Of a stretch of 64,000 nt of DNA, positions 1-64,000 are shown piece after piece. The DNA comes from Faecalibacterium prausnitzii (lineage in GTDB: Bacteria > Bacillota > Clostridia > Oscillospirales > Ruminococcaceae). Numbering within the stretch: the stretch's first letter is position 1; each line of letters starts with the position of its first letter. The stretch covers positions 248,001 to 312,000 of the forward strand of contig NZ_PRLE01000001.1 of the NCBI RefSeq assembly GCF_003287495.1, given 5' to 3'. Position numbers and translations under genes: made by a program. Under the pieces are notes generated by a model. That model worked only from the letters and a program-made list of their open reading frames with translations, was not told the DNA's origin and did no database searches.

Positions 1-101
1 TTGAAGCTGAACACGATCATATAGGCGATGGGCAGATACATGAAGCAGAAGAACAGGATGACGTAGGCGCGCTGCATCAGACGCAGATGTTTCGTTTTCA
101 T
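1..101 (-). CDS. potC: Spermidine/putrescine ABC transporter permease PotC (partial)
   Basis: Only the first 33 or so codons are present; the gene runs off the left edge. The readable N-terminus starts MKTKHLRLMQRAYVIL and continues into a hydrophobic first membrane segment (FFCFMYLPIAYMIVFSF), which is the usual PotC beginning. Its ATG shares one base with the TGA stop of the upstream permease gene (TGATG), so the two are translationally coupled. Family knowledge: PotC is the second inner-membrane permease of the PotABCD polyamine importer. The assignment rests on position behind potA and potB plus this short N-terminus. Confidence 0.8.
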   Translation of the reverse strand, partial: MKTKHLRLMQRAYVILFFCFMYLPIAYMIVFSF

Positions 102-919
102 CAGGACACACCCTCCATCTCATCCTCGTCAAAGCTCGAGGTAAAGCTCATGCAGAGCAGGACAATGATCATCAGCACCAGGCTCATGGCCGAGCCGACG
201 TTGAGGTTGTAGCTGTTGCCCAGGAACTGCATCTCGATCAGGTCGCCGATGAGCAGGTTGGAGCCGCCGCCCAGCATCCGGCTGATGACGAATGTGGACA
301 CCGCCGGGACAAACACCATGGTGATGCCCGTGCTGATGCCGGGCACGCTCATGGGGATGAGCACCCGCACAAGGGTCTTGGTGGTGGAAGCGCCCAGGTC
401 CTGGGCCGCCTCCACCAGGCTCTGGTCGATCTTGGTCATGCTGGTATACAGCGGCAGGATCATATAGGGCACATAGTTGTACACCATGCCCAGCACCACC
501 GCGCCGGAGGTATTCAGCATGGTATAGGGTCCCAGGCCAAACAGGCCCAGCACCGCGTTGACGGGGCCATTGACACTCAGCAGGCCCATCCAGGCATAGG
601 TACGGAGCAGGAAGTTCATCCACATGGGCAGCATGACCAGCATCAACATGATGTGCTGCTTGTTCACCCGCAGGCGGGAGAGGAAGTAGCCCACCGGGAA
701 CGCAATGACCAGGCAGATGACCGTAGCGATCAGCGCCAGCAGCAGGCTGCGGGCAAACACCGAGCTGTAGCCGCTGATGGACACCAGATTGTCCAGTGTA
801 AAATGGCCCTCGCTGTCCGTCAGGGCGTAGTACCCCACGATGAACAGCGGCACCACGGTAAACAGTGTCATCCATACAAAGTACGGGTACGCCAGCTTTT
901 TATCGTAAATCTTCATCAT
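101..919 (-). CDS. potB: Spermidine/putrescine ABC transporter permease PotB
   Basis: This 272-residue integral membrane permease of a polyamine importer is all hydrophobic segments and short loops. The cytoplasmic EAA-type loop reads EAAQDLGASTTKTLVRVLIP, the site that docks the ATPase. The start is set at the ATG at 919 (an adjacent ATG at 916 is equally possible): a GAGGGG box lies 10 bases upstream, and potA stops 8 bases before it. A longer open frame reaching to 1057 is only antisense-like sequence inside potA. Gene order potA-potB-potC is the classical one; the binding protein PotD would lie beyond the left edge. Confidence 0.92.
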   Translation of the reverse strand: MMKIYDKKLAYPYFVWMTLFTVVPLFIVGYYALTDSEGHFTLDNLVSISGYSSVFARSLLLALIATVICLVIAFPVGYFLSRLRVNKQHIMLMLVMLPMWMNFLLRTYAWMGLLSVNGPVNAVLGLFGLGPYTMLNTSGAVVLGMVYNYVPYMILPLYTSMTKIDQSLVEAAQDLGASTTKTLVRVLIPMSVPGISTGITMVFVPAVSTFVISRMLGGGSNLLIGDLIEMQFLGNSYNLNVGSAMSLVLMIIVLLCMSFTSSFDEDEMEGVS

Positions 920-926
920 GGCCGCA

Positions 927-1973
<1,047 letters not shown>

Positions 1974-2104
1974 AATTCCTTTATCCTCCTTAAACTCAGA
2001 TACGAAAAAAGACAGGGTATTGACCCCATCCCTCGTACCAGGGTGACCCAGCCCCGCACAACATCCATGACAACCGTAATATTGCGCAGTTATTCTGCCC
2101 TGTC
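1974..2104 (-). promoter_or_regulatory. Structured 5' leader of potABC, class not recognised
   Basis: The RNA from the predicted start at 2104 to the potA ribosome binding site can fold. Its first seven bases, GACAGGG (2104-2098), are complementary to CCCTGTC (2017-2011), which is followed at once by six U (2010-2005). Between them lie CAG-AATAA-CTG, a CGCA/TGCG pair and CCCT-GGTACG-AGGG. A closing helix running into a U tract is what a riboswitch or attenuator P1 helix looks like. I cannot match it to a known class. Confidence 0.5.
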
Positions 2105-2110
2105 CCGTCT

Positions 2111-2139
2111 ATCTTAATCAATCCTTGCCAAAATGTCAA
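2111..2139 (-). promoter_or_regulatory. Sigma-A promoter of potABC
   Basis: On the minus strand there is a perfect -35 TTGACA (2139-2134), a 17-base spacer and -10 TAAGAT (2116-2111). Predicted transcription start is near 2104, giving a leader of about 130 nt before potA. Confidence 0.75.
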
Positions 2140-2179
2140 TCACTCTGCCGATGTTTGCCGAAACTTTGCATCCCGCAAC

Positions 2180-2218
2180 AAAAAAACATGCGCCGCACCG
2201 GAATTTTGGTGTGGCGCA
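2180..2218 (-). terminator. Terminator of the ABC exporter operon
   Basis: Minus-strand hairpin TGCGCCACACC / GGTGCGGCGCA (11 bp with one G-U type mismatch, 8-base loop) followed by a T run. It sits just past the stop of the DUF4340 gene. Confidence 0.8.
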
Positions 2219-2230
2219 CGCTGCGTGATT

Positions 2231-3244
2231 TTATTCCGATTTCCATGCGTTTTCCGGCAGCAGAAGCGCCTGCACCGTGCTCTGGTCCACGGTATAGAGG
2301 GAACCATCCCCCTCCACCATCAGGTAATAGCCGTCCATGCCGCTGGCGTAGCGCAGGGTGACGGTCTTTTCCGCCATGGTCACCTGCACGGTCACCAGCG
2401 GGGTGTCAAACCCGGCCGCGGCCGGGTCGGCACCATCCGCAGGGGTAATCTGCCCGCTGACATAACTGCTGAGCGCCGTGAGGATGGCATCCGTTTTGTC
2501 CGTGTCGAGGTCTACCGTGGGGTCATTTTCCAGCCGCCAGACCGTCTGATAGGCGGTGCTGTCCGAGGCCGCCTCGCTTGTGCCGCTGCCTGCACTCTCC
2601 ACCGGCTCCGACATGGCTTTCAGGGAGACCGTCTCTCCATCGGCCAGCGTATAGGAGACTGCCTCGATGGCCGAGCTGGTGAGCCCCGCCGGACTGAACA
2701 CGCCAAAAAGGGCAGCTTTGTCTTTCAAAAAGCAGTTCAGCTTGGAGGACGCCACCGTATACACAGCGCTCTCCCCTGCCTTTTGCAGGTAGACATCCCC
2801 CGTGACGGCATTCCGGGCTCCGAATACCAGTGTTTCCTCGCCGCTGTCCGTGGTGATGGTCACGGTGGCCTGCGGAGCGGAGAAGCCGTAGTCCTCCCCG
2901 GCTGCTTCCTGCAACTCACGTTTGGCGTTCAGCGCCGAAACGGCGGTCAGCATGGCGTTGCAGGAGGATTCATCCAGATGGTAGTCCGGGTCTTCCGCCA
3001 GAGACCAGCTTCCATCGGCATACGCCAGCGTCAGGGTTCCGCTCCGCGCTTCCATTTGGATCTTCCGGACGGTATCCGACGGGATGGCCAGCACCGGGAT
3101 GCTGCCGTCGGCTGCTTCACTGGCAGCCTGTTCGGCTTTCCGGTTGGATGCCGTCAGCACGGCCAGTGCGATGCCCGCCAGCACCACAAGGCCCAGCAAC
3201 AGCAGCAAAACGGCGGTTTCCGGTTTCTTTTTCAGGTACTGCAT
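2231..3244 (-). CDS. DUF4340 domain-containing membrane-anchored protein
   Basis: 337 residues with one N-terminal membrane span (about residues 9-31, AVLLLLLGLVVLAGIALAVL) and a large extracytoplasmic part rich in short beta-like segments. This build is typical of DUF4340 proteins, which in Bacteroidota and Firmicutes accompany GldG-type ABC exporters. The start is set at ATG 3244, 13 bases after the stop of the GldG-like gene; the longer open frame to 3328 would overlap that gene by 70 bases. It is the last gene of a four-gene operon (ATPase, permease, GldG, DUF4340). Substrate is unknown. Confidence 0.82.
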   Translation of the reverse strand: MQYLKKKPETAVLLLLLGLVVLAGIALAVLTASNRKAEQAASEAADGSIPVLAIPSDTVRKIQMEARSGTLTLAYADGSWSLAEDPDYHLDESSCNAMLTAVSALNAKRELQEAAGEDYGFSAPQATVTITTDSGEETLVFGARNAVTGDVYLQKAGESAVYTVASSKLNCFLKDKAALFGVFSPAGLTSSAIEAVSYTLADGETVSLKAMSEPVESAGSGTSEAASDSTAYQTVWRLENDPTVDLDTDKTDAILTALSSYVSGQITPADGADPAAAGFDTPLVTVQVTMAEKTVTLRYASGMDGYYLMVEGDGSLYTVDQSTVQALLLPENAWKSE

Positions 3245-3257
3245 CTGCTCTGCCCCC

Positions 3258-4706
3258 TTACTTGCGGCGGCGCAGCAGGACCACAACGGCACCTGCCGCC
3301 AGCACCGCAGCGGGCAGAACGATGACAAAGGTCAGGCCCAGCGCCACAGAGGTGGAGTTGGACACTTCCAGCGGGGCTGCCTCCAGTGCCTTGGATTCGA
3401 TGAGGGTCGTGCTCTCCTCAAAGGCCAGCGCGGTGGCGCAGGCCTGCAGGAATGTCACGTTGCCGGGCAGCACTTGATAGATGCCCTCGTTATCCATATT
3501 GCCGCAGTCGATCCAGATGACTTCCGCTTCGGTGTTCTCATTGCGGGCGTAGGCCGCCAGCGTAAACGGGCCGTCCGGGTCGCCGTCCTCCTGCGTAAGG
3601 GTCGTCATCTCATAGCCCGCCGTCTTGCTGTAGGCCTCAGCGGAGGTGGTCAGCAGGGCTTCCGAGATCACGTCTTTTGTCTCGGTCAGGGCGATGCCCT
3701 GGGCCATCTGAAGCAGGACACCACGGTTTTTGTCCACGTTGTCCAGCACGCCGCTCTCCACCGCAGAGGCGTAATCCGGCAGCAGATAGGTGGGGTAGCC
3801 GTTCATAGAATGACTGCTGTCCCCCTCCACCACCAGACCCTCCGTGCGGGAAAGGCCAAACTCTGCCAGCAGGGCATCCAGATTGGGGGTGCGGTTGTAG
3901 CTGTCCGTGGTGATCAGCAGTTTGCCGCCCCGGCTCAGGTAGCCGCGCAGGTCGCTCATCTCGTCCACCAGTGCCCCGGCGGAAGCAAAATCCTGCACGG
4001 GGTTGTTGATGACGAGCAGGTCACAGTCTTCCGGGATGCTGTCCGAGAGCATATCCAGCCCGGTGAGAGTCAGGTTCTGGTTTTCCAGTGCACTGGTCAG
4101 GGTATCCGTCAGCGTCTGCTCCCCGTGGTTGGTGGTGTAGTAGGCGTGATGTTCTTCCCCGCTGGTCAGACGGTAGATGGCCGAAGTGATCTTGTTTTCC
4201 CCGTCAAAGGTCACGCTGGAAGTACCTGTGAGGGAATAGTTGCTGTAGTCTTCTTCGTAGAGGTCCGCGGCATCCAGCACCGTGCTGTTTTCGCCGCAGA
4301 CCAGAATGAGGCTCCCATTGGTCACATCTGTGGCCCCATACTGGGTGGCAAAGGTCGGGTAGAGGGCCGGGTCTTTCAGCTCCCAGCTCAGGTGGCTGCT
4401 TTCCGCCGCGTAGTGATCCAGCAGCTTGGAGATAATGACATCCTCGTTGCCCGTCTCCGCCAGATAATAAATTTTAACGTCCTGGGTCAGATTTTTGACC
4501 ACCTCAATGGAGTTGTCGCTCAGGGTGTAGAGCCCCGCCTCCGAGAGGTCCCACTCCGTATACCGGGACGGGATGGCCCGGACAATGAGGTTGAGCAGAA
4601 TGACCAGCACCAACACCAGCGCCGTGACCGCTGCGGAATAGACTCCGCTGCGGAAGATTTTACTGGCTGCTTCGCTTTTCTTCCGCTTGTTCCAATTCAA
4701 TTTCAT
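3258..4706 (-). CDS. GldG family ABC-system extracytoplasmic protein
   Basis: 482 residues. A basic start (MKLNWNKRKKSE) is followed by a membrane span near residues 22-44, then a long outside domain, and a second span just before a C-terminal RRRK tail. The motif FNLTQDVKIYYL-like stretch at about residue 72 (VKNLTQDVKIYYLAETGNED) and the later SRGGKLLITTDSYNRTPNLD match GldG/DUF4350-type proteins with a ThuA/DUF-like Rossmann fold. RBS GAGGAGG precedes the ATG. Family knowledge: GldG partners GldF and GldA in an ABC-2 exporter; in non-gliding Firmicutes the cargo is not known. Confidence 0.8.
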   Translation of the reverse strand: MKLNWNKRKKSEAASKIFRSGVYSAAVTALVLVLVILLNLIVRAIPSRYTEWDLSEAGLYTLSDNSIEVVKNLTQDVKIYYLAETGNEDVIISKLLDHYAAESSHLSWELKDPALYPTFATQYGATDVTNGSLILVCGENSTVLDAADLYEEDYSNYSLTGTSSVTFDGENKITSAIYRLTSGEEHHAYYTTNHGEQTLTDTLTSALENQNLTLTGLDMLSDSIPEDCDLLVINNPVQDFASAGALVDEMSDLRGYLSRGGKLLITTDSYNRTPNLDALLAEFGLSRTEGLVVEGDSSHSMNGYPTYLLPDYASAVESGVLDNVDKNRGVLLQMAQGIALTETKDVISEALLTTSAEAYSKTAGYEMTTLTQEDGDPDGPFTLAAYARNENTEAEVIWIDCGNMDNEGIYQVLPGNVTFLQACATALAFEESTTLIESKALEAAPLEVSNSTSVALGLTFVIVLPAAVLAAGAVVVLLRRRK

Positions 4707-4721
4707 ACCGTTTTCCTCCTC

Positions 4722-5594
4722 TCAGTTCCATCGGCGCTTCTCGATGCCCTGCGCCGTAAAGAACAGGAACAGCCCCGTCACCGAGAGGTAATACACCAGC
4801 GTCGGGAGAGAAAAACTGTTGTTGACGAATTCTTCAAAGGGGGTAAACAGGCACAGCGCGCTCAGCACCGTGCTGAACGCGCTGGTCAGCCAGGCGCTCT
4901 TTAAGAGGAAGAGGCCGGACAGCCCCACGCAGAGGGCCGCGAACAGCAGACATCCCAGGGTAAAGCTCCGGGTGCGCAGCCCCACCAGCACGGAGGCTGC
5001 TCCCGCCAGCCCAGTAAAAACCGCCAGCGCCACGGCACTGCCCGCGTTGAACATGGTGCGCAGGCTGGGCATCATGTAGGCCAGCAGCAACACTGCCACG
5101 CCCATAACGGCGGCAATGATCTGGTTCTCCGTCAGACCGGAGAGGAATTCCCCGATGGCGATGGCCGCACAGCCCAGCAGAAAATAGCATAAAAGGCCCG
5201 CGAAGTTGGCCGCCAGTGCCGTGGTGGTGCTGCCCAGCCCCCAGAGAATCAAAATCATGACGGCATCCACGAGGCAGGGAATCGCAAAAATGACCGCCAT
5301 GGCAAAAAATTTGCCCAGCACGATGCCCCATACCGACACCGGGCTGGTAAGAAGAAGCTGATCCGTGCGGCTGCGGCGCTCCTCGGCCAGCGAGCGCATG
5401 GTGAGCACCGGGATATAGAGCAGCAGGATAAAAATGGTGCGGTCGAGCGTGTAGTAGCTGAAATCCGTCATGCCATAGCCCAGATCCAGCGCCAGAAAGT
5501 AAAGCCCGGAGGTTGCCAGCAGAAAGGCCGTGAGCACATAGCCCATCATGCCATGGAAATAGCTTTTCAGCTCCCGTTTAAAAATCGCTGTCAT
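4722..5594 (-). CDS. ABC-2 type permease (GldF-like)
   Basis: 290 residues with about eight hydrophobic segments and almost no loops. The first (GMMGYVLTAFLLATSGLYFL) and the segment RSLAEERRSRTDQLLLTSPV, between spans 2 and 3, are typical of NatB/GldF permeases; the EERRSRTDQLLLTSP loop is the coupling region. The ATG lies inside the end of the ATPase gene (17-base overlap) behind GAGGAGG, so translation is coupled. It forms the membrane channel for the ATPase at 5578-6330 and works with the GldG-like protein. Confidence 0.85.
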   Translation of the reverse strand: MTAIFKRELKSYFHGMMGYVLTAFLLATSGLYFLALDLGYGMTDFSYYTLDRTIFILLLYIPVLTMRSLAEERRSRTDQLLLTSPVSVWGIVLGKFFAMAVIFAIPCLVDAVMILILWGLGSTTTALAANFAGLLCYFLLGCAAIAIGEFLSGLTENQIIAAVMGVAVLLLAYMMPSLRTMFNAGSAVALAVFTGLAGAASVLVGLRTRSFTLGCLLFAALCVGLSGLFLLKSAWLTSAFSTVLSALCLFTPFEEFVNNSFSLPTLVYYLSVTGLFLFFTAQGIEKRRWN

Positions 5595-6330
5595 GGGGTT
5601 CCTCCTCTTCTTCCGGGTCGGTCTGTGCCCCGGTCAGGGCCAGGAAGACTTCTTCCAGGCTTCTGCCGTCCGCGGTCAGCTCCTGCAGGGTGCCGGAGGC
5701 CGCCAGTTTGCCTTTGGAAAGGATAAGCACCTGCTGACAGACCGCCTGCACCTCGCTGAGGATATGGCTGGACAAAATGACGGTGTGGGCCTTGCCCAGC
5801 TCCCGGATGAGTTTGCGCATTTCGATCACCTGCGCCGGGTCCAGGCCCACGGTCGGCTCGTCCAGAATGATGATCTTTGGGCTGCCCAGCAGAGCCTGCG
5901 CAATGCCCACCCGCTGTTTATAGCCCTTGGACAGGCTGCGGATGAGCCGGGGCAGCACTTTTTCCAGCCCCGTCCGCCGGGCGGCACGGAGCACCTGCTC
6001 CTTGCGCTGGGCACGAGGGACTTTTTTGAGCTCTGCCACAAAGTTCAGGTACTCCCCCACCGTCATTTCCGGGTAGAGGGGCGGCTGCTCCGGCAGATAG
6101 CCCACGCAGGCCTTGGCCTCGTCGGCCTCCTCCGGCAGCGGGTGCCCCGCCACCGTTACCTGCCCGCTGGTAGCCGAGAGATACCCGGTGAGGATATTCA
6201 TAATGGTAGACTTGCCTGCGCCGTTGGGCCCGAGCAGACCGTAGATCTGGCCGTCCTCCACCGTGAACGAGACATCGTCCACCGCCAGATGACCGCCGTA
6301 TTTTTTGGTGAGATGGGATACTTCGATCAC
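5578..6330 (-). CDS. ABC transporter ATP-binding protein (GldA-like)
   Basis: 250 residues. Walker A GPNGAGKST (residues 33-41), Q-loop YLPEQPPLYP, signature LSKGYKQR (the LSKGxxQR form of ABC-2 exporters), Walker B IIILDEP and switch LSSHILSE. The last 15 residues are strongly acidic (DPEEEEEPHDSDF). The start codon is GTG with AAGGAGCG seven bases upstream. It is the first gene of the exporter operon, transcribed from a promoter at 6372-6400. The substrate cannot be told from sequence. Confidence 0.88.
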   Translation of the reverse strand: MIEVSHLTKKYGGHLAVDDVSFTVEDGQIYGLLGPNGAGKSTIMNILTGYLSATSGQVTVAGHPLPEEADEAKACVGYLPEQPPLYPEMTVGEYLNFVAELKKVPRAQRKEQVLRAARRTGLEKVLPRLIRSLSKGYKQRVGIAQALLGSPKIIILDEPTVGLDPAQVIEMRKLIRELGKAHTVILSSHILSEVQAVCQQVLILSKGKLAASGTLQELTADGRSLEEVFLALTGAQTDPEEEEEPHDSDF

Positions 6331-6371
6331 AGAATAACGCTCCTTATCTCAGCATCTTGTGCTTTATTGTT

Positions 6372-6400
6372 GGTATATTCTAGGATATAAATGTGTTCAA
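6372..6400 (-). promoter_or_regulatory. Promoter of the GldA/F/G-like operon
   Basis: Minus strand -35 TTGAAC (6400-6395), 17-base spacer, -10 TATACC (6377-6372). It lies 42 bases before the GTG start of the ATPase gene. Confidence 0.55.
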
Positions 6401-6463
6401 AATAAGGCAAAGAAGTGTAAACTCCGCAAGACGCCCCATTGCGGCAGAAAACGACACCTGCAC

Positions 6464-6500
6464 AAAACAAAAAGCGCCGCTCCCCGCAGGGAACGACGCT
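6464..6500 (-). terminator. Terminator of rpmE
   Basis: Minus-strand hairpin AGCGTCGTTCCC / GGGGAGCGGCGCT followed by a run of T. It starts 17 bases after the L31 stop codon. Confidence 0.85.
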
Positions 6501-6516
6501 GAGAAAAGACCAGTAA

Positions 6517-6717
6517 TTACTTACGGCCGAAGCGCTTGTTGAAGCGCTCAACACGTCCGCCAGTGTCAACCAGCTTCTGCTTACCAGTGTAGAAGGGATG
6601 GCACTTAGAGCAAACTTCGACGTGGATCTCGGGCTTGGTGGAACGAGTCTTGATGACATTGCCGCAAGCGCAGGTAATGGTGCAGTCAACGTAGTTCGGA
6701 TGGATACCCTGTTTCAT
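6517..6717 (-). CDS. rpmE: 50S ribosomal protein L31
   Basis: 66 residues beginning [20 protein letters not shown], the standard L31 start. Four cysteines in CACG and CSKC positions mark the zinc-binding (C+) form, which binds one Zn and is typical of zinc-replete cells. The ATG at 6717 has GAGGTG six bases upstream; a GTG nine bases earlier would break that spacing and add MKR-like residues not seen in the family. It is a single-gene unit with its own promoter and terminator. L31 sits at the 50S central protuberance and bridges to the 30S head. Confidence 0.97.
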
Positions 6718-6826
6718 TCTTTTCACCTCAATTCTGGTTCTGACTTATTGGGGCCATATTTAATGTATGTGCCCATCACAACCTTCAATATCGGCTACCC
6801 CGTCGAGCGGCCTTGGAAACGATTGC
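6718..6826 (-). promoter_or_regulatory. Long rpmE leader, possible L31 autoregulatory RNA
   Basis: The predicted transcript starts near 6826, leaving about 110 nt before the L31 start. That is long for a single small ribosomal gene. Structured L31 leaders have been described in Firmicutes; whether this one belongs to that class needs a covariance search. The GC-rich part at 6790-6815 (CCAAGGCCGCTCGACGGGG on the minus strand) could pair with downstream GGCCCC/CCAAT stretches. Confidence 0.35.
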
Positions 6827-6832
6827 CTTAGT

Positions 6833-6860
6833 ATTATAGCACGGATTTTGAGAATTGCAA
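6833..6860 (-). promoter_or_regulatory. Promoter of rpmE
   Basis: Minus strand -35 TTGCAA (6860-6855), 16-base spacer, perfect -10 TATAAT (6838-6833). Confidence 0.75.
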
Positions 6861-6905
6861 GAGGGAAATTTTGATTTTTTCGATTTGCAAAAGACAAAAT
6901 CAAAG

Positions 6906-6995
6906 ATGGTTTATGACATTTCTATGATGGTGCTCAGTATTATTGGTGCCATTGGAGCCTTGCTGACCATTTGGAACCAGTTCAAGCGCTCCTAA
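6906..6995 (+). CDS. Small hydrophobic peptide, 29 residues
   Basis: A short frame coding for a peptide with an amphipathic N-terminus (MVYDISMMV), a hydrophobic core (LSIIGAIGALLTIW) and a basic tail (NQFKRS). It ends seven bases before a strong hairpin terminator on the same strand, as if it were the only product of a short transcript. The length, single span and charged tail resemble small holin-like or type I toxin peptides, and also harmless single-span peptides. No Shine-Dalgarno is visible (CAAAAGACAAAATCAAAG precedes the ATG), which lowers confidence. No function is claimed. Confidence 0.4.
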   Translation: MVYDISMMVLSIIGAIGALLTIWNQFKRS

Positions 6996-7001
6996 GGGAG
7001 A

Positions 7002-7038
7002 AAAACGGCCATGCTGTGAAAACGGCTATGGCCGTTTT
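7002..7038. terminator. Bidirectional terminator between small peptide gene and spo0A
   Basis: Perfect 11-bp stem AAAACGGCCAT / ATGGCCGTTTT with a 15-base loop and T/A runs on both sides. It can end both the plus-strand small-peptide transcript and the minus-strand spo0A transcript. Confidence 0.8.
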
Positions 7039-7043
7039 GTATT

Positions 7044-7805
7044 TTACCCTACTCTCTGCCGCTTATCCAGCCGCATTTTATCGGCTATCATCGCGATGAA
7101 CTCGCTGTTCGTGGGTTTGCCTCTCAGGTTATGAATCGTATACCCGAAATAGCTGTTCAGGGTATCCACATCACCCCGGTCCCACGCCACCTCGATGGCA
7201 TGGCGGATGGCGCGCTCCACCCGACTGGCGGTGGTGCCGTTTTTCTTGGCGATTTCCGGGTACAGGCGCTTGGTCACGGCATTGATGTAATCCGGTTCAT
7301 CCATCGTCAGGAGGATGGCGTCCCGCAGGAATTGGTAGCCCTTGATGTGGGCAGGGACACCGATCTGGTGCAAAATCTCGGTAACGGTCAGCTCGTCGCT
7401 GTCCACGCTGGTCTGCACCAGAACGCGCTTCTCGTGGCCAAGGGCCACCTTGAGAACCCGGCTGGCCAGAACATTTTCGTCAAACGGCTTGACGAAATAG
7501 TACGCGAAGCCCTCATCCAGCAGTTCCTGCACCATTTCTTCGCTCTGGAACGCACCTGTCACAAAAAACGCGGTGTGGCGCTCCCCGGCGGCATTGTACT
7601 TCTGTTTGACGGCCAACGCGTCCAGCCCCGGCATAAATGCATCCAGCAGGACCACCTGCGGCCGCACCGAAAGCATTTTCTGCAGGACTTTCAGCCCGTC
7701 TTTCTCCACGACCGTCACCTCGACGCCTTTGAGCTCCAGCGCCTCGCGGCAGGCTGCCGTGACTTCTGCACTGGTATCCGACATCAAAAATTTCACTTTA
7801 TCCAT
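7044..7805 (-). CDS. spo0A: Sporulation transcription factor Spo0A
   Basis: 253 residues. The N-terminal receiver domain carries the phosphoacceptor Asp in [13 protein letters not shown] (about residue 55), the acidic pocket MSD near residue 9 and the conserved Lys in YYFVKPF. The C-terminal DNA-binding domain is very conserved: [30 protein letters not shown] and [17 protein letters not shown] are signature Spo0A stretches. GGAGGAAAG lies before the ATG at 7805, so the 21-residue extension to 7868 is not used. Family knowledge: phosphorylated Spo0A is the master switch into sporulation and stationary phase. spoIVB lies just upstream in the same direction, the standard spoIVB-spo0A order. Confidence 0.97.
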
Positions 7806-7858
7806 CGTACTTTCCTCCAATGTGTGCTTCAATCTGTGCAGTTCCCTTAACGATTTAT

Positions 7859-7887
7859 ATTTTACCATATTATTCCATTCTTTTCAA
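7859..7887 (-). promoter_or_regulatory. Promoter of spo0A
   Basis: Minus strand -35 TTGAAA (7887-7882), 17-base spacer, -10 TAAAAT (7864-7859), with TATGG just before the -10. A TGTCAAA heptamer on the minus strand (7902-7896) differs at one base from the Spo0A box TGTCGAA and could be an autoregulatory site; this is weak. Confidence 0.55.
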
Positions 7888-7959
7888 TGGTTATTTTTGA
7901 CATATTTAGGAAAGTAATGTCGTTTTGGATTTATTTATTTTGCTATAAATTCCCAGATT

Positions 7960-9183
7960 TTACTCGGTTACCCGTTCTGCCTGTTCCAGCATGGTCTGCG
8001 CAAAGATGCCGTACCCCCGGGTGGGGTCGTTGACCAGCACATGGGTGACTGCCCCCACCAGGCGGCCGTTCTGCACGATGGGGCTCCCGCTCATCCCCTG
8101 CACGATGCCGCCCGTCTGGGCCAGCAGTTCCCGGTCCACCACCCGGAGGACCATGTTGCGGCGGGGGTCCGCATCGCTGATCTTCTCAATTTTGACCCGG
8201 TAAGCCCGGGGCGTCTCGCCGGAGGTGGTCGTCCAGATCTCAGCGTCCCCAGCCTCCACCTCCTGCGCAAAGGCCACCTCCATCTTTTGGCCTGTAAACT
8301 GGGCGCGGGTGCTGCCGTAGACGCCGTTTTCCCCATTGATCCGGATGGTGCCGATGGCGTGGGCACTCAGGAAGCGGCCTTTCAGCTCTCCGGGACTGCC
8401 TGCCGTCCCCTTGCTGCATCCGGTGATCTGGCAGGGCACGATCTCGCCGCTGCGCAGGGCGATGCTCTCCCCGGTATCGCTGTCACTGATGGGATGGCCC
8501 AACCCCGCGAACACGCCCTTTTCCTCGTCGGCAAAGGTCAGGGTCCCCACCCCTGCCGAGGAATCCCGCACCCACATCCCGGCCCGCCACTGGCCTGCCG
8601 TGGCGTCCCAGGCAGGGGTCAGGGTGGTTTGCAGCTGTTCCCCGCCGCGGATATAGATGACCTCCACTTCCGCTCCCTGCGCCGCGTCCAGCGCAGCTTT
8701 CACGGCGTCATTGTTTTCCGTGGCGGTTTCTCCGATGCAGACCACCCGATCTCCCAGGTGCAGGCCCGCTGCCTTGGCGGGGTTGGCGGTGCTGCCATCT
8801 GCCCGGTCCACATCGGAAAAGCCCACGATGAGCGCCCCCTCGGAGAACATCTTGACCCCAAAGGGCGTCCCGCAGACGGTTACGCTGGGGCGTGTTGTCA
8901 CCACCGTGCGGATGGTCTTGACGGGCAGCCAGCCGCCCAAGGCCAGCGTGGTCTGGTAGCTGCCCACCGCACGGGTGCTGACAACATTCTGGCTCCCGTG
9001 CAGGCGCAGCGGCTCCACCCAGCCAAACCGGGGCAGCACAAGGGCCTGCTCAGGTTCCAGGTACACGCGGTCCGGCAGGCAGGCGTTCAGCCAGCCCAGC
9101 GCGGCGGCCAGCGCCGCCAGCAGATATACTGCTGCCAGCTTCACCCGCCGTCCTCTTCCGCTCCTGCGGTTCTGCTCTTCCAC
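7960..9183 (-). CDS. spoIVB: SpoIVB serine peptidase (S55)
   Basis: 407 residues. N-terminal membrane anchor (KLAAVYLLAALAAALGWLNA, residues 15-34), a PDZ domain at about 105-190 (GLHLGDRVVCIGETATENND), then the S55 protease domain with the catalytic His region GLGHPISDSDTG and the Ser region GIVQGMSGSPIVQNGRLVGA. The GTG at 9183 has AAAAGGGGG eight bases upstream; the longer frame would run into a tRNA. Family knowledge: SpoIVB is made in the forespore and cuts SpoIVFA to trigger sigma-K processing in the mother cell. Its presence with Spo0A shows the lineage keeps sporulation genes even if it is thought not to sporulate. Confidence 0.95.
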   Translation of the reverse strand: MEEQNRRSGRGRRVKLAAVYLLAALAAALGWLNACLPDRVYLEPEQALVLPRFGWVEPLRLHGSQNVVSTRAVGSYQTTLALGGWLPVKTIRTVVTTRPSVTVCGTPFGVKMFSEGALIVGFSDVDRADGSTANPAKAAGLHLGDRVVCIGETATENNDAVKAALDAAQGAEVEVIYIRGGEQLQTTLTPAWDATAGQWRAGMWVRDSSAGVGTLTFADEEKGVFAGLGHPISDSDTGESIALRSGEIVPCQITGCSKGTAGSPGELKGRFLSAHAIGTIRINGENGVYGSTRAQFTGQKMEVAFAQEVEAGDAEIWTTTSGETPRAYRVKIEKISDADPRRNMVLRVVDRELLAQTGGIVQGMSGSPIVQNGRLVGAVTHVLVNDPTRGYGIFAQTMLEQAERVTE

Positions 9184-9212
9184 GCGTTTTGCCCCCTTTT
9201 GCGGTTTGGGGG

Positions 9213-9219
9213 TAGTATG
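9213..9219 (-). promoter_or_regulatory. Possible forespore sigma-G/F type -10 before spoIVB
   Basis: CATACTA on the minus strand fits the CATNNTA -10 of sigma-G promoters and lies 30 bases before the GTG start, the right distance for a short leader. No convincing -35 partner is found 17-18 bases away, so this is tentative. Confidence 0.3.
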
Positions 9220-9288
9220 TGCAAAAGAAATGCGAATTATAAACAAAAAGAGCCCCTCAGCCAAAGCTGATGAGCTCATCTGTCTTTA

Positions 9289-9368
9289 TGCGGAAGAAGG
9301 GACTTGAACCCTCACTCACGAAGAACTGGTGCCTAAAACCAGCGCGTCTGCCGTTCCGCCACTTCCGC
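9289..9368 (-). tRNA. tRNA-Leu (UAG anticodon)
   Basis: Minus-strand cloverleaf: acceptor GCGGAAG / CTTCCGC, anticodon arm CTGGT-TTTAGGC-ACCAG with anticodon TAG, a variable arm TTCTTCGTGAG and T arm with GTTCAAGTC. About 80 nt. CCA is not encoded. It would read CUA (and other CUN by wobble). Confidence 0.95.
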
Positions 9369-9384
9369 ATATACCAACTTGATT

Positions 9385-9413
9385 AGTTTAGCAAGATTCA
9401 TGTAAAATGTCAA
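9385..9413 (-). promoter_or_regulatory. Promoter of tRNA-Leu(UAG)
   Basis: Minus strand perfect -35 TTGACA (9413-9408), 17-base spacer, -10 TAAACT (9390-9385), ending 17 bases before the mature tRNA. Confidence 0.7.
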
Positions 9414-9453
9414 TCATTTGCCGCACGATTCCCCTATTTCCCCCGGTAGACGT

Positions 9454-9554
9454 TCCTGACGTTCCAGAACCCGCGCACTCGTAAACAGCCCACTGGGCTG
9501 TTTACTGCCCCGCCTACGGCGTGGCCGTGCTGTTCAAATCCTCTCCTCCGCACA
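9454..9554 (+). repeat. tRNA-like remnant with internal palindrome
   Basis: On the plus strand, opposite to both tRNAs, the sequence ends GTTCAAATCC then CTCCTCCGCAC, which looks like the T arm and 3' acceptor side of a leucine-type tRNA. No matching GCGGAGG 5' half precedes it. Instead there is AAACAGCCCACTGGGCTGTTT (9488-9508), a palindrome. It may be a decayed tRNA, or the end of a recombined element. Confidence 0.4.
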
Positions 9555-9555
9555 A

Positions 9556-9585
9556 CAAAAAAACCAGAACACAATGTGTTCTGGT
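9556..9585 (-). terminator. Terminator of tRNA-Leu(GAG)
   Basis: Minus-strand hairpin ACCAGAACAC / GTGTTCTGGT (10 bp, 3-base loop) followed by seven T. It begins seven bases after the tRNA 3' end. Confidence 0.9.
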
Positions 9586-9591
9586 CTTTAG

Positions 9592-9672
9592 TGCGAAGGA
9601 GGGGATTTGAACCCCCAAGGATAAACCACACGCACCTCAAACGTGCGCGTCTGCCAGTTCCGCCACCTTCGC
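9592..9672 (-). tRNA. tRNA-Leu (GAG anticodon)
   Basis: Minus-strand cloverleaf: acceptor GCGAAGG / CCTTCGC, anticodon arm CACGT-TTGAGGT-GCGTG with anticodon GAG, a long variable arm and T arm GGGGGTTCAAATCCCC. About 81 nt, no encoded CCA. It reads CUC/CUU leucine codons, the common ones in this GC-rich genome. Confidence 0.94.
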
Positions 9673-9732
9673 ATACATCGGTGGTGCGTCCTGCGGTTTT
9701 GAGGTGGAAACCGTTGTGCGGACTGCTTGAGT

Positions 9733-9761
9733 ATATTATCATATTGCTCCTGGAAAGTCAA
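9733..9761 (-). promoter_or_regulatory. Promoter of tRNA-Leu(GAG)
   Basis: Minus strand -35 TTGACT (9761-9756), 17-base spacer, -10 TAATAT (9738-9733). Confidence 0.65.
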
Positions 9762-9845
9762 GCTTTTTCATAGATTTTTTTGGTGCTCATATCCTATAAA
9801 AGACCCTTTGAAACAAGAAACAACTTACAAAGGAGGATTTTGGAG

Positions 9846-10676
9846 ATGCGGTTTTCCAAAAAGAATTTTCTGCTCGGTGCAGCACTGTTGTTCTTGGGCA
9901 CGGCGCTTGGGTTTGGCCTCGGGAATTTCTTTGGTGCGGCGCCGCTCATTGGCTGCCGGGAGAACGATTTGACCCCGGTGCCGGACACGGAATTCCTCAC
10001 ACCTGCCCCCAGCTCTGAGCCCGCTGTGTCCCAGCCGTCTGCACCACCTGAAAAATGGGTCTGCCTGACTTTTGACGACGGCCCCAGCAAAACAACGCCC
10101 GCAGTGCTGGAGGCTCTGAACAATGCAGGGGTCAAAGCGACATTTTTTGTCGTTGCCACGGGCTACAACGAAAAATATCTGCCATTGTTGGCGGAAGCAT
10201 CCGCCGCCGGGCACCAAATCGCGTTCCACTCCGCCTCCCACGAATACAGCGACATCTACCGCGGCTCTGATGCCTACTGGCAGGACATCGCCCTGCTGAA
10301 ACAGCGCGTCAGTCCTTACATCAACGCCGAGAGCATTCGCTATTTGCGCTTTCCGGGCGGAAGCACCAATACCGTCAGCCGCCGTTATGGCGGAAAAGGG
10401 CTGATGAAACAATTAAAATCCGAAGTGGAACAGAAAGGCTACCAGTGGGTAGACTGGAACGTCTGCGCGGAGGATGCTGTGGGCGGGCACCCCAGCGCGG
10501 ATACCATCTACCGCAACGTGGTGCGGGAGACCGGCGAGCAGATCCACTGCGTGGTGCTGATGCACGACTCTGCCACCACCCGCACCACCGCCGAGGCGCT
10601 GCCGGATATCATCCGTTGGTATACGGATAACGGCTATGCCTTTTTGACCGTAGCCGAGGCGCTGCCGCTGGGGTAA
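9846..10676 (+). CDS. Polysaccharide deacetylase (NodB/PdaA family)
   Basis: 276 residues. N-terminal anchor or signal (NFLLGAALLFLGTALGFGLGNFF, residues 7-29), a Pro/Ser-rich linker to about residue 65, then a NodB homology domain. Catalytic motifs are visible: motif 1 TFDDGPS with the base Asp and metal Asp, motif 2 HSASHEYS with the two metal His, motif 3 RFPGGSTN and motif 5 LMHDS. AGGAGG lies nine bases before the ATG at 9846. Family knowledge: these zinc enzymes remove N-acetyl groups from peptidoglycan or other cell-surface glycans outside the membrane. The Ser in HSxSH and full motif set suggest an active enzyme. Confidence 0.92.
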   Translation: MRFSKKNFLLGAALLFLGTALGFGLGNFFGAAPLIGCRENDLTPVPDTEFLTPAPSSEPAVSQPSAPPEKWVCLTFDDGPSKTTPAVLEALNNAGVKATFFVVATGYNEKYLPLLAEASAAGHQIAFHSASHEYSDIYRGSDAYWQDIALLKQRVSPYINAESIRYLRFPGGSTNTVSRRYGGKGLMKQLKSEVEQKGYQWVDWNVCAEDAVGGHPSADTIYRNVVRETGEQIHCVVLMHDSATTRTTAEALPDIIRWYTDNGYAFLTVAEALPLG

Positions 10677-10682
10677 TGCGCC

Positions 10683-11528
10683 TTACAGCCACTTTTCAAA
10701 GCAGCGTCCCAGCAGCACCCCGGCAGAGACCAGCACCGCCAGCCAGAGCCAGCCTGCACCGCCGGTCACCAACCACCCTGCCGCCAGAATAGCGACAAAG
10801 GTGCACACCGGCGGCACAGCGATACGCAGGATACGCAGCAGCTTTTCCCGCCGGGGCGGCAGTCCGGTGTCCAGCTGCTCGGGGTGCACGGCATCGCAGC
10901 AGATCTCGTCCCGGTACTTGCCCGGGTTGCGGTAGGCCTTATACGCGATGCCGTCCAGCGAAAACTCCGGGTACATTCCCTCTTTGGTCAGGGCGAAAAG
11001 CATTTCCTTTTCCTCTGCGTAGGCCTGCAAAGCCGCCGTAAACTCCTGCGGGGTGTTGATGCTGCCCTGCGGGATAAAGAAAAAGTGCTTCTGATGCTGC
11101 ACCTGCGCCAGCGTGCAGTAATCCTGCAGCCAGCCGGAGAAGAAGTCCTGCTGCGGGGCGGGGCTTTCCATGCGGGTCAGGCAGGCGTCCACATCCAGCG
11201 TGTCCGCCTGCGGAGCCTGCCGGGCAAGGTCGGCGCAAAACTGCATGGCTGCTGCCAGCTGCGCCGCCTGCTGCTCCAGCACGGTCTGCTGGGCTTGCAG
11301 CGCCTGCTGCAGGGGCTGTTCCCCGCGCAGCACCGCCTTGATGGTAGGCAGCGGCACATCCAGCATCCGCAGCATACGGATGAGCTTGAGGGTACGGATG
11401 TTCCCGGCGGTGTAATCGCGGTAATCGTTGCCCTGCCTGCGTGCCGGTGTGAAGAGCCCCTCTTTTTCATAAAAGCGGATGTTCGGGGCGGACACACCGC
11501 TTTGTTCGGAAGCCTGTTTGATATTCAT
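10683..11528 (-). CDS. MerR family transcriptional regulator with C-terminal membrane spans
   Basis: 281 residues. The N-terminus is a MerR winged helix (NIKQASEQSGVSAPNIRFYEKEGL, then RQGNDYRDYTAGNIRTLKLI), followed by a dimerisation helix rich in Gln and Ala (residues 80-120). The middle part (residues 120-230) is a probable sensor with no recognised family. The last 50 residues hold two hydrophobic segments (RIAVPPVCTFVAILAAGWLV and WLWLAVLVSAGVLLG) with a short charged end. That layout predicts a membrane-tethered regulator. GGAGGTGAAG precedes the ATG at 11528. Its promoter has a dyad in the spacer, so it probably controls itself. Confidence 0.85.
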   Translation of the reverse strand: MNIKQASEQSGVSAPNIRFYEKEGLFTPARRQGNDYRDYTAGNIRTLKLIRMLRMLDVPLPTIKAVLRGEQPLQQALQAQQTVLEQQAAQLAAAMQFCADLARQAPQADTLDVDACLTRMESPAPQQDFFSGWLQDYCTLAQVQHQKHFFFIPQGSINTPQEFTAALQAYAEEKEMLFALTKEGMYPEFSLDGIAYKAYRNPGKYRDEICCDAVHPEQLDTGLPPRREKLLRILRIAVPPVCTFVAILAAGWLVTGGAGWLWLAVLVSAGVLLGRCFEKWL

Positions 11529-11549
11529 TTGCTTCACCTCCGCCCTTAC

Positions 11550-11578
11550 ATTACACCTTAAAGCCGGTTGAAGGTCAA
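11550..11578 (-). promoter_or_regulatory. Promoter and MerR-type operator
   Basis: Minus strand -35 TTGACC (11578-11573), 17-base spacer, -10 TGTAAT (11555-11550). An imperfect dyad ACCTT...AAGGT (11575-11555) fills the spacer, the normal position for a MerR operator. Confidence 0.6.
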
Positions 11579-11588
11579 GGCTTTTGCG

Positions 11589-11630
11589 CAAAAAACAGAG
11601 CCGCCGCACAAAAATGTGCAGACGGCTCTG
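11589..11630 (-). terminator. Terminator after the M18 aminopeptidase gene
   Basis: Minus-strand hairpin CAGAGCCG-CTGCAC / GTGC-CGGCTCTG with six T. Confidence 0.8.
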
Positions 11631-11648
11631 TGAAAAGATGTTTTTATG

Positions 11649-11690
11649 ATATGTATGTCACAGTCTGTGGCCGTGACATACATATTTTTT
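11649..11690. terminator. Second hairpin downstream of the aminopeptidase stop
   Basis: Perfect 13-bp stem ATATGTATGTCAC / GTGACATACATAT (11649-11661 and 11673-11685) with an 11-base loop. The T run lies on its plus-strand side, so as a minus-strand terminator it is incomplete; it may protect the mRNA 3' end ahead of the better terminator at 11589-11630. Confidence 0.5.
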
Positions 11691-11694
11691 ATTT

Positions 11695-13098
11695 TTAGTC
11701 CGCAGACTGGCAGAACAGGACGAATGCACGGTAAGCCATGTACAGGTCGGTCTTGTGGATGACCTCGAACGGAGAGTGCATGGAAAGCACGGGCACGCCG
11801 ATGTCAATGACGGGGATGCCGCGGTTTGCCACATACTTGGCAATGGTGCCGCCGCCGCCCAGATCCAGACGGCCCAGCTCACCGATCTGCCATGCCACGT
11901 CGTTCTCGTCCATCATGCGGGTAACATAGCCCACCAGCTCGGCGGAAGCGTCGTTGGCAGCGCTCTTGCCGCGGCTGCCAGTGTACTTGAACAGGGCGAT
12001 GCCGCGGCCTGCGTAGGTGCCGTTCTTGGGCTCAAAGGCGCTGGCCCAGGACGGATCGTAAGCGGCGGTCACGTCGGCAGAGAGGCAGACGCTGTTCTGG
12101 AATGCAATGATGTCATCCTGACCGGCGGCGCGGCAGAGCTGCTGCATAAAGTGGAAGACGTACATGCTCTGCATACCGGTCACGCCGTCGGAGCCGATCT
12201 CTTCCTTATCGGTCAGGACGCAGACGGTGGTGAACGCGGGGTTCTTGGTCTCGATCTCCGCCATCAGAGCGGGGTAAGCATCGACCCGGTCATCGTGGCC
12301 GTAGCCGCCCAGCAGGGCGCGGTCAAAGCCGACGTCACGGCACTTGTAAGCGGGCACGACCTCGATCTCAGCGCGGGTGAAGTCTTTCTCGGTGATGCCG
12401 TACTTCTCGTTGAGGAGGATCATCGTGTTGAGCTTGACGGCCTCCTTGATGTCGGCATCCTCCACAGCCTCGGAGCCGATGAGAATGTTGAGCTCCTCCG
12501 CCTTGATGCCCTCGCTCAGCTTCCGCTCGTTCTGCTCAGCCCCCAGATGAGGCAGCAGGTCGGTGATGCAGAAGACGGGATCAGACTCGTCCTCGCCCAC
12601 ATTCACGCTGACAGTGGTGCCGTCGGCACGGGAGAACACGCCGTGGATGGCCAGCGGCATGGTGCCCCACTGATACTTGCGGATGCCGCCATAGTAGTGG
12701 GTCTTGAAATAGCTGAAATGGTCGGACTCGTACAGCGGGTTGGGGCGCAGATCCAAGCGGGGGCTGTCGGTGTGGGCAATGACCAGGTGGAAGCCCTCCT
12801 CATAGGGACGGGTGCCGATGGTGGAAGCCACGACAGCCTTGTTCAGCTGGAGGAAGTAGACCTTATCACCGGGGGCGTAAGTCTTTTTGGGGTCAAACAG
12901 CTGGTAGCCAGCGTCTTTCAGCATCTGCTCGCTCTCAGCGGCCACCTCGCGCTCGGTCTTGCCGTTATCGAGGAACTTGCGGTAGCCCTCTGCAAAATCG
13001 GCGGCTGCCTTTTTGACATCTGCGGATTTGTCCGCCGCGTAAGCGGGGGTATAGAGCAGCTTTTCGGCCAGCTGCTGGGTCGGAGTTTTTTCTGCCAT
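11695..13098 (-). CDS. apeA: M18 family aminopeptidase
   Basis: 467 residues, the normal length for the family. Metal-binding and catalytic stretches are clear: HLVIAHTDSPRLDLRPN (first His and Asp), VLTDKEEIGSDGVTGMQS (the catalytic Glu pair), CLSADVTAAYDP, LDLGGGGTIAKYVANRG and the C-terminal GVPVLSMHSPFEVIHKTDLY with the last His ligand. AGGAGAAATTCT precedes the ATG. Family knowledge: cytoplasmic dodecameric zinc or cobalt peptidase removing N-terminal acidic and neutral residues from peptides. It is transcribed alone, ending at two hairpins. The symbol is by analogy only. Confidence 0.93.
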   Translation of the reverse strand: MAEKTPTQQLAEKLLYTPAYAADKSADVKKAAADFAEGYRKFLDNGKTEREVAAESEQMLKDAGYQLFDPKKTYAPGDKVYFLQLNKAVVASTIGTRPYEEGFHLVIAHTDSPRLDLRPNPLYESDHFSYFKTHYYGGIRKYQWGTMPLAIHGVFSRADGTTVSVNVGEDESDPVFCITDLLPHLGAEQNERKLSEGIKAEELNILIGSEAVEDADIKEAVKLNTMILLNEKYGITEKDFTRAEIEVVPAYKCRDVGFDRALLGGYGHDDRVDAYPALMAEIETKNPAFTTVCVLTDKEEIGSDGVTGMQSMYVFHFMQQLCRAAGQDDIIAFQNSVCLSADVTAAYDPSWASAFEPKNGTYAGRGIALFKYTGSRGKSAANDASAELVGYVTRMMDENDVAWQIGELGRLDLGGGGTIAKYVANRGIPVIDIGVPVLSMHSPFEVIHKTDLYMAYRAFVLFCQSAD

Positions 13099-13184
13099 AG
13101 AATTTCTCCTGCCTTTCTGTTTTCTATCCTAAATATTTGAAACCAGCGGGTCTTCCCTGCCGGTTTTACCAAATTTTGTCCGGC

Positions 13185-13751
13185 TCACGGCGTGCCGTAA
13201 AGCCGGGTGTACACGCCGTAGCAGGCGGTGATCTTTTCCACATAGTGGTGCATCTGGTTGTACGGGAAGCCTTTCAGGGTCTGCCCGTCGGAGGAATGCT
13301 CCTCCATCTGCAGCAGGGTGTCCACCGTGCCCCAGCCGCTGTGGTAGGCAGCCGCTGCCGTGGCTACATCGTTGCTGTAGCGTTCCATGCACAGGTGCAG
13401 GTAGTAGCAGCCAAACCGGATGCTCACGGCAGGGTCGTAGAGGTCACCAAATGTCAGGTCCTCGTCCGGGGCGATCTTGCTCCGCAGCCAGAGGAATGTT
13501 TCCTCCGTCATCTGCATCAGGCCCCGGGCCTCTACGGCAGAGGTGGCATCCGGGTCAAACCCGCTCTCCGTGCGGATAAACGAGTAGACCAGCAGCGGGT
13601 CCAGCTGATAGGCCTGCGCCCACTGCTCCACAATGGCCTGATATTTGCGGGGGTAGAACTGCTGCTCCACCTGATCGCGGACCGACGGCACCGAGAGCAC
13701 CACCATCCCCACCAGCGCCAAAAGCACCAGGGCTTTCATCAATTTTTTCAA
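13185..13751 (-). CDS. Lytic transglycosylase (SLT domain)
   Basis: 188 residues. An N-terminal anchor (LVLLALVGMVVLSVPS) is followed by a compact SLT domain. The catalytic Glu is in VYSFIRTESGFDPDA, then the family motif ARGLMQMTEETFLW, and later CYYLHLCMERY with the AAAYHSGWGTV motif. Family knowledge: cuts peptidoglycan glycan strands outside the membrane, releasing anhydro-muropeptides. It overlaps coaE by four bases (ATGA) and is the last gene of the prfA-tsaC-coaE run. In other Clostridia a similar small transglycosylase follows coaE. Confidence 0.92.
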   Translation of the reverse strand: MKKLMKALVLLALVGMVVLSVPSVRDQVEQQFYPRKYQAIVEQWAQAYQLDPLLVYSFIRTESGFDPDATSAVEARGLMQMTEETFLWLRSKIAPDEDLTFGDLYDPAVSIRFGCYYLHLCMERYSNDVATAAAAYHSGWGTVDTLLQMEEHSSDGQTLKGFPYNQMHHYVEKITACYGVYTRLYGTP

Positions 13752-14377
13752 AATGGACGCGCCACCCCGTCTTTCCCGGCCGCCTCAGCCAGCAGCTGCT
13801 CACACAGTGTGTTGGCGGAAGCTTCCAGCGCCTCCAGCGCTCCGTCGTTGCAAAGGACGTAATCCGCATGGGCACGCAGCGTTTCTTCGGGTGTCTGCGC
13901 ATTCAGGCGGCGGGCAGCCATCTCCGGTGAAATGCCGTCCCGGGCCGCAATGCGGGCCACACTGGTAGCAAAGGGAGCGGTCACGACCGCCAACCGGTCA
14001 CATTCCGCTTCCGCCTCCGTGCCCACAATGACAGCCCCATCCAGCACAAAGAGGCGGTTTCCAGCTTCCTGCGCCGCCTGTTTCGCTGCCCGGATGCGGC
14101 GGAGGATTTCCGGGTGGGTCAGCGCGTCCAGCGCCCGCTTGCCCTCCGGCGTTGCAAAGGCCCGGTCTGCCAGCAGGCGGCGGTCCAGCGTGCCATCTGC
14201 CCGGAGGATATCGTCCCCGAACCGCTCCGCCAGCTGGGGCAGCAATGGCGAGCCCGGGAGCAAGATCTCCCGGGACATCTGATCGGCATCGGCCAGCGGG
14301 ACACCGTGTGCAGCAAAAATAGACGTGACCGTGGATTTGCCGCAGCCGCTGCGGCCCGTAATGCCCAGCGTGATCAT
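13748..14377 (-). CDS. coaE: Dephospho-CoA kinase
   Basis: 209 residues. P-loop GITGRSGCGKSTV (residues 5-17), the DADQMSREIL substrate region, and LDALTHPEILRRI, typical of CoaE. The C-terminal part carries AARRLNAQTPEETLRAHADYVLCNDG, the lid and closing motif. Family knowledge: phosphorylates the 3'-OH of dephospho-CoA in the last step of coenzyme A synthesis. It overlaps tsaC upstream and the transglycosylase downstream by four bases each, so all three are made from one message. Confidence 0.95.
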   Translation of the reverse strand: MITLGITGRSGCGKSTVTSIFAAHGVPLADADQMSREILLPGSPLLPQLAERFGDDILRADGTLDRRLLADRAFATPEGKRALDALTHPEILRRIRAAKQAAQEAGNRLFVLDGAVIVGTEAEAECDRLAVVTAPFATSVARIAARDGISPEMAARRLNAQTPEETLRAHADYVLCNDGALEALEASANTLCEQLLAEAAGKDGVARPF

Positions 14378-15399
14378 AGCTTGATCACCCGGAATGCCGC
14401 CGCCCGGATCAGGCGGTTGTAAACAGCCATGGAGAGGCCGTCTTTCTGGGGGCAGCGGGCATAGACCACGGAATCTCCCTGCTCATCCAGTGCGCGCAGG
14501 CTCCGGAAGATGTGCTTGGCCTGGTCGGCACCATCGCCCTCGCGGCCATACTCCACGCAGGGCACTCCCAGCTTTTCGGCCTCGCCGGTAAAGCAGAGGC
14601 AGCTGGGGTTCTGGTCGGCGTGGGCGTCCACATACGCCTTGAACTGCTCAAAGCTGCCCTCCAGCAGGGTCACATCCGCCTTGGGGGCGTAGTGCTTATA
14701 CTTCATGCCGGGGCTGCGGACCACAGCGCCCTCCGGCAGCTTTTCGAGGATGGCTTTGGAAACTTCCACTTCCTCGCCGAGGGCGCGTTCCAGCTCTTCC
14801 AATGTAATGTGGCCGGGGCGGAACAGGGTGGGCTTCTCGCCCACCACCGAGATGACGGTGGATTCCACGCCCACCGCGCACTCGCCGCCATCCAGGATCA
14901 GCGGCAGGCGGCCATCCATATCGGTAAAGACGTCCTGCGCGTTGGTGGGGCTGGGCTTGCCGGAGAGGTTGGCCGAGGGGGCTGCAAAGGCGCAGCCGCT
15001 CTGCCGGATGATGGCCTGCACCACCGGGTGGCTGGGCATCCGGATGCCCACGGTATCCAGACCGGCACAGCACTCCGCTGCCACCTCCGGGCCGCGGGGC
15101 ATGATGATGGTCAGGGGGCCAGGGCAGAACGCCGCCATCAGCAGCTGGGCACGCTCCGGCACCTCACTGACAAGGCCGGGCAGCATGTCCGGGCCTGCAA
15201 TGTGGACGATGAGGGGGTTATCCTGCGGGCGTCCCTTTGCCACAAAGATTTTTTTGACGGCTTCCCCGTTGCGGGCGTCGGCTGCAATGCCGTACACCGT
15301 TTCCGTAGGGAGAGCCACCAGCTCTCCCTGCCGCAGAAGCTCTGCGCCGCGGGCGATGCCTGCCGCATCCGCCGGGCGAAGTTCCGTTTTTATTTTCAT
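14374..15399 (-). CDS. tsaC: L-threonylcarbamoyladenylate synthase (Sua5/TsaC)
   Basis: 341 residues, the long Sua5 form. The YrdC-type domain (residues 1-205) has ALPTETVYGIAADA, the KGRPQDNPLIVHI loop, MAAFCPGPLTIIMPR and AFAAPSANLSGKPSPT. The C-terminal Sua5 domain (about 230-341) follows the linker RSPGMKYKHYAPKADV. Family knowledge: makes threonylcarbamoyl-AMP, the donor for t6A37 in ANN-decoding tRNAs. Two ATGs are possible, 15408 and 15399; the second gives the family-like start MKIKTELRP and a better distance from AAAAGAG, so I use it. Confidence 0.93.
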   Translation of the reverse strand: MKIKTELRPADAAGIARGAELLRQGELVALPTETVYGIAADARNGEAVKKIFVAKGRPQDNPLIVHIAGPDMLPGLVSEVPERAQLLMAAFCPGPLTIIMPRGPEVAAECCAGLDTVGIRMPSHPVVQAIIRQSGCAFAAPSANLSGKPSPTNAQDVFTDMDGRLPLILDGGECAVGVESTVISVVGEKPTLFRPGHITLEELERALGEEVEVSKAILEKLPEGAVVRSPGMKYKHYAPKADVTLLEGSFEQFKAYVDAHADQNPSCLCFTGEAEKLGVPCVEYGREGDGADQAKHIFRSLRALDEQGDSVVYARCPQKDGLSMAVYNRLIRAAAFRVIKL

Positions 15400-15421
15400 A
15401 CAAATCATCGCTCTTTTCTAC

Positions 15422-15443
15422 TGTAAAGTATAGTTTCTTTACA
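15422..15443. promoter_or_regulatory. Perfect inverted repeat between prfA and tsaC
   Basis: TGTAAAG (15422-15428), 8-base spacer, CTTTACA (15437-15443). The spacer on the minus strand holds TATACT-like sequence (AAACTATA then CT). It looks like an operator over a -10 box; it has no T run to act as terminator. Confidence 0.45.
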
Positions 15444-15457
15444 CCGTTTCGTGCGTA

Positions 15458-16552
15458 TTATCTATCGCTTTGCGTGTCCAGCTGGCGCAGCTTTTCAGCC
15501 TGCTCGCGCATGGCAAGCGCATCGATGATCTCATCCAGATTGCCGTCCATGATCTTGTCCAGATTATGGACCGTCAGGCCAATGCGGTGGTCCGTGCAGC
15601 GGTCCTGCGGGAAGTTGTAGGTGCGGATCTTTTCGCTCCGGTCGCCGGTACCCACCTGCCCCTGCCGGTTGGCATTGATGGCCTCCTGCTGCTCTTTCTG
15701 CTTCTGGGCCAGCAGGCGGCTGCGCAGAATTTCAAGGGCCTTATCTTTATTCTGGAACTGGCTGCGCTCGTTCTGGCATTCTACCACCATGCCGGTGGGG
15801 AGATGTGTCACACGGATGGCGCTGGAAGTCTTGTTGATGTGCTGGCCGCCGGCACCCGAAGAGCGGAATGTATCAATGCGGAGGTCTTTCATGTCCAGCG
15901 CAAAATCCACTTCCTCGGCCTGGGGCATTACGGCTACCGTTGCCGTGGAGGTGTGGATGCGGCCCTGCGTCTCCGTTTCCGGCACTCGCTGCACTCGGTG
16001 GACGCCGCTCTCATATTTGAGGCGGTTGTAGGCGCCCCGCCCGTTCACCGCGATGATGGCCTCTTTCACGCCGCCCAGCTCGGTCTCGTTGAGGTTGAGC
16101 ACTTCCCACTCCCAGCCCCGGCTCTGGACGTACATGCTGTACATCCGCATCAGGCTGTGGGCAAACAGGGCCGCTTCCTCGCCGCCGGCTCCGCCGCGCA
16201 GCTCCAAAATCACGCTTTTTTCGTCATTTGCATCCTTGGGCAGCAGCAGAATTTTGAGATTATTTTCCAGCTCCGCCACATCTTGACTCTTTTCGCTGAC
16301 TTCCTGCTGTACCATTTCCTTAAAGTCCGCGTCGAGGGTCTCCCCCTCCAGCAGGGCTTTGGCCTGTTCCAGATGATCTTTGGCGGTAGCCAGCTTCCGG
16401 TAGGCGTCCACCACGGGCTCCAACTCGTGGTACTCCTGCATCAGGCGGCGGAACAACGCCGGGTCTGCAGCCGTTTCCGGCTGGTTCAGGCGGATGGAAA
16501 GCTCCTCAAACCGGTGGCTGACCGCCTCCATTTGGGAAAACAGTTTTGGCAT
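15458..16552 (-). CDS. prfA: Peptide chain release factor 1
   Basis: 364 residues. The catalytic GGQ is in RSSGAGGQHINKTSSAIRV. The codon-recognition region carries HRVQRVPETETQGRIHTSTA, where PET takes the place of the PxT motif that reads UAA/UAG. Long coiled N-terminal domain and the GGAGGEEAALFA stretch are standard RF1. AAGGAG precedes the ATG. It follows the DUF951 gene by 53 bases and precedes tsaC, an order common in Firmicutes (prfA with tsaC). Together with prfB at 35077-36198 the window holds both class I release factors. Confidence 0.97.
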   Translation of the reverse strand: MPKLFSQMEAVSHRFEELSIRLNQPETAADPALFRRLMQEYHELEPVVDAYRKLATAKDHLEQAKALLEGETLDADFKEMVQQEVSEKSQDVAELENNLKILLLPKDANDEKSVILELRGGAGGEEAALFAHSLMRMYSMYVQSRGWEWEVLNLNETELGGVKEAIIAVNGRGAYNRLKYESGVHRVQRVPETETQGRIHTSTATVAVMPQAEEVDFALDMKDLRIDTFRSSGAGGQHINKTSSAIRVTHLPTGMVVECQNERSQFQNKDKALEILRSRLLAQKQKEQQEAINANRQGQVGTGDRSEKIRTYNFPQDRCTDHRIGLTVHNLDKIMDGNLDEIIDALAMREQAEKLRQLDTQSDR

Positions 16553-16605
16553 ATTGGGCAGTTCTCCTTACAACAATTTCCGAATGTGCTGACAGCTGCA
16601 AGGCG

Positions 16606-16794
16606 CTACACCGTGCCCGGTTTGATGACTTTTTTGATGTTCTTTTCAATTTTTGCGCGGGGCAGCATGACCTCGCGGCCACAGCCCGTGCAGCGGATCC
16701 TGAAATCCATGCCCACGCGCAGCACCTCAAAGCTTGCAGCGCCGCAGGGGTGCTTTTTGCGGGTGAGGATGGTATCTCCCACTGCAATGTCCAT
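16606..16794 (-). CDS. DUF951 family small zinc-ribbon-like protein
   Basis: 62 residues starting MDIAVGDTILTRKKHPCG. The pattern of HPCGAxxFEVLRVGMDFRIRCTGCGR matches DUF951, with cysteines in HPCG and CTGCG that could hold a metal, and a basic C-terminus (RAKIEKNIKKVIKPG). GGAGGG lies nine bases before the ATG. It is the first gene of the prfA operon. Family knowledge: widespread in Firmicutes, small, of unknown function, likely RNA or DNA binding by charge. The longer frame upstream is noise. Confidence 0.88.
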   Translation of the reverse strand: MDIAVGDTILTRKKHPCGAASFEVLRVGMDFRIRCTGCGREVMLPRAKIEKNIKKVIKPGTV

Positions 16795-16867
16795 AAGTGT
16801 ATCCCTCCTGCTTGTACAAAGTGGTACAGGCCGTATGGGCGGGGCACAACCCCACGCATACAGATAT

Positions 16868-16896
16868 AGTATAAACCAAACTCGTGCAAAATGCAA
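16868..16896 (-). promoter_or_regulatory. Promoter of the DUF951-prfA operon
   Basis: Minus strand -35 TTGCAT (16896-16891), 17-base spacer, -10 TATACT (16873-16868). The transcript would start near 16861 and cover DUF951, prfA and probably tsaC-coaE-transglycosylase. Confidence 0.7.
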
Positions 16897-16984
16897 ATAT
16901 CTGCTGCCGGCTGCGCATATGGTGTACCAGCCTGGTGCCACCAGCCGGACCGCAGGCAAAACACAAGAGAAAGAGGAATGAAAG

Positions 16985-17920
16985 ATGATGCAAACATTCA
17001 GAACCGAAAGCAACTACCGCAGCGCGAACCGCCTCTCCCCCGCGGAGCTGCGGGCCGCCATGGCCAACCGCGAGATTTTGCAGAGCACCGCCCTCGCCTT
17101 TGATACCCAGCGGCAGCTCCGCTTTGAGCTGGGCGGCACCAAAGCGGTGATGCCCTTTGCCCAGTGTGCCGACGGAGCGGAAAACGGCTCGGTGCGGGAT
17201 ATTGCCGTGCTGACACGGGTGGGCCGCCCCACCTGTTTTATCATTGAATCTCTGGATACCGATGAGAGCGGCCAGCCGTTCTACCGGCTCTCCCGGGCTG
17301 AGGCCCAGCGGATGTGCAAGGCAGAGTATCTCGACACCCTGACGCCCGGCGATATCCTGCCGTGCACCGTGACCCATATTGAACCCTTTGGCGCGTTTTG
17401 TGATGTGGGCTGCGGCATCAGCGCCCTTTTGCCCATTGATTGCATGTCCGTCAGCCGCATTTCTTCCCCCGCTGACCGGGTCAGCGTAGGGCAGCAGATT
17501 CTGTGCGCCATCAAGAGCCGGGATGTACAGGGGCGGTTCGTGCTCACCATCCGGGAGCTGCTGGGCACCTGGGCCGAGAACGCCGCCGCTTTTACCGTAG
17601 GGGAAACGGTCGTGGGCATCGTGCGGAGCGTGGAGGAATACGGCACCTTTATTGAGATCGCACCCAACTTGGCCGGGTTGGCGGAAAGCTGCCCCGACCT
17701 GCACCCCGGCCAGCCCGTGAGTGTCTACATCAAAAATATCCTCCCGGACAAAATGAAGATCAAGCTGGTCATCGTCAACCACAGCCTGAGCCAGAGCCAT
17801 CGGTTTGAGCTGCGGTATTTCATTACGGAGGGACACCTGGATCACTGGCTCTACTCCACCCCGGAGAGCCACAAACGGATCGAGACGGATTTTGCGGTTG
17901 CGGCTTGCAATCCGGCCTGA
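16985..17920 (+). CDS. S1 RNA-binding domain protein
   Basis: 311 residues. Two S1 domains are visible: one at about residues 118-185 (GDILPCTVTHIEPFGAFCDVGCGISALLP, then RDVQGRFVLTIRELLGTW) and one at about 193-265 (VGETVVGIVRSVEEYGTFIEIAPNLAGLAE, then ILPDKMKIKLVIV). The N-terminal 110 residues have no recognised family. GAGGAATGAAAG precedes two adjacent ATGs. Such short S1-like proteins in Clostridia stand in for or accompany ribosomal S1 and bind mRNA or ribosomes; which applies here is not clear. It is divergent from the prfA operon. Confidence 0.82.
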   Translation: MMQTFRTESNYRSANRLSPAELRAAMANREILQSTALAFDTQRQLRFELGGTKAVMPFAQCADGAENGSVRDIAVLTRVGRPTCFIIESLDTDESGQPFYRLSRAEAQRMCKAEYLDTLTPGDILPCTVTHIEPFGAFCDVGCGISALLPIDCMSVSRISSPADRVSVGQQILCAIKSRDVQGRFVLTIRELLGTWAENAAAFTVGETVVGIVRSVEEYGTFIEIAPNLAGLAESCPDLHPGQPVSVYIKNILPDKMKIKLVIVNHSLSQSHRFELRYFITEGHLDHWLYSTPESHKRIETDFAVAACNPA

Positions 17921-17933
17921 AACCCTTTATACT
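17905..17933 (+). promoter_or_regulatory. Promoter of the DUF4364 gene
   Basis: -35 TTGCAA (17905-17910) inside the last codons of the S1 gene, 17-base spacer, -10 TATACT (17928-17933). Confidence 0.7.
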
Positions 17934-17974
17934 AGGGTGGAATAGAAAATAAAACCAGAGGAGATGTGTGAACG

Positions 17975-18526
17975 ATGGCCGCCAACGATGCTTTTACTGC
18001 CGGAGTACGTCCCGGCGGGCTGACGAACAGCACCGAGATCCGGCTGCTGCTGTGCTATCTGGTCAAGAATGCCGGGCCCATTACCCGGACGGAGATCGAA
18101 AACGCCCTGATGGAGGAAGCGCTGGTCAATTACTTTGAGATCGGCTCCTGTCTGGACGATATTACCCGGCAGAGCCTTGTCACTTTGCAGAACGACCGCT
18201 ACGCCATCACGGAGAAAGGCCGCAAGGTAGCGCAGGAGCTGGCCTACGATCTGCCCCGCAGTGTGCGGGAGCGGGCCGTGGCTGCCGTCTTTCGGGCCCA
18301 GACCTGGGCCCGAAAGGAAGCGGAATACAGTGCCCGCATTACCGAGAAAGCGGACGGCCACTGCTCCGTCCGCTGCACGGTCAAAGCGCTGGACCAGGAG
18401 CTGTTCTGCCTGGATTTGGGCACCCCGGACCGTCTGAGCGCCGAGCTGGTCAAAAAGCAGTTCATCCTGAAAGGCAATGAGATCTATCAGATGCTCATTA
18501 CCAAATTGACCGAAGAAAAAAACTGA
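17975..18526 (+). CDS. DUF4364 family winged-helix protein
   Basis: 183 residues. The N-terminal 75 residues form a helix-turn-helix of winged type: LTNSTEIRLLLCYLVKNAGP, then TRTEIENALMEEALVNYFEI and the wing LVTLQNDRYAITEKGRKVAQEL. The C-terminal half is mixed and soluble. This fits DUF4364, a Firmicute family of putative transcription regulators. AGAGGAGATG lies before the ATG. It has its own promoter and a terminator right after the stop, so it is a one-gene unit. Confidence 0.85.
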   Translation: MAANDAFTAGVRPGGLTNSTEIRLLLCYLVKNAGPITRTEIENALMEEALVNYFEIGSCLDDITRQSLVTLQNDRYAITEKGRKVAQELAYDLPRSVRERAVAAVFRAQTWARKEAEYSARITEKADGHCSVRCTVKALDQELFCLDLGTPDRLSAELVKKQFILKGNEIYQMLITKLTEEKN

Positions 18527-18554
18527 CCTTTTGCAATTTTTACAAAGAGAACGT

Positions 18555-18604
18555 CCCCTGCCCCAGCGGCCATTTGCGGCCACACGGGTGCAGGGGGCTT
18601 TTTG
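18555..18604 (+). terminator. Terminator of the DUF4364 gene
   Basis: Hairpin with outer stem CCCCTGC / GCAGGGG and inner GGCC / GGCC, followed by five T. Confidence 0.85.
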
Positions 18605-18651
18605 TCTTACCTCAAACAGCCTCGTTATTTTTTCTACTTTGGCTGAGAATC

Positions 18652-18680
18652 TTAACAATGGGCAGACTTTATGGTATGCT
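18652..18680 (+). promoter_or_regulatory. Promoter of the 42-residue small protein
   Basis: -35 TTAACA (18652-18657), 17-base spacer ending TGG, -10 TATGCT (18675-18680). Predicted start near 18687, two bases before the GTG start codon. Confidence 0.5.
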
Positions 18681-18688
18681 TATCAGGT

Positions 18689-18817
18689 GTGAGTATTTTT
18701 GACACAGCCGTGGGCGTGATCGTGGCGCTGGCCGTCAACTACTACCTTCCCCGGGAAAAAGTCGTGCCCCTGTGGGAGGGGTTCAAAGCCAGAATTTCCG
18801 GTAAGAGCGCAAAATAA
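18689..18817 (+). CDS. Small membrane protein, 42 residues
   Basis: Frame starting GTG with a hydrophobic N-terminal segment (VSIFDTAVGVIVALAVNYYL) and a charged C-terminal half (PREKVVPLWEGFKARISGKSAK). The promoter at 18652-18680 puts the transcript start about two bases before this GTG, so the message would be nearly leaderless. An upstream in-frame ATG at 18671 lies inside the -10 region and cannot be used. The stop is six bases from the end of the convergent methyltransferase gene. No family is recognised; one span with a cytoplasmic basic tail is all that can be said. Confidence 0.45.
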   Translation: MSIFDTAVGVIVALAVNYYLPREKVVPLWEGFKARISGKSAK

Positions 18818-18823
18818 CCCGTT

Positions 18824-19651
18824 TTACTGTTTGCCCAGCTGCCAGAACGCCACGGCGCTGGCTGCCGCCACATTGAGCGAATCCACCCCGTGGGACATGG
18901 GGATCTTGACCGTGTAATCGCAGGCGGCAATGGTGGAGCGGGCCAGGCCGTCGCCCTCGGTGCCCAGCACGATGGCAAGCTTGGGTTCCTTGGCCAGCTG
19001 TTCGTCGTCGATGCTGACAGAACGGTCACTCAGGGCCATGGCAGCCGTTTTGAAGCCCAGCGCATGGAGCTGCTCCATTCCCTTTTCCGGCCAGTCGGCG
19101 GGCGTCTGGCCGATCTGCGCCCAGGGCACCTGAAAGACAGTTCCCATGCTCACCCGCACCGCCCGGCGGCAGAGCGGGTCACAGCAGGAGGGGTTGATGA
19201 GGACGGCATCCATGTTGAGGGCCGCTGCACTGCGGAAGATGGCCCCCACGTTGGTAGAATCCACAATGCCCTCCAGAACAGCCACCCGCCGGGCATTTTT
19301 GCAGAGTTCTTCCACGGAACGGGGTGCCGGACGGCGGAATGCGCAGAGCACGCCCCGGGTAAGTTCAAAGCCCGTCAGAGCCGCCAGCAGCTCTCGATCC
19401 GCCGTGTAAACAGGAGCATCCCCGCAGCGGGTCAGGATTTCTGCCGCCGGACCGGTGATTTGTTTGCGCTCCATCAAAAGGGAGAGCGGCTGATAGCCTG
19501 CATCCAGCGCCCGGGAAATAACTTTGGGGCTCTCGGCAATAAAGATGCCTTTCTCCGGCTCCAGACGATTGCGCAGCTGGTTCTGGGTCAGCCGGGCGTA
19601 GGGGTCCAACTCCGGGGCGTGAAAATCGGTGATCTCGATGATATTCGGCAT
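18824..19651 (-). CDS. SPOUT (TrmH/SpoU) family RNA 2'-O-methyltransferase
   Basis: 275 residues. The N-terminal RNA-binding part (KGIFIAESPKVISRALDAGY) is of the L30e type. The SPOUT knot motifs are all present: motif 1 LEGIVDSTNVGAIFRSAAAL, motif 2 LAIVLGTEGDGL, motif 3 IPMSHGVDSLNVAAASAVAF. The catalytic Arg is in the NVGAIFR stretch and the Asn in SLNVAAA. AAAGGAGAGC precedes the ATG. Family knowledge: uses S-adenosylmethionine to methylate ribose in 23S rRNA or tRNA; the exact target cannot be told. It is convergent with the small gene at 18689. Confidence 0.9.
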   Translation of the reverse strand: MPNIIEITDFHAPELDPYARLTQNQLRNRLEPEKGIFIAESPKVISRALDAGYQPLSLLMERKQITGPAAEILTRCGDAPVYTADRELLAALTGFELTRGVLCAFRRPAPRSVEELCKNARRVAVLEGIVDSTNVGAIFRSAAALNMDAVLINPSCCDPLCRRAVRVSMGTVFQVPWAQIGQTPADWPEKGMEQLHALGFKTAAMALSDRSVSIDDEQLAKEPKLAIVLGTEGDGLARSTIAACDYTVKIPMSHGVDSLNVAAASAVAFWQLGKQ

Positions 19652-19795
19652 AGGATGCTCTCCTTTGGCATTGTTCAGAGTTGTGTGGGTTGTGTGGCCT
19701 TATTCTAGCACATCCGGCTCCAGAATGCAAAAATGCAGAGTCCGCCTTTGGCTGGCATATCATTTCCACATGTCAGCCATACCCCGGAATCCATC

Positions 19796-19824
19796 TTGTG
19801 CTTTTTGCCAAATGTGCTTATAAT
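19796..19824 (+). promoter_or_regulatory. Promoter of the DUF1275 gene
   Basis: -35 TTGTGC (19796-19801), 17-base spacer, perfect -10 TATAAT (19819-19824). Confidence 0.65.
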
Positions 19825-19881
19825 AAAGGAGCTGCCTTTTGCGGCGGCAGTCTTTGAAATTCAAGAGAGGTGGAATACTCC

Positions 19882-20697
19882 ATGCAGACCAGCTCGGCGT
19901 CCAAGCGCCTGCTGCACGGCCAGATGTCGGAATCGTTCGTCACGGCCATGTTTTTGTCCCTTTCAGGCGGCTTACAGGACGCATATACCTACTTTTTCCG
20001 CGGCAAGGTTTACGCCAATGCCCAGACGGGCAACATCGTGTTGCTGAGCCAACACCTGTTTGCCGGAGATTTTCTCACAGCGCTTCATTACCTGATCCCG
20101 CTGGTCGCTTTCGCTTCCGGCATTCTGGCGGCGGAACTGTTCCGGGAACACTTCCAGAGCCTGAAAGCCCTGCACTGGCGGCAGATGATCGTTCTGGCAG
20201 AGATCCTGCTCCTGTTCAGCGTGGGATTTTTCCCGCAGGAGCTGAACCTGCTGGCCAACGCCATCGTCTCGTTCTCCTGCGCCATGCAGGTACAGACGTT
20301 CCGCAAGGTGAACGGCTATGCATATGCCAGCACCATGTGCATCGGCAACATGCGCAGCGGCATGGAGGCTCTGGCTGTCTGGATCGTCAAGCACGACCCC
20401 AAAGCCCTGCGCAAAGTTTCCCATTATTTAGGCATCATCTTCCTGTTTGGCGTGGGTGCGGGCCTTGGCTGGGTGGCCGTGGAGCATTTTGCCACCCGGG
20501 CCATCTGGTGGTCCTGCCTGCTGCTGCTCATCTGCTTCGCGCTGATGTTCATTCGGGAAGATCTGGAGGACAACCCCGCCATTGAGCAGAACCTTGCCGA
20601 GATCCGGCAGGAAGCAGGCGAGATCGACCACCTGCTGAAAGAGGAACTGCACGAGGAGCACGAGGCTCTCCGCGATACGCTGGAACACAAAAACTGA
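19882..20697 (+). CDS. DUF1275 (YoaK) family membrane protein
   Basis: 271 residues. The first membrane region has SLSGGLQDAYTYFFRGKVYANAQTGNIVLL, where GxxDA and TGN are the family signature. About six spans follow (LTALHYLIPLVAFASGILAAEL, MIVLAEILLLFSVGFFP, IIFLFGVGAGLGWV, IWWSCLLLLICFALMFI). A charged coiled tail of about 45 residues ends the protein. AAGAGAGGTGG lies 11 bases before the ATG at 19882; a GTG at 19870 overlaps that box and is less likely. Family knowledge: widespread integral membrane protein of unknown transport role. Confidence 0.88.
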   Translation: MQTSSASKRLLHGQMSESFVTAMFLSLSGGLQDAYTYFFRGKVYANAQTGNIVLLSQHLFAGDFLTALHYLIPLVAFASGILAAELFREHFQSLKALHWRQMIVLAEILLLFSVGFFPQELNLLANAIVSFSCAMQVQTFRKVNGYAYASTMCIGNMRSGMEALAVWIVKHDPKALRKVSHYLGIIFLFGVGAGLGWVAVEHFATRAIWWSCLLLLICFALMFIREDLEDNPAIEQNLAEIRQEAGEIDHLLKEELHEEHEALRDTLEHKN

Positions 20698-20712
20698 ATC
20701 TATTTTTCAAAT

Positions 20713-20752
20713 GGCCGCTTTTTCCTCCCGCCGGGGGATGGGCGGCCTTTTT
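20713..20752 (+). terminator. Terminator of the DUF1275 gene
   Basis: GGCCGC / GCGGCC stem followed by five T, 16 bases after the stop. Confidence 0.8.
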
Positions 20753-20865
20753 GCATCCATTCTTCCGGGGAATGGATGTGATGAAAATTCCGTATTTTAC
20801 AAATATCATACTGGATGTTTCCAATCCCATCGTTCTGGTGCGGGCTTCCACAGAAACCGAGTGTA

Positions 20866-20904
20866 AAAACGGCCCCGTGCAGTCTCCCCTGCCGAGGCTG
20901 TTTT
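20866..20904. terminator. Hairpin with A/T flanks in the intergenic region
   Basis: AAAACGGCC / GGCTGTTTT stem (9 bp with one G-U pair) around a 21-base loop. It sits between the DUF1275 terminator and the hydratase promoter. The rest of the 363-base gap between the two genes shows no gene I can support. Confidence 0.4.
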
Positions 20905-20955
20905 CATTTGCTGAATCATCTAAAAACAGAATGGTTCACGATAAAAACCAGCTAT

Positions 20956-20984
20956 TTTACAGAATGATAAAATTGCGGTATTCT
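20956..20984 (+). promoter_or_regulatory. Promoter of the aconitase-family hydratase
   Basis: -35 TTTACA (20956-20961), 17-base spacer, -10 TATTCT (20979-20984). Leader of about 70 nt to the ATG, with AGAAAGGAAC as ribosome binding site. Confidence 0.6.
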
Positions 20985-21060
20985 ATGGTCAGAAAGAATC
21001 TCCCCCACGGGATGAAAGAGAGTATCAGTACCACCCGGTTTTAGAAAGGAACTATCTGCT

Positions 21061-23331
21061 ATGATCAAACTGTATGAGAACGGCATCTACCTGGTCAACG
21101 GCGAAACGATCTGCTCCTGCCCCGAGGAAGTGGCCCAGAAGTCCGGCCGCGCTACCACCAAAGAGGAGGCCACCAAGGGCACCATGGCCTACGGCATCCT
21201 GCAGGCTCACAACCAGAGCGATGACCCCGACGCCCTGCGCCTGAAGTTCGACTCCATGACCAGCCACGACATCACCTATGTCGGCATCATCCAGACGGCC
21301 CGCGCTTCCGGCCTGAAGCAGTTTCCCATCCCCTATGTCCTGACCAACTGCCACAACAGCCTGTGCGCTGTGGGCGGCACCATCAACGAGGATGACCACA
21401 AGTTTGCCCTCTCCGCTGCTCACAAGTACGGCGGCATCTATGTGCCCACCAACATGGCCAACATTCACAGCTACAACCGTGAGACGATGGCTGCCGGCGG
21501 CAAAATGATCCTGGGCTCCGACTCCCACACCCGCTACGGTGCTCTTGGCACCATGGCCGTGGGCGAGGGCGGCGGCGAGCTGGCCAAGCAGCTGCTCTGC
21601 CGCACTTACGATTTTGCCCGTCCCGGCGTCATCGCCATCTACCTGACCGGCACCCCCCGCGTCGGCATCGGCCCCCACGATGTGGCCCTGAGCATCTGCG
21701 GCGCAGTCTACAAGAACGGCTACGTCAAGAACAAGGTCATGGAGTTCGTCGGCCCTGGCGTGGCTTCCCTGCCCATCGAGTACCGCAACGCCATTGACGT
21801 GATGACCACCGAGACCACCTGCTGGTCTTCCATTTGGGTGACCGATGAGGAGACCCAGCGCTACTACACTCTGCATGGCCGTCCGCAGGACTACAAGAAG
21901 CTGAACCCCGCTGAGGTCGCTTACTATGACGGCTGCGTCTCCATCGACCTTTCCACCGTGGAGAGCACCATTGCCATGCCCATGCATCCCTCCAACACCT
22001 ACACCATCCACGAGCTGCAGGCCAACGCCAAGGACATCCTGCATCTGGTACAGGAAGAGGCCAACAAGCAGATCAAGGGTGCCAAGATGAACCTGGACAG
22101 CAAGTACCACGATGGCGCTGTCTGGGTGGATCAGGGCGAGATCGCAGGCTGCGCCGGCGGCACGTTCGATAACATCTGCGCCGCTGCCGACATCCTGCGC
22201 GGCAAGAGCTGCGGCAACGGTGCCTTTACCCTGAGCATCTACCCGGGCTCCATGCCGGCTCTGGCTGAGCTCATCCGCAATGGCCGCGCCTCCGACCTGG
22301 TGGACGCCGGTGCCATCATGCGCGAGTGCTTCTGCGGTCCCTGCTTCGGCGCAGGCGACTGCCCGGCCAACGGCGAGTTCTCCATCCGCCACACCACCCG
22401 CAACTTCCCCAACCGTGAGGGTTCCAAGCCGGGCGAGGGCCAGATGAGTGCCGTGGCGCTGATGGATGCACGTTCCATCGCCGCTACCGCTGCCAACGGC
22501 GGCAAGCTGACCGCTGCCACCGATCTGGACATCGAGTACACCAAGCCCGAGTACCACTACAATGCAACCCTTTACGCAAAGCGTGTTTACAACGGCTGGG
22601 GCCATGCCGAGCCGGAAACCGAGCTGCGTTTCGGCCCCAACATCAAGGACTGGCCTGAGATGCCTGCCCTGACCGACGACCTGCTGGTCAAGGTCTGCTC
22701 CTACATCACCGACCCCGTGACCACCACCGATGAGCTCATCCCCTCCGGTGAGACTTCTTCCTACCGCTCCAACCCCGAGCGCCTGTCCGAGTTCGCCCTG
22801 AGCCGCCGCGACCCCCAGTACGTCTCCCGCAGCAAAGAGGTGCGCCAGATCGAGCGGGACCGTGAGGCGGGCAAGGCCCTGCCCGAGGAAGTCCTGAATG
22901 TCTATGCTGCCCTGACCAAAGCCGGTGTGAAGAACGATCCCGCCCATACCGACATCGGCTCCACCATCTTCGCCAATATGCCCGGCGACGGTTCCGCCCG
23001 TGAGCAGGCCGCTTCCTGCCAGCGTGTCATGGGCGCTGCCGCCAACTTTGCCAAGCAGTACGCCACCAAGCGTTACCGCTCCAACTGCATCAACTGGGGC
23101 ATGACCCCGTTCCTGGTGGAAAACCCGGAAGTCTTTGCTCTGGGCGATTACATCTTCATCCCCGGCCTGCGGCAGGCTGTACTGGAAAATAAGGCCAGCT
23201 TCTCCGCTTACGTCGTCAAGGCAGACGGCACGGTCACTGAGTTCCCGGTCTCCACGGGTGTCCTGACCGAGCCTGAGCGCCAGATCATTGCCGATGGCTG
23301 CCTCATCAACTACTACCGCAACAACCAGTAA
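21061..23331 (+). CDS. Aconitase-family hydratase (YbhJ-like)
   Basis: 756 residues. Aconitase motifs: GSDSHTRYGALGTMAVGEGGG, then GEIAGCAGGTFDNICAAA (first cluster cysteine) and ECFCGPCFGAGDCPANGE (second and third cluster cysteines), so a 4Fe-4S cluster is expected. The C-terminal swivel domain has YRSNCINWGMTPFLVEN. Length and N-terminus fit the YbhJ group of aconitase-like hydratases more than the 890-residue AcnA or the 2-part isopropylmalate isomerases. Codon use is very biased to C-ending codons, suggesting strong expression. Substrate is unknown. A LysR gene follows 78 bases downstream. Confidence 0.85.
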   Translation: MIKLYENGIYLVNGETICSCPEEVAQKSGRATTKEEATKGTMAYGILQAHNQSDDPDALRLKFDSMTSHDITYVGIIQTARASGLKQFPIPYVLTNCHNSLCAVGGTINEDDHKFALSAAHKYGGIYVPTNMANIHSYNRETMAAGGKMILGSDSHTRYGALGTMAVGEGGGELAKQLLCRTYDFARPGVIAIYLTGTPRVGIGPHDVALSICGAVYKNGYVKNKVMEFVGPGVASLPIEYRNAIDVMTTETTCWSSIWVTDEETQRYYTLHGRPQDYKKLNPAEVAYYDGCVSIDLSTVESTIAMPMHPSNTYTIHELQANAKDILHLVQEEANKQIKGAKMNLDSKYHDGAVWVDQGEIAGCAGGTFDNICAAADILRGKSCGNGAFTLSIYPGSMPALAELIRNGRASDLVDAGAIMRECFCGPCFGAGDCPANGEFSIRHTTRNFPNREGSKPGEGQMSAVALMDARSIAATAANGGKLTAATDLDIEYTKPEYHYNATLYAKRVYNGWGHAEPETELRFGPNIKDWPEMPALTDDLLVKVCSYITDPVTTTDELIPSGETSSYRSNPERLSEFALSRRDPQYVSRSKEVRQIERDREAGKALPEEVLNVYAALTKAGVKNDPAHTDIGSTIFANMPGDGSAREQAASCQRVMGAAANFAKQYATKRYRSNCINWGMTPFLVENPEVFALGDYIFIPGLRQAVLENKASFSAYVVKADGTVTEFPVSTGVLTEPERQIIADGCLINYYRNNQ

Positions 23332-23409
23332 GATGGGGCGGCATGGGCTTGCACATTCGTCCACAAAACAGTATACTGAAAAAAGACCGAAAAAAGGACG
23401 GAACATGCT

Positions 23410-24288
23410 ATGGATGAAAAAGATCTGCAGATCTTCCTGACCCTTGCCGAGACGGGCAACCTGACCCGGACGGCGGAGAAGCTCTATCTGGCACAACCTA
23501 CCCTGAGCAAGCGGCTACAGAACCTGGAGTCCGAACTGGGTGCCACCCTGTTCCTGCGCAGCAAGCACGGCGTGACCCTGACACCCGCCGGGGAGGCGGC
23601 ACGAGAGACGTTCCTGCACACCACCAAGGATTTTGAGGACCTGCGGGAGCGGCTGCAGAGAGGCCGCGGCATCGTCAGCGGTACGCTGCGCATCGCTACT
23701 TCCATTGATTACTCCACCTACCGCCTGCCGGAAGTGCTGGCGCAGTACACCACCCACTACCCGGAGGTCAAGCTGCAGATCTACAGTGAGCACAGCCGGG
23801 AGTGCGTGCGGCAGATGCAGACCGGCCGCCCCCACATTGCCATCATGCGGGGCGAGTGCGAGTGGGACGAGGGTAAACTCCTGCTGGAGCGGGAATCCGT
23901 CTGTCTCATCCGGAACAAGGCCAATGCGGACACGCCGCTGGAAGAGCTGCGGTACATTGACCGGGACGCGAATCCCGAGCACCAGAGCATGAAAGCCCGC
24001 TGGCTGATGGAGCACAAGCTGGAGCCCTCCAGCATCCTGAATGTGGAGGGCCTTTCCACCTGCGTGGCCATGGTCAAGGCAGGTCTGGGCTGGAGCATCG
24101 TGCCGGAGATCTGCCTCTCCTACTTTGACGGCATTGCCGAGCCGCTCTTCTTTGCGGATGACACGCCGCTCACCCGCTCCACCTACCTGCTCTACCGCAG
24201 ACGGGAAGCGGAGCTGCCCCAGGTACGGGCATTCATCCAGACCGTCTGTGAGCGGGAGAACATCCCCTCCCCCGTGCCGCGCGTCTGA
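23410..24288 (+). CDS. LysR family transcriptional regulator
   Basis: 292 residues. The N-terminal helix-turn-helix is standard (DLQIFLTLAETGNLTRTAEKL then QPTLSKRLQNLESELGATLF). The effector domain starts near residue 88 (VSGTLRIATSIDYSTYRLP) and ends with SIVPEICLSYFDGIAEPLFF. AAAAGGACGGAAC precedes the ATG. It lies directly downstream of the hydratase gene in the same direction, 78 bases apart, so it may control that gene or be co-transcribed with it. Usual LysR genes are divergent from their target, so this tandem order is less typical. Confidence 0.92.
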   Translation: MDEKDLQIFLTLAETGNLTRTAEKLYLAQPTLSKRLQNLESELGATLFLRSKHGVTLTPAGEAARETFLHTTKDFEDLRERLQRGRGIVSGTLRIATSIDYSTYRLPEVLAQYTTHYPEVKLQIYSEHSRECVRQMQTGRPHIAIMRGECEWDEGKLLLERESVCLIRNKANADTPLEELRYIDRDANPEHQSMKARWLMEHKLEPSSILNVEGLSTCVAMVKAGLGWSIVPEICLSYFDGIAEPLFFADDTPLTRSTYLLYRRREAELPQVRAFIQTVCERENIPSPVPRV

Positions 24289-24298
24289 CCGATTTCCA

Positions 24299-24345
24299 AA
24301 ACCGCAGTCCACTTGCAGTCTTCTGCAGGCAGGCTGCGGTTTTTG
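24299..24345 (+). terminator. Terminator of the LysR gene
   Basis: AACCGCAG / CTGCGGTT outer stem with GCAG / CTGC inside, then five T. Confidence 0.8.
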
Positions 24346-24366
24346 TCATTTTCTCGCAGAATCCAA

Positions 24367-24395
24367 TTGCAGAGCCGGAATTGGTGTGGTATACT
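24367..24395 (+). promoter_or_regulatory. Promoter of the DUF1846 gene
   Basis: -35 TTGCAG (24367-24372), 17-base spacer ending TGTGG (extended -10), -10 TATACT (24390-24395). Confidence 0.7.
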
Positions 24396-24435
24396 ATTAA
24401 CATTGTGTTATTGAAACAGGAAGAGGGGTCAACGA

Positions 24436-25926
24436 ATGAAAAAAGGCTTTGACAACGATAAATATCTTCTCATGCAGTCCCAGCACATCCGGGAGCGCAT
24501 TGCCCAGTTTGACAACAAGCTCTACCTGGAGTTTGGCGGCAAGCTGTTTGATGACTACCACGCCTCCCGCGTGCTGCCCGGCTTCCAGCCGGATTCCAAG
24601 CTGCAGATGCTGCTCCAGCTGAAAGACCAGGCGGAGATCGTCATCGTCATCAGCGCGGAGGACATCATCAGCAGCAAGGTTCGCGGTGATTACGGCATCA
24701 CCTATGATCTGGACGTGCTCCGCCTCATCGACGCGTTCCAGGGCGTTGGCCTGTTTGTGGGCAGTGTCTGCATCACCATGTACACCGCCGCCCCCGAGGT
24801 GGAGCAGTTTGAGCAGCGGCTCAACGGGCTGGGCATCCGGACGTTCCGCCACTACAAGATCCCCGGCTACCCCAACGATGTGGCCCGCATCGTCAGCGAC
24901 GAGGGCTACGGCAAGAACGAGTACATCGAGACCCAGCGCCCGCTGGTGGTCATCACGGCCCCCGGCCCCGGCAGCGGCAAAATGGCCACCTGTCTGTCCC
25001 AGCTGTACCACGAGTACAAGCGAGGCGTCAAGGCCGGTTACGCCAAGTTTGAAACGTTCCCCATCTGGAACATTCCCCTCAAACACCCGGTCAACCTGGC
25101 CTACGAGGCCGCTACCGCCGACCTGAACGATGTGAACATGATCGACCCGTTCCATCTGGAGGCCTACGGCAAGACCGCTGTCAACTACAACCGCGACATT
25201 GAGATCTTCCCGGTGGTCAACGCCATGTTTGAGCTGATCGCGGGCAAGAGCCCCTACCACTCTCCCACCGACATGGGCGTGAACATGGCCGGCAACTGCA
25301 TTGTGGACGATGCTGTCTGCCGCGAGGCTTCCCGCAATGAGATCGTCCGCCGCTACTTCAAGGCCCTGTGCGACCAGAAAGTCAGCGGAAACGCCAGCAG
25401 TGAGCTGTTCAAGCTGGAACTGCTCCTCAATCAGGCAGGCCTCACCGTGGGCAGCCGCCCGGTAGAGCAGCAGTCTCACGCTGTCTCTGAGAAGACCGGC
25501 GGTGCTCCCGCTGCCGCCATCCAGCTGCCGGATGGTACCGTTGTCACCGGCAAAACCGGCCCTCTGCTGGGTGCTGCTTCCTCTGCCCTGCTGAATGCCC
25601 TCAAGAAGCTGGCCGGCATCGACCAGGAAGAAGACCTCGTCTCCTGCCGCGCCATTGAGCCCATCCAGACCCTGAAAACCAATTATCTGGGCAGCAAGAA
25701 TCCCCGCCTGCATACCGACGAGATCCTGATTGCCCTTTCCAGCTCGGCTGCCGAGAACGAGACTGCCGCCAAGGCCCTGCGCCAGCTCTCCATGCTGAAA
25801 GGCTGCGACATGCACTCGACCGTCATCCTGTCCAGTGTGGACACCGATACCATCAAACGGCTGGGCATGTACCTGACCTGTGAGCCGGTTTATGAGGAAG
25901 AGGACCGCAAGTACCACAAGCGCTGA
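24436..25926 (+). CDS. DUF1846 domain-containing protein
   Basis: 496 residues, soluble. The sequence KKGFDNDKYLLMQSQHIRER at the start, GGKLFDDYHASRVLPGF, and VVITAPGPGSGKMATCLSQLYHE (a P-loop-like GPGSGKMAT) are signatures of DUF1846. DPFHLEAYGKTAVNYNRDIE and YHSPTDMGVNMAGN are further invariant stretches. GAGGGG lies before the ATG. Crystal structures exist for the family but its reaction is not known to me; the P-loop suggests nucleotide binding. It is a single-gene unit with its own promoter and a shared terminator. Confidence 0.9.
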   Translation: MKKGFDNDKYLLMQSQHIRERIAQFDNKLYLEFGGKLFDDYHASRVLPGFQPDSKLQMLLQLKDQAEIVIVISAEDIISSKVRGDYGITYDLDVLRLIDAFQGVGLFVGSVCITMYTAAPEVEQFEQRLNGLGIRTFRHYKIPGYPNDVARIVSDEGYGKNEYIETQRPLVVITAPGPGSGKMATCLSQLYHEYKRGVKAGYAKFETFPIWNIPLKHPVNLAYEAATADLNDVNMIDPFHLEAYGKTAVNYNRDIEIFPVVNAMFELIAGKSPYHSPTDMGVNMAGNCIVDDAVCREASRNEIVRRYFKALCDQKVSGNASSELFKLELLLNQAGLTVGSRPVEQQSHAVSEKTGGAPAAAIQLPDGTVVTGKTGPLLGAASSALLNALKKLAGIDQEEDLVSCRAIEPIQTLKTNYLGSKNPRLHTDEILIALSSSAAENETAAKALRQLSMLKGCDMHSTVILSSVDTDTIKRLGMYLTCEPVYEEEDRKYHKR

Positions 25927-25945
25927 TTTTCCTCCCCTATGACAC

Positions 25946-25985
25946 AAAAAGCCCGTTCCGCGAAGCTTTCACGGAACGGGCTTTT
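25946..25985. terminator. Bidirectional terminator between DUF1846 and the amino-acid ABC operon
   Basis: AAAAGCCCGTTCCG / CGGAACGGGCTTTT stem with an 11-base loop, A and T runs on both sides, serving two convergent genes. Confidence 0.9.
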
Positions 25986-25995
25986 CTGATGCGTT

Positions 25996-26781
25996 TTATT
26001 CGGAATAGTGTGCCAGGAACTGTTTGGTACGCTCCTCCTTGGGATGGTCGATGAGCTCTTTGGCAGGGCCCTCTTCCACCACCACGCCGCCATCCATAAA
26101 GAGGATGCGGTCTGCCACGTCGCGGGCAAAGTGCATCTCGTGGGTGACGATGATCATCGTGGTCTTCCGATCGGCCAGGTCTCGCAGCACCCGGAGGACT
26201 TCGCCGGTCAGCTCCGGGTCCAGCGCGGAAGTGGGCTCGTCAAAACAGAGGATGTCCGGGTGGAGAGCCAGCGCGCGGGCAATGGCCACGCGCTGCTGCT
26301 GGCCGCCGGAGAGCTGGTGTGGGTAGTGGTTTGCCCGCTCCGAGAGGCCCATCTGGGCCAGCAGCTCTCTGGCCTGTGCTTCCAGCTCGGCGTGGATGGC
26401 CTTTTTGTTGGCCTTATAATCCGGCCGCTCCTTTGCCAGCAGCTCTCCGGCCAGCATTACATTCTGCAGGGCCGTGTACTGCGGGAAGAGGTTAAAGTTC
26501 TGGAACACGAGGCCGAAGTGGAGCCGCTTTTTGCGGATCTCGCTCTCCCGCTGGGTGGCGGGGTCGGCGGCATCCCACATGGTCTCACCGTTGACCTTGA
26601 TGACGCCGGTATCCGGCCGCTCCAGAAAGTTGAGGCAGCGCAGCAGCGTGGTTTTGCCAGAACCGGAGGAACCAATGATCGCCAGCGCCTCGCCTTTTTC
26701 CAAAGTCAGTGAAATGTCCTTGAGGACCTTGGTATCCTCAAAATTTTTCCCGATGCCGGAGGCTTCGAGTAATGCCATCAT
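25996..26781 (-). CDS. Amino-acid ABC transporter ATP-binding protein
   Basis: 261 residues. Walker A IGSSGSGKTTLLRCLNFLE, Q-loop GLVFQNFNLFPQYTALQN, signature LSGGQQQR, Walker B DILCFDEPTSALDPEL and H-loop VTHEMHFARDVADRI are all of the polar amino-acid (GlnQ/HisP) type. GAGGAGGGCG precedes the ATG at 26781. A 20-residue insertion around KERPDYKANKKAIHAELEAQ lies between the Q-loop and the signature, longer than in GlnQ. It is the last gene of a binding protein-permease-ATPase set. The transported amino acid cannot be told. Confidence 0.92.
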   Translation of the reverse strand: MMALLEASGIGKNFEDTKVLKDISLTLEKGEALAIIGSSGSGKTTLLRCLNFLERPDTGVIKVNGETMWDAADPATQRESEIRKKRLHFGLVFQNFNLFPQYTALQNVMLAGELLAKERPDYKANKKAIHAELEAQARELLAQMGLSERANHYPHQLSGGQQQRVAIARALALHPDILCFDEPTSALDPELTGEVLRVLRDLADRKTTMIIVTHEMHFARDVADRILFMDGGVVVEEGPAKELIDHPKEERTKQFLAHYSE

Positions 26782-26793
26782 GTTTCGCCCTCC

Positions 26794-27453
26794 TCAGCAG
26801 CGGAAATAGTCCATCTTCTTCTCGGCCCAGTTGAGCAGGAGCGTGAGAGCTCCCACAAAGACGAGGAAGAAGATCGCGGTGGAAAACAGCGGCCAGATGA
26901 GGCCCTTTGCGCTGTATTCCTTTGCCATCATGATGATTTCTTTGTTTGCAATGGTGTTGGCCAGCGAGGTATCCTTGACCAGGGTAATGATCTCATTGCC
27001 CATGGGAGGCAGGATGCGTTTGATCACCTGCAGCAATGTGACCTTGAAGAAGATCTGGGTCTTGGTCATGCCCAGCACCTGCCCGGCCTCAGTCTGGCCC
27101 TTGGGCACCGCCTCGATGCCGCCGCGGTAGATCTCCGAGAAGTAGCAGGCGTAGTTGATGGCAAAAGCCACCACCGCCGCCACCAGACGGCCATTGGAGC
27201 CGGAGGGCCAGGGGTTATTGAAGCCCATCAGGCCCGGGCCTAAATAGATGACGATGATCTGAAGCATCAGCGGGGTGCCGCGGATGATCCAGACGAACGT
27301 CTTGACCGCGCCGCGCAGGGGGGCGCAGCGGCTCATGGAGCCAAACGCCACCACCAGCCCCAGCGGCAGGGAGAACACCAGTGTCCAGAAAAAGAGCTCA
27401 CAGTTGAGCAGAAACGCGCCGGAAAGGCGCTCAAGAATCACAGTCACAAACAC
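26794..27453 (-). CDS. Amino-acid ABC transporter permease
   Basis: 219 residues with about five membrane spans. WIIRGTPLMLQIIVIYLG and YFSEIYRGGIEAVPKGQTEAG (the EAA-loop region, GQTEAGQVLGMTKTQIF) are the markers of the His/Glu/Gln permease family. The start is a GTG at 27453 with only a weak GGGTG box; an ATG a few bases earlier is out of frame. It lies between the binding protein and the ATPase. Only one permease gene is present, so the channel is likely a homodimer. Confidence 0.9.
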   Translation of the reverse strand: MFVTVILERLSGAFLLNCELFFWTLVFSLPLGLVVAFGSMSRCAPLRGAVKTFVWIIRGTPLMLQIIVIYLGPGLMGFNNPWPSGSNGRLVAAVVAFAINYACYFSEIYRGGIEAVPKGQTEAGQVLGMTKTQIFFKVTLLQVIKRILPPMGNEIITLVKDTSLANTIANKEIIMMAKEYSAKGLIWPLFSTAIFFLVFVGALTLLLNWAEKKMDYFRC

Positions 27454-27484
27454 ACACCCATCAATTCAAACGTACGTTCGGTTT

Positions 27485-28333
27485 TTACTCCGCCAGAGTC
27501 AGACCATATTTCTCGGCCAGAGCGCCCATGGTGCCATCGGCCTTGAGCTCGTCAAAGGCGGTGTCCACAGCGGCGGCCACATCGCTGCCCTTGCGGAATG
27601 CCACGCCGTACTCTTCCACATTCATCTCGTCCACCATTTTCAGGTTGGCGTAATCGGTGCCCTCGCCGATCATGGCCGAAGCCAGGGTCAGGTCCAGCAC
27701 AGCAGCGTCGGCGGTGCCGGCGGCAACTTCCATCAGGCAGTCCGTCTGGACGCTCTTGGAAACGTAATCGGCCTGTGCCAGGTTCTCGTCCTCCTGGATG
27801 GTGGTCTCACCGGCGGAACCGGCCTCGGCGACCACGGTCTTACCCACGAGGTCTGCGGTGGAGGTGTACTCGGTGCCATCCTTGACCACAACGACCTGTG
27901 CGTTCTTGACGTAGGGCTTGGTGCAGGCCATGTTCTCCTCACGGTCATCCGTCAGGGTCAGGCCGTTCCAGATGCAGTCGATGCTCTTGGCGGCCAGCTC
28001 GGTCTCCTTGGTGTCCCAGCTGATCTCCACGAACTCCGGCTCCACGCCCAGCTTCTCGCAGACGGCGGTTGCCAGCTCGGTGTCAAAGCCCGTAAAGTTG
28101 CCGTCAGCATCGGTGTAGTTCATGGGCTCATACACGGTGTAGCCAATGACCATCTTGCCGTTGGACTGGATGTAGGCCAGGTCGCTGTCCGCGTCCGAGA
28201 CCGCGGAAGCAGCGGCAGAACCAGCCGCCGCGCTGGAAGCCGTGGAAGAAGCAGCCGTGCTGGAAGCACCACCACAGGCAGCCAGGCTCAGTGCCATGGC
28301 ACCGGCCAGAAATGCAGATACGATTCGTTTCAT
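27485..28333 (-). CDS. Amino-acid ABC transporter substrate-binding lipoprotein
   Basis: 282 residues. Signal with lipobox (SAFLAGAMALSLAAC, cysteine at about residue 20), a Ser/Ala linker to about 45, then a family 3 solute-binding fold: GKMVIGYTVYEPMNYTDADG, FTGFDTELATAVCEKLGVEP, SIDCIWNGLTLTDDREEN. GAGGGGAAG precedes the ATG at 28333; the 23-residue extension above it is not used. It catches the amino acid outside and hands it to the permease. The FVEISWDTKETELAAKSID and acidic site pattern do not allow a firm substrate guess. Confidence 0.93.
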   Translation of the reverse strand: MKRIVSAFLAGAMALSLAACGGASSTAASSTASSAAAGSAAASAVSDADSDLAYIQSNGKMVIGYTVYEPMNYTDADGNFTGFDTELATAVCEKLGVEPEFVEISWDTKETELAAKSIDCIWNGLTLTDDREENMACTKPYVKNAQVVVVKDGTEYTSTADLVGKTVVAEAGSAGETTIQEDENLAQADYVSKSVQTDCLMEVAAGTADAAVLDLTLASAMIGEGTDYANLKMVDEMNVEEYGVAFRKGSDVAAAVDTAFDELKADGTMGALAEKYGLTLAE

Positions 28334-28437
28334 AAGATCTTCCCCTCTCATTGTCCCATGGCACCAGCCCCGTACCGATCGGGGCGGGCGGCTTCGTTTC
28401 ACCGCTTTACCATGCTAAATTGTTAAACTGTGACTAT

Positions 28438-28480
28438 AGAATAACGCGTTTGCCTCCGTTTTGCAAGAGGCAAACGCGTT
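28438..28480 (-). promoter_or_regulatory. Promoter embedded in a perfect 14-bp inverted repeat
   Basis: AACGCGTTTGCCTC (28443-28456) and GAGGCAAACGCGTT (28467-28480) form a perfect palindrome. On the minus strand the loop holds -35 TTGCAA (28466-28461), one arm is the 17-base spacer and -10 TATTCT is at 28443-28438. It may be an operator, or a terminator of the upstream dehydrogenase genes that overlaps this promoter. Confidence 0.55.
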
Positions 28481-28551
28481 TTTTCGCAGTTTGACGGTTT
28501 GAGAGGGTCATTCCGCCCTTATGGCGGTGAATCTGCACAAGTACCGCGGGG

Positions 28552-29448
28552 TTACTCTGCCAGCGCCGCCTCAATGTTGGCCAGCACTTTCTGGCTCAGC
28601 AGCACAAAGGCCTGCTTGGTGCGGCCTGCCGAGACATTGGCGCAGTGGACATTGGGCCGCTCAAAGAAGCCTTCGGCCACCGGGCCGGCTGCGGCGCGGG
28701 TGTCACAGAAATAATAAGTGCCGGGCTGGTCCAGCCATGCTTCCAGAGCCTCAGAATCAAAGCCGGGGCCGATGGAAGTGTTGAACAGCACCTTTCCCGC
28801 ACCCAGCCGGGCAAACTCTTCCCTGCCCAGCAACAGGACGTTTTTGTTCAGGCAGGTGAACACCACCTCGCTCTCGGCCAGCAGCCGGGCCAACGGCTTG
28901 TACTGCATCCCCTGCTGCTCGGCCTCCGGTTTGCGGGTGCGGCTGTAGTAGGAGATGTCGGCCCCCAGATAGGCCAGTGCATCGGCGATCATTTTACCGG
29001 AAACGCCCAGACCCACGATGCCCACTTTCAGGCCTGTGATCTCCACCGGCTCGTCCCGCAGCATGGGCATTCCAAAGCCATGGAGCAGACCAGTCAGCTC
29101 GTGGAGCACATACTCCACCACGCCCTTATCGCCGTAATCCCGGATGCCCAGCACTTTGATGCCGTGCTGGCGGGCATACGCGATGTCCACATTGGCGCTC
29201 TCCTCCGAGTAGAGGCTGCAGCACATGCCAATGTACTTGAGGTTGGGGCAGCGCTCAATGACATTTTTGCCCATGCGGGAGGTATAGCTCAACAGGGCGG
29301 CATCCGCGTCCCCGATGCGGCGGACGATCTCTTCGTCATCCGCCGGAATATCCCGGTAAAGGACGACTTCCTTAGCATAATCATGCAGTTTTTCTTCAGC
29401 GGACGGGATGAGGCTGACGGGCTCAATGGCAACCAGTTTTTCAAACAT
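28552..29448 (-). CDS. D-isomer specific 2-hydroxyacid dehydrogenase family protein
   Basis: 298 residues. The NAD-binding motif GLKVGIVGLGVSGKMIADAL (about residues 138-157) and the following YYSRTRKPEAE fit the family. The catalytic region is less usual: the substrate half has LLSYTSRMGKNVIERCPNLKYI, and NTSIGPGFDSEALEAWLDQP takes the place of the common NxxRGxxxD motif, so the active-site Arg may be absent. RBS AAGGAGGAA precedes the ATG. It lies 17 bases after the aspartate dehydrogenase-like gene and shares its direction, so they are one unit. Substrate is unknown. Confidence 0.82.
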   Translation of the reverse strand: MFEKLVAIEPVSLIPSAEEKLHDYAKEVVLYRDIPADDEEIVRRIGDADAALLSYTSRMGKNVIERCPNLKYIGMCCSLYSEESANVDIAYARQHGIKVLGIRDYGDKGVVEYVLHELTGLLHGFGMPMLRDEPVEITGLKVGIVGLGVSGKMIADALAYLGADISYYSRTRKPEAEQQGMQYKPLARLLAESEVVFTCLNKNVLLLGREEFARLGAGKVLFNTSIGPGFDSEALEAWLDQPGTYYFCDTRAAAGPVAEGFFERPNVHCANVSAGRTKQAFVLLSQKVLANIEAALAE

Positions 29449-29465
29449 GGCAAAGTTCCTCCTTT

Positions 29466-30266
29466 TTAATAGAAGCAGACGGGCGAAGCCAGATTGCGCA
29501 GCAGGGAGACAACGCTCCAGCCTGCAATGGCGCTGGTGCTGGAGCAGATGTCCACCACTGCCTTGACACCCTCGATCTCGGCCGTAATGCGGTGGTCATC
29601 GCCCACCCAGCCCGGCACCGAGTGCATGGTCACGCCGGTGATCTCCGGGCCCGTGGTGGCCAGCGAGGTAGCAACCGCCACATTGACCCGGCGCGGGAAT
29701 GTGGCAATGGCCTGCTTGGCGTTGCCGGTAAACACCGTTGTCTTCTCAGTATCCGTCAGCAGATGGTCGGCCCACACCGGCGTGTTGCGGAAACCCTTGG
29801 CTCCTGTGTGCGTCTCGATGCCTGCTGTCTCGCTCAGCTGCCGGGCCCGCGCCATCAGGGTAACGGTCTGCAGCACATCAAAGCCGCCGATGGCACCGCT
29901 GGCCAGATGCACCTTTGCCCCGCCCTCCCGGGCGGCCTGCTGCACCTGTGCGTAGAAATCCAGATCCGCAAAGGCACCAATGGAAATGATCACAAGGTTG
30001 ACTCCCCGGCGCAGCACCGGGATGGCCATGGCACGGACCGCCTCCACCGAAGCCGTCTCTACAATGTACTCCGGCTCCAATGCCAGCAGCTCTTCCACAT
30101 CCGCACAGGCCCTGCAGCCCACATTGGAAGCAGTCTTCTCGCTGGAAGCAGGCGTACGGCTGGTGACACCCACCAGCTCATAATCCTCCAACAGACCGTT
30201 TTTCCAGGCGTCTGCCACGATATTGCCCAGGAAACCGCAGCCCACGATGCCAAATTTCGTTTTCAT
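29466..30266 (-). CDS. Aspartate dehydrogenase-like NAD(P) enzyme
   Basis: 266 residues. Rossmann start MKTKFGIVGCGFLGNIVADA, then VEELLALEPEYIVETASVEAVR, IISIGAFADLDFY, LASGAIGGFDVLQT and the C-terminal FPRRVNVAVATSLA match L-aspartate dehydrogenase (NadX / DUF108 type). AAGGAGAAAC precedes the ATG at 30266. Family knowledge: reversible reaction of aspartate with oxaloacetate or iminoaspartate. Next to a 2-hydroxyacid dehydrogenase and an amino-acid importer it suggests interconversion of an amino acid, its keto acid and its hydroxy acid; that is inference. Confidence 0.8.
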   Translation of the reverse strand: MKTKFGIVGCGFLGNIVADAWKNGLLEDYELVGVTSRTPASSEKTASNVGCRACADVEELLALEPEYIVETASVEAVRAMAIPVLRRGVNLVIISIGAFADLDFYAQVQQAAREGGAKVHLASGAIGGFDVLQTVTLMARARQLSETAGIETHTGAKGFRNTPVWADHLLTDTEKTTVFTGNAKQAIATFPRRVNVAVATSLATTGPEITGVTMHSVPGWVGDDHRITAEIEGVKAVVDICSSTSAIAGWSVVSLLRNLASPVCFY

Positions 30267-30312
30267 GTTCGTTTCTCCTTTTCCGTTCCGGCCCAATGGC
30301 CGTATCATATTC

Positions 30313-30321
30313 AGTATACCA
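30313..30321 (-). promoter_or_regulatory. Extended -10 promoter of the dehydrogenase pair
   Basis: ATGG followed by TATACT on the minus strand (TATACT at 30318-30313). No good -35 is seen, but the TGn extension can replace it. Confidence 0.4.
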
Positions 30322-30396
30322 TTTCTTTGGCTGGCATTCTATCCAAAGAGCACGCCGCAACTTCGAGCATTCTGCCAAAGTTTCCTCCAAAACATC

Positions 30397-30426
30397 GCAA
30401 AAAGCCGCCCTTTGCAGAGCGGCTTC
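30397..30426 (-). terminator. Terminator of the tandem-repeat lipoprotein gene
   Basis: AAGCCGC / GCGGCTT stem with a 10-base loop and a T run on the minus strand. Confidence 0.75.
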
Positions 30427-30438
30427 AAAAATCATCCT

Positions 30439-31467
30439 TTATTTTGCTTCTTCCAGCGCTTTGGCGGCGGCTTTTTGCAGATCGGTCACATCAATGGTGC
30501 ATAGGGCAGCCAGGTCCGCATCCGAGTCCTCCGCCGGGAGCTTTGCGATCTCTGCAGCGGTCTTTCCCTTGAGGTAAGAGCAGAAGCCCTCGCTGTGCTC
30601 GTACCATTCCTTGCCCAGAGAGGAAGCACCCCGCATCCCGTAGCTGTCGCCCTGCTCCAGCTTGGTTTTCACGGCGTCCGGAGCCATAACATTGCCGTCC
30701 GACATCACGGTCAGGGCGGGCTCCGCCATATCCCCGATGGCACTGGTCACCCGGCCATCGGAATCGGTGGTCAGGGCCACGATCGTCACATCCACCTGCG
30801 CGTTGACATCCTTGTCATCGGTGGCCGTCACGTCCGAAGAAGCGTTGGCTGCCTCAATCCCCAGCGAGACCCGGTCGCCTTTGGCGGCACCCAGTGCCTC
30901 GGCGTTGGCGCAGGCCTTCGCAACGGCGTCCCGGTAACCGTCAATGGCAATGGTGCAGCTGGAAAGCAGGTCGGCATCCTTGGGCTTCCCGTCTTCCTCC
31001 GTCTCCAGCTTGGCAACTTTTTCGGCTGTCATCCCTTTGAGGTAGTCGGCAAAGGCATCCGCCTGCTCCGTCCACCCTTTTTTGATGCCGGAAGCCGCCG
31101 CCAGCGGGTAATCGTCCCCTTTCTGGCGTTTGGTGCGGTAATCCGTAGGCATGGAGAGCACCCCGCTGCCATCGGCAGAGATGGTGCTCTCCAGCTCATC
31201 AAAGGTCACGTCGATGATCTTCCCCTCACCGTCCAGCAGGACAGCCGCCGCCACAAGGTTGATCTTGCCTGTGCGGTGGTCGTCTGTTGTCTCGGTCAGG
31301 ACTCCCAGGCCGGTTTTCCAGCCCCCATTTTGAGCCGTGCTGGCGGTGCTGCTGCTCATGCCGGACGAGCTCATACTGCCGGAGCCGGAATTCGATTTGC
31401 CGCAGGCCGTCAGCAGCAGCGCCGCTGCCACCACTCCGCTCCAAAGCGCCGTGTGTTTCAGTTTCAT
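30439..31467 (-). CDS. Lipoprotein with two copies of a ~115-residue domain
   Basis: 342 residues. Lipoprotein signal with LLTAC (cysteine 22), a Ser/Gly linker to about 50, then two related units. Unit 1 (about 52-195) and unit 2 (about 222-340) both have a short beta part, GD-Y-MRGASSLGKEWYEHSEGFCSYLKG-type helix (KKGWTEQADAFADYLKGMTA in unit 1, GKEWYEHSEGFCSYLKGKTA in unit 2), EKVAKL or EIAKL, a DADL step, and a CTIAI or CTIDV strand followed by an Ala-rich helix. AAGGGGAGCG precedes the ATG. No family is recognised; the fold may relate to FMN-binding surface lipoproteins. Confidence 0.85.
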   Translation of the reverse strand: MKLKHTALWSGVVAAALLLTACGKSNSGSGSMSSSGMSSSTASTAQNGGWKTGLGVLTETTDDHRTGKINLVAAAVLLDGEGKIIDVTFDELESTISADGSGVLSMPTDYRTKRQKGDDYPLAAASGIKKGWTEQADAFADYLKGMTAEKVAKLETEEDGKPKDADLLSSCTIAIDGYRDAVAKACANAEALGAAKGDRVSLGIEAANASSDVTATDDKDVNAQVDVTIVALTTDSDGRVTSAIGDMAEPALTVMSDGNVMAPDAVKTKLEQGDSYGMRGASSLGKEWYEHSEGFCSYLKGKTAAEIAKLPAEDSDADLAALCTIDVTDLQKAAAKALEEAK

Positions 31468-31569
31468 TTGTTACGCTCCCCTTTCCATCCGCCCTGATCA
31501 GGCGGAGGCTTTTGGGGAAAGTTTACCCGGAGGCTCCCAAGAATATTCATGGTTCAGAATCCAACCGAA

Positions 31570-33120
31570 TCACATCAGGGGGCTGAGCAGGCGGAGCACA
31601 CTGTCCAGCAGGGTGCCCAGCAGGTTGGTGCGGCAGTCCGAGAGCTGCACTTCCCGGCATTTGCGCAGGGTGTTGAGGACATCGTCCCGCAGGGCCAGGA
31701 TCTGGCTGTTGCGGTAAAGCAGGGTGCCGCACTCAAAGTGGAGGAACAAACTGCGGTAATCCATATTGATGCTGCCCACCACGGCCACATGGTCGTCACT
31801 GACATAGCACTTGGCGTGGAGGAAACCGGGCGTGTACTCGTATATTTTCACCCCGGCCCGGAGGAGAGGCACGTAGTAGGAGCGGGTCAGCCGGAAGACC
31901 AGCTTTTTGTCCGGGATGCCGGGCAGGATGAGCCGGACGTCCACGCCCCGTTTGGCCGCGCCTTTCATGGCCCCCAGCAGCTCCTGCCCCACGGAGAAGT
32001 AGGGCGTATAGAGATAGACATAGCGCTTGGCCTGGGCCAGAATGTTCAGGTAAACCGTCTCCGCCACGTTTTCCTCGTCCAGCGGGCTGTCCGCGTAGGG
32101 CTGCACCAGCCCGTCCGAAGTCTCGGGCAGCTGCTCCGGCGTTGGGGCAAAGGGGGTATAATCCGTCTCACTGGGGCGGAACGCGTTCCAGACGTTGAGG
32201 AATGTGACCGTAAAATTCCAGGCGGCGGCTCCTTCCAGCCGGATGGCGGCATCTTTCCAGTAGCCAAAGCGTTTTTCCGCGTTGATATATTCATCCGCCA
32301 GGTTGACGCCGCCCGTGTAGGCCACACTGCCATCCACCACCACGATCTTGCGGTGATCCCGGTGGTTCATCACCACGGAGACCAGCGGCACCACCGGGTT
32401 GAACGGGATGCAGCGGATGTGATGCCGCTCCATCCGGACCACGAAATCCTTGGGCAGGCCCAGAAGACTGCCAAAATCATCGTAGATCAGGCGGACATCC
32501 ACCCCCTGCGCGGCCTTGCGCATCAAAATCTCTTCCACGCCACTCCACATTTTGCCGGAGCGGACAATGAAGTATTCCAGAAAGATGAATTTCTCGGCTT
32601 TTTCCAGATCGGCCAGCAGCTTCGGGTACATGGCCTCTCCGCAGGAAAAATACCGCGCCTGTGTCTTATCCCATACCGGGAACGGACCGTACCGGGCCAC
32701 ATAGCGGCTCAGGCCGGAAAAATGATCTCCCGCCAGCTGCCGCGCCGGCCCGGGCTGCTGGGCCAGATCTCCCGTGTGGGCTTTCTCCACGCTCTGCATC
32801 CGGCGGCGCATCCCTTTGGAGGGTGCTTTGTTGCCAAATACCAGATACAGGGCTCCGCCCAGCAGCGGCAGCAGACCGATCAGAACGATCCAGATGATCT
32901 TATAAGAGCTGTCCTCATCCTTGCGGACCAGATACAGCACGATGAACAGACTGAGCAGCCGGAGTGCCGCATTGACCCATATCCGGCCTGTGGTCAGGTA
33001 GCTGAACGCCCAGAGCAGCCAGCCCGCCTGCAACAGAACAAGGGCCACCGTAATGGTAGCCCTGTTGAGAAGTCTGCTGAAAAATTTTACGATCGGCAGT
33101 CGAAAGAACATCCGCGCCAC
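31570..33120 (-). CDS. cls: Cardiolipin synthase
   Basis: 516 residues. Two N-terminal spans (TITVALVLLQAGWLLWAFSY and KIIWIVLIGLLPLLGGALYLVFG), then two phospholipase D units. The first HKD motif is NHRDHRKIVVVDGSVAYTGG, the second GFLHAKCYVSDDHVAVVGS. RSLFLHFECG is the third conserved stretch. Family knowledge: joins two phosphatidylglycerol molecules to make cardiolipin at the membrane. AGAGAGGTGGCGCGG precedes the ATG. Promoter lies at 33155-33183. The lipoprotein gene follows 102 bases downstream and may share the transcript. Confidence 0.94.
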   Translation of the reverse strand: MARMFFRLPIVKFFSRLLNRATITVALVLLQAGWLLWAFSYLTTGRIWVNAALRLLSLFIVLYLVRKDEDSSYKIIWIVLIGLLPLLGGALYLVFGNKAPSKGMRRRMQSVEKAHTGDLAQQPGPARQLAGDHFSGLSRYVARYGPFPVWDKTQARYFSCGEAMYPKLLADLEKAEKFIFLEYFIVRSGKMWSGVEEILMRKAAQGVDVRLIYDDFGSLLGLPKDFVVRMERHHIRCIPFNPVVPLVSVVMNHRDHRKIVVVDGSVAYTGGVNLADEYINAEKRFGYWKDAAIRLEGAAAWNFTVTFLNVWNAFRPSETDYTPFAPTPEQLPETSDGLVQPYADSPLDEENVAETVYLNILAQAKRYVYLYTPYFSVGQELLGAMKGAAKRGVDVRLILPGIPDKKLVFRLTRSYYVPLLRAGVKIYEYTPGFLHAKCYVSDDHVAVVGSINMDYRSLFLHFECGTLLYRNSQILALRDDVLNTLRKCREVQLSDCRTNLLGTLLDSVLRLLSPLM

Positions 33121-33154
33121 CTCTCTCCCCGGTCAGTTTCTCTGGAATGAAGAT

Positions 33155-33183
33155 AGTATAGCGCGTTTTTTCAGTTTTATCAA
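33155..33183 (-). promoter_or_regulatory. Promoter of cls
   Basis: Minus strand -35 TTGATA (33183-33178), 17-base spacer, -10 TATACT (33160-33155). Confidence 0.7.
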
Positions 33184-33185
33184 GC

Positions 33186-34025
33186 TCAGGCTTCGCCGTC
33201 CTCATAGCCCACCAGCAGGCCGCCCAGCTCTGCATAGTAGCTGCACAGGCCGCCGCAGGGCGTCACCGTCACCTCAGCCCCGTCAAAGACCGCCTGCACC
33301 ATGTGCTTGAGGCGCTCGGCCGCCGCAGGGTTGTCGCAGTGAGAGATCTGCAGTTTGCCGCCGTTGTAGCCGTGGCCCTTGAGCTCCAGCACGATGCGCT
33401 CCAGAGCACCGTGCTCCCCGCGGGTCTTGCAGAGAACATCCAGCTCGCCGATCTCGCTCGCCTGCCCGATGACCCGGATGCCCAGCATCCGTGCCACAGC
33501 GGCCACGGCGGGCTTCACCCGGCCATTGCGGGCCAGATTGGCCAGCGATTCCAACGAAAAGAGCAGATGGGTGTGCTTGTGGTAGCGCAGCATCTCCTCA
33601 CAAACGGCGTCAAACTCGTGCCCGGCGGCAAGCTCGCTCTGCAGGTGCTCCGCCAGCAGGTACTGCTCCGGGCCGGTGGAAAGGCTGTCCAGCACGAACA
33701 CCCGCTTGCCGGGGTTCTCCTGCTGATACTCCTCCGCCGCCAGCTGGGCCGCGTTGTAGCTGCCTGAGAGAGTGCCCGTGATGGTGATGGCATAGACCTC
33801 ATCGGCCCCCTCATAGGCGGCCAGCCAATCGCTGACATTGGGGCAGGAAGTGGACGTTTTGCCCTTATAGGTGCGCAGGGTCCGGGCCATGCCCACAGCA
33901 TCCAGCGTGCCATCGTCTAAATATTCGGCATCGTCAGTGATGATCTTGAGCGGGACGCAGGCAAAGTCCACACCTTTCAATGCGTACAGGCTGGAAGCCG
34001 AGTCCACAACGATCTTGGTTTTCAT
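33186..34025 (-). CDS. DegV family fatty-acid-binding protein
   Basis: 279 residues. The start TKIVVDSASSLY is the DegV pattern for the first loop; TSTSCPNVSDWLAAYEGADE and ITITGTLSGSYNAAQLAAEE carry the conserved lipid head-group site (TSxPS-like and SGTYQ-like). LFSLESLANLARNGRVKP is the family's FxLdyLkkGGRI-like stretch. Family knowledge: DegV/FakB proteins bind fatty acids and present them to the FakA kinase for phospholipid synthesis. No fakA is seen here. The neighbour cls also acts on phospholipids. Confidence 0.88.
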   Translation of the reverse strand: MKTKIVVDSASSLYALKGVDFACVPLKIITDDAEYLDDGTLDAVGMARTLRTYKGKTSTSCPNVSDWLAAYEGADEVYAITITGTLSGSYNAAQLAAEEYQQENPGKRVFVLDSLSTGPEQYLLAEHLQSELAAGHEFDAVCEEMLRYHKHTHLLFSLESLANLARNGRVKPAVAAVARMLGIRVIGQASEIGELDVLCKTRGEHGALERIVLELKGHGYNGGKLQISHCDNPAAAERLKHMVQAVFDGAEVTVTPCGGLCSYYAELGGLLVGYEDGEA

Positions 34026-34084
34026 AGCAATTCTCCCTATCTTACAAGCGGACGTCTGCCGCGTTTTTCTCTGGTTGTAAAAAC

Positions 34085-34113
34085 ACTATATCAGTTTTTC
34101 AAAAACCTGTCAA
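34085..34113 (-). promoter_or_regulatory. Promoter of degV
   Basis: Minus strand perfect -35 TTGACA (34113-34108), 17-base spacer, -10 TATAGT (34090-34085). Confidence 0.8.
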
Positions 34114-34152
34114 CAGATTTCAAAAATTATTTAAAAAGTTTTTGTTTTCCCG

Positions 34153-34181
34153 TTGACCCTCATTTTAAAATGCGCTATACT
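34153..34181 (+). promoter_or_regulatory. Promoter of the DUF1836 gene
   Basis: -35 TTGACC (34153-34158), 17-base spacer, -10 TATACT (34176-34181). The predicted start, seven bases further, falls on the A of the ATG at 34188. Confidence 0.75.
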
Positions 34182-34187
34182 GACAGC

Positions 34188-34736
34188 ATGAAACAGGAAT
34201 TGAACCGCCGCGTTGCGGCCTGTGCCGCAGGCTTTGCCCTGCCCCGGTACAGTGACCTGCCCCAGGTGGGGCTGTATCTGGACCAGACCGTCCAGTTCAT
34301 CAACGGCTATTTCCGGGATTTCCCCGGGGTGGAGCTCACCCCCTCCATGGTGAGCAACTATGTGAAGAAAGGCATCATCAGTCACCCCGTCAAAAAGAAG
34401 TATACCCGGGAGCAGCTTGCTTCTCTCATGTATATTGCGGTTTCCAAGACCGTGCTCTCGATGGAAAACATCGACGCGCTGTTCCAGATGCAGCGCGCGC
34501 ACTGCACCGCCGAGGAAGCCTATAACTACTTCTGCGACGAGATGGAAAACTGCCTGCCCTTTGTGTTCGGGGCGCGCAACACCATCCGGGACCTCGCCGT
34601 GGATGCCGCCACCGAGAAACGGCTCCTCCGCAGCACCATTCTGGCCGCTGCCAACAAAATGTATCTGGACTGTTTCTTCGCGGCCCAGCGGCAGGAAGAA
34701 GCTCTCTGGCCGGATATTCTGGCAGACCTAGCCTAA
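34188..34736 (+). CDS. DUF1836 family protein, probably leaderless
   Basis: 182 residues. LPRYSDLPQVGLYLDQTVQFI, TPSMVSNYVKKGII and KKYTREQLASLMYI are the DUF1836 core, a winged-helix-like DNA-binding module found in Firmicutes. A second ATG at 34170 lies inside the promoter spacer and cannot be the start. At 34188 the ATG coincides with the predicted first base of the message, and no Shine-Dalgarno is present (TACTGACAGC upstream). So the protein should be MKQELNRRVAACAAG... from a leaderless mRNA. The DUF1653 gene follows 13 bases after the stop. Confidence 0.85.
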   Translation: MKQELNRRVAACAAGFALPRYSDLPQVGLYLDQTVQFINGYFRDFPGVELTPSMVSNYVKKGIISHPVKKKYTREQLASLMYIAVSKTVLSMENIDALFQMQRAHCTAEEAYNYFCDEMENCLPFVFGARNTIRDLAVDAATEKRLLRSTILAAANKMYLDCFFAAQRQEEALWPDILADLA

Positions 34737-34749
34737 AGGAGTTTTGCTC

Positions 34750-34998
34750 ATGCGTGAATTGCAGATCGGGCGGGTATACCGCCACTTCAAAGGGGACTAT
34801 TATCTGGTGGAGGGGGTCGCCAACGATTCCGAGACCGGGGCCCCGTTTGTCATTTACCGCAAGCTTTACGGCGACGGCGGGCTCTGGCTCCGCCCGCTGG
34901 AGATGTTTTTGAGCAAGGTGGATCAAGAAAAGTACCCGGATTGCCCCCAGGAGTACCGTTTTGAGTTGCAGGAGATTCCCAGCAAAGCGGGACACTGA
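34750..34998 (+). CDS. DUF1653 domain-containing protein
   Basis: 82 residues, MRELQIGRVYRHFKGDYYLV at the start. The pattern GxxYRHFKGxYYLVxxxAxDSETGxPxVxYRxLYGDxxLWxRPxxMF is the DUF1653 signature almost letter for letter. AAAGGAG lies eight bases before the ATG. Family knowledge: small, often attached to nudix-type or unknown proteins, with a barrel-like fold; function unknown. It is the second gene after DUF1836 and ends in a shared terminator. Confidence 0.9.
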   Translation: MRELQIGRVYRHFKGDYYLVEGVANDSETGAPFVIYRKLYGDGGLWLRPLEMFLSKVDQEKYPDCPQEYRFELQEIPSKAGH

Positions 34999-35012
34999 AT
35001 CATAAACAGCAG

Positions 35013-35059
35013 AAAAACCGCCCATGCAGTCTTCGTGTGAAGAACGCATGAGCGGTTTT
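35013..35059. terminator. Bidirectional terminator between DUF1653 and prfB
   Basis: AAAACCGC-CATGC-CTTC / GAAG-GCATG-GCGGTTTT stem with T and A runs on both sides, between convergent genes. Confidence 0.88.
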
Positions 35060-35076
35060 GTGATTTACAGGGAGGA

Positions 35077-36198
35077 TCAGGTGTCCTGCAGCTCGCCACG
35101 GGAAGCGGCTTTCAGGTAAGCGAAGATGAATCCGTCGAGGTCGCCGTCCATCACGGCATCGACGTTGCCGGTCTCGTAGTTGGTGCGGTGATCCTTGACC
35201 ATGGTATAGGGCATGAAGACATAGCTGCGGATCTGGTGGCCCCAGGCGATCTCATTCTGGACGCCCTTGATGTCCTCGATCTTGTCCATGTGCTGCTGCT
35301 TTGCGATCTGATACAGCTTCGCTTTCAGCATTTCCATCGCGTAGTCACGGTTCTGGAACTGGCTGCGCTGGGTCTGGCAGCTGACCACGACGCCGGTGGG
35401 CTTGTGGATCAGACGGACCGCGGAAGAAGTCTTGTTGATGTGCTGGCCGCCGGCACCAGAGGAGCGGTAGACCTGCATCTCAATGTCCTCGGGGCGGATG
35501 TCCACCTGGATGGTGTTGTCCAGCTCAGGCATCACTTCCAGCGAGGCGAAGCTGGTCTGGCGGCGGGCGTTGGCGTCAAACGGAGAGACGCGCACCAGAC
35601 GGTGGACGCCGTTCTCGCTCTTGAGCAGGCCGTAGGCGTTTGCGCCCTTGACCATCATGGAAGCGCTCTTCATGCCGGCCTCGTCGCCGTCCTGATAGTC
35701 CAGCACTTCCACGCTCATGCCATGGGCAGCGGCCCACTTGTTGTACATACGGTAGAGCATCTCGGCCCAGTCCTGTGCCTCGGTGCCGCCGGTACCGGCG
35801 TGGAACGTCAGGATGGCGTTGCTGTGGTCATACTCGCCGTTCAGCATGGTCATCAGCTGCAGCTCGTCCACAGCCTTGCCCACGGCATTGACAGCTTCCT
35901 CCGCCTCGGGCACCATCTCGGGGTCGTACTCCTCGTCCAGCATCACCAGCATGGTCTCGGCGTCGTCGTACAGGCCCTGCAGTTTTTCAAAGCGATTCAG
36001 CTTGCCTTTCAGGTCGCCGACTTCGTCAAACACCTTTTTGCTCAGCTCGGCGTCATCGTAAAAGCCGGGGCGGGACATGGTATGCTCCAGCTCCTGCACA
36101 CGCTTGCGGGAAGCATCAATGGCCAGAGCCTCTTCCAGATCCTTGACAGCGGTACCGTAATCGGCCAGCTGCACTTTCAGTTCGTCAGTGGTAATCAT
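35077..36198 (-). CDS. prfB: Peptide chain release factor 2, no programmed frameshift
   Basis: 373 residues. GGQ in RSSGAGGQHINKTSSAVRLI and the stop-codon motif SPF in HRLVRVSPFDANARRQTSF define RF2, which reads UGA and UAA. The whole protein is in one frame from MITTDELKVQLADYGTAVKD; there is no in-frame UGA near codon 25 and no CTTTGA-type slip site, so the usual autoregulatory +1 frameshift is missing. AGGAGAGGAC precedes the ATG. Promoter -35 TTTACT, 17 bases, -10 TATACT lies at 36291-36263. Confidence 0.96.
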   Translation of the reverse strand: MITTDELKVQLADYGTAVKDLEEALAIDASRKRVQELEHTMSRPGFYDDAELSKKVFDEVGDLKGKLNRFEKLQGLYDDAETMLVMLDEEYDPEMVPEAEEAVNAVGKAVDELQLMTMLNGEYDHSNAILTFHAGTGGTEAQDWAEMLYRMYNKWAAAHGMSVEVLDYQDGDEAGMKSASMMVKGANAYGLLKSENGVHRLVRVSPFDANARRQTSFASLEVMPELDNTIQVDIRPEDIEMQVYRSSGAGGQHINKTSSAVRLIHKPTGVVVSCQTQRSQFQNRDYAMEMLKAKLYQIAKQQHMDKIEDIKGVQNEIAWGHQIRSYVFMPYTMVKDHRTNYETGNVDAVMDGDLDGFIFAYLKAASRGELQDT

Positions 36199-36262
36199 GG
36201 TCTAGTCCTCTCCTATATATTGAAACCGGTAAAAGATACAGTTTATACACAGATACTTCATT

Positions 36263-36291
36263 AGTATACCGAGAATCCATGGTAAAGTAAA
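36263..36291 (-). promoter_or_regulatory. Promoter of prfB
   Basis: Minus strand -35 TTTACT (36291-36286), 17-base spacer, -10 TATACT (36268-36263). Confidence 0.6.
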
Positions 36292-36357
36292 GGGGAAAAT
36301 TTACTATCATGCTGGAAATTTGAAGATTTTCACCTTTTCTTTTCCCTTTTGGGGGAG

Positions 36358-36363
36358 TATAAT
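36358..36363 (+). promoter_or_regulatory. -10 box before the RING-like membrane protein
   Basis: Perfect TATAAT, 34 bases before the ATG. The -35 side (TTTTCT at 17 bases) is weak. Confidence 0.4.
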
Positions 36364-36396
36364 AACAGCAACTACCTTATTTTATGGGAGGAACTT

Positions 36397-37365
36397 ATGC
36401 CGAAATATTATGGCTGCCCGTGTGAGGGCTGCGGCCAACCGCTCACCCTCCGGGACGACATCGTTGTCTGCCCCGACTGCGGCGCGCCTTATCACCGCAC
36501 CTGTTACGAGAAACTGGGCCGCTGCATCCACAGCCCGGCCCACGCAGCAGGGTACGAATGGAAATTCCCGTACCAGGAAAATGAGCTGCGCACCTGCCCC
36601 AGCTGTGGCGAGCGCACCCTGCGCAGCGAAGAACACTGCCGCTGCTGCGGGGCCAAGCTGCCCCCGGAGGGTGCGGAGCAGCCCAACGACCGCGCGGAAG
36701 AAGAGCAGAATTTTGATTATGCCAGCTTCTACCGCCAGTTTGAGGAGGGCAATGTGCCCGACCCGCTCAAGGAGGCTTATCAGGCCGCCTTTGGCAAGGA
36801 AGAGCAGATGGACGGCATCTCCTGCAAGGACTGGAATGCCTACATCGGCCGCTCGGCTCCGTCTTACATGACGACCTACAGCCGGATGGAGCTGACCCAC
36901 AGCAAGATTGCCATGAGCTTTTCCGCCCTGCTGTTCGGCCCGTTCTATTTCTTCTACCGCAAGGCATGGAAGCCCGCCTTTGGTTTCCTGTTTGCCGAGC
37001 TGCTGCTCTCAGCCCCTTACTTTATTGATATGCTGCAGATCACCGGCAGCAGCCTCTCCCCCGGCCTGAGCAATTCAGCTTTGCTGATGCTCTCGCGGGT
37101 GTGCTCGTTCCTGGGCTTTCTGCTGATGGTGCTGCGGGGCATGTACGGCAAATGGCTCTACCGCAAGAGCGCGGCCGCCCGCATCCGCCGCATCCAGAAC
37201 GAGTTTCCGGATGCCGAGCAGCGTCGGGCCGTTCTTAGCGCACAGGGCGGCACCAGCCTGGCCGCCGTGTTTGGCAGCCTGGCTCTGCTCTTCGTTCTGG
37301 GCAGCGCTTTCACCCTGTTGCTTGGACCCAATATGCAGGCCCTGCTTGACATCGTTTCCGGCTGA
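36397..37365 (+). CDS. RING/zinc-ribbon membrane protein
   Basis: 322 residues. The N-terminus is a prokaryotic RING-type zinc module (CEGCGQPLTLRDDIVVCPDC then GAPYHRTCYEKLGRC), followed by a second zinc ribbon (TCPSCGERTL...HCRCCGAKL). An acidic linker leads to a C-terminal half with about four membrane spans (ALLFGPFYFFYRKAWKPAFGF, LLLSAPYFIDMLQIT, RVCSFLGFLLMVLRG, AAVFGSLALLFVLGSAFTLLL). The FGPFYFFYRK motif is typical of DUF2628-like membrane proteins. GGAGGAAC precedes the ATG at 36397. Role unknown; galU follows 44 bases later. Confidence 0.82.
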   Translation: MPKYYGCPCEGCGQPLTLRDDIVVCPDCGAPYHRTCYEKLGRCIHSPAHAAGYEWKFPYQENELRTCPSCGERTLRSEEHCRCCGAKLPPEGAEQPNDRAEEEQNFDYASFYRQFEEGNVPDPLKEAYQAAFGKEEQMDGISCKDWNAYIGRSAPSYMTTYSRMELTHSKIAMSFSALLFGPFYFFYRKAWKPAFGFLFAELLLSAPYFIDMLQITGSSLSPGLSNSALLMLSRVCSFLGFLLMVLRGMYGKWLYRKSAAARIRRIQNEFPDAEQRRAVLSAQGGTSLAAVFGSLALLFVLGSAFTLLLGPNMQALLDIVSG

Positions 37366-37409
37366 GATCTCAGCTGCGCATTATAGAGAATTGTGAAGGA
37401 GTCCAAATC

Positions 37410-38285
37410 ATGAAAAAAGTCACGAAAGCCGTCATCCCGGCTGCGGGTCTGGGCACACGCGTGCTCCCCGCCACCAAGGCAATGCCCAAGGGGATGCTCC
37501 CCATCGTGGACAAGCCTGCCATCCAGTATCTGGTGGAGGAAGCCGTGCGTTCTGGCATCACCGATATTCTGATCATCCTGGGCCGCAACCAGAGCATCAT
37601 TGAAGACCACTTTGACCGCAGCCCTGAGCTGGAGGAAAAGCTGGCCGCTCCTGGCAAGGAGAAGATGCTGGAAGAGTGCCTTGGCATTGCCAACATGGCC
37701 AACATCTACTTTGTCCGCCAGAAGCAGACTCTCGGCCTCGGCCACGCTGTCAGCGTCGCCAAAGCCTTTACGGGCGATGATCCGTTCGTGGTCCTCTACG
37801 GCGACGACGTCATCTGGGGCGAAGACCCGGTCTGCGCCCAGCTCATCCGTGCTTACGAAGAGTTTGGCCGCCCCTGTGCCGGTGTCAGCGCGGTGCCCTG
37901 GGCCGATGTGAGCCGCTACTGCAGCCTGAAGACCACCCCCATCCACGACAACTACTTCTTTGTGGATGACATGATCGAGAAGCCCAAAAAGGGCCAGGAG
38001 TTCAGCAACTACTCCATCCTGGGCCGCGTGCTGCTCACCCCGGAGATTTATGACATCCTCGCCCATACCAAGCCCGGTGCCGGCGGCGAGATCCAGCTGA
38101 CCGACGCCATGGCCGAGTACGCCCGCAACCACGGCGGCATGACGGCAGTGGAGTTCACCGGTAAGCACTACGACATGGGCAACAAGCTCAAGGTCGTGGA
38201 GGCTCAGGTAGAGCTGGCCCTGCAGCACCCGGAGATCGGCGAGGCATTCCGCGCTTACCTGAAAGAGTTCTGCAAGACGCTGTAA
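37410..38285 (+). CDS. galU: UTP-glucose-1-phosphate uridylyltransferase
   Basis: 291 residues. The nucleotide-binding start is VIPAAGLGTRVLPATKAMPK; VDKPAIQYLVEEAVRSGI, YGDDVIWGEDP, GGEIQLTDAMAEY and EFTGKHYDMGNKLK are GalU signatures. One change: the usual KEMLP reads KGMLP here. AAGGAG lies ten bases before the ATG. Family knowledge: makes UDP-glucose for cell-surface sugars. It may be co-transcribed with the RING-like gene, and it ends in a strong terminator. Confidence 0.95.
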   Translation: MKKVTKAVIPAAGLGTRVLPATKAMPKGMLPIVDKPAIQYLVEEAVRSGITDILIILGRNQSIIEDHFDRSPELEEKLAAPGKEKMLEECLGIANMANIYFVRQKQTLGLGHAVSVAKAFTGDDPFVVLYGDDVIWGEDPVCAQLIRAYEEFGRPCAGVSAVPWADVSRYCSLKTTPIHDNYFFVDDMIEKPKKGQEFSNYSILGRVLLTPEIYDILAHTKPGAGGEIQLTDAMAEYARNHGGMTAVEFTGKHYDMGNKLKVVEAQVELALQHPEIGEAFRAYLKEFCKTL

Positions 38286-38301
38286 AATTTCTGATATCGA
38301 A

Positions 38302-38334
38302 AAAATCCTCCGACACGGGTCGGAGGATTTTTTC
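38302..38334 (+). terminator. Terminator of galU
   Basis: AAATCCTCCGAC / GTCGGAGGATTT stem with a short loop and six T. Confidence 0.92.
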
Positions 38335-38357
38335 TTATGCTTCTTCTTATGCTTCTG

Positions 38358-39548
38358 TTATGCCTGGCTCGGGTGAGGCTGCGGGGGCATTTTGGTAAAG
38401 AGGGCCTTGAGCACCAGCGGCGTCAGGACCGAGGAGACCACGATGAGCAGGATGACGGCAGTGAAATAGACCGGGTCCACCACGCCGACCTCCAGGCCTT
38501 TCTGGGCCACGATCAGGGCCACCTCGCCGCGGGTCATCATGCCGACACCCACCTTGAGGGAATCGCCCCAGCTGAAGCGGCAGAGCTTTGCGGCCAGACC
38601 GCAGCCGATGATCTTGGTGATGAGGGCGATGACCACAAAGCAGACGCTAAACAGCAGGATTTCTGCCGTCAGGCCGCTGATATCGGTCTTCAGGCCGATA
38701 CTGGCGAAGAAGACTGGCGCAAACAGCGTGTAGTTGCTGATATCCACCCGGCGCTCCACATAGGGGGCATCCTGAATGGAGCAGAGCACGATGCCTGCAA
38801 TGTACGCGCCAGTGATATCCGCGATGCCGAAATACTGCTCCGCAATATAGGCCATCGCAAAGCAGAACGCCATGCTGACGATGGTGATACGCTGGGTGTG
38901 GGGGTTGCGGTTGTCCAACCACTTCATGGCACGGTGACACACCACACCAATGATGATGGCTGCCACAAAGAAAAGCACCGTGTTCAGCAGCACCTTGCCA
39001 AGGCCTGTGCCCGTGCCGGAGCTGGCCCCCAGCACACAGGTCAGCACCACGATGCCGATGACATCATCAATGACAGCGGCACTGACGATGGTGGTCCCGA
39101 GAAAGCTCTTCAAATGGCCCAGCTCCTGCAGGGTGGCCACTGTGATGGACACGCTGGTGGCTGTCATGATGGTACCGATAAAGAGTGCCTTATAGAACTC
39201 CGGGCTGCCCACGGCAGAAAAACCGTAGAACAAGCTGTACAGCAGCGTACCGCCGCCCAGCGGGACCGCCACGCCCACACAGGCGACGAGGGTCGCAATG
39301 GGGCCGGCCCGCAGCAGCTCTTTCAAATTGGTGCCAAGGCCCGTGGTGAACATCAGCAGCACCACGCCGATCTCCGCAAAGATCTCAATGGTATCGCTGG
39401 TGTGCACCAGGTTGAGCAGACAGGGCCCGATGAGCAGGCCCGCGATGATCTCGCCTACCACCTGCGGCGCTTTGCATTTGCGGGCCACCAACCCGAAAAA
39501 CTTGGCGCTGATCATGATGATGGCGAGGTTCCGGAAGACAGAATACAT
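38358..39548 (-). CDS. Cation/proton antiporter (CPA2 family)
   Basis: 396 residues, about twelve membrane spans. VGEIIAGLLIGPCLLNLV in span 2, VVLLMFTTGLGTNLKEL, and SAAVIDDVIGIVVLTCVL with the ion-binding Asp pair (IDDV) are the CPA2 marks. It stops after the last span with a short PQPHPSQA tail, without the TrkA-N domain of KefB-type exchangers. No Shine-Dalgarno better than GAAGG is seen before the ATG. Family knowledge: exchanges Na+ or K+ for H+ across the membrane. Confidence 0.92.
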   Translation of the reverse strand: MYSVFRNLAIIMISAKFFGLVARKCKAPQVVGEIIAGLLIGPCLLNLVHTSDTIEIFAEIGVVLLMFTTGLGTNLKELLRAGPIATLVACVGVAVPLGGGTLLYSLFYGFSAVGSPEFYKALFIGTIMTATSVSITVATLQELGHLKSFLGTTIVSAAVIDDVIGIVVLTCVLGASSGTGTGLGKVLLNTVLFFVAAIIIGVVCHRAMKWLDNRNPHTQRITIVSMAFCFAMAYIAEQYFGIADITGAYIAGIVLCSIQDAPYVERRVDISNYTLFAPVFFASIGLKTDISGLTAEILLFSVCFVVIALITKIIGCGLAAKLCRFSWGDSLKVGVGMMTRGEVALIVAQKGLEVGVVDPVYFTAVILLIVVSSVLTPLVLKALFTKMPPQPHPSQA

Positions 39549-39641
39549 GGATTTAACCTTCTTTCACACACTTTTACTCCGGCAGGGCAGCCCGGCCGCG
39601 CGCCGGTGGAGCACCACTCCTCCCTGCCCTGCCGGTTCCTT

Positions 39642-39670
39642 ATTATAACGCTTTTGTTTGTTAAAATCAA
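39642..39670 (-). promoter_or_regulatory. Promoter of the antiporter gene
   Basis: Minus strand -35 TTGATT (39670-39665), 17-base spacer, perfect -10 TATAAT (39647-39642). Leader of nearly 90 nt. Confidence 0.7.
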
Positions 39671-39759
39671 AACAAATTTCAAAAATCCGGCAAAAAGGCG
39701 GTTAAAAATTGCATCGTGCAGGTTTCCCTATTTTTATGCAAAATTATGATACAAAACGC

Positions 39760-39788
39760 TTGACAATTCCGTCCGTACTTGCTATAAT
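39760..39788 (+). promoter_or_regulatory. Promoter of rpsF-ssb-rpsR
   Basis: Perfect consensus: TTGACA (39760-39765), 17-base spacer, TATAAT (39783-39788). Confidence 0.92.
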
Positions 39789-39794
39789 AAATTG

Positions 39795-39880
39795 CTGTCT
39801 GAACAGACACGCCGCACGGAGCGCGATGCCGCGCTCCGTGTACCCTTGGCCTCAGGACCCTGAGGCCCTCAAGTCCAAAA
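39795..39880 (+). promoter_or_regulatory. rpsF leader, candidate S6:S18-binding RNA
   Basis: The leader folds into CACGGAGCGCG / CGCGCTCCGTG and GGCCTCAGG / CTGAGGCC hairpins, with CCG just before the first. In many bacteria the S6:S18 complex binds a leader hairpin with a CCG bulge to repress this operon. Position and hairpins fit; the exact match to that motif was not tested. Confidence 0.55.
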
Positions 39881-39894
39881 GGAGGTGCTACAAA

Positions 39895-40179
39895 ATGGCA
39901 AAGTACGAAACCATGCTGATTACCAGCGCCGCTCTCGACGAGGAGGCAACTTCCGCTCTGGTCGGTAAGTTCAAGTCCCTGATCGAGGCTAACGGTACGA
40001 TCGATTCCATCGACGAGTGGGGCAAGCGCCGTCTGGCCTACCCCATCAACGACGAGGAGGAAGGCGTCTACACCGTGATCAACTTCACCAGCGAGCCCAG
40101 CTTCCCCGCTGAGCTGGACCGTGTGTACAAGATCACTGAAGGCGTTATGCGCAGCCTGATCGTTGCCCACGAGGAGTAA
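39895..40179 (+). CDS. rpsF: 30S ribosomal protein S6
   Basis: 94 residues starting MAKYETMLITSAALDEEATS. The central WGKRRLAYPINDEEEGVYTV is the S6 core, where RRLAY contacts S18 and 16S rRNA. AAAAGGAGGTG lies eight bases before the ATG. A longer frame begins upstream in the leader and is not real. It is the first gene of the rpsF-ssb-rpsR operon, which keeps the bacterial order. Confidence 0.98.
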   Translation: MAKYETMLITSAALDEEATSALVGKFKSLIEANGTIDSIDEWGKRRLAYPINDEEEGVYTVINFTSEPSFPAELDRVYKITEGVMRSLIVAHEE

Positions 40180-40209
40180 TCTTTTCGTGACCAAAAAGGA
40201 GTCCGTATT

Positions 40210-40686
40210 ATGTTGAATGTTGTTGCCATCATGGGCCGCCTTGTGGCCGACCCTGAGCTCCGCACCACCCAGAGTGGTATCAATGTGGTCAGCTTCCGCA
40301 TTGCATGTGACCGCAACTTCGCCCGCCAGGGTGAACAGCGTCAGGCCGATTTTATCGACATCGTCGCATGGCGTCAGCAGGCCGAGTTTGTCTCCAAGTA
40401 TTTCCAGAAAGGCAGTCTGATTGCCATTGAAGGCTCTCTGCAGACCCGCCAGTATCAGGATAAGAACGGAAACAACCGTACCGCTGTGGAGGTCGTTGCC
40501 AACAACATCAGCTTTGCAGGCCCCAAGAGCAACAATCAAGGCGGCGGCAGCTATCAGAACGCTGCTCCGTCCTACCAGAACCAGGCCCCTGCCCGTCCGG
40601 CTGCTGTGGAGGCTGCTCCCAGCTACTCATCCGGCAGTGCAGATGATTTCGCTGTGATTGATGACAGCGATGACCTGCCGTTCTAA
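40210..40686 (+). CDS. ssb: Single-stranded DNA-binding protein
   Basis: 158 residues. OB-fold from MLNVVAIMGRLVADPELR through FRIACDRNFARQGEQRQADF, DIVAWRQQAEFVSKYFQKGS and GSLQTRQYQDKNGNNRTAVE. A flexible Gln/Ala/Pro linker follows to the acidic tip DDSDDLPF, the site that recruits partner proteins. AAAAGGAGTCC precedes the ATG. It lies between rpsF and rpsR with gaps of 30 and 47 bases. Confidence 0.98.
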   Translation: MLNVVAIMGRLVADPELRTTQSGINVVSFRIACDRNFARQGEQRQADFIDIVAWRQQAEFVSKYFQKGSLIAIEGSLQTRQYQDKNGNNRTAVEVVANNISFAGPKSNNQGGGSYQNAAPSYQNQAPARPAAVEAAPSYSSGSADDFAVIDDSDDLPF

Positions 40687-40733
40687 CACACAAAACGGTC
40701 TACCGTAAAAAATCCAACAGGAGGTAATAAGCA

Positions 40734-40991
40734 ATGGCTTTTGAAAGAACCGAAGGCTCTCGCCCCGCGCGCCCCATCCGCCGCGGCCGCAAGAAGGTTT
40801 GCAGCTTCTGTGTCGATCGCATCGACACCATCGATTACAAGGACGTGCCCCGTCTGCGTAAGTACGTTTCTGAGCGTGCAAAGATCATTCCCCGCCGTGT
40901 TACCGGCACTTGCGCTTATCATCAGCGCGCACTGACCGTGGCTATCAAGCGTGCTCGTCACGTTGCTCTGATGCCCTACGTCAGCGACTAA
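40734..40991 (+). CDS. rpsR: 30S ribosomal protein S18
   Basis: 85 residues. [20 protein letters not shown] at the start holds a CxxC pair, then [20 protein letters not shown] and [20 protein letters not shown], the S18 core. CAGGAGG lies nine bases before the ATG. The cysteines (C23, C26 and the one in GTCAYH) suggest the zinc-binding form of S18. It closes the operon ahead of a strong terminator. Confidence 0.98.
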
Positions 40992-41041
40992 TCTTTGATT
41001 TAAAAAATCAACCAACCCTTTCAAAATAATCAGCAATCAGC

Positions 41042-41082
41042 AAAGCCCGTTTTCCTGCCGACACAGGAAAACGGGCTTTTTC
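41042..41082 (+). terminator. Terminator of the rpsF operon
   Basis: AAGCCCGTTTTCCTG / CAGGAAAACGGGCTT stem (15 bp) with a 6-base loop and a T run. Confidence 0.95.
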
Positions 41083-41096
41083 GTTTGCCATTTTTG

Positions 41097-41105
41097 TGGT
41101 ATACT
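41097..41105 (+). promoter_or_regulatory. Extended -10 promoter of the transglutaminase-like gene
   Basis: TGTGG then TATACT (41100-41105), the same extended -10 seen at 24390. No clear -35. Confidence 0.45.
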
Positions 41106-41151
41106 GAGCTCAAAAGCTTATTTTGCGGTATTTTGCAAAGGAGGAATTTTT

Positions 41152-41868
41152 ATGAATCTTTCTTCTCATTTCCGCCGCGCGGCGGTGTTGGGGCTTTCCC
41201 TGCTGCTGGCCGCCCAGCTGGGCGTGGGAGCCTGTGCGGCCTCTGTTTTTGATGCGGCCTACTACGCTGAAACCAACCCGGACGTTGCGGCCGCCTGCGG
41301 CACCGACGAGGCCTCCCTGCTCCGGCATTACCTTTCCAGCGGCCAGGCGGAGGGCCGCAAGCCCTCGGCCCGGGGGAAGGCCGGTGATAGCCTGAAACTG
41401 ACGAATGAGCAGATCGCGCTGGTATGGTCCCCTGTCCCCCTCAAGGATCTAGCCAATTACAAGAGCCTGAAAAAGAAGATGACCGATGAGCAGTACCAGG
41501 CCGCCTATCAGGAAGCCGTCAATCTGGTGCTGCCCGTAGCTCTCAGTAGCCGCGAAGAGCAGCTGACCTACATTGCCGCGGCCCTGCGGGAACGGTTTGA
41601 CAGCGGCATGAGCTACTCCATGGACGCCGACCACTACAATGATCCCTATGGCTATTTTGTGCTGGGCTCTGCCTCCTGTGCCGGCTGCACCCGTGCCACC
41701 GGGCTCTGCCTGAACGTGCTGGGCATCCCCTACGAGCATGTCAACGAGAACCAGTACAGCCACCAGTGGTGCCGTGTGCCTGTGGGGGACACTTACTGGA
41801 TCTGCGACGCCTACGGCCTCTACTGCGGTCCGGAGCCCGCACCCTACCAGCATCCGTATTTCCAGTAA
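41152..41868 (+). CDS. Secreted transglutaminase-like protein
   Basis: 238 residues. Signal peptide (AAVLGLSLLLAAQLGVGACAA, residues 10-30), then a 40-residue module FDAAYYAETNPDVAAACGTD...HYLSSGQAEGRKPS that recurs in secreted Clostridial proteins. The C-terminal part carries a transglutaminase-type triad: Cys in GSASCAGCTRATGLCLNVLG, His in NQYSHQWCRV and Asp in YWICDAYGLYC. AAAGGAGGAA precedes the ATG. Family knowledge: such bacterial domains act as Cys proteases or crosslinkers on the cell surface. Two extra cysteines near the triad may be disulfide bonded. Confidence 0.83.
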   Translation: MNLSSHFRRAAVLGLSLLLAAQLGVGACAASVFDAAYYAETNPDVAAACGTDEASLLRHYLSSGQAEGRKPSARGKAGDSLKLTNEQIALVWSPVPLKDLANYKSLKKKMTDEQYQAAYQEAVNLVLPVALSSREEQLTYIAAALRERFDSGMSYSMDADHYNDPYGYFVLGSASCAGCTRATGLCLNVLGIPYEHVNENQYSHQWCRVPVGDTYWICDAYGLYCGPEPAPYQHPYFQ

Positions 41869-41887
41869 TCGCCTGATTCTGACACTA

Positions 41888-41922
41888 CAAAAGCCGCCCG
41901 GTTTTTACGCCGGGCGGCTTTG
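41888..41922. terminator. Terminator between convergent genes
   Basis: AAAGCCGCCCGG / CCGGGCGGCTTT stem, 8-base loop, with T runs on both sides. Confidence 0.9.
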
Positions 41923-41944
41923 CTCTTTTGGTACTCTCTCTTTC

Positions 41945-43276
41945 TCAGACGTTTGCCGTCTCGTGGCTCAGCCGGGGCGCGCCGCCTGCCAGCTCCTCCG
42001 CGGTCAGGGGCTTGACGGGCTCCTGTACCGGATTGTTGAGCCGCTCCTTCGCCACGGCCAGCATCAGCTTGATGCGGTTTTCCTGGTTGACCTTGGTGGC
42101 GCTGGGGTCGTAATCAATGGGGGTGATGTTGGACGCAGGATACAGGGCGCGGATCTTGTTGACCATGCCCTTGCCCACAATGTGGTTGGGCAGGCAGCCG
42201 AACGGCTGGGCACAGACGATGTTGCCGTAACCGCCCTGCACCAGCTCGATCATTTCCGCCGTCAGCAGCCAGCCCTCGCCCATCTTGGCACCGAGGGAGA
42301 TAACGCCCTTGGGCTTCTCCACCAGTTCCTTAAAGGGGCCGGGAGCGTAGAAACCGGCGTCTGCCGTGGCTTTGAGCATGGAGCGCTCAATGCCGTCCAG
42401 ATAATTGAGGAACTGGTCAATGACCACTTTGGTGCCCAGTTTGCCGCCGTACAGGACATGATCTTCGCCCATGTTAAAGGCACAATACTGCACAAAGCCC
42501 ATCAGACCCGGGAAGTTGACTTCGCAGTCCTGGCTCTCCAGGAACTTCTGCAGGTCGTTGTTGCCCAGCGGGCTGTACTTGACGTAAATTTCACCGACCA
42601 CGCCCACCTTGACCTTGGGCACCCGGGTAACCGGGATGGCCGCAAACTCGCGGGCGATGAGCGGGAACGTGTGCTTCATCTCCTTGGCGGTAAAGCCCTT
42701 GCCGGCCAGCAGGACACGGCCCAGACGCTCCACCCACTTGTCCACCAGCTTGTCCGCACTCCCCTTTTCGTTCTCATAGGGGGCGGTCTGGTTGCGCAGG
42801 GCGCAGAGCATATCGCCATAGAAGATGCAGGCCAGCGCGCGGCGGGCCAGCGGCAGAGTCATCTGGAAGCCGCTGTCTTTTTCCAGACCCGAGAAGTTCA
42901 GGCTGGCCACCGGGATCTCCGGGTAGCCTGCCTTGACCAGTGCCTTGCGCAGCAGGTGGATGTAGTTGGAAGCACGGCAGCCACCGCCCGTCTGGGTGAT
43001 GAGCAGGGCCGTATGTTCGAGATCATATTTGCCGCTGTTCAGGGCATCCAGGAACTGGCCGATGACCAGCAGCGCCGGGTAGCAGGTATCGTTGTGGACG
43101 TACTTCAGGCCCAGCTGTGCCACAGCGCTGCCGCAGTTGCCCAGGATCTCGCACTTGTAGCCATCGTATTCCAGTGCATATTTCAGCAGCCGGAACTGGG
43201 TGACGGCCATGTTGGGGATGAGAATGGTATGGGTCTTCTTCATCTCCGGGGTAAATTTTGGATATTGATATTCCAT
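41945..43276 (-). CDS. 2-hydroxyacyl-CoA dehydratase-like C-terminal partner of the activase
   Basis: 443 residues. YVHNDTCYPALLVIGQFLDA, ITQTGGGCRASNYIHLLRKA and YGNIVCAQPFGCLPNHIVGK are the conserved Cys stretches of the dehydratase-type domain that forms the C-terminal third of large activase-related proteins in Clostridia. Here that part is a separate protein. AGGAGATAACC precedes the ATG, which lies three bases after the stop of the activase gene. Several cysteines could hold an iron-sulfur cluster. Substrate is unknown. Confidence 0.82.
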   Translation of the reverse strand: MEYQYPKFTPEMKKTHTILIPNMAVTQFRLLKYALEYDGYKCEILGNCGSAVAQLGLKYVHNDTCYPALLVIGQFLDALNSGKYDLEHTALLITQTGGGCRASNYIHLLRKALVKAGYPEIPVASLNFSGLEKDSGFQMTLPLARRALACIFYGDMLCALRNQTAPYENEKGSADKLVDKWVERLGRVLLAGKGFTAKEMKHTFPLIAREFAAIPVTRVPKVKVGVVGEIYVKYSPLGNNDLQKFLESQDCEVNFPGLMGFVQYCAFNMGEDHVLYGGKLGTKVVIDQFLNYLDGIERSMLKATADAGFYAPGPFKELVEKPKGVISLGAKMGEGWLLTAEMIELVQGGYGNIVCAQPFGCLPNHIVGKGMVNKIRALYPASNITPIDYDPSATKVNQENRIKLMLAVAKERLNNPVQEPVKPLTAEELAGGAPRLSHETANV

Positions 43277-43279
43277 AGG

Positions 43280-46207
43280 TTATCTCCTGTCCTCATCGCG
43301 CTCATCCAGAGCAGCAAACAGGCTGCGCAGGCGGATGTTGACCGCGCCAAGGTTGGTGATCTCATCGATCTTGAGCTGGGTATAGAGCTTGCCGCCCTCC
43401 TGCAGGATCTCGCGGGTCTCGTCGGTGGTAATGGCGTCCACGCCGCAGCCGAACGAAACCAGCTGCACCAGATCCATGTCTTTCTGGGTGGTGCAGTACT
43501 TGGCCGCTGCATACAGGCGGCTGTGGTAGGTCCACTGGTTCAGGACGCTGGTGGGGAATTTCTCCACCCGGTTGGAAATGCTGTCCTCGGTGACCACTGC
43601 CGCGCCGTGGCGGGTGATGAGGTGGTCGATCCCGTGGTTGACCTCCGGGTCCACATGATACGGACGGCCCGCCAGCACGATGATCCGTTTGCCCTGACGG
43701 CGGGCTTCGTCAATGATCTCGCTGCCCTTGACCCGAATTTTTGCCATGTGGGCCTCGTACTCAGCGTAGGCTGCATCGGCTGCCTCCTGCACCTCTTTCT
43801 CCGAGATGCCGCCGAAGTACTTGGGCAGAACATTTTTCGCCATCTTGTGGACGAAATCTTTCGGGCGATGGATGCCGACGTAATCGTAAATGAACTTCTT
43901 GCCCTCCAGCTCCGGGCAGTTGCCTGCCAGAACCTCGGGGTAGTAAGCCACCACGGGGCAGTTATAATGGTTATCCCCCAGCCCCTCATCGACATTGTAG
44001 GTCAGGCAGGGGTAGAAGATGGCATCCAGCTGCATCTGGCTCAGGGCCTTGATGTGGCCGTGGCTGAGCTTGGCCGGGAAGCAGGCCGTATCGCTGGGGA
44101 TGGTCGCCTGACCGGCCAGATAGAGGCCGCGGCTGGACACCGGGCTGGTGTGGACGGCAAAGCCAAGCTTGGTCCAGAACGCGTACCAGAACGGCAGCAG
44201 CTCATAGAAGCCCAGGCAGAGCGGGATGCCGATGGAGCCACGCTTGCCGGGTACCGGCTTGTAGCTGGCCAGAAGCTGCTGCTTATAGGCGTAAAGGTTG
44301 AGGCTGTTGTCCTCACTCTTGCCCGTCACCGGCTTATCGCAGCGGTTGCCCGAGATGAATTTGCGGCCATCGGCAAAGGTATTGACGGTGAGCTGGCAGT
44401 GGTTGCCGCAGCCGCCGCACTTGACGCTGACCACTTTCTGGTCAAAGTTCTTGAGCTCGGCCTGGCTCATCATATCGGAGACCGTTTTGCCGTTCTTTTT
44501 GCTCTGGCGCAGACCGAACAGTGCCGCACCGTAAGCGCCCATCAGGCCCGCGATGTCGGGACGGATGACCTCGACGCCCATTTCTTTTTCAAAGGCACGG
44601 AGGACGGCTTCGTTATAGAACGTACCGCCCTGCACCACGATCTTCCGGCCCAGCTCCTCGGGGCTGGAAGCGCGGATGACCTTGTACAGCGCGTTTTTGA
44701 CCACGCTGATGGACAGACCGGCCGAAATGTTCTGGATGGATGCACCATCTTTCTGGGCCTGCTTGACCGAGCTGTTCATAAACACGGTGCAGCGGCTGCC
44801 CAGATCCACGGGGCGGTCAGCAAACAGGCCGAGAGCGGCAAACTCCTTGACGTCATACCCCAGCGCCTGGGCAAAGGTCTGCAAAAAGCTGCCGCAGCCG
44901 GAAGAACAGGCTTCGTTCAGGAAGATGTTGCTGATGGCACCATCCTCGATCTTGAAGCACTTCATATCCTGGCCGCCGATGTCGATGATAAAATCGACAT
45001 CCGGCATAAAGTATTTGGCGGCTGTAAAGTGGGCCACCGTTTCCACCAGACCGTAATCACAGCGGAACGCGTTTTTCACCAGCTCCTCGCCATAGCCGGT
45101 TGTGGTCACACTGGCCACCTGCAGGCCCGGGTGCTCCTTGTAAATTTTGAGCAGCTGCTCCCGGATCAGAGGCAGCGGGTTGCCGAGGTTGGGCTGGTAA
45201 TTGGTGTACAGGATCTGGCTCTTCTCGTCCACCACCACCAGTTTGACGGTGGTGGAGCCGGAGTCGATGCCGATATGCACCGGGCCGCACTGGGCGCTGA
45301 ACGGCACCCGGGGCACGCTGTGGGACATGTGCCGGGCATGGAACGCCTCGTACTCTTCCTTGTTGGCAAAGAGGGGCGGCTCACTGGCATAGGTTGCCGT
45401 GGCGGCGTACTCATCCAGCGCCTTGGCCACCTCCGAGAGGTTGAACGCCTTATCCGCGTAAAGGGCGGCACCCAGCGCCACATACAGCAGGCTGTTCTCA
45501 GGGCAGGTGCCCGTTACGCCCAGCGCTTCATCAAAGCTCTTGCGCAGCACGGTGCTGAACGTCAGCGGCCCGCCCAGATACAGGATGTTGCCCTGGATGG
45601 GGCGGCCCTGTGCCAGGCCGGCAATGGTCTGGTTGACCACTGCCTTATAGATGCTGGCCGCGATATCTTCCGTCCGGGCACCCTGGTTGATGAGGGGCTG
45701 GACGTCGCTCTTGGCAAACACGCCGCAGCGGGAAGCGATGGTATAAGTACGCTGTGCCTGCTCGGCTGCTTTGTTCATCTCATCGGCGCTCATTTTCAGC
45801 AACGTTGCCATCTGATCGATGAACGCACCCGTGCCGCCGGCACAGCTGCCGTTCATCCGCACCTCGGTGCCGTTGGTCAGGAACAGGATCTTTGCATCCT
45901 CGCCGCCCAGCTCGATCACGCAGTCCGTCCGGGGGACAAACCGCTTGACAGCCACACGGGTGGAGAAGACCTCCTGCACAAAGGGCACCTTGCAGCTGTC
46001 GGCCAGGCCCATGCCTGCCGAGCCGGAGATGCTGAGCAGGGCGGTCTGCCCGTGCAGCTGCTCGGTATCAATGCGGCGCAGCAGTTCCTGCGCCTTTTCC
46101 AGAATATGACTATAGTGTCGCTCGTATGTCGAATACACCAGCGCATCGTTTTCATCCAGCACCACGCACTTGATGGTGGTGCTGCCGATGTCAAGACCTA
46201 CTCTCAC
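43280..46207 (-). CDS. Acyl-CoA dehydratase activase-related protein (two BadF/HgdC ATPase units)
   Basis: 975 residues. Two ASKHA ATPase units: RVGLDIGSTTIKCVVLDEND (residue 3) with ELGGEDAKILFL and GGTGAFIDQMA, and HIGIDSGSTTVKLVVVDEK (about 325) with DIGGQDMKCFKIEDG and the cluster motif NEACSSGCGSFLQTFA. A third part from about 640 (KCGGCGNHCQLTVNTF, GNRCDKPVTGKSE) is DUF2229-like. The start is GTG 46207 with AAGGAGG ten bases upstream. Family knowledge: ATP-driven electron injection into radical dehydratases. The HgdAB-type dehydratase itself is not in the window, so the job may differ. Confidence 0.88.
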   Translation of the reverse strand: MRVGLDIGSTTIKCVVLDENDALVYSTYERHYSHILEKAQELLRRIDTEQLHGQTALLSISGSAGMGLADSCKVPFVQEVFSTRVAVKRFVPRTDCVIELGGEDAKILFLTNGTEVRMNGSCAGGTGAFIDQMATLLKMSADEMNKAAEQAQRTYTIASRCGVFAKSDVQPLINQGARTEDIAASIYKAVVNQTIAGLAQGRPIQGNILYLGGPLTFSTVLRKSFDEALGVTGTCPENSLLYVALGAALYADKAFNLSEVAKALDEYAATATYASEPPLFANKEEYEAFHARHMSHSVPRVPFSAQCGPVHIGIDSGSTTVKLVVVDEKSQILYTNYQPNLGNPLPLIREQLLKIYKEHPGLQVASVTTTGYGEELVKNAFRCDYGLVETVAHFTAAKYFMPDVDFIIDIGGQDMKCFKIEDGAISNIFLNEACSSGCGSFLQTFAQALGYDVKEFAALGLFADRPVDLGSRCTVFMNSSVKQAQKDGASIQNISAGLSISVVKNALYKVIRASSPEELGRKIVVQGGTFYNEAVLRAFEKEMGVEVIRPDIAGLMGAYGAALFGLRQSKKNGKTVSDMMSQAELKNFDQKVVSVKCGGCGNHCQLTVNTFADGRKFISGNRCDKPVTGKSEDNSLNLYAYKQQLLASYKPVPGKRGSIGIPLCLGFYELLPFWYAFWTKLGFAVHTSPVSSRGLYLAGQATIPSDTACFPAKLSHGHIKALSQMQLDAIFYPCLTYNVDEGLGDNHYNCPVVAYYPEVLAGNCPELEGKKFIYDYVGIHRPKDFVHKMAKNVLPKYFGGISEKEVQEAADAAYAEYEAHMAKIRVKGSEIIDEARRQGKRIIVLAGRPYHVDPEVNHGIDHLITRHGAAVVTEDSISNRVEKFPTSVLNQWTYHSRLYAAAKYCTTQKDMDLVQLVSFGCGVDAITTDETREILQEGGKLYTQLKIDEITNLGAVNIRLRSLFAALDERDEDRR

Positions 46208-46317
46208 AGTTGTTTTTCCTCCTTGAAGGATCGTGCTCCCCTGCCCTGCCCCGATGCGTGCAGGGGCAAAAAACAGGGAGGAGCCGAAGAAACACTCTCC
46301 GGCCCGCATACGGGGGT

Positions 46318-46346
46318 ATTATAAACCAAATGGGCGGGACATTCAA
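46318..46346 (-). promoter_or_regulatory. Promoter of the activase operon
   Basis: Minus strand -35 TTGAAT (46346-46341), 17-base spacer, perfect -10 TATAAT (46323-46318). Leader of about 105 nt that is GC-rich. Confidence 0.75.
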
Positions 46347-46381
46347 TCCGCAGGTTTTATTTTACACGTTAAAAATAGTAA

Positions 46382-46493
46382 TTTCGATGCAAAAAGTTAA
46401 ACATTTTGTGAATTTGCCAAAAGTGGCAGCCCATTTTTCGGCATTTTGGCAAAAAATTTTTACCATTCGCTTTTTGCATCGTTCCAATCGAAA
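46382..46493. repeat. Nested inverted repeat upstream of the activase promoter
   Basis: CGATGCAAAAAG (46385-46396) pairs with CTTTTTGCATCG (46470-46481). Inside it TTTGCCAAAA (46413-46422) pairs with TTTTGGCAAA (46444-46453). Outside, TTTCGAT (46382-46388) can pair with ATCGAAA (46487-46493). The whole is AT-rich against GC-rich surroundings. The remaining part of the 557-base gap up to 46764 shows only a weak plus-strand frame from 46576 and a terminator at 46722. Confidence 0.6.
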
Positions 46494-46721
46494 CTTTCCT
46501 GCCCACATTGATTATACTTTAACATAAAGCGAGTTCTTTTTGAATTTTTCGCTGGCTAAGATTTGGTGAAGAAAGATGGAAGAGATTGATGGGACGATCC
46601 TCCCGGGTGGTGTTCTCGGCAGTCTGGCAATGGCAGCCCTCTTCGGCGCGGGTGCAGCCAAGCGCGTGGAAACGAATCAACTTTTTATTTTACAGTTTTC
46701 CCCGTTTTTCCGCAACGCTCA

Positions 46722-46750
46722 AAAAGGGCAGGCGCGCGGCCTGCCCTTTT
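46722..46750. terminator. Terminator of the ketopantoate reductase-like gene
   Basis: AAAAGGGCAGG / CCTGCCCTTTT stem with a 7-base loop, T run on both strands. On the minus strand it lies 14 bases after the gene's stop. Confidence 0.88.
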
Positions 46751-46764
46751 GTGGTTCTGAGTTT

Positions 46765-47736
46765 TTATACGCGATGCTTTGCCCGCAGCAGCAAGGTCTT
46801 CCAGCTGGGCATCTCATTGCGCAGGGTGTCCCAGGCAGGCATCGCCGTCCGGGTAGTGGCACGGATGGCCTCAAACGCCTCATCGTGGTAGTGCATCTCT
46901 TCCACGGCATGCATGGCGTGGTCGCTGGCACACAGGCGGCCCAGCGGCGTTTTCGTCATCATCAGCATCATTCTGTCCATCTTTTTGCGGCCGGGGGTGC
47001 AGGCCTCGTAGTAGCTGGTGTTCTCCGCGTCGTTTACCGGGACGCCTGCCGCCTTGAGCATCATGCAGCCCTCCCACGCCGCGTCGAGCATGAGCTTGCG
47101 CTGCTCGGCGGTGGCCTTGGTCAGGTCGCCATTGCAGGCGTAGCAGACATAGCACACGGGCAGGATCAGGGCCAGGTGGCACTTGAGCCACTCGTCCATA
47201 TCGCTGTAGAACGTCAGCTTGTACTTGACGCCCGCAAACGCCGCCTGCAGCCGCTGGCGGAATGTACCGGACAGCGGCGCTGTCGCGCCGCCTACCGTCA
47301 TGCCAATGCCCGCGTGGACACTGATGACCTGGCCGTTCTCCCGGCGTCCGCCGTTGTTCTGGAAGCCGAACGCGATTTTATCCGCCGGGCGCTGCATGGC
47401 CTGCAGGACAGAGCGAGCATGGGGCTGGTTGCCCACAAACACAAAAAACTCGCTCTTGTTCTGCTTGAGGACGGGCAGGATCTCCGGCAGCTGGCCTGCC
47501 TGCACCGTGACAAACACGATGTCATAGCTTTCCTCCGGGGCCAGCGTTTCAATGGTCGGCACACGGTCCACAGTCGTTTTGAGCTGGGCCCAGTGGCGGA
47601 TGGTGAGGCCTTTCTGGTCGATTCGCTCTTTCCACTCGCCCCGCGCCAGCAGAGTCACCGTGTTTTTCTCGTTTTGTGCCAGCCGGTGGGCCAGCTCACA
47701 GCCCTGCACGCCTGCACCGTACACTAAGATCCTCAT
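46765..47736 (-). CDS. Ketopantoate reductase (ApbA/PanE) family protein
   Basis: 323 residues. Rossmann start MRILVYGAGVQGCELAHRLA, then YDIVFVTVQAGQLPEILPVL and VGNQPHARSVLQ. The C-terminal helical half has the Lys in EWLKCHLALILPVCYVCYAC, which fits the catalytic region of the family. GGAGGTGCG precedes the ATG. Family knowledge: NADPH-dependent reduction of 2-oxoacids, in the classic case of ketopantoate for CoA synthesis. The FGFQNNGGRRENGQVIS stretch in place of NG-type PanE motifs suggests a relative with another substrate. Confidence 0.82.
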   Translation of the reverse strand: MRILVYGAGVQGCELAHRLAQNEKNTVTLLARGEWKERIDQKGLTIRHWAQLKTTVDRVPTIETLAPEESYDIVFVTVQAGQLPEILPVLKQNKSEFFVFVGNQPHARSVLQAMQRPADKIAFGFQNNGGRRENGQVISVHAGIGMTVGGATAPLSGTFRQRLQAAFAGVKYKLTFYSDMDEWLKCHLALILPVCYVCYACNGDLTKATAEQRKLMLDAAWEGCMMLKAAGVPVNDAENTSYYEACTPGRKKMDRMMLMMTKTPLGRLCASDHAMHAVEEMHYHDEAFEAIRATTRTAMPAWDTLRNEMPSWKTLLLRAKHRV

Positions 47737-47765
47737 GGAAACGCACCTCCTGCAATGAAAGATGG

Positions 47766-48026
47766 TTATTTATGGAACAACGAGCTCAAAAAACCTTTTT
47801 TCTCATAGGGATGGCTCCGGGCACCTTTGACGGTATAGCCTGTCTCGGCAATGGCCGCCTTGAGGGCGTCAATGTCCAGCTCCTGCTCCGAGAGGATGAC
47901 CGTCTCGCCCTTGGTGTGGGAAGAGGTCACCTTTTTGACATCCGCCGCCTTGCGGACCGTCTCATTGACATGGCTCTCGCACATGCCGCACATCATGCCA
48001 TCTACTTTTAAAATCGTCTCGATCAT
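47766..48026 (-). CDS. Heavy-metal-associated (HMA) domain protein
   Basis: 86 residues. IETILKVDGMMCGMCESHVN holds the CxxC metal site (MCGMC), followed by the ferredoxin-like HMA fold (VKKVTSSHTKGETVILSE, then IDALKAAIAETGYTVKG). A basic tail KKGFLSSLFHK ends it. GGAGGTTTCG precedes the ATG at 48026. Family knowledge: copper or other soft-metal chaperone. No P-type ATPase lies near. The message has an unusually long structured leader. Confidence 0.88.
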   Translation of the reverse strand: MIETILKVDGMMCGMCESHVNETVRKAADVKKVTSSHTKGETVILSEQELDIDALKAAIAETGYTVKGARSHPYEKKGFLSSLFHK

Positions 48027-48203
48027 CTGACGAAACCTCCAAGAATTTTTTGCCTCTGCCGCAGCTTTTGCAGATTGCACAAAGGCAGCAGCTTAAATTT
48101 AGGCATTTTGTTAGCAGGAGCTAACCAGCAAACCAAACAAATCGCTGTCCGGAAGCACACCGGACAGCGGCCCGCCCCGCGGCGGGATCAGAGCCTGATC
48201 TCT
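48027..48203 (-). promoter_or_regulatory. Long leader with four hairpins before the HMA gene
   Basis: On the minus strand from the predicted start at 48203: CAGAG-ATCAGG-CTCTG, CCCGCC-GCGG-GGCGGG, GCTGTCCG-GTGTGCTT-CGGACAGC and GTTAGC-TCCT-GCTAAC, in a row, then about 60 nt to the ribosome binding site. It has no U run, so no terminator. I match it to no known riboswitch. Confidence 0.5.
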
Positions 48204-48209
48204 GCTTTT

Positions 48210-48238
48210 ATCATACCACAGAGATGGGGAATGCGCAA
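48210..48238 (-). promoter_or_regulatory. Promoter of the HMA gene
   Basis: Minus strand -35 TTGCGC (48238-48233), 17-base spacer ending TGTGG, -10 TATGAT (48215-48210). Confidence 0.65.
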
Positions 48239-48274
48239 GCGGTGCATACCGATCCACAGCGTAAAAATCGTCTC

Positions 48275-48303
48275 TTGTCAAGGGCAGTGAAACGTGGTAC
48301 AGT
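48275..48303 (+). promoter_or_regulatory. Promoter of the surface lipoprotein gene
   Basis: -35 TTGTCA (48275-48280), 17-base spacer ending CGTGG, -10 TACAGT (48298-48303). Confidence 0.6.
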
Positions 48304-48353
48304 AAACGGGCAATCGCTTCCATTTTATCGGATATGATTTTACGAGGGGTTTT

Positions 48354-49013
48354 ATGAAACAGAACAATCGTTTTTGCGTGCTGGCACTGACCGCTGTGCT
48401 GGCACTGACTCTAACCGCCTGCTCCGAGACGACTGACGGCTCCGCCGCATCGGGCAGCACCCAGACCACGCAGCCTGCCCAGAGCACCGCCCAGCAGGAC
48501 ACTTCCGCCGGGACTCCCTCTGCCAGCCAGCAGACCGAGGTGCTGGGCAGCCTGACCTCCTCCGAGCTGCAGGAACTCGTCTCCGGCAGCACCACACTGG
48601 AGCAGCTGACCCAGCAGCGCGCCGAGGCTGCTGACCCCGGCACGGGGAGCACCACTGCCCTGCCGGAGTATGAGCAGCAGCTGCAGGCTCTCATCAACCA
48701 GCTCTACGCCGTCAAGGCCCGGGCCGAGAGCGGCCTGAACAACACCATCCAGTCGGCCACGGCAGAGTACAAGGCTCTGCCTGCCGCCAAGCAGACCAAG
48801 AGCCGCAAAATCGCCATCGTGATGGGCAAGGCCAGTGAGCTGAAAGCCATGGAGGCTTCCTGTGACAAAGAGGTGGACGACATCGTAAACCAGATGCGCG
48901 CCCTGCTGACCCAGAACGGCCAGAGCACCGCCCTGGCCGACGAGGCATTGGCTGCCTACAAGGCCCAGAAGAGCGAAATGGTCTCTTCCCTCACCAGCAA
49001 ACTCTACGGCTGA
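48354..49013 (+). CDS. Surface lipoprotein, paralogue of the 52006-52818 product
   Basis: 219 residues. Lipoprotein signal with LTLTAC (cysteine 23), a Ser/Thr/Gln-rich linker, a short motif TSSELQELVSGSTTLEQLT at 68-86, and a helical domain at 104-219. That domain (YEQQLQALINQLYAVKARAE, then KSRKIAIVMGKASELKAMEA and NGQSTALADEALAAYKAQKS) matches the C-terminal domain of the protein encoded at 52006-52818 nearly throughout, and the short motif is shared too. A single Cys (residue 170) is kept in both. GAGGGGTTTT precedes the ATG. No family is recognised; it is anchored to the outer face of the membrane. Confidence 0.85.
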   Translation: MKQNNRFCVLALTAVLALTLTACSETTDGSAASGSTQTTQPAQSTAQQDTSAGTPSASQQTEVLGSLTSSELQELVSGSTTLEQLTQQRAEAADPGTGSTTALPEYEQQLQALINQLYAVKARAESGLNNTIQSATAEYKALPAAKQTKSRKIAIVMGKASELKAMEASCDKEVDDIVNQMRALLTQNGQSTALADEALAAYKAQKSEMVSSLTSKLYG

Positions 49014-49027
49014 GTGCCGAACGCGTT

Positions 49028-49082
49028 TCCCCTGCAATTTGTGCCGGAATATCCCCGGTACCCGTTGCAGGGGTTCTTTTTT
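49028..49082 (+). terminator. Terminator of the lipoprotein gene
   Basis: CCCCTGCAA / TTGCAGGGG outer stem with CCGG inside, followed by TTCTTTTTT. The 165 bases up to the next promoter (49083-49247) show nothing I can support. Confidence 0.85.
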
Positions 49083-49247
49083 GCCCGGAGAAATTCTGTT
49101 CCTGTCAGGCAGCCGCATTTTACAACTCCGGTCAGGCTTCTGTTCCACCCCTGCACGGTATCCGCTCCAAAATCATCGCCAGAGTTTTACTTCCGTTTGT
49201 AAATTTCGCCAATCTTTTGCATATTCCGGGTTTTTTTCCAATTTTGC

Positions 49248-49276
49248 TTGAATTGTGGGGACATACCGTTTAAAAT
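49248..49276 (+). promoter_or_regulatory. Promoter of the tyrosine-kinase operon
   Basis: -35 TTGAAT (49248-49253), 17-base spacer, -10 TAAAAT (49271-49276). Leader of about 90 nt. Confidence 0.6.
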
Positions 49277-49374
49277 TAGATGGGGTGTTAGAGCCTTTGT
49301 CTTTCTGCGTCAATTTTTAGAGAGGCGAAAGGCATGTTCCCACGTAATTTCAACTGAGAAAGGCGATGAGACAA

Positions 49375-50049
49375 ATGGAAATGGAAGAAGAAGTGATCGA
49401 CCTGAGCGAGCTGCTGCGGCTTTTGTGGAGCCATGTGCTGCAGATCGTGGCGGTGGGCCTTGTGGCGGCGGTGATCAGCTTTCTGGTATGCACGTTCGCG
49501 CTGACGCCCCGGTATCAGGCGTCCGTCAACATGATCGTCAATACCCGGCAGGATAACACGACGACCATGAGCACTGACAACATCACCTCGGCAAAAAACA
49601 TGATCGACACCTATGCAGTCATCATCAAGAGCAACCTCGTGCTCAACGATGTCATCCAGCGGATGGGCCTGGACATGACCTACAGCCAGCTGGCAGACAG
49701 CATCACGGTGGGCAGCGTCAACTCCACCCAGATCATGGCCATTACGGTGACCAATGAGAACCCGGGCCTGGCGGGCAAGATCGCGCAGACGATCGCGGAG
49801 GTCGCGCCGGACGTGATCGTGGAAAAGGTCGAGGCAGGCTCCTGCAAGGCAGTGAGCGACGTGGAGATCGGCACCACGCCTGTCTATCCCCAGACCAAGA
49901 AGACCATGCTGCTCTGCGCTCTGGCCGGTATGGTAGCGGCCTGCGCTCTGCTGGTGGTCAACCACCTGCTGCACAACTACATTGTAGACGACGAAGATGT
50001 TCAGAAGAAGCTGGATCTCCCTGTTTTGGGCTTTATCCCTGAGGTGTGA
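49375..50049 (+). CDS. Chain-length determinant / kinase modulator (Wzz, CpsC/YveK type)
   Basis: 224 residues. Short cytoplasmic start (MEMEEEVIDLSELLRLLW), span 1 (LQIVAVGLVAAVISFLVCTFA), a 130-residue outside domain and span 2 (TMLLCALAGMVAACALLVVN) followed by a cytoplasmic tail (DDEDVQKKLDLPVLGFIPEV). The PQTKKTMLLCA run before span 2 is typical of Wzz proteins. Family knowledge: its C-terminal tail activates the BY-kinase and it sets polysaccharide length. An ATG at 49366 is also possible; the AAAGG box fits 49375 better. The kinase gene starts six bases after the stop. Confidence 0.9.
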   Translation: MEMEEEVIDLSELLRLLWSHVLQIVAVGLVAAVISFLVCTFALTPRYQASVNMIVNTRQDNTTTMSTDNITSAKNMIDTYAVIIKSNLVLNDVIQRMGLDMTYSQLADSITVGSVNSTQIMAITVTNENPGLAGKIAQTIAEVAPDVIVEKVEAGSCKAVSDVEIGTTPVYPQTKKTMLLCALAGMVAACALLVVNHLLHNYIVDDEDVQKKLDLPVLGFIPEV

Positions 50050-50055
50050 TGTAAG

Positions 50056-50883
50056 ATGTGGAATCCGTTCAAACCGAAAATTGAAAACTCTGACCCCGGC
50101 CAGCGCTCCCTGCAGCTGATCTCCCAGAAAGGAATGCCCTTTGCGTATGTGGAAGCTTACAAATCCCTGCGCACCAACCTGAACTTTCTGACCAGCTCCA
50201 CCGGAGCCCGCGCCATTGTGGTCACCAGTACCATGCCGGAAGAGGCCAAGAGCAACGTCTCGGTCAACCTGGCCCTGACCCTGGCCGAAGACGGCAAAAA
50301 TGTAGCCCTGGTGGACTGCGACCTGCGCAAGCCCGTGCTGCACAAATACCTGAAAGCCGGTCACAATGTGAAAGGCGTTTCCAATATTGTCTCCAACCAG
50401 TGCAAGCTGGAAGAGGCTCTGCTGCGGCTGGAACAGCTCAAGATCACGTTCCTGCCCGCCGGCACGCCCCCTCCGAACCCCTCGGAGCTGCTGGGCTCGG
50501 CCCGGATGCAGCAGATGATCCAGCAGCTGCGCGCCACTTTTGATTATGTCATCTTTGACGCGCCTCCCATCTCCATGGTGACAGACGCGGCGGTCATCGG
50601 CAATCAGGTGGACGGTGCTCTGTTTGTTGTTCGTTCCAGCTACGCCCCGGCCGAGTCCGTGGAGGCCGCTGTCAAGAAGCTGAAAGACACCGGCGTAAAA
50701 GTGCTGGGTGCCGTGCTGACCCGCTATGACGCCAAGACGGCGCTCAAGGGCTCCAACTACGCTTACAACTATTATAGCTACGGCTACTCCTACGGTACCC
50801 CCCAGACGGATCCGGCGGCATCGCAAAGCCCGGAAAAGCGAAAGCACGCAAAGCCAGCCGAAAGGGTAACGAACCATGACTGA
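50056..50883 (+). CDS. BY-kinase (bacterial tyrosine kinase, CpsD/YwqD type)
   Basis: 275 residues. Walker A region IVVTSTMPEEAKSNVSVNLA (residues 54-73), where the usual GEGKS reads EEAKS; Walker A' ALVDCDLRKPVLHKYL (84-99); Walker B YVIFDAPPISMVTDA. The tail holds NYAYNYYSYGYSYG (234-247), the Tyr cluster that is autophosphorylated. Family knowledge: a cytoplasmic kinase paired with Wzz/CpsC that governs capsule or exopolysaccharide export. The phosphatase gene overlaps its end by eight bases. Confidence 0.92.
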   Translation: MWNPFKPKIENSDPGQRSLQLISQKGMPFAYVEAYKSLRTNLNFLTSSTGARAIVVTSTMPEEAKSNVSVNLALTLAEDGKNVALVDCDLRKPVLHKYLKAGHNVKGVSNIVSNQCKLEEALLRLEQLKITFLPAGTPPPNPSELLGSARMQQMIQQLRATFDYVIFDAPPISMVTDAAVIGNQVDGALFVVRSSYAPAESVEAAVKKLKDTGVKVLGAVLTRYDAKTALKGSNYAYNYYSYGYSYGTPQTDPAASQSPEKRKHAKPAERVTNHD

Positions 50884-51631
50884 TCTGCACTGCCATATCC
50901 TGCCCGGTATTGACGACGGTGCCAAAGATGTCTCGGTCTCGCTGGAGCTGCTCCACAAGGAGTATGAGGACGGCGTGCGCAACATCGCGTTCACCAGCCA
51001 TTTCAACAGCGAGCGCACCACGGTGGAAGCTTTTCTGGAAAAGCGTGCAGCCGCCTACGCGCGGCTGACCGAGGCACTGAAAGAAGAGCCGATGGACTTC
51101 CGGTTCAAGCTGGGCAGCGAAGTTTACTTTTCTCCCAAGCTCTGTGAGCTGGACGCCAAGGCCCTCTGCATGGGCGACACTGCCTACATGCTCATTGAGT
51201 TTCCCACCACCCATAAGCCTCATTTTATCAAGCAGACCCTGTACGCTTTGCAGGAACAGGGCATCCTGCCGCTGATCGCGCACATTGAGCGTTACCCCTA
51301 TGTGCTGGACGACCCCACCCTGCTGTATGAGTGGGTGGCCGCCGGTGCTTACGCGCAGATCAACGCCGGGGCCCTGCTGCAAGATGCAAAGCTCCGCAAG
51401 AAGCTCTGCAAATTCATCTCGTGGGGGCTCGTGCATGTGCTCTCCACGGACACCCACTCCCCGGACAAGCGCCCGCCCCGGATGGCGGAGGGCATCCAGA
51501 TGCTGCAGAAGACTCTGGGCACTGAGATCGCTGACCGGATCGTCCGCAACGGTGACGAGCTGTTTGACGACCAGGAGCTGGACATCATCTCCCCGCACCA
51601 GCCCAAAAAGATGCTGGGCATGTGGATTTGA
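50876..51631 (+). CDS. Tyrosine-protein phosphatase (PHP type, CpsB/YwqE)
   Basis: 251 residues. Metal site MTDLHCHILPGIDDGAKD at the N-terminus (His, His, Asp), FTSHFNSERTTVEAFLEKR, LIAHIERYPYVLDD and STDTHSPDKRPPRMAEG complete the PHP metal centre. ERVTNHD of the kinase overlaps its start, so both are read from one message. Family knowledge: removes phosphate from the Tyr tail of CpsD and so lets the polysaccharide system cycle. The end is followed by a new promoter 17 bases on. Confidence 0.93.
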   Translation: MTDLHCHILPGIDDGAKDVSVSLELLHKEYEDGVRNIAFTSHFNSERTTVEAFLEKRAAAYARLTEALKEEPMDFRFKLGSEVYFSPKLCELDAKALCMGDTAYMLIEFPTTHKPHFIKQTLYALQEQGILPLIAHIERYPYVLDDPTLLYEWVAAGAYAQINAGALLQDAKLRKKLCKFISWGLVHVLSTDTHSPDKRPPRMAEGIQMLQKTLGTEIADRIVRNGDELFDDQELDIISPHQPKKMLGMWI

Positions 51632-51648
51632 TCATCTTTTGTCTTTGA

Positions 51649-51677
51649 TTGAAAATCCGATATTTTTATTATAAACT
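51649..51677 (+). promoter_or_regulatory. Promoter of the 96-residue protein gene
   Basis: -35 TTGAAA (51649-51654), 17-base spacer, -10 TAAACT (51672-51677), inside a very AT-rich stretch. Confidence 0.5.
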
Positions 51678-51698
51678 TTGAAAAAGAGGAATTTTATT

Positions 51699-51989
51699 AT
51701 GAACTATCCTGTTGCTTATGCCGTAATCCCCGAAGAAGAAAAGACCTACATCGTCGGCAGCGGCGATGTCCAGTACGAGAAGCTGTTCAACTACTTCATC
51801 GGCGACTTCCTGCGTGACACCGTCAAGAGTGACGTCCGCAACGCCATCTGGAACAGCGCCAAGCAGAGTTCTTTCACTCCCATTGCCAACTGGTTCAAGA
51901 ACGTGGACGACATGGGTGTCATTGCACACCTGGGCTATTTCTACGGCTTCTGGCACATCTGGAGAGACGTTAAGGGCTACCTGGGCTAA
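51699..51989 (+). CDS. Conserved-looking 96-residue protein, no known family
   Basis: Soluble, Tyr/Phe/Trp-rich protein: MNYPVAYAVIPEEEKTYIVG, then GDVQYEKLFNYFIGDFLRDT and a C-terminal aromatic run HLGYFYGFWHIWRDVKGYLG. AGAGGAATTTTATT precedes the ATG. Codon use is strongly biased (C-ending), suggesting high expression. I recognise no family. It sits between the phosphatase and the second surface paralogue, in the same direction, with its own promoter. Confidence 0.75.
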   Translation: MNYPVAYAVIPEEEKTYIVGSGDVQYEKLFNYFIGDFLRDTVKSDVRNAIWNSAKQSSFTPIANWFKNVDDMGVIAHLGYFYGFWHIWRDVKGYLG

Positions 51990-52005
51990 TTAAAAAGTAA
52001 CGTAT

Positions 52006-52818
52006 ATGCAAAAGAAACAAATTTTTCAGCTCGTGCTTCTGGCTGTGGGCGCGGTCCTGGCTGCCGTGATCGGCTTCTGGCTCGTGCCGGTGAGCAATTA
52101 CATCAAGGCCCGCACGGCTCCGTTGGATGAGACCATCCTGGAAGCCGAAAGCAGCACGCGGGAGGTGGTCACCATCTCGGATACCGAACTTTCCCAGCTC
52201 ATCAGCGGTGAGCTGACCCTGGATGCACTGGCCGACCTGCCCGGCGTCATCACCATGGAGCCCGTCGGCACCACGGCAGATGCCGCCCAGAGCGGCGGCG
52301 CGGCCAATCGCTCCCCTGCGGACGAGACTTCCGCTTCTGCCATTGCAGAGAGCGAAGCTTCTTCGGACGCTGCTTCCCGTGAGGCACAGGCCGATGCAGA
52401 AACGCCCGCCCAGAGCAGTGCTGTCTCCGGCAGCACCGGCACTTCCGGCAATGCCAGCCTCTCGGAGGCCGCCTATGAGGGCGAAGTCAAGGCACTGGTC
52501 CAGCAGCTCTATGCCGTGAAAGGCCGGGCGGAAGGCGGCCTGAATGCCTGCATTGCTTCCGCCAAGGCAGAGTATAAATCTCTGCCGCCGGAGCAGCAGA
52601 CCCGCAGCCGCAAAATTGCCATCTGCATGTCCAAAGCCGGCCAGCTCTCGGCCCTGCAGGCCTCCTGCGACAGTGAGGTCAACCGCATTGTGAGCCAGAT
52701 GCGCTCGGTGCTCAAGGCCAACGGCCAGAGCACCGCCCTGGCAGACCAGGCCATGAGCAGTTACAAGAGCCAGAAGAGCGCCCGGCGGGCGGCTCTGATG
52801 AGCCAGCTTTACGGCTGA
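52006..52818 (+). CDS. Membrane-anchored surface protein, paralogue of the 48354-49013 product
   Basis: 270 residues. N-terminal anchor (FQLVLLAVGAVLAAVIGFWLVP, residues 7-28) without a lipobox. The motif ISDTELSQLISGELTLDALA (57-76) and a C-terminal domain (155-270, with YEGEVKALVQQLYAVKGRAE, TRSRKIAICMSKAGQLSALQ and NGQSTALADQAMSSYKSQKS) match the lipoprotein at 48354-49013. A low-complexity Ser/Ala/Glu linker joins them. The start has only AAAAAGTAACG, a poor ribosome binding site, 16 bases after the previous stop. The pseudokinase-MORN gene follows 33 bases later. Confidence 0.85.
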   Translation: MQKKQIFQLVLLAVGAVLAAVIGFWLVPVSNYIKARTAPLDETILEAESSTREVVTISDTELSQLISGELTLDALADLPGVITMEPVGTTADAAQSGGAANRSPADETSASAIAESEASSDAASREAQADAETPAQSSAVSGSTGTSGNASLSEAAYEGEVKALVQQLYAVKGRAEGGLNACIASAKAEYKSLPPEQQTRSRKIAICMSKAGQLSALQASCDSEVNRIVSQMRSVLKANGQSTALADQAMSSYKSQKSARRAALMSQLYG

Positions 52819-52851
52819 GCCGCTTTTTGATCACCCTTTGGAGGAACCAGC

Positions 52852-54441
52852 GTGGAACAACTCACATTTTCGCAGCACGCTGCGGCAAACGGCGGTTCCC
52901 TGCCCTGGCAGGACGCTGTGCGCCTGACGCTGCTGACCATCCAAACCATTTCGGCTCAGGCAGACCCGGAAACCACCTATCTGGATGTCTGCCCGGAGCA
53001 GATCGTACTGAGCAAAGACGCCCGGGAAGTGCTCTCCTGCGGTAAGCCCCACTCCCTGAAAGAGTGGGACGCCGCCGATGCCGCCAACCCGCAGCTGCTG
53101 CCCTGGGAGTTTTGGAACGCCTGGAGTGCCCGCACCCCGGCTGCTCAGGTCTACCCGGTCGCGGCCTGCCTGTTCGGCGCTCTGAGCGGCCACCTGCCCA
53201 TGGCGGCCAAAGCCCGGCTGAACGGTGCAGCGCTTCGCACCCTGCCCGACATCCCGGACGCGCTGAACAACGTGCTCCAGAAAGGCCTTGCTCTGAACGC
53301 AGCCGACCGCTGGCCGTCGCTGGAGGCATTCCGGGCGGCTCTGGTCGATGCCACCAAAATCGAGATCGCGGTGGATGACACTCCTGAAAAAACCGACGAC
53401 GCCCCCGCCCTGCAGGCAGGCCAGCTGGACCTGAGCAAGGTACGCACCGTCGATGCACCCAAGGGACCGCAGGCGGTCTACAAACCCACGGCCCAGAAAA
53501 GATCCGTCAAGCTTGGCCCCCTGCTCCCGGTGGCTGTCCTCTCGGTTGCGTTCCTGGGCGGCCTGCTGGCCTATCAGTTCACCCTGCGGGGTACCCCGAC
53601 GGCGGAAGAGCTCTTCCTGCCCACGGCAACGGCCAAGACTTCCAGCAGCTCCAAAGCCGCGGAATCGGAACGTGAAGCCGCTTCCAGTGCGGCAGAGAGC
53701 GAAGCAGCTTCTTCCAGTGAGGCTGCTGCCTCCTCCCCCGCCGCCAGCGAAGCTCCGGCCAGCGCTCCCTCCACCAAGCAGGAGGAGCCCGCCAGCAGCG
53801 CGGCTTCTTCCAAGGCGGCATCCAGTGCAGCCAGCAGTTCCAAGGCCGCCAGCGCTTCCAGCAAAAAAGAGGAGAAGCCCGCTTCTTCGGCCAGCAGTGC
53901 ATCCAGCACGGCTTCTTCGGAGGCTGCTGCCAGCTCTGCCGCCCCGGAAAACGTGACCCAGACGCTGACCCTTGCCGACGGCAGCAAGTTTGTGGGCAAG
54001 GTGGACGGCTCCAAGCAGACCGGCACCCTGACCAAACCCAACGGCGATGTCTATACCGGCACCTTTACGGACGGCAAACTGGAGGGCAAAGGTACTCTGA
54101 AAACCGCCAGCGGCAACAGCTATGACGGCAATTTTGCAGGCGGCCAGCCCAGCGGCTCCGGTACCATGAAGTATGCCAACGGCAGCACCTACACGGGCAG
54201 CTGGGCCGATGGCCAGCGCAGCGGCTCCGGCACGGTGAATTACGCCAACGGGGATCAGTTCTCCGGCAGCTTTGCCGCCGACCTGCGGGACGGCAGCGGC
54301 ACCTACACCTGGGCCAACGGCACCACCTACCGCGGCACCTGGAAAGCAGGCGAAGCGCGGAAAGGCGGCACCTACAGCTATACCGATGCAGGCGTGAAAG
54401 AGGGCCTTTCCGCAGGCGGCAACCTGACCATGCAGGATTGA
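52852..54441 (+). CDS. Degenerate Ser/Thr-kinase C-lobe fused to a membrane span and MORN repeats
   Basis: 529 residues. Residues 15-165 look like a kinase C-lobe alone: LPWQDAVRLTLLTIQTIS (helix E), TYLDVCPEQIVLSKD (in place of HRDxKPENIL, keeping the Asp at 45 but not the Lys or Asn), VYPVAACLFGALSGHLP (helix F) and ALNNVLQKGLALNAADRWPS (helix H/I with the Arg). No N-lobe, glycine loop or DFG is present. A span lies at 222-242, a Ser/Ala/Glu linker at 255-365, then about five MORN repeats (YTGTFTDGKLEGKGTL, YTGSWADGQRSGSGTVNYAN) on the outside. GTG start with GGAGGAACC. The kinase part is likely inactive. Confidence 0.82.
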   Translation: MEQLTFSQHAAANGGSLPWQDAVRLTLLTIQTISAQADPETTYLDVCPEQIVLSKDAREVLSCGKPHSLKEWDAADAANPQLLPWEFWNAWSARTPAAQVYPVAACLFGALSGHLPMAAKARLNGAALRTLPDIPDALNNVLQKGLALNAADRWPSLEAFRAALVDATKIEIAVDDTPEKTDDAPALQAGQLDLSKVRTVDAPKGPQAVYKPTAQKRSVKLGPLLPVAVLSVAFLGGLLAYQFTLRGTPTAEELFLPTATAKTSSSSKAAESEREAASSAAESEAASSSEAAASSPAASEAPASAPSTKQEEPASSAASSKAASSAASSSKAASASSKKEEKPASSASSASSTASSEAAASSAAPENVTQTLTLADGSKFVGKVDGSKQTGTLTKPNGDVYTGTFTDGKLEGKGTLKTASGNSYDGNFAGGQPSGSGTMKYANGSTYTGSWADGQRSGSGTVNYANGDQFSGSFAADLRDGSGTYTWANGTTYRGTWKAGEARKGGTYSYTDAGVKEGLSAGGNLTMQD

Positions 54442-54454
54442 GCGCCCTGCCCTC

Positions 54455-54570
54455 TTGACAAATCGCCTCGGCTGTGATATTCTAAAGCTCCTAAAATATC
54501 GTGTGGATTTTTACAGTATCAAGCTATTTTTCGCCACACAATGGTGCAAAAGCCATTGTGTGGCTTTTTT
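54455..54570 (+). promoter_or_regulatory. Promoter and attenuator-like leader of the MATE gene
   Basis: TTGACA (54455-54460), 17-base spacer, TATTCT (54478-54483). The leader then has GTGTGG (54501-54506) and a terminator hairpin CCACACAATGG / CCATTGTGTGG (54534-54544, 54553-54563) with six T. GTGTGG can pair with CCACAC and so block the terminator. If the promoter is real, this is a transcription attenuator; if not, the hairpin simply ends the upstream operon. Confidence 0.5.
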
Positions 54571-54617
54571 GCGTCCAAACCTCTGCAGCCCCCACCCGAT
54601 GAAAGGAGATCTCTTCC

Positions 54618-55940
54618 GTGAACAACACCTTTATGAAAGAGCGCCCGGTCTTCCCGCTTTTGATGTCCATGGCGCTGCCCAATGTCATTTCCATGCTGGT
54701 CAACTCGCTGTACAACATTGTGGACAGCCTGTTTGTGGCCCGCATCAACGAATCCGCCATGACGGCCCTCTCGCTGGTCTTCCCGGTGCAGAACCTGCTC
54801 AACGCCATTGCCATCGGCTTTGGCATCGGCATCAATGCACTGGTGGCCCTCTGCCTGGGTGCCGGGGAGCACGAAAAAGCCGATCAGGCCGCTACCCACG
54901 GCATGGCGTTTTCCCTGCTGCACGGCATCCTCGGCTCGGCCATTGCCATTGCCATCATGCCGTCTTTCCTGGGGCGCTTTACAACGGATGCCGAAGTGCT
55001 CTCCATGGGCCTGACCTATTCCCACATCGTGTTTGGCTTTGCCACGGTCAACATGGCCTCCCTGGCTTTTGAGAAGATCTTCCAGTCCGTGGGCCGGATG
55101 AAAGTGACCATGGTCGCCCTCATCGTGGGCTGTGTGGGCAACATCATCCTGGACCCGCTGCTCATCTTTGGCATCGGGCCGTTCCCTGCCATGGGCATTG
55201 CAGGCGCGGCGCTGGCCACCGGTATCGGCCAGGCACTGAGCACGGGTGTCTACCTCGTGGTGTACGCTTCCACGGAGCTGCCCGTCCGGCTGCGCCGCGC
55301 CTGCCTGAAGCTGGACAAAGAGCTGGACACCCGGCTCTACTCCATCGGCATCCCGGCCATCCTCAACCTGGCGCTTCCCTCTCTGCTGGTCACGTTCCTC
55401 AACAGCCTGCTGGCCGCGTTCTCGGGCAGCTATGTGGTGGTGCTGGGCATCTACTACAAACTACAGACATTCCTCTACCTGCCCGCCAACGGCATCGTGC
55501 AGGGAATGCGTCCCCTCATCAGCTACAACTACGGTGCCGGGGAGCACAAACGGGTACGCCAGCTCTACCAGATCACCCTCATCCTGAGCGCCGCCATCAT
55601 GGCAGCGGGCACCCTTGGCTGTCTGGTGGCCTCGGAGCCTCTCATGCGGCTTTTTACCTCTACCCCGGAGACGGTGGAAGCCGGAAAAATTGCTCTGCGG
55701 ATCATCTGCCTGGGCTTTGTGATCTCCGCCATCTCCACCACCTCTTCCGGCGCGCTGGAGGGTCTGGGCAAGGGCACGCAGTCGCTGGTGATCTCCCTGT
55801 GCCGCTACATCGTCTTCATCATGCCGCTGGCCTGGGTGCTCTGCCGACAGTTTGGCCCTGTGGGCGTCTGGAACGCGTTCTGGGCCACGGAAGTGCTCTC
55901 CGCCATCGTTTCCCTTATCGTCTACAAAAAGAGCGTCTGA
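54618..55940 (+). CDS. MATE family efflux transporter
   Basis: 440 residues, about twelve membrane spans. PVFPLLMSMALPNVISMLVNSLYNIVDSLF at the start is the MATE N-terminal pattern (P-x-x-x-x-x-A-x-P, Y/N-x-VD). ARINESAMTALSLVFPVQNL and the second-half copy PANGIVQGMRPLISYNYGAG show the two homologous halves. GAAAGGAG lies ten bases before a GTG start. Family knowledge: exports drugs or metabolites using a Na+ or H+ gradient. Its terminator leader is described separately. Confidence 0.92.
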   Translation: MNNTFMKERPVFPLLMSMALPNVISMLVNSLYNIVDSLFVARINESAMTALSLVFPVQNLLNAIAIGFGIGINALVALCLGAGEHEKADQAATHGMAFSLLHGILGSAIAIAIMPSFLGRFTTDAEVLSMGLTYSHIVFGFATVNMASLAFEKIFQSVGRMKVTMVALIVGCVGNIILDPLLIFGIGPFPAMGIAGAALATGIGQALSTGVYLVVYASTELPVRLRRACLKLDKELDTRLYSIGIPAILNLALPSLLVTFLNSLLAAFSGSYVVVLGIYYKLQTFLYLPANGIVQGMRPLISYNYGAGEHKRVRQLYQITLILSAAIMAAGTLGCLVASEPLMRLFTSTPETVEAGKIALRIICLGFVISAISTTSSGALEGLGKGTQSLVISLCRYIVFIMPLAWVLCRQFGPVGVWNAFWATEVLSAIVSLIVYKKSV

Positions 55941-55959
55941 CACGTTTTCCGTATCCGCA

Positions 55960-56015
55960 AAAAAGGCTCCGGGCCTGCACTCCCCTTTCACAGGGAGGCA
56001 GGCCCGGAGCCTTTT
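55960..56015. terminator. Bidirectional terminator between the MATE and GLUG genes
   Basis: AAAAGGCTCCGGGCCTGC / GCAGGCCCGGAGCCTTTT stem with a shorter inner CTCCC / GGGAG, T runs on both strands. Confidence 0.92.
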
Positions 56016-56039
56016 CCATTTCAGCCCAAGGGCTGGTTT

Positions 56040-59000
56040 TTATTTGGTGTGCTGCTCGGTGCTCTGGTCATCCGATTCAATCGGCGTATCCAGTTCCTCC
56101 ACGGGGGCAGCGTTCTTTTTGGCCTTACGGGCCTTACGCTTGTGGATCAGCTTCCGTGCGAGGAATGCTGCCACCAGCAGCGCGGCTACCGTGCCGCCGC
56201 AGAGCTCCCAGAGCGGGATGCCCTTGGGCACAAAGGCCATGACGATCTCGGTCCCGGCAGCCGTAAAGGTGATGTAGCTGCCAAAGGTATCGGTAGGCAC
56301 TTTGATCCATTTGCCATCCTGCTGGACATAGACGCTGCCCTGCTTGCCCTGCGGCAGATAGCGGATGGTGTGGGTCTCCTGCCCGTCGTCCGAGAAGTCC
56401 AGCAGCCACTGCTCGGTGGCATTGGCCACGCCGGACGGCGTCTGGGAGGTAGCGCTCAGGGCATTGGAGCCGCCAAACAGGCCATCTACATAGAAGATCG
56501 GACGGCCGTTGATGCGGACATCAATGCTCTTCAGTGCCGGGGTGTAAGAGGTGTACAGCGCCGTGACCACGGTGTCCAGATGGAGGTCATCCAGCACCGG
56601 GGTGCTCCACTCGGCAAAGTAACCGTCTTTCTGGGGCAGCTCGGGGTAATCCGCCTCGGCAAACGATGCACCGTAAGCAAAGGTGCGCTGGTCCACGATG
56701 TGGCCGTCGGCCATAAAGGTCAGCGTCAGCTTCTGGAAGCCCTTGGGCGCGCCCTCCAGTGCCCGCATGGTATCGTAATCAATGGGCTCTGCCTGACCGG
56801 CACGGCTGATGCGGTCAACGCCGCGCAGGGTATCGGAGACAAACAGGTTCCCCGTGAACGTACCATCCTGGCCGCCGGAAATGGCGCCCCAATACTGACC
56901 GTCGGTGTTGCTGCTGCTCGTGGAGAGGGCCACTTCGGAGTCATCCCCGTCATCGTCCGGCTCATGGATATCCACCATGGCGCGGTTATCCTTGATGATG
57001 CAGCTGTTGCCGGTCAGGACACTGTCCGCGCCCTGGCCCACGATGCCGCCAATGTACTTGCTGCCGGTCAGCTCACACTTGGCCCAGTTGGAGATCAGCT
57101 TTGCGGAGGAACGGCCTGCAATGCCGCCCACCTTGTTGTTGCCATCCACTTTGCCGTAAGCTTCGCAGCCCGTGATGTAGCCCAGATCCATCTCGCCGCA
57201 GATGCCGCCTGCCGCCTCTTTCTTGGAGGTAACGGTGCCCTCGTTGACACAGTTCATGACCACCGCGCTGACGGTGTACTCGGTGCGCAGGAGCGAACGG
57301 TTCTCATCCTTATCGTCGTCTTCGGGGTCAAGGGTGTTTTCCACCGCCATGGTACCCGCGATGCCTCCCACATTCATGTCGGCTTCCACGGTACCGCGGT
57401 TGGTGCAGCCCTCGATCTTGCCCTCGTTCTGGGCCGTCAGGTTCTCGGACTCATCTTCAAAGATGTTCTTGCTGCCGGGGTCGCTGATCTCTTCCACAGC
57501 ATCCAGCAGCAGGTTGGAGACCACATTGATCTGGTCGTTGATGGAGCGGAGGTTGCTGGTGAGGGTGTTGCTGGCCGAGAGCATATCCCGGTTGAGGGTG
57601 CTCATCTGGTCGGTCATGTTCGTCACAGCGTCAAACAGTTCATCCTTGGTCGCGGTCATCTCGGAAGAGGGGCGCGGCACATGGATGGGATCCTGCTCCG
57701 CCAGCCAGTGGACGATATCCGCCGCCTGGCTGGTCATGCTGGTCAGGCCGCTCATACCCTCCGCCATGATGCCGAGGCTGGCGGACATGTGGCCCAGCGT
57801 TGCGCTGGTGAGGGCGGAATCCGTCTTGAGGATATCCAGAGACTTGTCAAAATCATCCGCAGCCTTGCCCAGATCCTGTGCGGCATCGCTCAGGGAATCC
57901 AGACCCGCCTGAATGGAGGCATTGCCGGAACTGATGTTGCCGGTGTTGAAGCCCAGCTTATCCAGAATATCTTCCAGATTGCCCAGCTGGTCGCTCACAT
58001 TGCCAAGCGCGCCGGACATGCTGGTAAGGGCAGAGGCCATCTGGGGATTGCCCTGCTCCGAAACGAGGTTGGCGGTGTTGCCCAGCAGCGCGCCGATCTG
58101 CGTGGCCAGGCCTGCCATATTGCCCACGGCGCGGGTGACCTGCTTGCCGGCGGAAGCCAGCTGGCCGTCATCAGCCAGCAGCGTGGCGCTCCGCAGCAGA
58201 CCCAGGCCGGTGGTCAGCAGCTTCATCTGGCCGCTCATGCCGGAACCCAACGAGAGGATGCTCATGGCGGAATTCGCTACCTGCAGCAGGGAGATGGCTG
58301 TTTTGATGTGATCGTCCACCGCGTCACCGGACACGCTGGAATAGCCGCCCAGAATGGTGCTGATGGCGCTGCTCAGGCCGCTGTCATCCTTGCCCGGCAG
58401 CGAGGCGATCAGGTCGTCCAGGCCCTTGCTGATCTGCTCCAGACCCTGTTTGCTGGAATCCAGCGCGTCGCTGGCCTTGTGCGCGCCGGAAGAAGCCTTG
58501 GCCAGTGCCGTGGAGGCGGTCAGCATCTCGGCTGCCATCTCCGCGGTGACCCACTTGAGCTGGCCCACGGCGGTGGTCATCTGATCCAGTGCGTCGACAC
58601 CCGTGTCCATCACGGGCTCCAGCCGGGTAAATGTATCGGAGATGAGGTCGCCCGTGCGGTCTACCTCGTCCGCCACTTCGTCAAAGTAATCGCCTCCCTG
58701 CTCCTGCAGACGGCGGGCTGCCTGCACGGCAGTGTCCATCTGAGAGTTCAGGGTGTTGAGGTCGGTATTGAGGAGGCTGGTGCTGCCGTCCATGTCATCG
58801 GCCGCGCCGTTAACCATGGTGTGCAGCGTGTCCAGCTCGGTGCGCAGACGGTTGATGGTGCTCTGGTCCAGGTCCAGCTCCACATAGGGCTCTGCCTGGC
58901 CGGCAATGCCGCCCACGTCCTTGCGGCCCTGTACCAGGCCCTGGTTGACACAGCCGGAGATCAGGCCATCGGTCCGGCCCACGATGCCGCCCACGTTATA

Positions 59001-59867
59001 GCCTACATGGGCATAGCCCACGTCGCCCGCGTTGGCACTGCTGAGAATCAGGCCGGAGGAGCGGCCTGCAATGCCGCCGGTATCCGAGGAGACATTGGAG
59101 ATGTTATTGCTCAGGTCATCGCCCATATCTTTCTTGACCAGCTCCAGCAGGGTGGCCGGGAGGCCCTCCATATCGAGGGCGGACTCCTGATACTCGGAGT
59201 TGACGGCACCCACATTGGTGCAGCCGGTGATGACACCGAGGTTGTAGCCCACGATGCCGCCGGTGGCATACGCACCGCTGACCATGGCACGGGAGGTGCT
59301 GTGGTCGATGGTTCCGCTCGTCTCATTGCGGCCCACCAGACCGCCCGCCTCCTCCTCGCCGTGGACAGCACCGGAGAACGTGCAGTTGATGATGGTGCCG
59401 TAGTTGGTGCCCACCAGACCGCCTGCGGTCTTCTGGGTACCAGCGGGATTGACCACACCCTTGATGGTAAGGTCCTGAATGGATCCGCCCTCTTCCAGGA
59501 TGCCGAAGAAGCCGGCTGGAGAATAAGCCCCCACGAGGCTGACATCCGAGATGGTGTGGCCGTTGCCCTTGAACGCGCCGCTGAACGACGCAACGGGGGC
59601 CCACTCCGTATCCTCCAGCGAGAGGTCTTCCTGCAGGATCACGGTCTTGCCTTTGGACCACTGATCAAAGCCGCATTTGTCGGCAAAGGCCAGCAGGTCC
59701 GAAACACTGTTGATGTAAATGGTATCCGTCGGCGCGGTGTCGGCCGCAAATACCGGCAGCGCCGCCGAAGCCGCCAGCACCAGTGCCAGCAGCGCAGCGG
59801 TCAGGCGGTGCAGCAGCCGGGTGCTGCCCGCCGCAGACTCATTCGTCCGCATGGGAGTCGTTTTCAT
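56040..59867 (-). CDS. Surface protein with GLUG-type repeats and heptad region
   Basis: 1275 residues. Signal peptide (RLTAALLALVLAASAALPVFA), a first block of GLUG-type repeats (GGLVGTNYGTIINC, GGLVGRNETSG, GGIVGYNLGVITGC, GGIVGRTDGLISGC, up to about 330), a long helical middle (about 340-850) rich in xxxLxxG heptads, a second GLUG block (GGICGEMDLGYITGC, GGIVGQGADSV), an InlB-like beta repeat (LTFMADGHIVDQRTFAYG), a membrane span (CGGTVAALLVAAFLARKL) and a basic tail. AGGAGGTGCAGG precedes the ATG at 59867, inside the end of the MMPL gene (29-base overlap). Such proteins accompany MMPL pumps. Confidence 0.85.
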   Translation of the reverse strand: MKTTPMRTNESAAGSTRLLHRLTAALLALVLAASAALPVFAADTAPTDTIYINSVSDLLAFADKCGFDQWSKGKTVILQEDLSLEDTEWAPVASFSGAFKGNGHTISDVSLVGAYSPAGFFGILEEGGSIQDLTIKGVVNPAGTQKTAGGLVGTNYGTIINCTFSGAVHGEEEAGGLVGRNETSGTIDHSTSRAMVSGAYATGGIVGYNLGVITGCTNVGAVNSEYQESALDMEGLPATLLELVKKDMGDDLSNNISNVSSDTGGIAGRSSGLILSSANAGDVGYAHVGYNVGGIVGRTDGLISGCVNQGLVQGRKDVGGIAGQAEPYVELDLDQSTINRLRTELDTLHTMVNGAADDMDGSTSLLNTDLNTLNSQMDTAVQAARRLQEQGGDYFDEVADEVDRTGDLISDTFTRLEPVMDTGVDALDQMTTAVGQLKWVTAEMAAEMLTASTALAKASSGAHKASDALDSSKQGLEQISKGLDDLIASLPGKDDSGLSSAISTILGGYSSVSGDAVDDHIKTAISLLQVANSAMSILSLGSGMSGQMKLLTTGLGLLRSATLLADDGQLASAGKQVTRAVGNMAGLATQIGALLGNTANLVSEQGNPQMASALTSMSGALGNVSDQLGNLEDILDKLGFNTGNISSGNASIQAGLDSLSDAAQDLGKAADDFDKSLDILKTDSALTSATLGHMSASLGIMAEGMSGLTSMTSQAADIVHWLAEQDPIHVPRPSSEMTATKDELFDAVTNMTDQMSTLNRDMLSASNTLTSNLRSINDQINVVSNLLLDAVEEISDPGSKNIFEDESENLTAQNEGKIEGCTNRGTVEADMNVGGIAGTMAVENTLDPEDDDKDENRSLLRTEYTVSAVVMNCVNEGTVTSKKEAAGGICGEMDLGYITGCEAYGKVDGNNKVGGIAGRSSAKLISNWAKCELTGSKYIGGIVGQGADSVLTGNSCIIKDNRAMVDIHEPDDDGDDSEVALSTSSSNTDGQYWGAISGGQDGTFTGNLFVSDTLRGVDRISRAGQAEPIDYDTMRALEGAPKGFQKLTLTFMADGHIVDQRTFAYGASFAEADYPELPQKDGYFAEWSTPVLDDLHLDTVVTALYTSYTPALKSIDVRINGRPIFYVDGLFGGSNALSATSQTPSGVANATEQWLLDFSDDGQETHTIRYLPQGKQGSVYVQQDGKWIKVPTDTFGSYITFTAAGTEIVMAFVPKGIPLWELCGGTVAALLVAAFLARKLIHKRKARKAKKNAAPVEELDTPIESDDQSTEQHTK

Positions 59868-62304
59868 CCTGCACCTCCTGTGAGATTTTACCAGAAAGAA
59901 CGGTAAGATGTACGTTTCCATCCACAATGGCGTTCATGGTACCGGCCACGGAGCCGTTCACCTCGCCCTGCACCATGCCATTGACACGCACCCGGCCGCT
60001 GGCCGTGTTGGTGTGCAGCACCACATGATGCATGGAGAACGAAGTTTTATCCACCAGCTTGCCGCCCACCAGCAGGATCTGCGGCAGGACGAACAGCACC
60101 AGGAAGATGGAGATGATGGTACCGCGGCCCAGGCACTGGCCGATGCCCACGATGCAGGCATCGGACGTCATCTGACCGATCAGGGTACCGGCCACCGTCA
60201 TGATGGTGCCGGAGGTGAGGATGGTGGGGAACGCAAAGTTCAGCGTCTCGATCATGGCCGTCTTATGGTCCATCTTATCCCGCAGCTCGTTGTAGCGGGT
60301 TGCAATGACGATGGCGTAATCGATGTTTGCACCCATCTGGATGGAGCTGACGATCAGGTAGCCCATGAAGTACAGCGGCGTGTGGATAAACGCAGGGACG
60401 GAGAAGTTGACCCAGATCGCGCCCTCGATGACGAGGATCAGCAGGATGGGCATTGCCACTGACTGGAACGTGAACAGCAGGACGATCAGGACGATCAGCA
60501 CGGAGACCACGCTGACCACGATGTTGTCGATGGCAAACGACTTCTGGAAGTCGTACTCGTTGGTGGCGTCGCCCGCCAGATAGATGTCGCCGTCCGGGTA
60601 ATACTTCCGGGCGATGGTGCGCATCTGGTCCGTGAACTCATACATTTCATCCCCGCTCTGGAGGCTGGGGTTCAGGTAGACCAGAATACGGTTGTAATCC
60701 GCGCCCTGCAGCTGGGCCTTTGCGCTCAGCATCTGGGTCTGGGCATCATGCAGGTCGTCGATCTGATCCTGGTCCAGGCTGACAATGCCGGAATCGACCT
60801 CGTCACAGACGTAGAGGAACATATCAATGAGCGGCACACTGTAGTTGGAGAAGTTGCCAATGACCTGGCCGTACTCATCATTTTCCAACGCGTAGCCTGT
60901 GTAGACCACTTGGGCCAGCTCGTAATCCAGGCCCGCCATCTCAGAGAACTGGCGGGAAGTGAGCCGGTCTTCCAGCATGTAGCCGTCCATGGCCTCGATG
61001 TTGGAAAGGCCGCGGGTGTGGTCCACCTCATCGTGGCTTTCCAGTTCTTTGATCATGGCTGCTTCCACCCGGTAATCGTCGTTCTTTGGTACGACGAGAG
61101 CCACCAGGTTGGACTTGGTAAAGTTTTCGTCGATCATGTTATCGGCGATCTGCGTCTCATTCAGCACTGGCGTCTTGATCGGGCCGTAGCCATAGGCGTA
61201 GGGGCACTGTGTCTGGAAATGGTAGGCAAACACCAGCACCACTGCAAAGACGATGGGAACGATCTTGCGGGTTTTGTAAGCATAGCGGCCCACGAACGAG
61301 ATCTTGGGCACAAAGTTGCGGTGCTTGGTCTTGCTCATGTAAGGGCCAAACAGCATCAGCAGGCCGGGCATGACCACGAAGACCGACAGCATGGAGAACA
61401 GGATGGCCTTGATCAGGCAGATGGCCATATCCGGGCCGATCTTGAACTGCATGAACAGCATGGCCACCAGACCGCCGATGGTGGTCAGGGAGCTGGAACT
61501 GATTTCCGGGATACTCTTGGCCAGCGACTCGATGACCGCCTCTTTCAAGGGCAGGGTCTCGTGTTCTTCTTTAAAATGGTTGCAGAAGATGATGGCGTAG
61601 TCCAGCGAAAGGGCCAGCTGCAGAATGTTCGTGACCGAGTTGGAAACGAACGAGATGGTGCCCAGCAGGAAGTTGGTGCCCATGTTGAGGATCATGCCCA
61701 CCACGAAAGTGAGCAGCAGCACGGGAACTTCCGCATAGGTCTGGGAGGTGAAGATCAGCACAACCACAATGATGATGGCAACATACACCATGATGACATT
61801 GACTTCACGCTCAATCGTCTCCTCCTGCGTATTGCCCAGCGAGGTGGAAACGTAGATATCGTAGTCTTTCAGGTACTCCTTGACGCTTTCCAGCGTTTCC
61901 AGGCACTGGTCGTCGTCCTCGGGGTAATCGAATGTGATGGAGTACAGCGCCGATACATTATTATAATGGGCGGTGGTATCATCGTACTCGATCATCTGGA
62001 TGCCCCTGAGGCCCGCCAGCTCGTCGTTCAGCTGGTCTGCCTCGTCCGGCGTGATGTTTGCCACCATGACATCGGCAGAACCGTAGGTGGTAAACTCTTT
62101 CTCCATAATGTCCAGGCCCATGCGGGTCTCGCTGGTCTTGGGCAGATAGGTGGTCAGGTCGCTTTCCACCTTGACCCAGCTGCGGGAGAAGATGGTGAAG
62201 ACGGCCCCCAGAATGACGATGAGGAACACAAGGTTGCGCCGCTCAACAATTTGCAGCGCGAGCTTGTGCATAAAATCGTTTTTGGGCTGTTCCTGCTCGG
62301 TCAT
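59839..62304 (-). CDS. MMPL/RND family transporter
   Basis: 821 residues with two MMPL units of about six spans each. The first loop (LTTYLPKTSETRMGLDIMEKEF) and the spans with YAIIFCNHFKEEHETLPLKE and the second-half equivalent YAIVIATRYNELRDKMDHKT are family signatures. GAGGAGGGAACACG precedes the ATG at 62304; the longer frame to 62325 is not used. Family knowledge: proton-driven exporters of lipids or surface molecules. It is the middle of a three-gene unit, with a small peptide upstream and the GLUG/heptad protein downstream. Confidence 0.9.
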   Translation of the reverse strand: MTEQEQPKNDFMHKLALQIVERRNLVFLIVILGAVFTIFSRSWVKVESDLTTYLPKTSETRMGLDIMEKEFTTYGSADVMVANITPDEADQLNDELAGLRGIQMIEYDDTTAHYNNVSALYSITFDYPEDDDQCLETLESVKEYLKDYDIYVSTSLGNTQEETIEREVNVIMVYVAIIIVVVLIFTSQTYAEVPVLLLTFVVGMILNMGTNFLLGTISFVSNSVTNILQLALSLDYAIIFCNHFKEEHETLPLKEAVIESLAKSIPEISSSSLTTIGGLVAMLFMQFKIGPDMAICLIKAILFSMLSVFVVMPGLLMLFGPYMSKTKHRNFVPKISFVGRYAYKTRKIVPIVFAVVLVFAYHFQTQCPYAYGYGPIKTPVLNETQIADNMIDENFTKSNLVALVVPKNDDYRVEAAMIKELESHDEVDHTRGLSNIEAMDGYMLEDRLTSRQFSEMAGLDYELAQVVYTGYALENDEYGQVIGNFSNYSVPLIDMFLYVCDEVDSGIVSLDQDQIDDLHDAQTQMLSAKAQLQGADYNRILVYLNPSLQSGDEMYEFTDQMRTIARKYYPDGDIYLAGDATNEYDFQKSFAIDNIVVSVVSVLIVLIVLLFTFQSVAMPILLILVIEGAIWVNFSVPAFIHTPLYFMGYLIVSSIQMGANIDYAIVIATRYNELRDKMDHKTAMIETLNFAFPTILTSGTIMTVAGTLIGQMTSDACIVGIGQCLGRGTIISIFLVLFVLPQILLVGGKLVDKTSFSMHHVVLHTNTASGRVRVNGMVQGEVNGSVAGTMNAIVDGNVHLTVLSGKISQEVQDENDSHADE

Positions 62305-62408
62305 CGTGTTCCCTCCTCTCGGCAAATTGGGGCCTGGGTGAGTATCCCCGGGCCGCGCGGTTCTTCGGCAGCTGATACGGCCTTTTGCAGCCGTGACAGT
62401 TTCTTCAT
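62301..62408 (-). CDS. 35-residue leader peptide or small protein before the MMPL gene
   Basis: MKKLSRLQKAVSAAEEPRGP is the start of a 35-residue frame with a strong ribosome binding site (AGGAGG five to six bases before the ATG). Its TGA shares bases with the ATG of the MMPL gene (ATGA). So it is coupled to the transporter. It is basic and hydrophilic with no span or known family. It may be a real small protein or a translation-coupling leader. Confidence 0.6.
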   Translation of the reverse strand: MKKLSRLQKAVSAAEEPRGPGILTQAPICREEGTR

Positions 62409-62452
62409 AGGGTGCCTCCTATTTGTGAATTTGCAAAAGAAAAGCAGACAAA

Positions 62453-62496
62453 ATTTGTACAAATGTAATATTAACCCAACTTTTTTTAAAAAGCAA
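62453..62496 (-). promoter_or_regulatory. Promoter and palindromic operator of the MMPL unit
   Basis: Minus strand -35 TTGCTT (62496-62491), 17-base spacer, -10 TAATAT (62473-62468), with the perfect 12-base palindrome ATTTGTACAAAT (62453-62464) over the predicted start. A TetR-type repressor would fit; no tetR gene is in the window. Confidence 0.55.
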
Positions 62497-62679
62497 GCGA
62501 CAAAAACGGCAAAATGATGAAAAAGGATGGCGAACAAAAATCTTTTGCCATACGTTTGCCTCAGGCGTTTTCGCCCTCTGCCACCCTGCACAAACCGCCT
62601 GCACCGGGCTCTTTTTTTCTTGTACCGAATGCCAAAGAGTGTTAACAAATTTTGACAGGGCTTGAAATCCATAGCGAAG

Positions 62680-62734
62680 TGGTATAGTATAAGGCCAGAG
62701 AGTAATCCTACCGCATCACTCGGGATTCAATCCC
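62680..62734 (+). promoter_or_regulatory. Promoter and small palindrome before sufC
   Basis: Extended -10 TGG then TATAGT (62683-62688) with a TTGAAA 15 bases before it (TTGACA further up is too far). Palindrome GGGATTCAATCCC (62722-62734) lies in the leader. Confidence 0.4.
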
Positions 62735-62773
62735 AAGCCATGCAGTCCCTGATATCATTTGGAGGTGTATTCC

Positions 62774-63532
62774 ATGAGCAGTCCCCTGCTGGAAGTCAAA
62801 GATCTGCAGGTTACCGTAGGCGAGGAGCAGAAAGTGCTTCTGGACGGTTTGAACCTGACCATTTATCCCGGTGAGACCCATGTTCTGATGGGCCACAACG
62901 GTGCCGGTAAATCCACCCTGATGAGCGCCCTGATGGGCGACCCCCGTTATACCGTTACCCGCGGCCAGATCATTTTCAAGGGTCAGGATGTGACCCACGA
63001 GCCTGCCGATGTGCGGGCAAAGCTGGGCATGTTCCTCTCGTTCCAGACCCCCGAAGAGATCCCCGGCATCACGCTGGAGAATTTCCTGCGCACGGCCCAG
63101 AACGCCATTACCGGCAAGCCCGTCAAAGTGTTTGCGTTCCGTAAGGAGCTGGCCCAGCAGATGGAAGCGCTGGGCATGGATGAGAGCTATGCCGACCGCT
63201 ATTTGAATGTGGGCTTCTCCGGCGGCGAGAAGAAGAAGAGTGAGATTTTGCAGCTGCTGATGCTCAAACCCTCTCTGGCCCTGCTGGACGAGACGGACTC
63301 CGGCCTGGACGTGGATGCCGTGAAGACGGTGGCACAGGGCGTGCGCGCTTACCACAACAAGGACAACGCCCTGATCATCATCACCCACAACGCCAAAATC
63401 CTGGAGGGCCTGCATGTGGACTACGTCCATGTGCTGGACGACGCCCACATCGTGCGCACCGGCGACGGAAGCCTGGTCAATGAGATCATCGAGGAGGGCT
63501 TCCGCGCGCTGAAGGAGGACGAAGCCAAATGA
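62774..63532 (+). CDS. sufC: Fe-S cluster assembly ATPase SufC
   Basis: 252 residues. MSSPLLEVKDLQVTVGEEQK, Walker A GHNGAGKSTLMSALMG, signature FSGGEKKKSEILQLL (the SufC form), Walker B LALLDETDSGLDVDAV and the H-loop IIITHNAKILE. GGAGG lies eight bases before the ATG at 62774. Family knowledge: SufC is the ATPase of the SufBCD scaffold that builds iron-sulfur clusters; the order sufC-sufB is the Firmicute type. sufB starts with a four-base overlap (ATGA). Confidence 0.96.
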   Translation: MSSPLLEVKDLQVTVGEEQKVLLDGLNLTIYPGETHVLMGHNGAGKSTLMSALMGDPRYTVTRGQIIFKGQDVTHEPADVRAKLGMFLSFQTPEEIPGITLENFLRTAQNAITGKPVKVFAFRKELAQQMEALGMDESYADRYLNVGFSGGEKKKSEILQLLMLKPSLALLDETDSGLDVDAVKTVAQGVRAYHNKDNALIIITHNAKILEGLHVDYVHVLDDAHIVRTGDGSLVNEIIEEGFRALKEDEAK

Positions 63533-64000
63533 GAGCCTTTGAAACAGAAAAGACCGACGTTGCCGAGGTGGACCGCAGCATTTACGACATCAAGGACAAG
63601 CCCAACGCTGCCTTTGAGGTCAATTCCGGCCTGACCCCGGAGATCGTCGAGAAGATTTCCGAGGAAAAGAATGACCCCGAGTGGATGCGCATTTTCCGCC
63701 AGAAGAGCCTGCGCATCTACAACTCCATGCCGGTGCAGAACTGGGGCCCCTCCATCGAGGGGCTGGACATGAGCAATATCGTCACTTATGTCCGCCCCAA
63801 GACTGAGATGCGGGGCAAGTGGAGCGAGGTGCCCGACGACATCAAAAACACGTTTGAGCGGCTGGGCATCCCCAAGGCCGAGCGGGCTTCGCTGGCTGGT
63901 GTGGGTGCCCAGTATGACTCCGAAGTGGTCTACCACAACGTCAAGGCCGAGGTGGCCGCACAGGGCGTGGTTTACACCGATATTGAGAGCGCCCTCAACG
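63529..64000 (+). CDS. sufB: Fe-S cluster assembly protein SufB (partial)
   Basis: The first 157 codons are present; the gene continues past the right edge. MRAFETEKTDVAEVDRSIYD, then WMRIFRQKSLRIYNSMPVQN and EVPDDIKNTFERLGIPKAER are the SufB N-terminal pattern, and GVGAQYDSEVVYHNVKAEV is its conserved continuation. It overlaps sufC by four bases. Family knowledge: SufB is the scaffold subunit on which the cluster is assembled. Confidence 0.95.
   Translation, partial: MRAFETEKTDVAEVDRSIYDIKDKPNAAFEVNSGLTPEIVEKISEEKNDPEWMRIFRQKSLRIYNSMPVQNWGPSIEGLDMSNIVTYVRPKTEMRGKWSEVPDDIKNTFERLGIPKAERASLAGVGAQYDSEVVYHNVKAEVAAQGVVYTDIESALN

Follow-up and report, generated by a model that had tools for sequence, protein, structure and literature searches.

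The window analysed in this work is the whole stretch of 64,000 nucleotides from Faecalibacterium prausnitzii. A sequence-only reading of this DNA had listed seven genes in one direction, and all seven open reading frames were confirmed on the + strand (48354..54441), where family models agree with the listing. The first gene, DOM1 (48354..49013, +), encodes a lipoprotein with a lipobox-like LTAC that was identified by eye and a C-terminal three-helix domain that is named DOM here. All family-model matches of DOM1 are sub-threshold. The gene is followed by an intrinsic terminator (49029..49082, +) that consists of a hairpin (49029-49073) and a T run. The fold of 49020-49085 has an energy of -30.8 kcal/mol (z -6.0), whereas shuffled sequences average -15.3, and this terminator is missing from the list of a simple terminator scanner. 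Because of this hairpin and a 352-bp gap after the gene, DOM1 is most likely a transcription unit of its own that is separate from the other six genes.

The second gene (49366..50049, +) encodes a Wzz/CpsC/TkmA-type modulator that matches PF02706 (6e-15) and scores 144.5 bits on TIGR01006, below the cut-off of 296. It has two transmembrane (TM) helices by hydropathy (24-42 and 180-198) and is the only PF02706 match of the genome. The third gene (50056..50883, +) encodes a BY-kinase-like ATPase (BYK) with a Tyr-rich tail. It scores 179.1 bits on TIGR01007 (cut-off 108.05), is the sole BY-kinase match of the genome and exhibits the P-loop EEAKSN instead of [ED]GK[ST]. The adjoining fourth gene (50876..51631, +) encodes a PHP-type phosphatase of the CpsB/PtpZ type that matches CpsB_CapC (PF19567) with 184 bits against a cut-off of 27 (3.4e-54).

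Two overlapping sigma-70-like promoter matches (51645..51677, +), identified by consensus match only, lie between the phosphatase gene and the gene of P96 (51699..51989, +). P96 is a 96-residue protein with a MAM-type double-glycine-like leader (G20-S21) and a predicted helical cargo. DOM2 (52006..52818, +) consists of an N-terminal TM anchor (residues 9-27), a low-complexity linker and a three-helix DOM. The last gene (52852..54441, +) encodes a pseudokinase-MORN protein that consists of a degenerate kinase C-lobe, a TM helix (221-239), a Ser/Ala-rich linker and MORN repeats. The terminator scan placed an intrinsic terminator at the end of the cluster (54533..54564, +).

Gene order and distribution of DOM

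Among the cluster neighbours that were scanned with family models, no glycosyltransferase, flippase or polymerase was found, in line with the claim that no glycosyltransferase or polymerase adjoins the cluster. A Wzx/Wzy polysaccharide locus lies ~185 kb from the cluster and consists of a flippase, an EpsG polymerase, three glycosyltransferases and a pyruvyltransferase. A third DOM gene of the genome is located near that locus.

The modulator, kinase and phosphatase belong to the three protein families that also make up the streptococcal CpsB-CpsC-CpsD regulators. The genes of those capsule regulators lie within the capsule locus, whereas the module here lies outside any capsule locus and no LCP-family gene was found among the scanned neighbours. 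The cluster is also similar to the tkmA-ptkA-ptpZ-ugd operon of B. subtilis, which is reported to combine a modulator, a BY-kinase and a polyhistidinol-phosphatase-like phosphatase in one operon apart from the eps operon (PMC3973450, PMC4304235). However, the P96, DOM and MORN genes are found downstream in place of ugd, the kinase P-loop is degenerate, and the genome has no second BY-kinase match.

DOM is a 116-residue three-helix domain that is common to DOM1 and DOM2. The two C-terminal domains share 61% identity over 114 residues, so the two surface proteins are true paralogues, as had been claimed. DOM has no family in Pfam or NCBIfam. The Wzz-BYK-PHP-DOM order was found in the window and, in a different chromosomal context, in four other Faecalibacterium genomes (G146, G127, G132, and G135). 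At the syntenic site of another genome (G133, L071), a DOM1-like gene is the sole DOM gene.

A neighbourhood survey for the domain had been proposed as a check. It identified 59 distinct loci outside the genus, which include kin (for example, L193, L196, L199, and L203 are near copies), and the counts are uncorrected for relatedness. Neighbours were counted within 8 kb. An SLH (S-layer homology) protein is found in 52 of the 59 loci, BYK is found in 31, both are found in 27, and neither is found in 3. SLH is still found at 45 of 52 loci when the seven loci that gave SLH seeds are dropped. The density of SLH is 0.25/kb within 2 kb of DOM compared to 0.038/kb at 4-8 kb. BYK is absent at 28 loci, where some contigs are short, and 7 of the 30 DOM genomes have no BYK above the cut-off.

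The Wzz-BYK-PHP-DOM order on one strand is exhibited by 21/59 loci, some with an extra gene before DOM. Pfam annotation of 135 proteins that flank 16 cassette loci gave SLH (16), adh_short (9), PF02719 (8), and VanZ (8), and no glycosyltransferase family is among the 25 commonest families of those proteins. Few glycosyltransferases were found near DOM loci with insensitive profiles and with Pfam annotation of the flanking proteins. Since the gene order recurs and few glycosyltransferases were detected close by, the genes are not scattered in all other genomes and glycosyltransferases are not always adjacent. The recurrence in the genus and elsewhere supports the surface-assembly role that had been suggested. 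The proposal of one seven-gene system is not supported because DOM1 is probably separate and the P96 and MORN genes lie outside the conserved core.

The module may be a free-standing regulator of the ordinary TkmA-PtkA-PtpZ-like kind that controls polysaccharide or many cytosolic targets, and the DOM, P96 and MORN genes would then be unrelated surface genes next to it by chance. The family models of the modulator, kinase and phosphatase fit such a regulator. Other modules of the genus (L080, L082, L083, and L090) are apart from glycosyltransferases as annotated and have an LCP gene, and the triad of G131 has no DOM neighbours. However, DOM is found beside the triad in the same order across many genera, and in the four genus genomes it is found there with different flanks. 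This explanation is considered unlikely.

The kinase-like protein and the pseudokinase-MORN protein

The P-loop of the kinase is EE[AS]KSN in 6/6 orthologues, where the glycine is lost, compared to [ED]GK[ST] that is retained in 43/43 other alignment rows (39 once duplicate loci are removed). The nearest further relative, in G081 (47% identity), exhibits EDASST, where the lysine is lost too. In the BYK tree with a midpoint root, the clade of the window is not nested among DOM-linked kinases (split 91/67) and has a long branch (1.47). Tyrosine phosphorylation by the cluster kinase is doubtful because its clade lacks the P-loop glycine. The claim that the system is built on tyrosine phosphorylation is not supported because this glycine is lost and the kinase lobe of the MORN protein is degenerate.

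The kinase may instead be a pseudo-BY-kinase without normal ATP binding or hydrolysis that acts as a structural partner of Wzz in a module without tyrosine phosphorylation. The P-loop of the orthologues and the long branch are consistent with this reading, and it was rated higher because the relative in G081 has also lost the lysine. On the other hand, the kinase retains Walker A' (LVDCDLR), Walker B (VIFDAPP) and the Tyr-rich tail, with 7 Tyr in the last 45 residues. Conservation of the phosphatase is also high (76-80% identity), which would be odd if nothing were phosphorylated. This reading has nearly an even chance. It is compatible with the explanation of the cluster that is preferred below. 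The conserved loss in the P-loop, with the rest of the BY-kinase module intact, makes it possible to test whether a kinase module can run without normal ATP use.

The MORN repeats of the last protein match PF02493 in four stretches (1e-20, 72.7 bits, cut-off 22.5). Its kinase C-lobe matches NF047741 at 5e-7, yet the score of 28.6 bits is below the cut-off of 460. BLAST also aligned the lobe with a protein of G131 that has a Pkinase domain (1e-8). The latter alignment starts at the catalytic loop, and only 44 residues precede it. The catalytic-loop Asp is retained, Asn is replaced by Gln, DFG is replaced by SCG, and the N-lobe with its lysine is missing. The protein was rejected as an intact Hanks-type Ser/Thr kinase on the N-lobe lysine, the catalytic-loop Asn and DFG.

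The pseudokinase-TM-repeats architecture would suit a signalling relay, in which the MORN protein would be the sensor for the outer surface and its pseudokinase lobe would tune the BY-kinase. A Pkinase/PASTA protein also adjoins another BY-kinase module in G120. However, a search of the 30 other genus genomes found the MORN protein to be without a close relative there, with weak matches only (E 3.6e-5 or worse) in 3 and none in the rest. Such a relay is very improbable.

P96 and its MAM-type leader

F. duncaniae is an anti-inflammatory commensal of the human gut. MAM is reported as its dominant and most abundant envelope protein, which forms a hexameric lattice (PMC12184118). The leader of P96 aligns with the MAM leader over residues 1-26 (hhalign probability 92.2, E 5.8e-7). 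Both leaders have the same length and the same pattern, and share a Gly at position 20. However, P96 misses the published MAM leader pattern MMMPANx(8,11)VxGG, as it begins with MNYPVAY and Ser replaces the second Gly at position 21. The hhalign comparison gave no cargo alignment and no detectable sequence similarity between the two cargos. The P96 model is weak (pLDDT 66) and predicts helices at 25-56, 60-70, and 74-95, compared to the published MAM helices at 37-70, 74-86, and 100-119. P96 had been described as unknown. This stands for family matches, as neither P96 nor DOM2 has one at E up to 1, and it does not stand for the leader.

As in the case of MAM, a PCAT is found in the genome of P96, where two MAM-type genes flank it, which marks the genus as Faecalibacterium. 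C39-peptidase matches were identified in 27/31 genus genomes including the source genome (G081 and G145 in short frames). A survey had also been proposed for P96. P96 adjoins a DOM gene in 3/3 genomes with the close P96 family (G000, G131, and G127), in three different contexts, and G131 has its triad at one site and its P96-DOM pair at another (L047 and L049). P96 or its relatives occur in only 4/31 genus genomes. No relatives were found in the other 118 of the 119 family genomes searched, and outside the genus none of the DOM neighbours was recognised as a GG-leader gene.

P96 may also be a secreted signal or a bacteriocin-like peptide that is exported by the PCAT, with an incidental place in the cluster. 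The double-glycine-like leader fits this explanation, and PCATs are described as common exporters of bacteriocins and of some pheromones (PMC8836110). The DOM adjacency in three genomes and three contexts argues against it, as does the link of the genus PCAT to the envelope protein MAM, and we regard it as rather improbable. Another MAM-leader protein inside a polysaccharide-control cluster could provide a genetic handle on lattice construction.

A candidate link between polysaccharide and surface layer

The explanation that we prefer, although its chance falls a little short of even, is a free-standing TkmA-PtkA-PtpZ-like module that acts in trans on a distant polysaccharide and is linked by DOM to a surface-layer protein. 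The Wzz modulator or co-polymerase would form a complex of the TkmA-PtkA-PtpZ/CpsCDB type with the BY-kinase-like ATPase and with the phosphatase. This complex would act on the cell-surface polysaccharide of the distant Wzx/Wzy locus. DOM2 is predicted to be membrane-anchored with its three-helix domain outside, where it would be the fourth partner, contacting the complex and coupling it to a surface-layer protein. That protein would be an SLH-domain protein in other Clostridia and a MAM-leader protein such as P96 in Faecalibacterium, putatively exported and cleaved by the PCAT that is found in nearly all genus genomes. The polymer would be coupled to the lattice. The pseudokinase-MORN protein may be an accessory specific to this lineage, possibly with a sensor or scaffold role. 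Several of the above observations count against the preferred explanation, namely the absence of SLH at the cluster, the Ser, dissimilar cargo and weak model of P96, its narrow distribution, the separate sites in G131, the DOM loci and genomes without BYK, the relatedness among the 59 loci, and the BYK tree.

A broader proposal is possible, though less probable. DOM may be an undescribed fourth part of clostridial Wzz/BY-kinase/PHP modules that couples the synthesis or export of wall polysaccharide to the placement of the surface layer. In Faecalibacterium, the SLH protein would have been replaced by PCAT-exported MAM-type lattice proteins and kinase catalysis would have been lost. Judged by titles and abstract openings, none of the papers that the literature searches listed had the coordination of wall polysaccharide with a bound surface layer in Clostridia as its subject. 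DOM is a concrete and widespread candidate for this coordination.

Among the 59 loci outside the genus, SLH genes are found close to DOM more often than any other gene, as in SLH surface-layer loci of Clostridia. In contrast, no SLH domain was matched within the window, and the four SLH matches of the genome are all away from the cluster. In another Faecalibacterium genome (G121), one DOM gene adjoins an SLH gene.

Composition of the gene cluster

Seven open reading frames on the plus strand at 48354-54441 bear out the sequence-only reading of seven genes in one direction, and its Wzz, BY-kinase, PHP phosphatase, and MORN assignments are matched by Pfam and NCBIfam models (PF02706, TIGR01007, PF19567, and PF02493). 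The BY-kinase domain scored 179 bits, above its cut-off of 108, and the phosphatase is of the CpsB-type PHP. Genes 1 and 6, which had been proposed as paralogues, exhibit 61% identity over 114 residues of their C-terminal domains. This 116-residue domain (DOM) is denoted DOM1 in the lipoprotein (gene 1) and DOM2 in the membrane paralogue (gene 6). The lipoprotein matched only sub-threshold Pfam and NCBIfam models, and both DOM2 and the 96-residue product of gene 5 (P96) have zero matches in these databases at E up to 1. The AlphaFold model of DOM consists of three long helices (mean pLDDT 91.8) and its PDB matches are generic bundles. No publication describing DOM was found in a literature search of limited terms and coverage.

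Gene 1 has a hairpin of terminator type at its 3' side (z -6.0 relative to shuffled sequences, not listed by a simple terminator scan) and a 352-bp gap downstream, and a second terminator lies 3' of the MORN gene. Because promoter-like matches are found upstream of the P96 gene, the genes downstream of gene 1 possibly form two transcription units. The claimed lack of a glycosyltransferase beside the cluster agrees with the Pfam scans of the flanking window genes, where none was found. The triad (Wzz, BY-kinase, and PHP phosphatase) is preceded, ~11 kb upstream, by a gene for a nucleotidyltransferase (PF00483). A 1295-residue GLUG-motif protein and an MMPL-family transporter are encoded in tandem on the minus strand adjoining the cluster (56040-62325).

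Gene 7 also has the kinase-like C-lobe and MORN repeats ascribed to it. Its N-terminal lobe aligns with a Pkinase-domain protein (L088; 24% identity, E 1e-8) beginning at the catalytic loop, where the loop Asp is kept, the loop Asn is replaced by Gln, and DFG is replaced by SCG. The lobe is followed by one transmembrane segment (221-239), a Ser/Ala-rich linker, and the MORN repeats. The kinase part was matched in 4 of the 31 genus genomes, its own included, where the other three matches are weak, and no relative of comparable similarity was found in the 30 other genus genomes. A parallel to this pseudokinase-MORN gene is a Pkinase/PASTA protein of G120 that adjoins a BY-kinase module (L080 5960-7540); on visual inspection this protein appears degenerate at its catalytic loop and at DFG.

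Mosaic of two units within the genus

Among the 31 genus genomes, BY-kinase matches are found in 24 (E up to 0.001, some weak), Wzz in 21, DOM in nine, and P96 relatives in four. Five other genomes have a close orthologue of the window kinase (66-69% identity). Four of these (G146, G127, G132, and G135; L043-L046) exhibit the order Wzz-BY-kinase-PHP-DOM, and these quartets sit between ABC-transport genes (two Pfam-tested at L043, others identified by eye). G131 (L047) carries the triad without DOM at the same chromosomal site as the window cluster, flanked by relatives of the window's oxidoreductase/metal-binding genes and MATE gene. The same site in G133 (L071) carries only a DOM1-like gene. 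At a site other than that of its triad (L049), G131 carries P96-type and DOM genes together, followed by a 495-residue Wzz-like protein (10442-11929) whose C-terminus resembles BY-kinase weakly (5.7 bits), an apparent domain remnant. G127 places one DOM gene and two genes of P96 type within a set of polysaccharide genes at L050 (Pfam: Bac_transf, EpsG, and DUF4422). P96 and DOM genes are adjacent in each of the three genomes that carry DOM together with P96 or a close relative (gap of 16 bp, overlap of 1 bp, and gap of 132 bp); DOM precedes P96 in G127 and follows it in the other two. The window cluster is thus a mosaic of the conserved quartet and the P96-DOM pair.

Other Wzz/BY-kinase/PHP modules of the genus include an LCP-family gene (L080, L082, L083, and L090; Pfam-tested at all four), and a small secreted-looking protein replaces DOM at L080, L082, and L090.

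The P-loop is EE[AS]KSN in all six orthologues of the window kinase clade and [ED]GK[ST] in 43 of 43 other BY-kinase rows examined (39 without four duplicate loci). The clade keeps Walker A', Walker B, and Tyr-rich tails. It forms a long branch in the BY-kinase tree, which does not support its descent from DOM-linked kinases. The next relative, from G081 (47% identity; L051 8767-9456), contains one in-frame stop, and its P-loop is EDASST, where the lysine is lost besides the glycine.

Distribution of DOM among Clostridia

The DOM profile matched 31 of the 394 genomes of the order (own included) and 21 of 167 genera. The scan of named genomes with the order-level alignment identified 38 DOM loci, with carriers that include Butyricicoccus sp. 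Marseille-Q5471, Intestinimonas sp., Tyzzerella sp. An114, and Sedimentibacter sp. After dropping eight duplicates and one weak hit, the set consists of 59 distinct loci, whose counts ignore relatedness. An S-layer homology (SLH) protein lies within 8 kb of DOM in 52 loci and a BY-kinase in 31; both are found in 27 loci and neither in three. SLH genes lie within 2 kb in 50 loci, and their density there is 0.25 per kb versus 0.038 per kb at 4-8 kb, about seven times higher. The quartet order on one strand is exhibited by 21 of the 59 loci, some with an extra gene before DOM, as at L172 and L176 (an SLH gene or one of a sugar epimerase type). BY-kinases over the cut-off occur in 23 of the 30 DOM genomes outside the genus, with 32 matches in all, so chance proximity to DOM should be rare, roughly estimated at <1% per locus. 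The 135 flanking proteins at 16 DOM loci include SLH (16), adh_short (9), PF02719 (8), and VanZ (8) by Pfam. Within Faecalibacterium, a DOM gene of G121 adjoins an SLH protein (L076).

Three genes recur downstream of DOM at L188, L190, L193, L196, L203, and L204: one for a secreted protein that matches no Pfam family, one for an SLH protein, and one for a VanZ-like protein (Pfam-tested singly at L188, partly at L193). The kinase on a contig titled Atopobiaceae bacterium UBA1367 (L172) is near-identical in the tree to that of Butyricicoccus sp. Marseille-Q5471 (L174/L142), which reflects either a mis-binned contig or recent transfer.

Polysaccharide export and the surface layer

The whole genome is 2.68 Mb, of which the window covers 64 kb. 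Its single Wzz match and single BY-kinase match are both in the window, and two initiating sugar transferases are encoded outside it. A Wzx/Wzy locus lies ~185 kb from the cluster on the same contig and consists of a flippase (PF01943), an EpsG polymerase (PF14897), three glycosyltransferases, and a polysaccharide pyruvyltransferase (PF04230), with the third DOM gene of the genome near its end. The simplest reading is that the window module would act in trans on the polysaccharide of this locus. SLH domains bind pyruvylated wall polymer, as described in PMC6081394 and PMC6030368, so a regulator of polysaccharide is a reasonable neighbour for an SLH gene. No publication tying BY-kinase modules to SLH proteins was found in the search, which was limited in terms and coverage. 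We tentatively propose, at slightly less than an even chance, that the triad would regulate polymer export in trans, that DOM2 would couple its complex to a surface-layer protein, and that P96 would be either a surface-layer protein of this kind or a partner in assembling it. The triad has a precedent in B. subtilis, where a modulator, a BY-kinase, and a phosphatase are encoded in a tkmA-ptkA-ptpZ-ugd operon distinct from eps (PMC3973450 and PMC4304235).

In the profile comparison, the leader of MAM, the lattice-forming envelope protein of F. duncaniae, aligned with P96 residues 1-26 (prob 92, E 5.8e-7), with no alignment beyond residue 26. P96 has Gly at position 20, like MAM, and Ser at position 21; PCAT peptidases may tolerate GS there. 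The P96 structure model is weak (pLDDT 66), with a leader modelled at low confidence and three helices (32, 11, and 22 residues). In PMC12184118, MAM is reported as the most abundant envelope protein, with a hexameric lattice and core helices at 37-70, 74-86, and 100-119; P96 does not fit the leader pattern given there for the MAM search. The one gene with C39-peptidase matches in the window genome encodes a full PCAT exporter (C39, ABC membrane, and ABC ATPase domains). Two MAM-type genes flank it and a three-gene cluster adjoins it (L101 6702-10714, G000:C12), the arrangement reported for Faecalibacterium in PMC8836110, and the genome is assigned to that genus on this basis. The three-gene cluster is like the one of HlyD type reported from Faecalibacterium.

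A distant P96 relative (29% identity) is found in G147, whose genome has no DOM match. Two further double-glycine-leader proteins are encoded in G147 (L052 8455-9322), and another is encoded near a Pkinase/FHA gene in G131 (L088 6240-6563).
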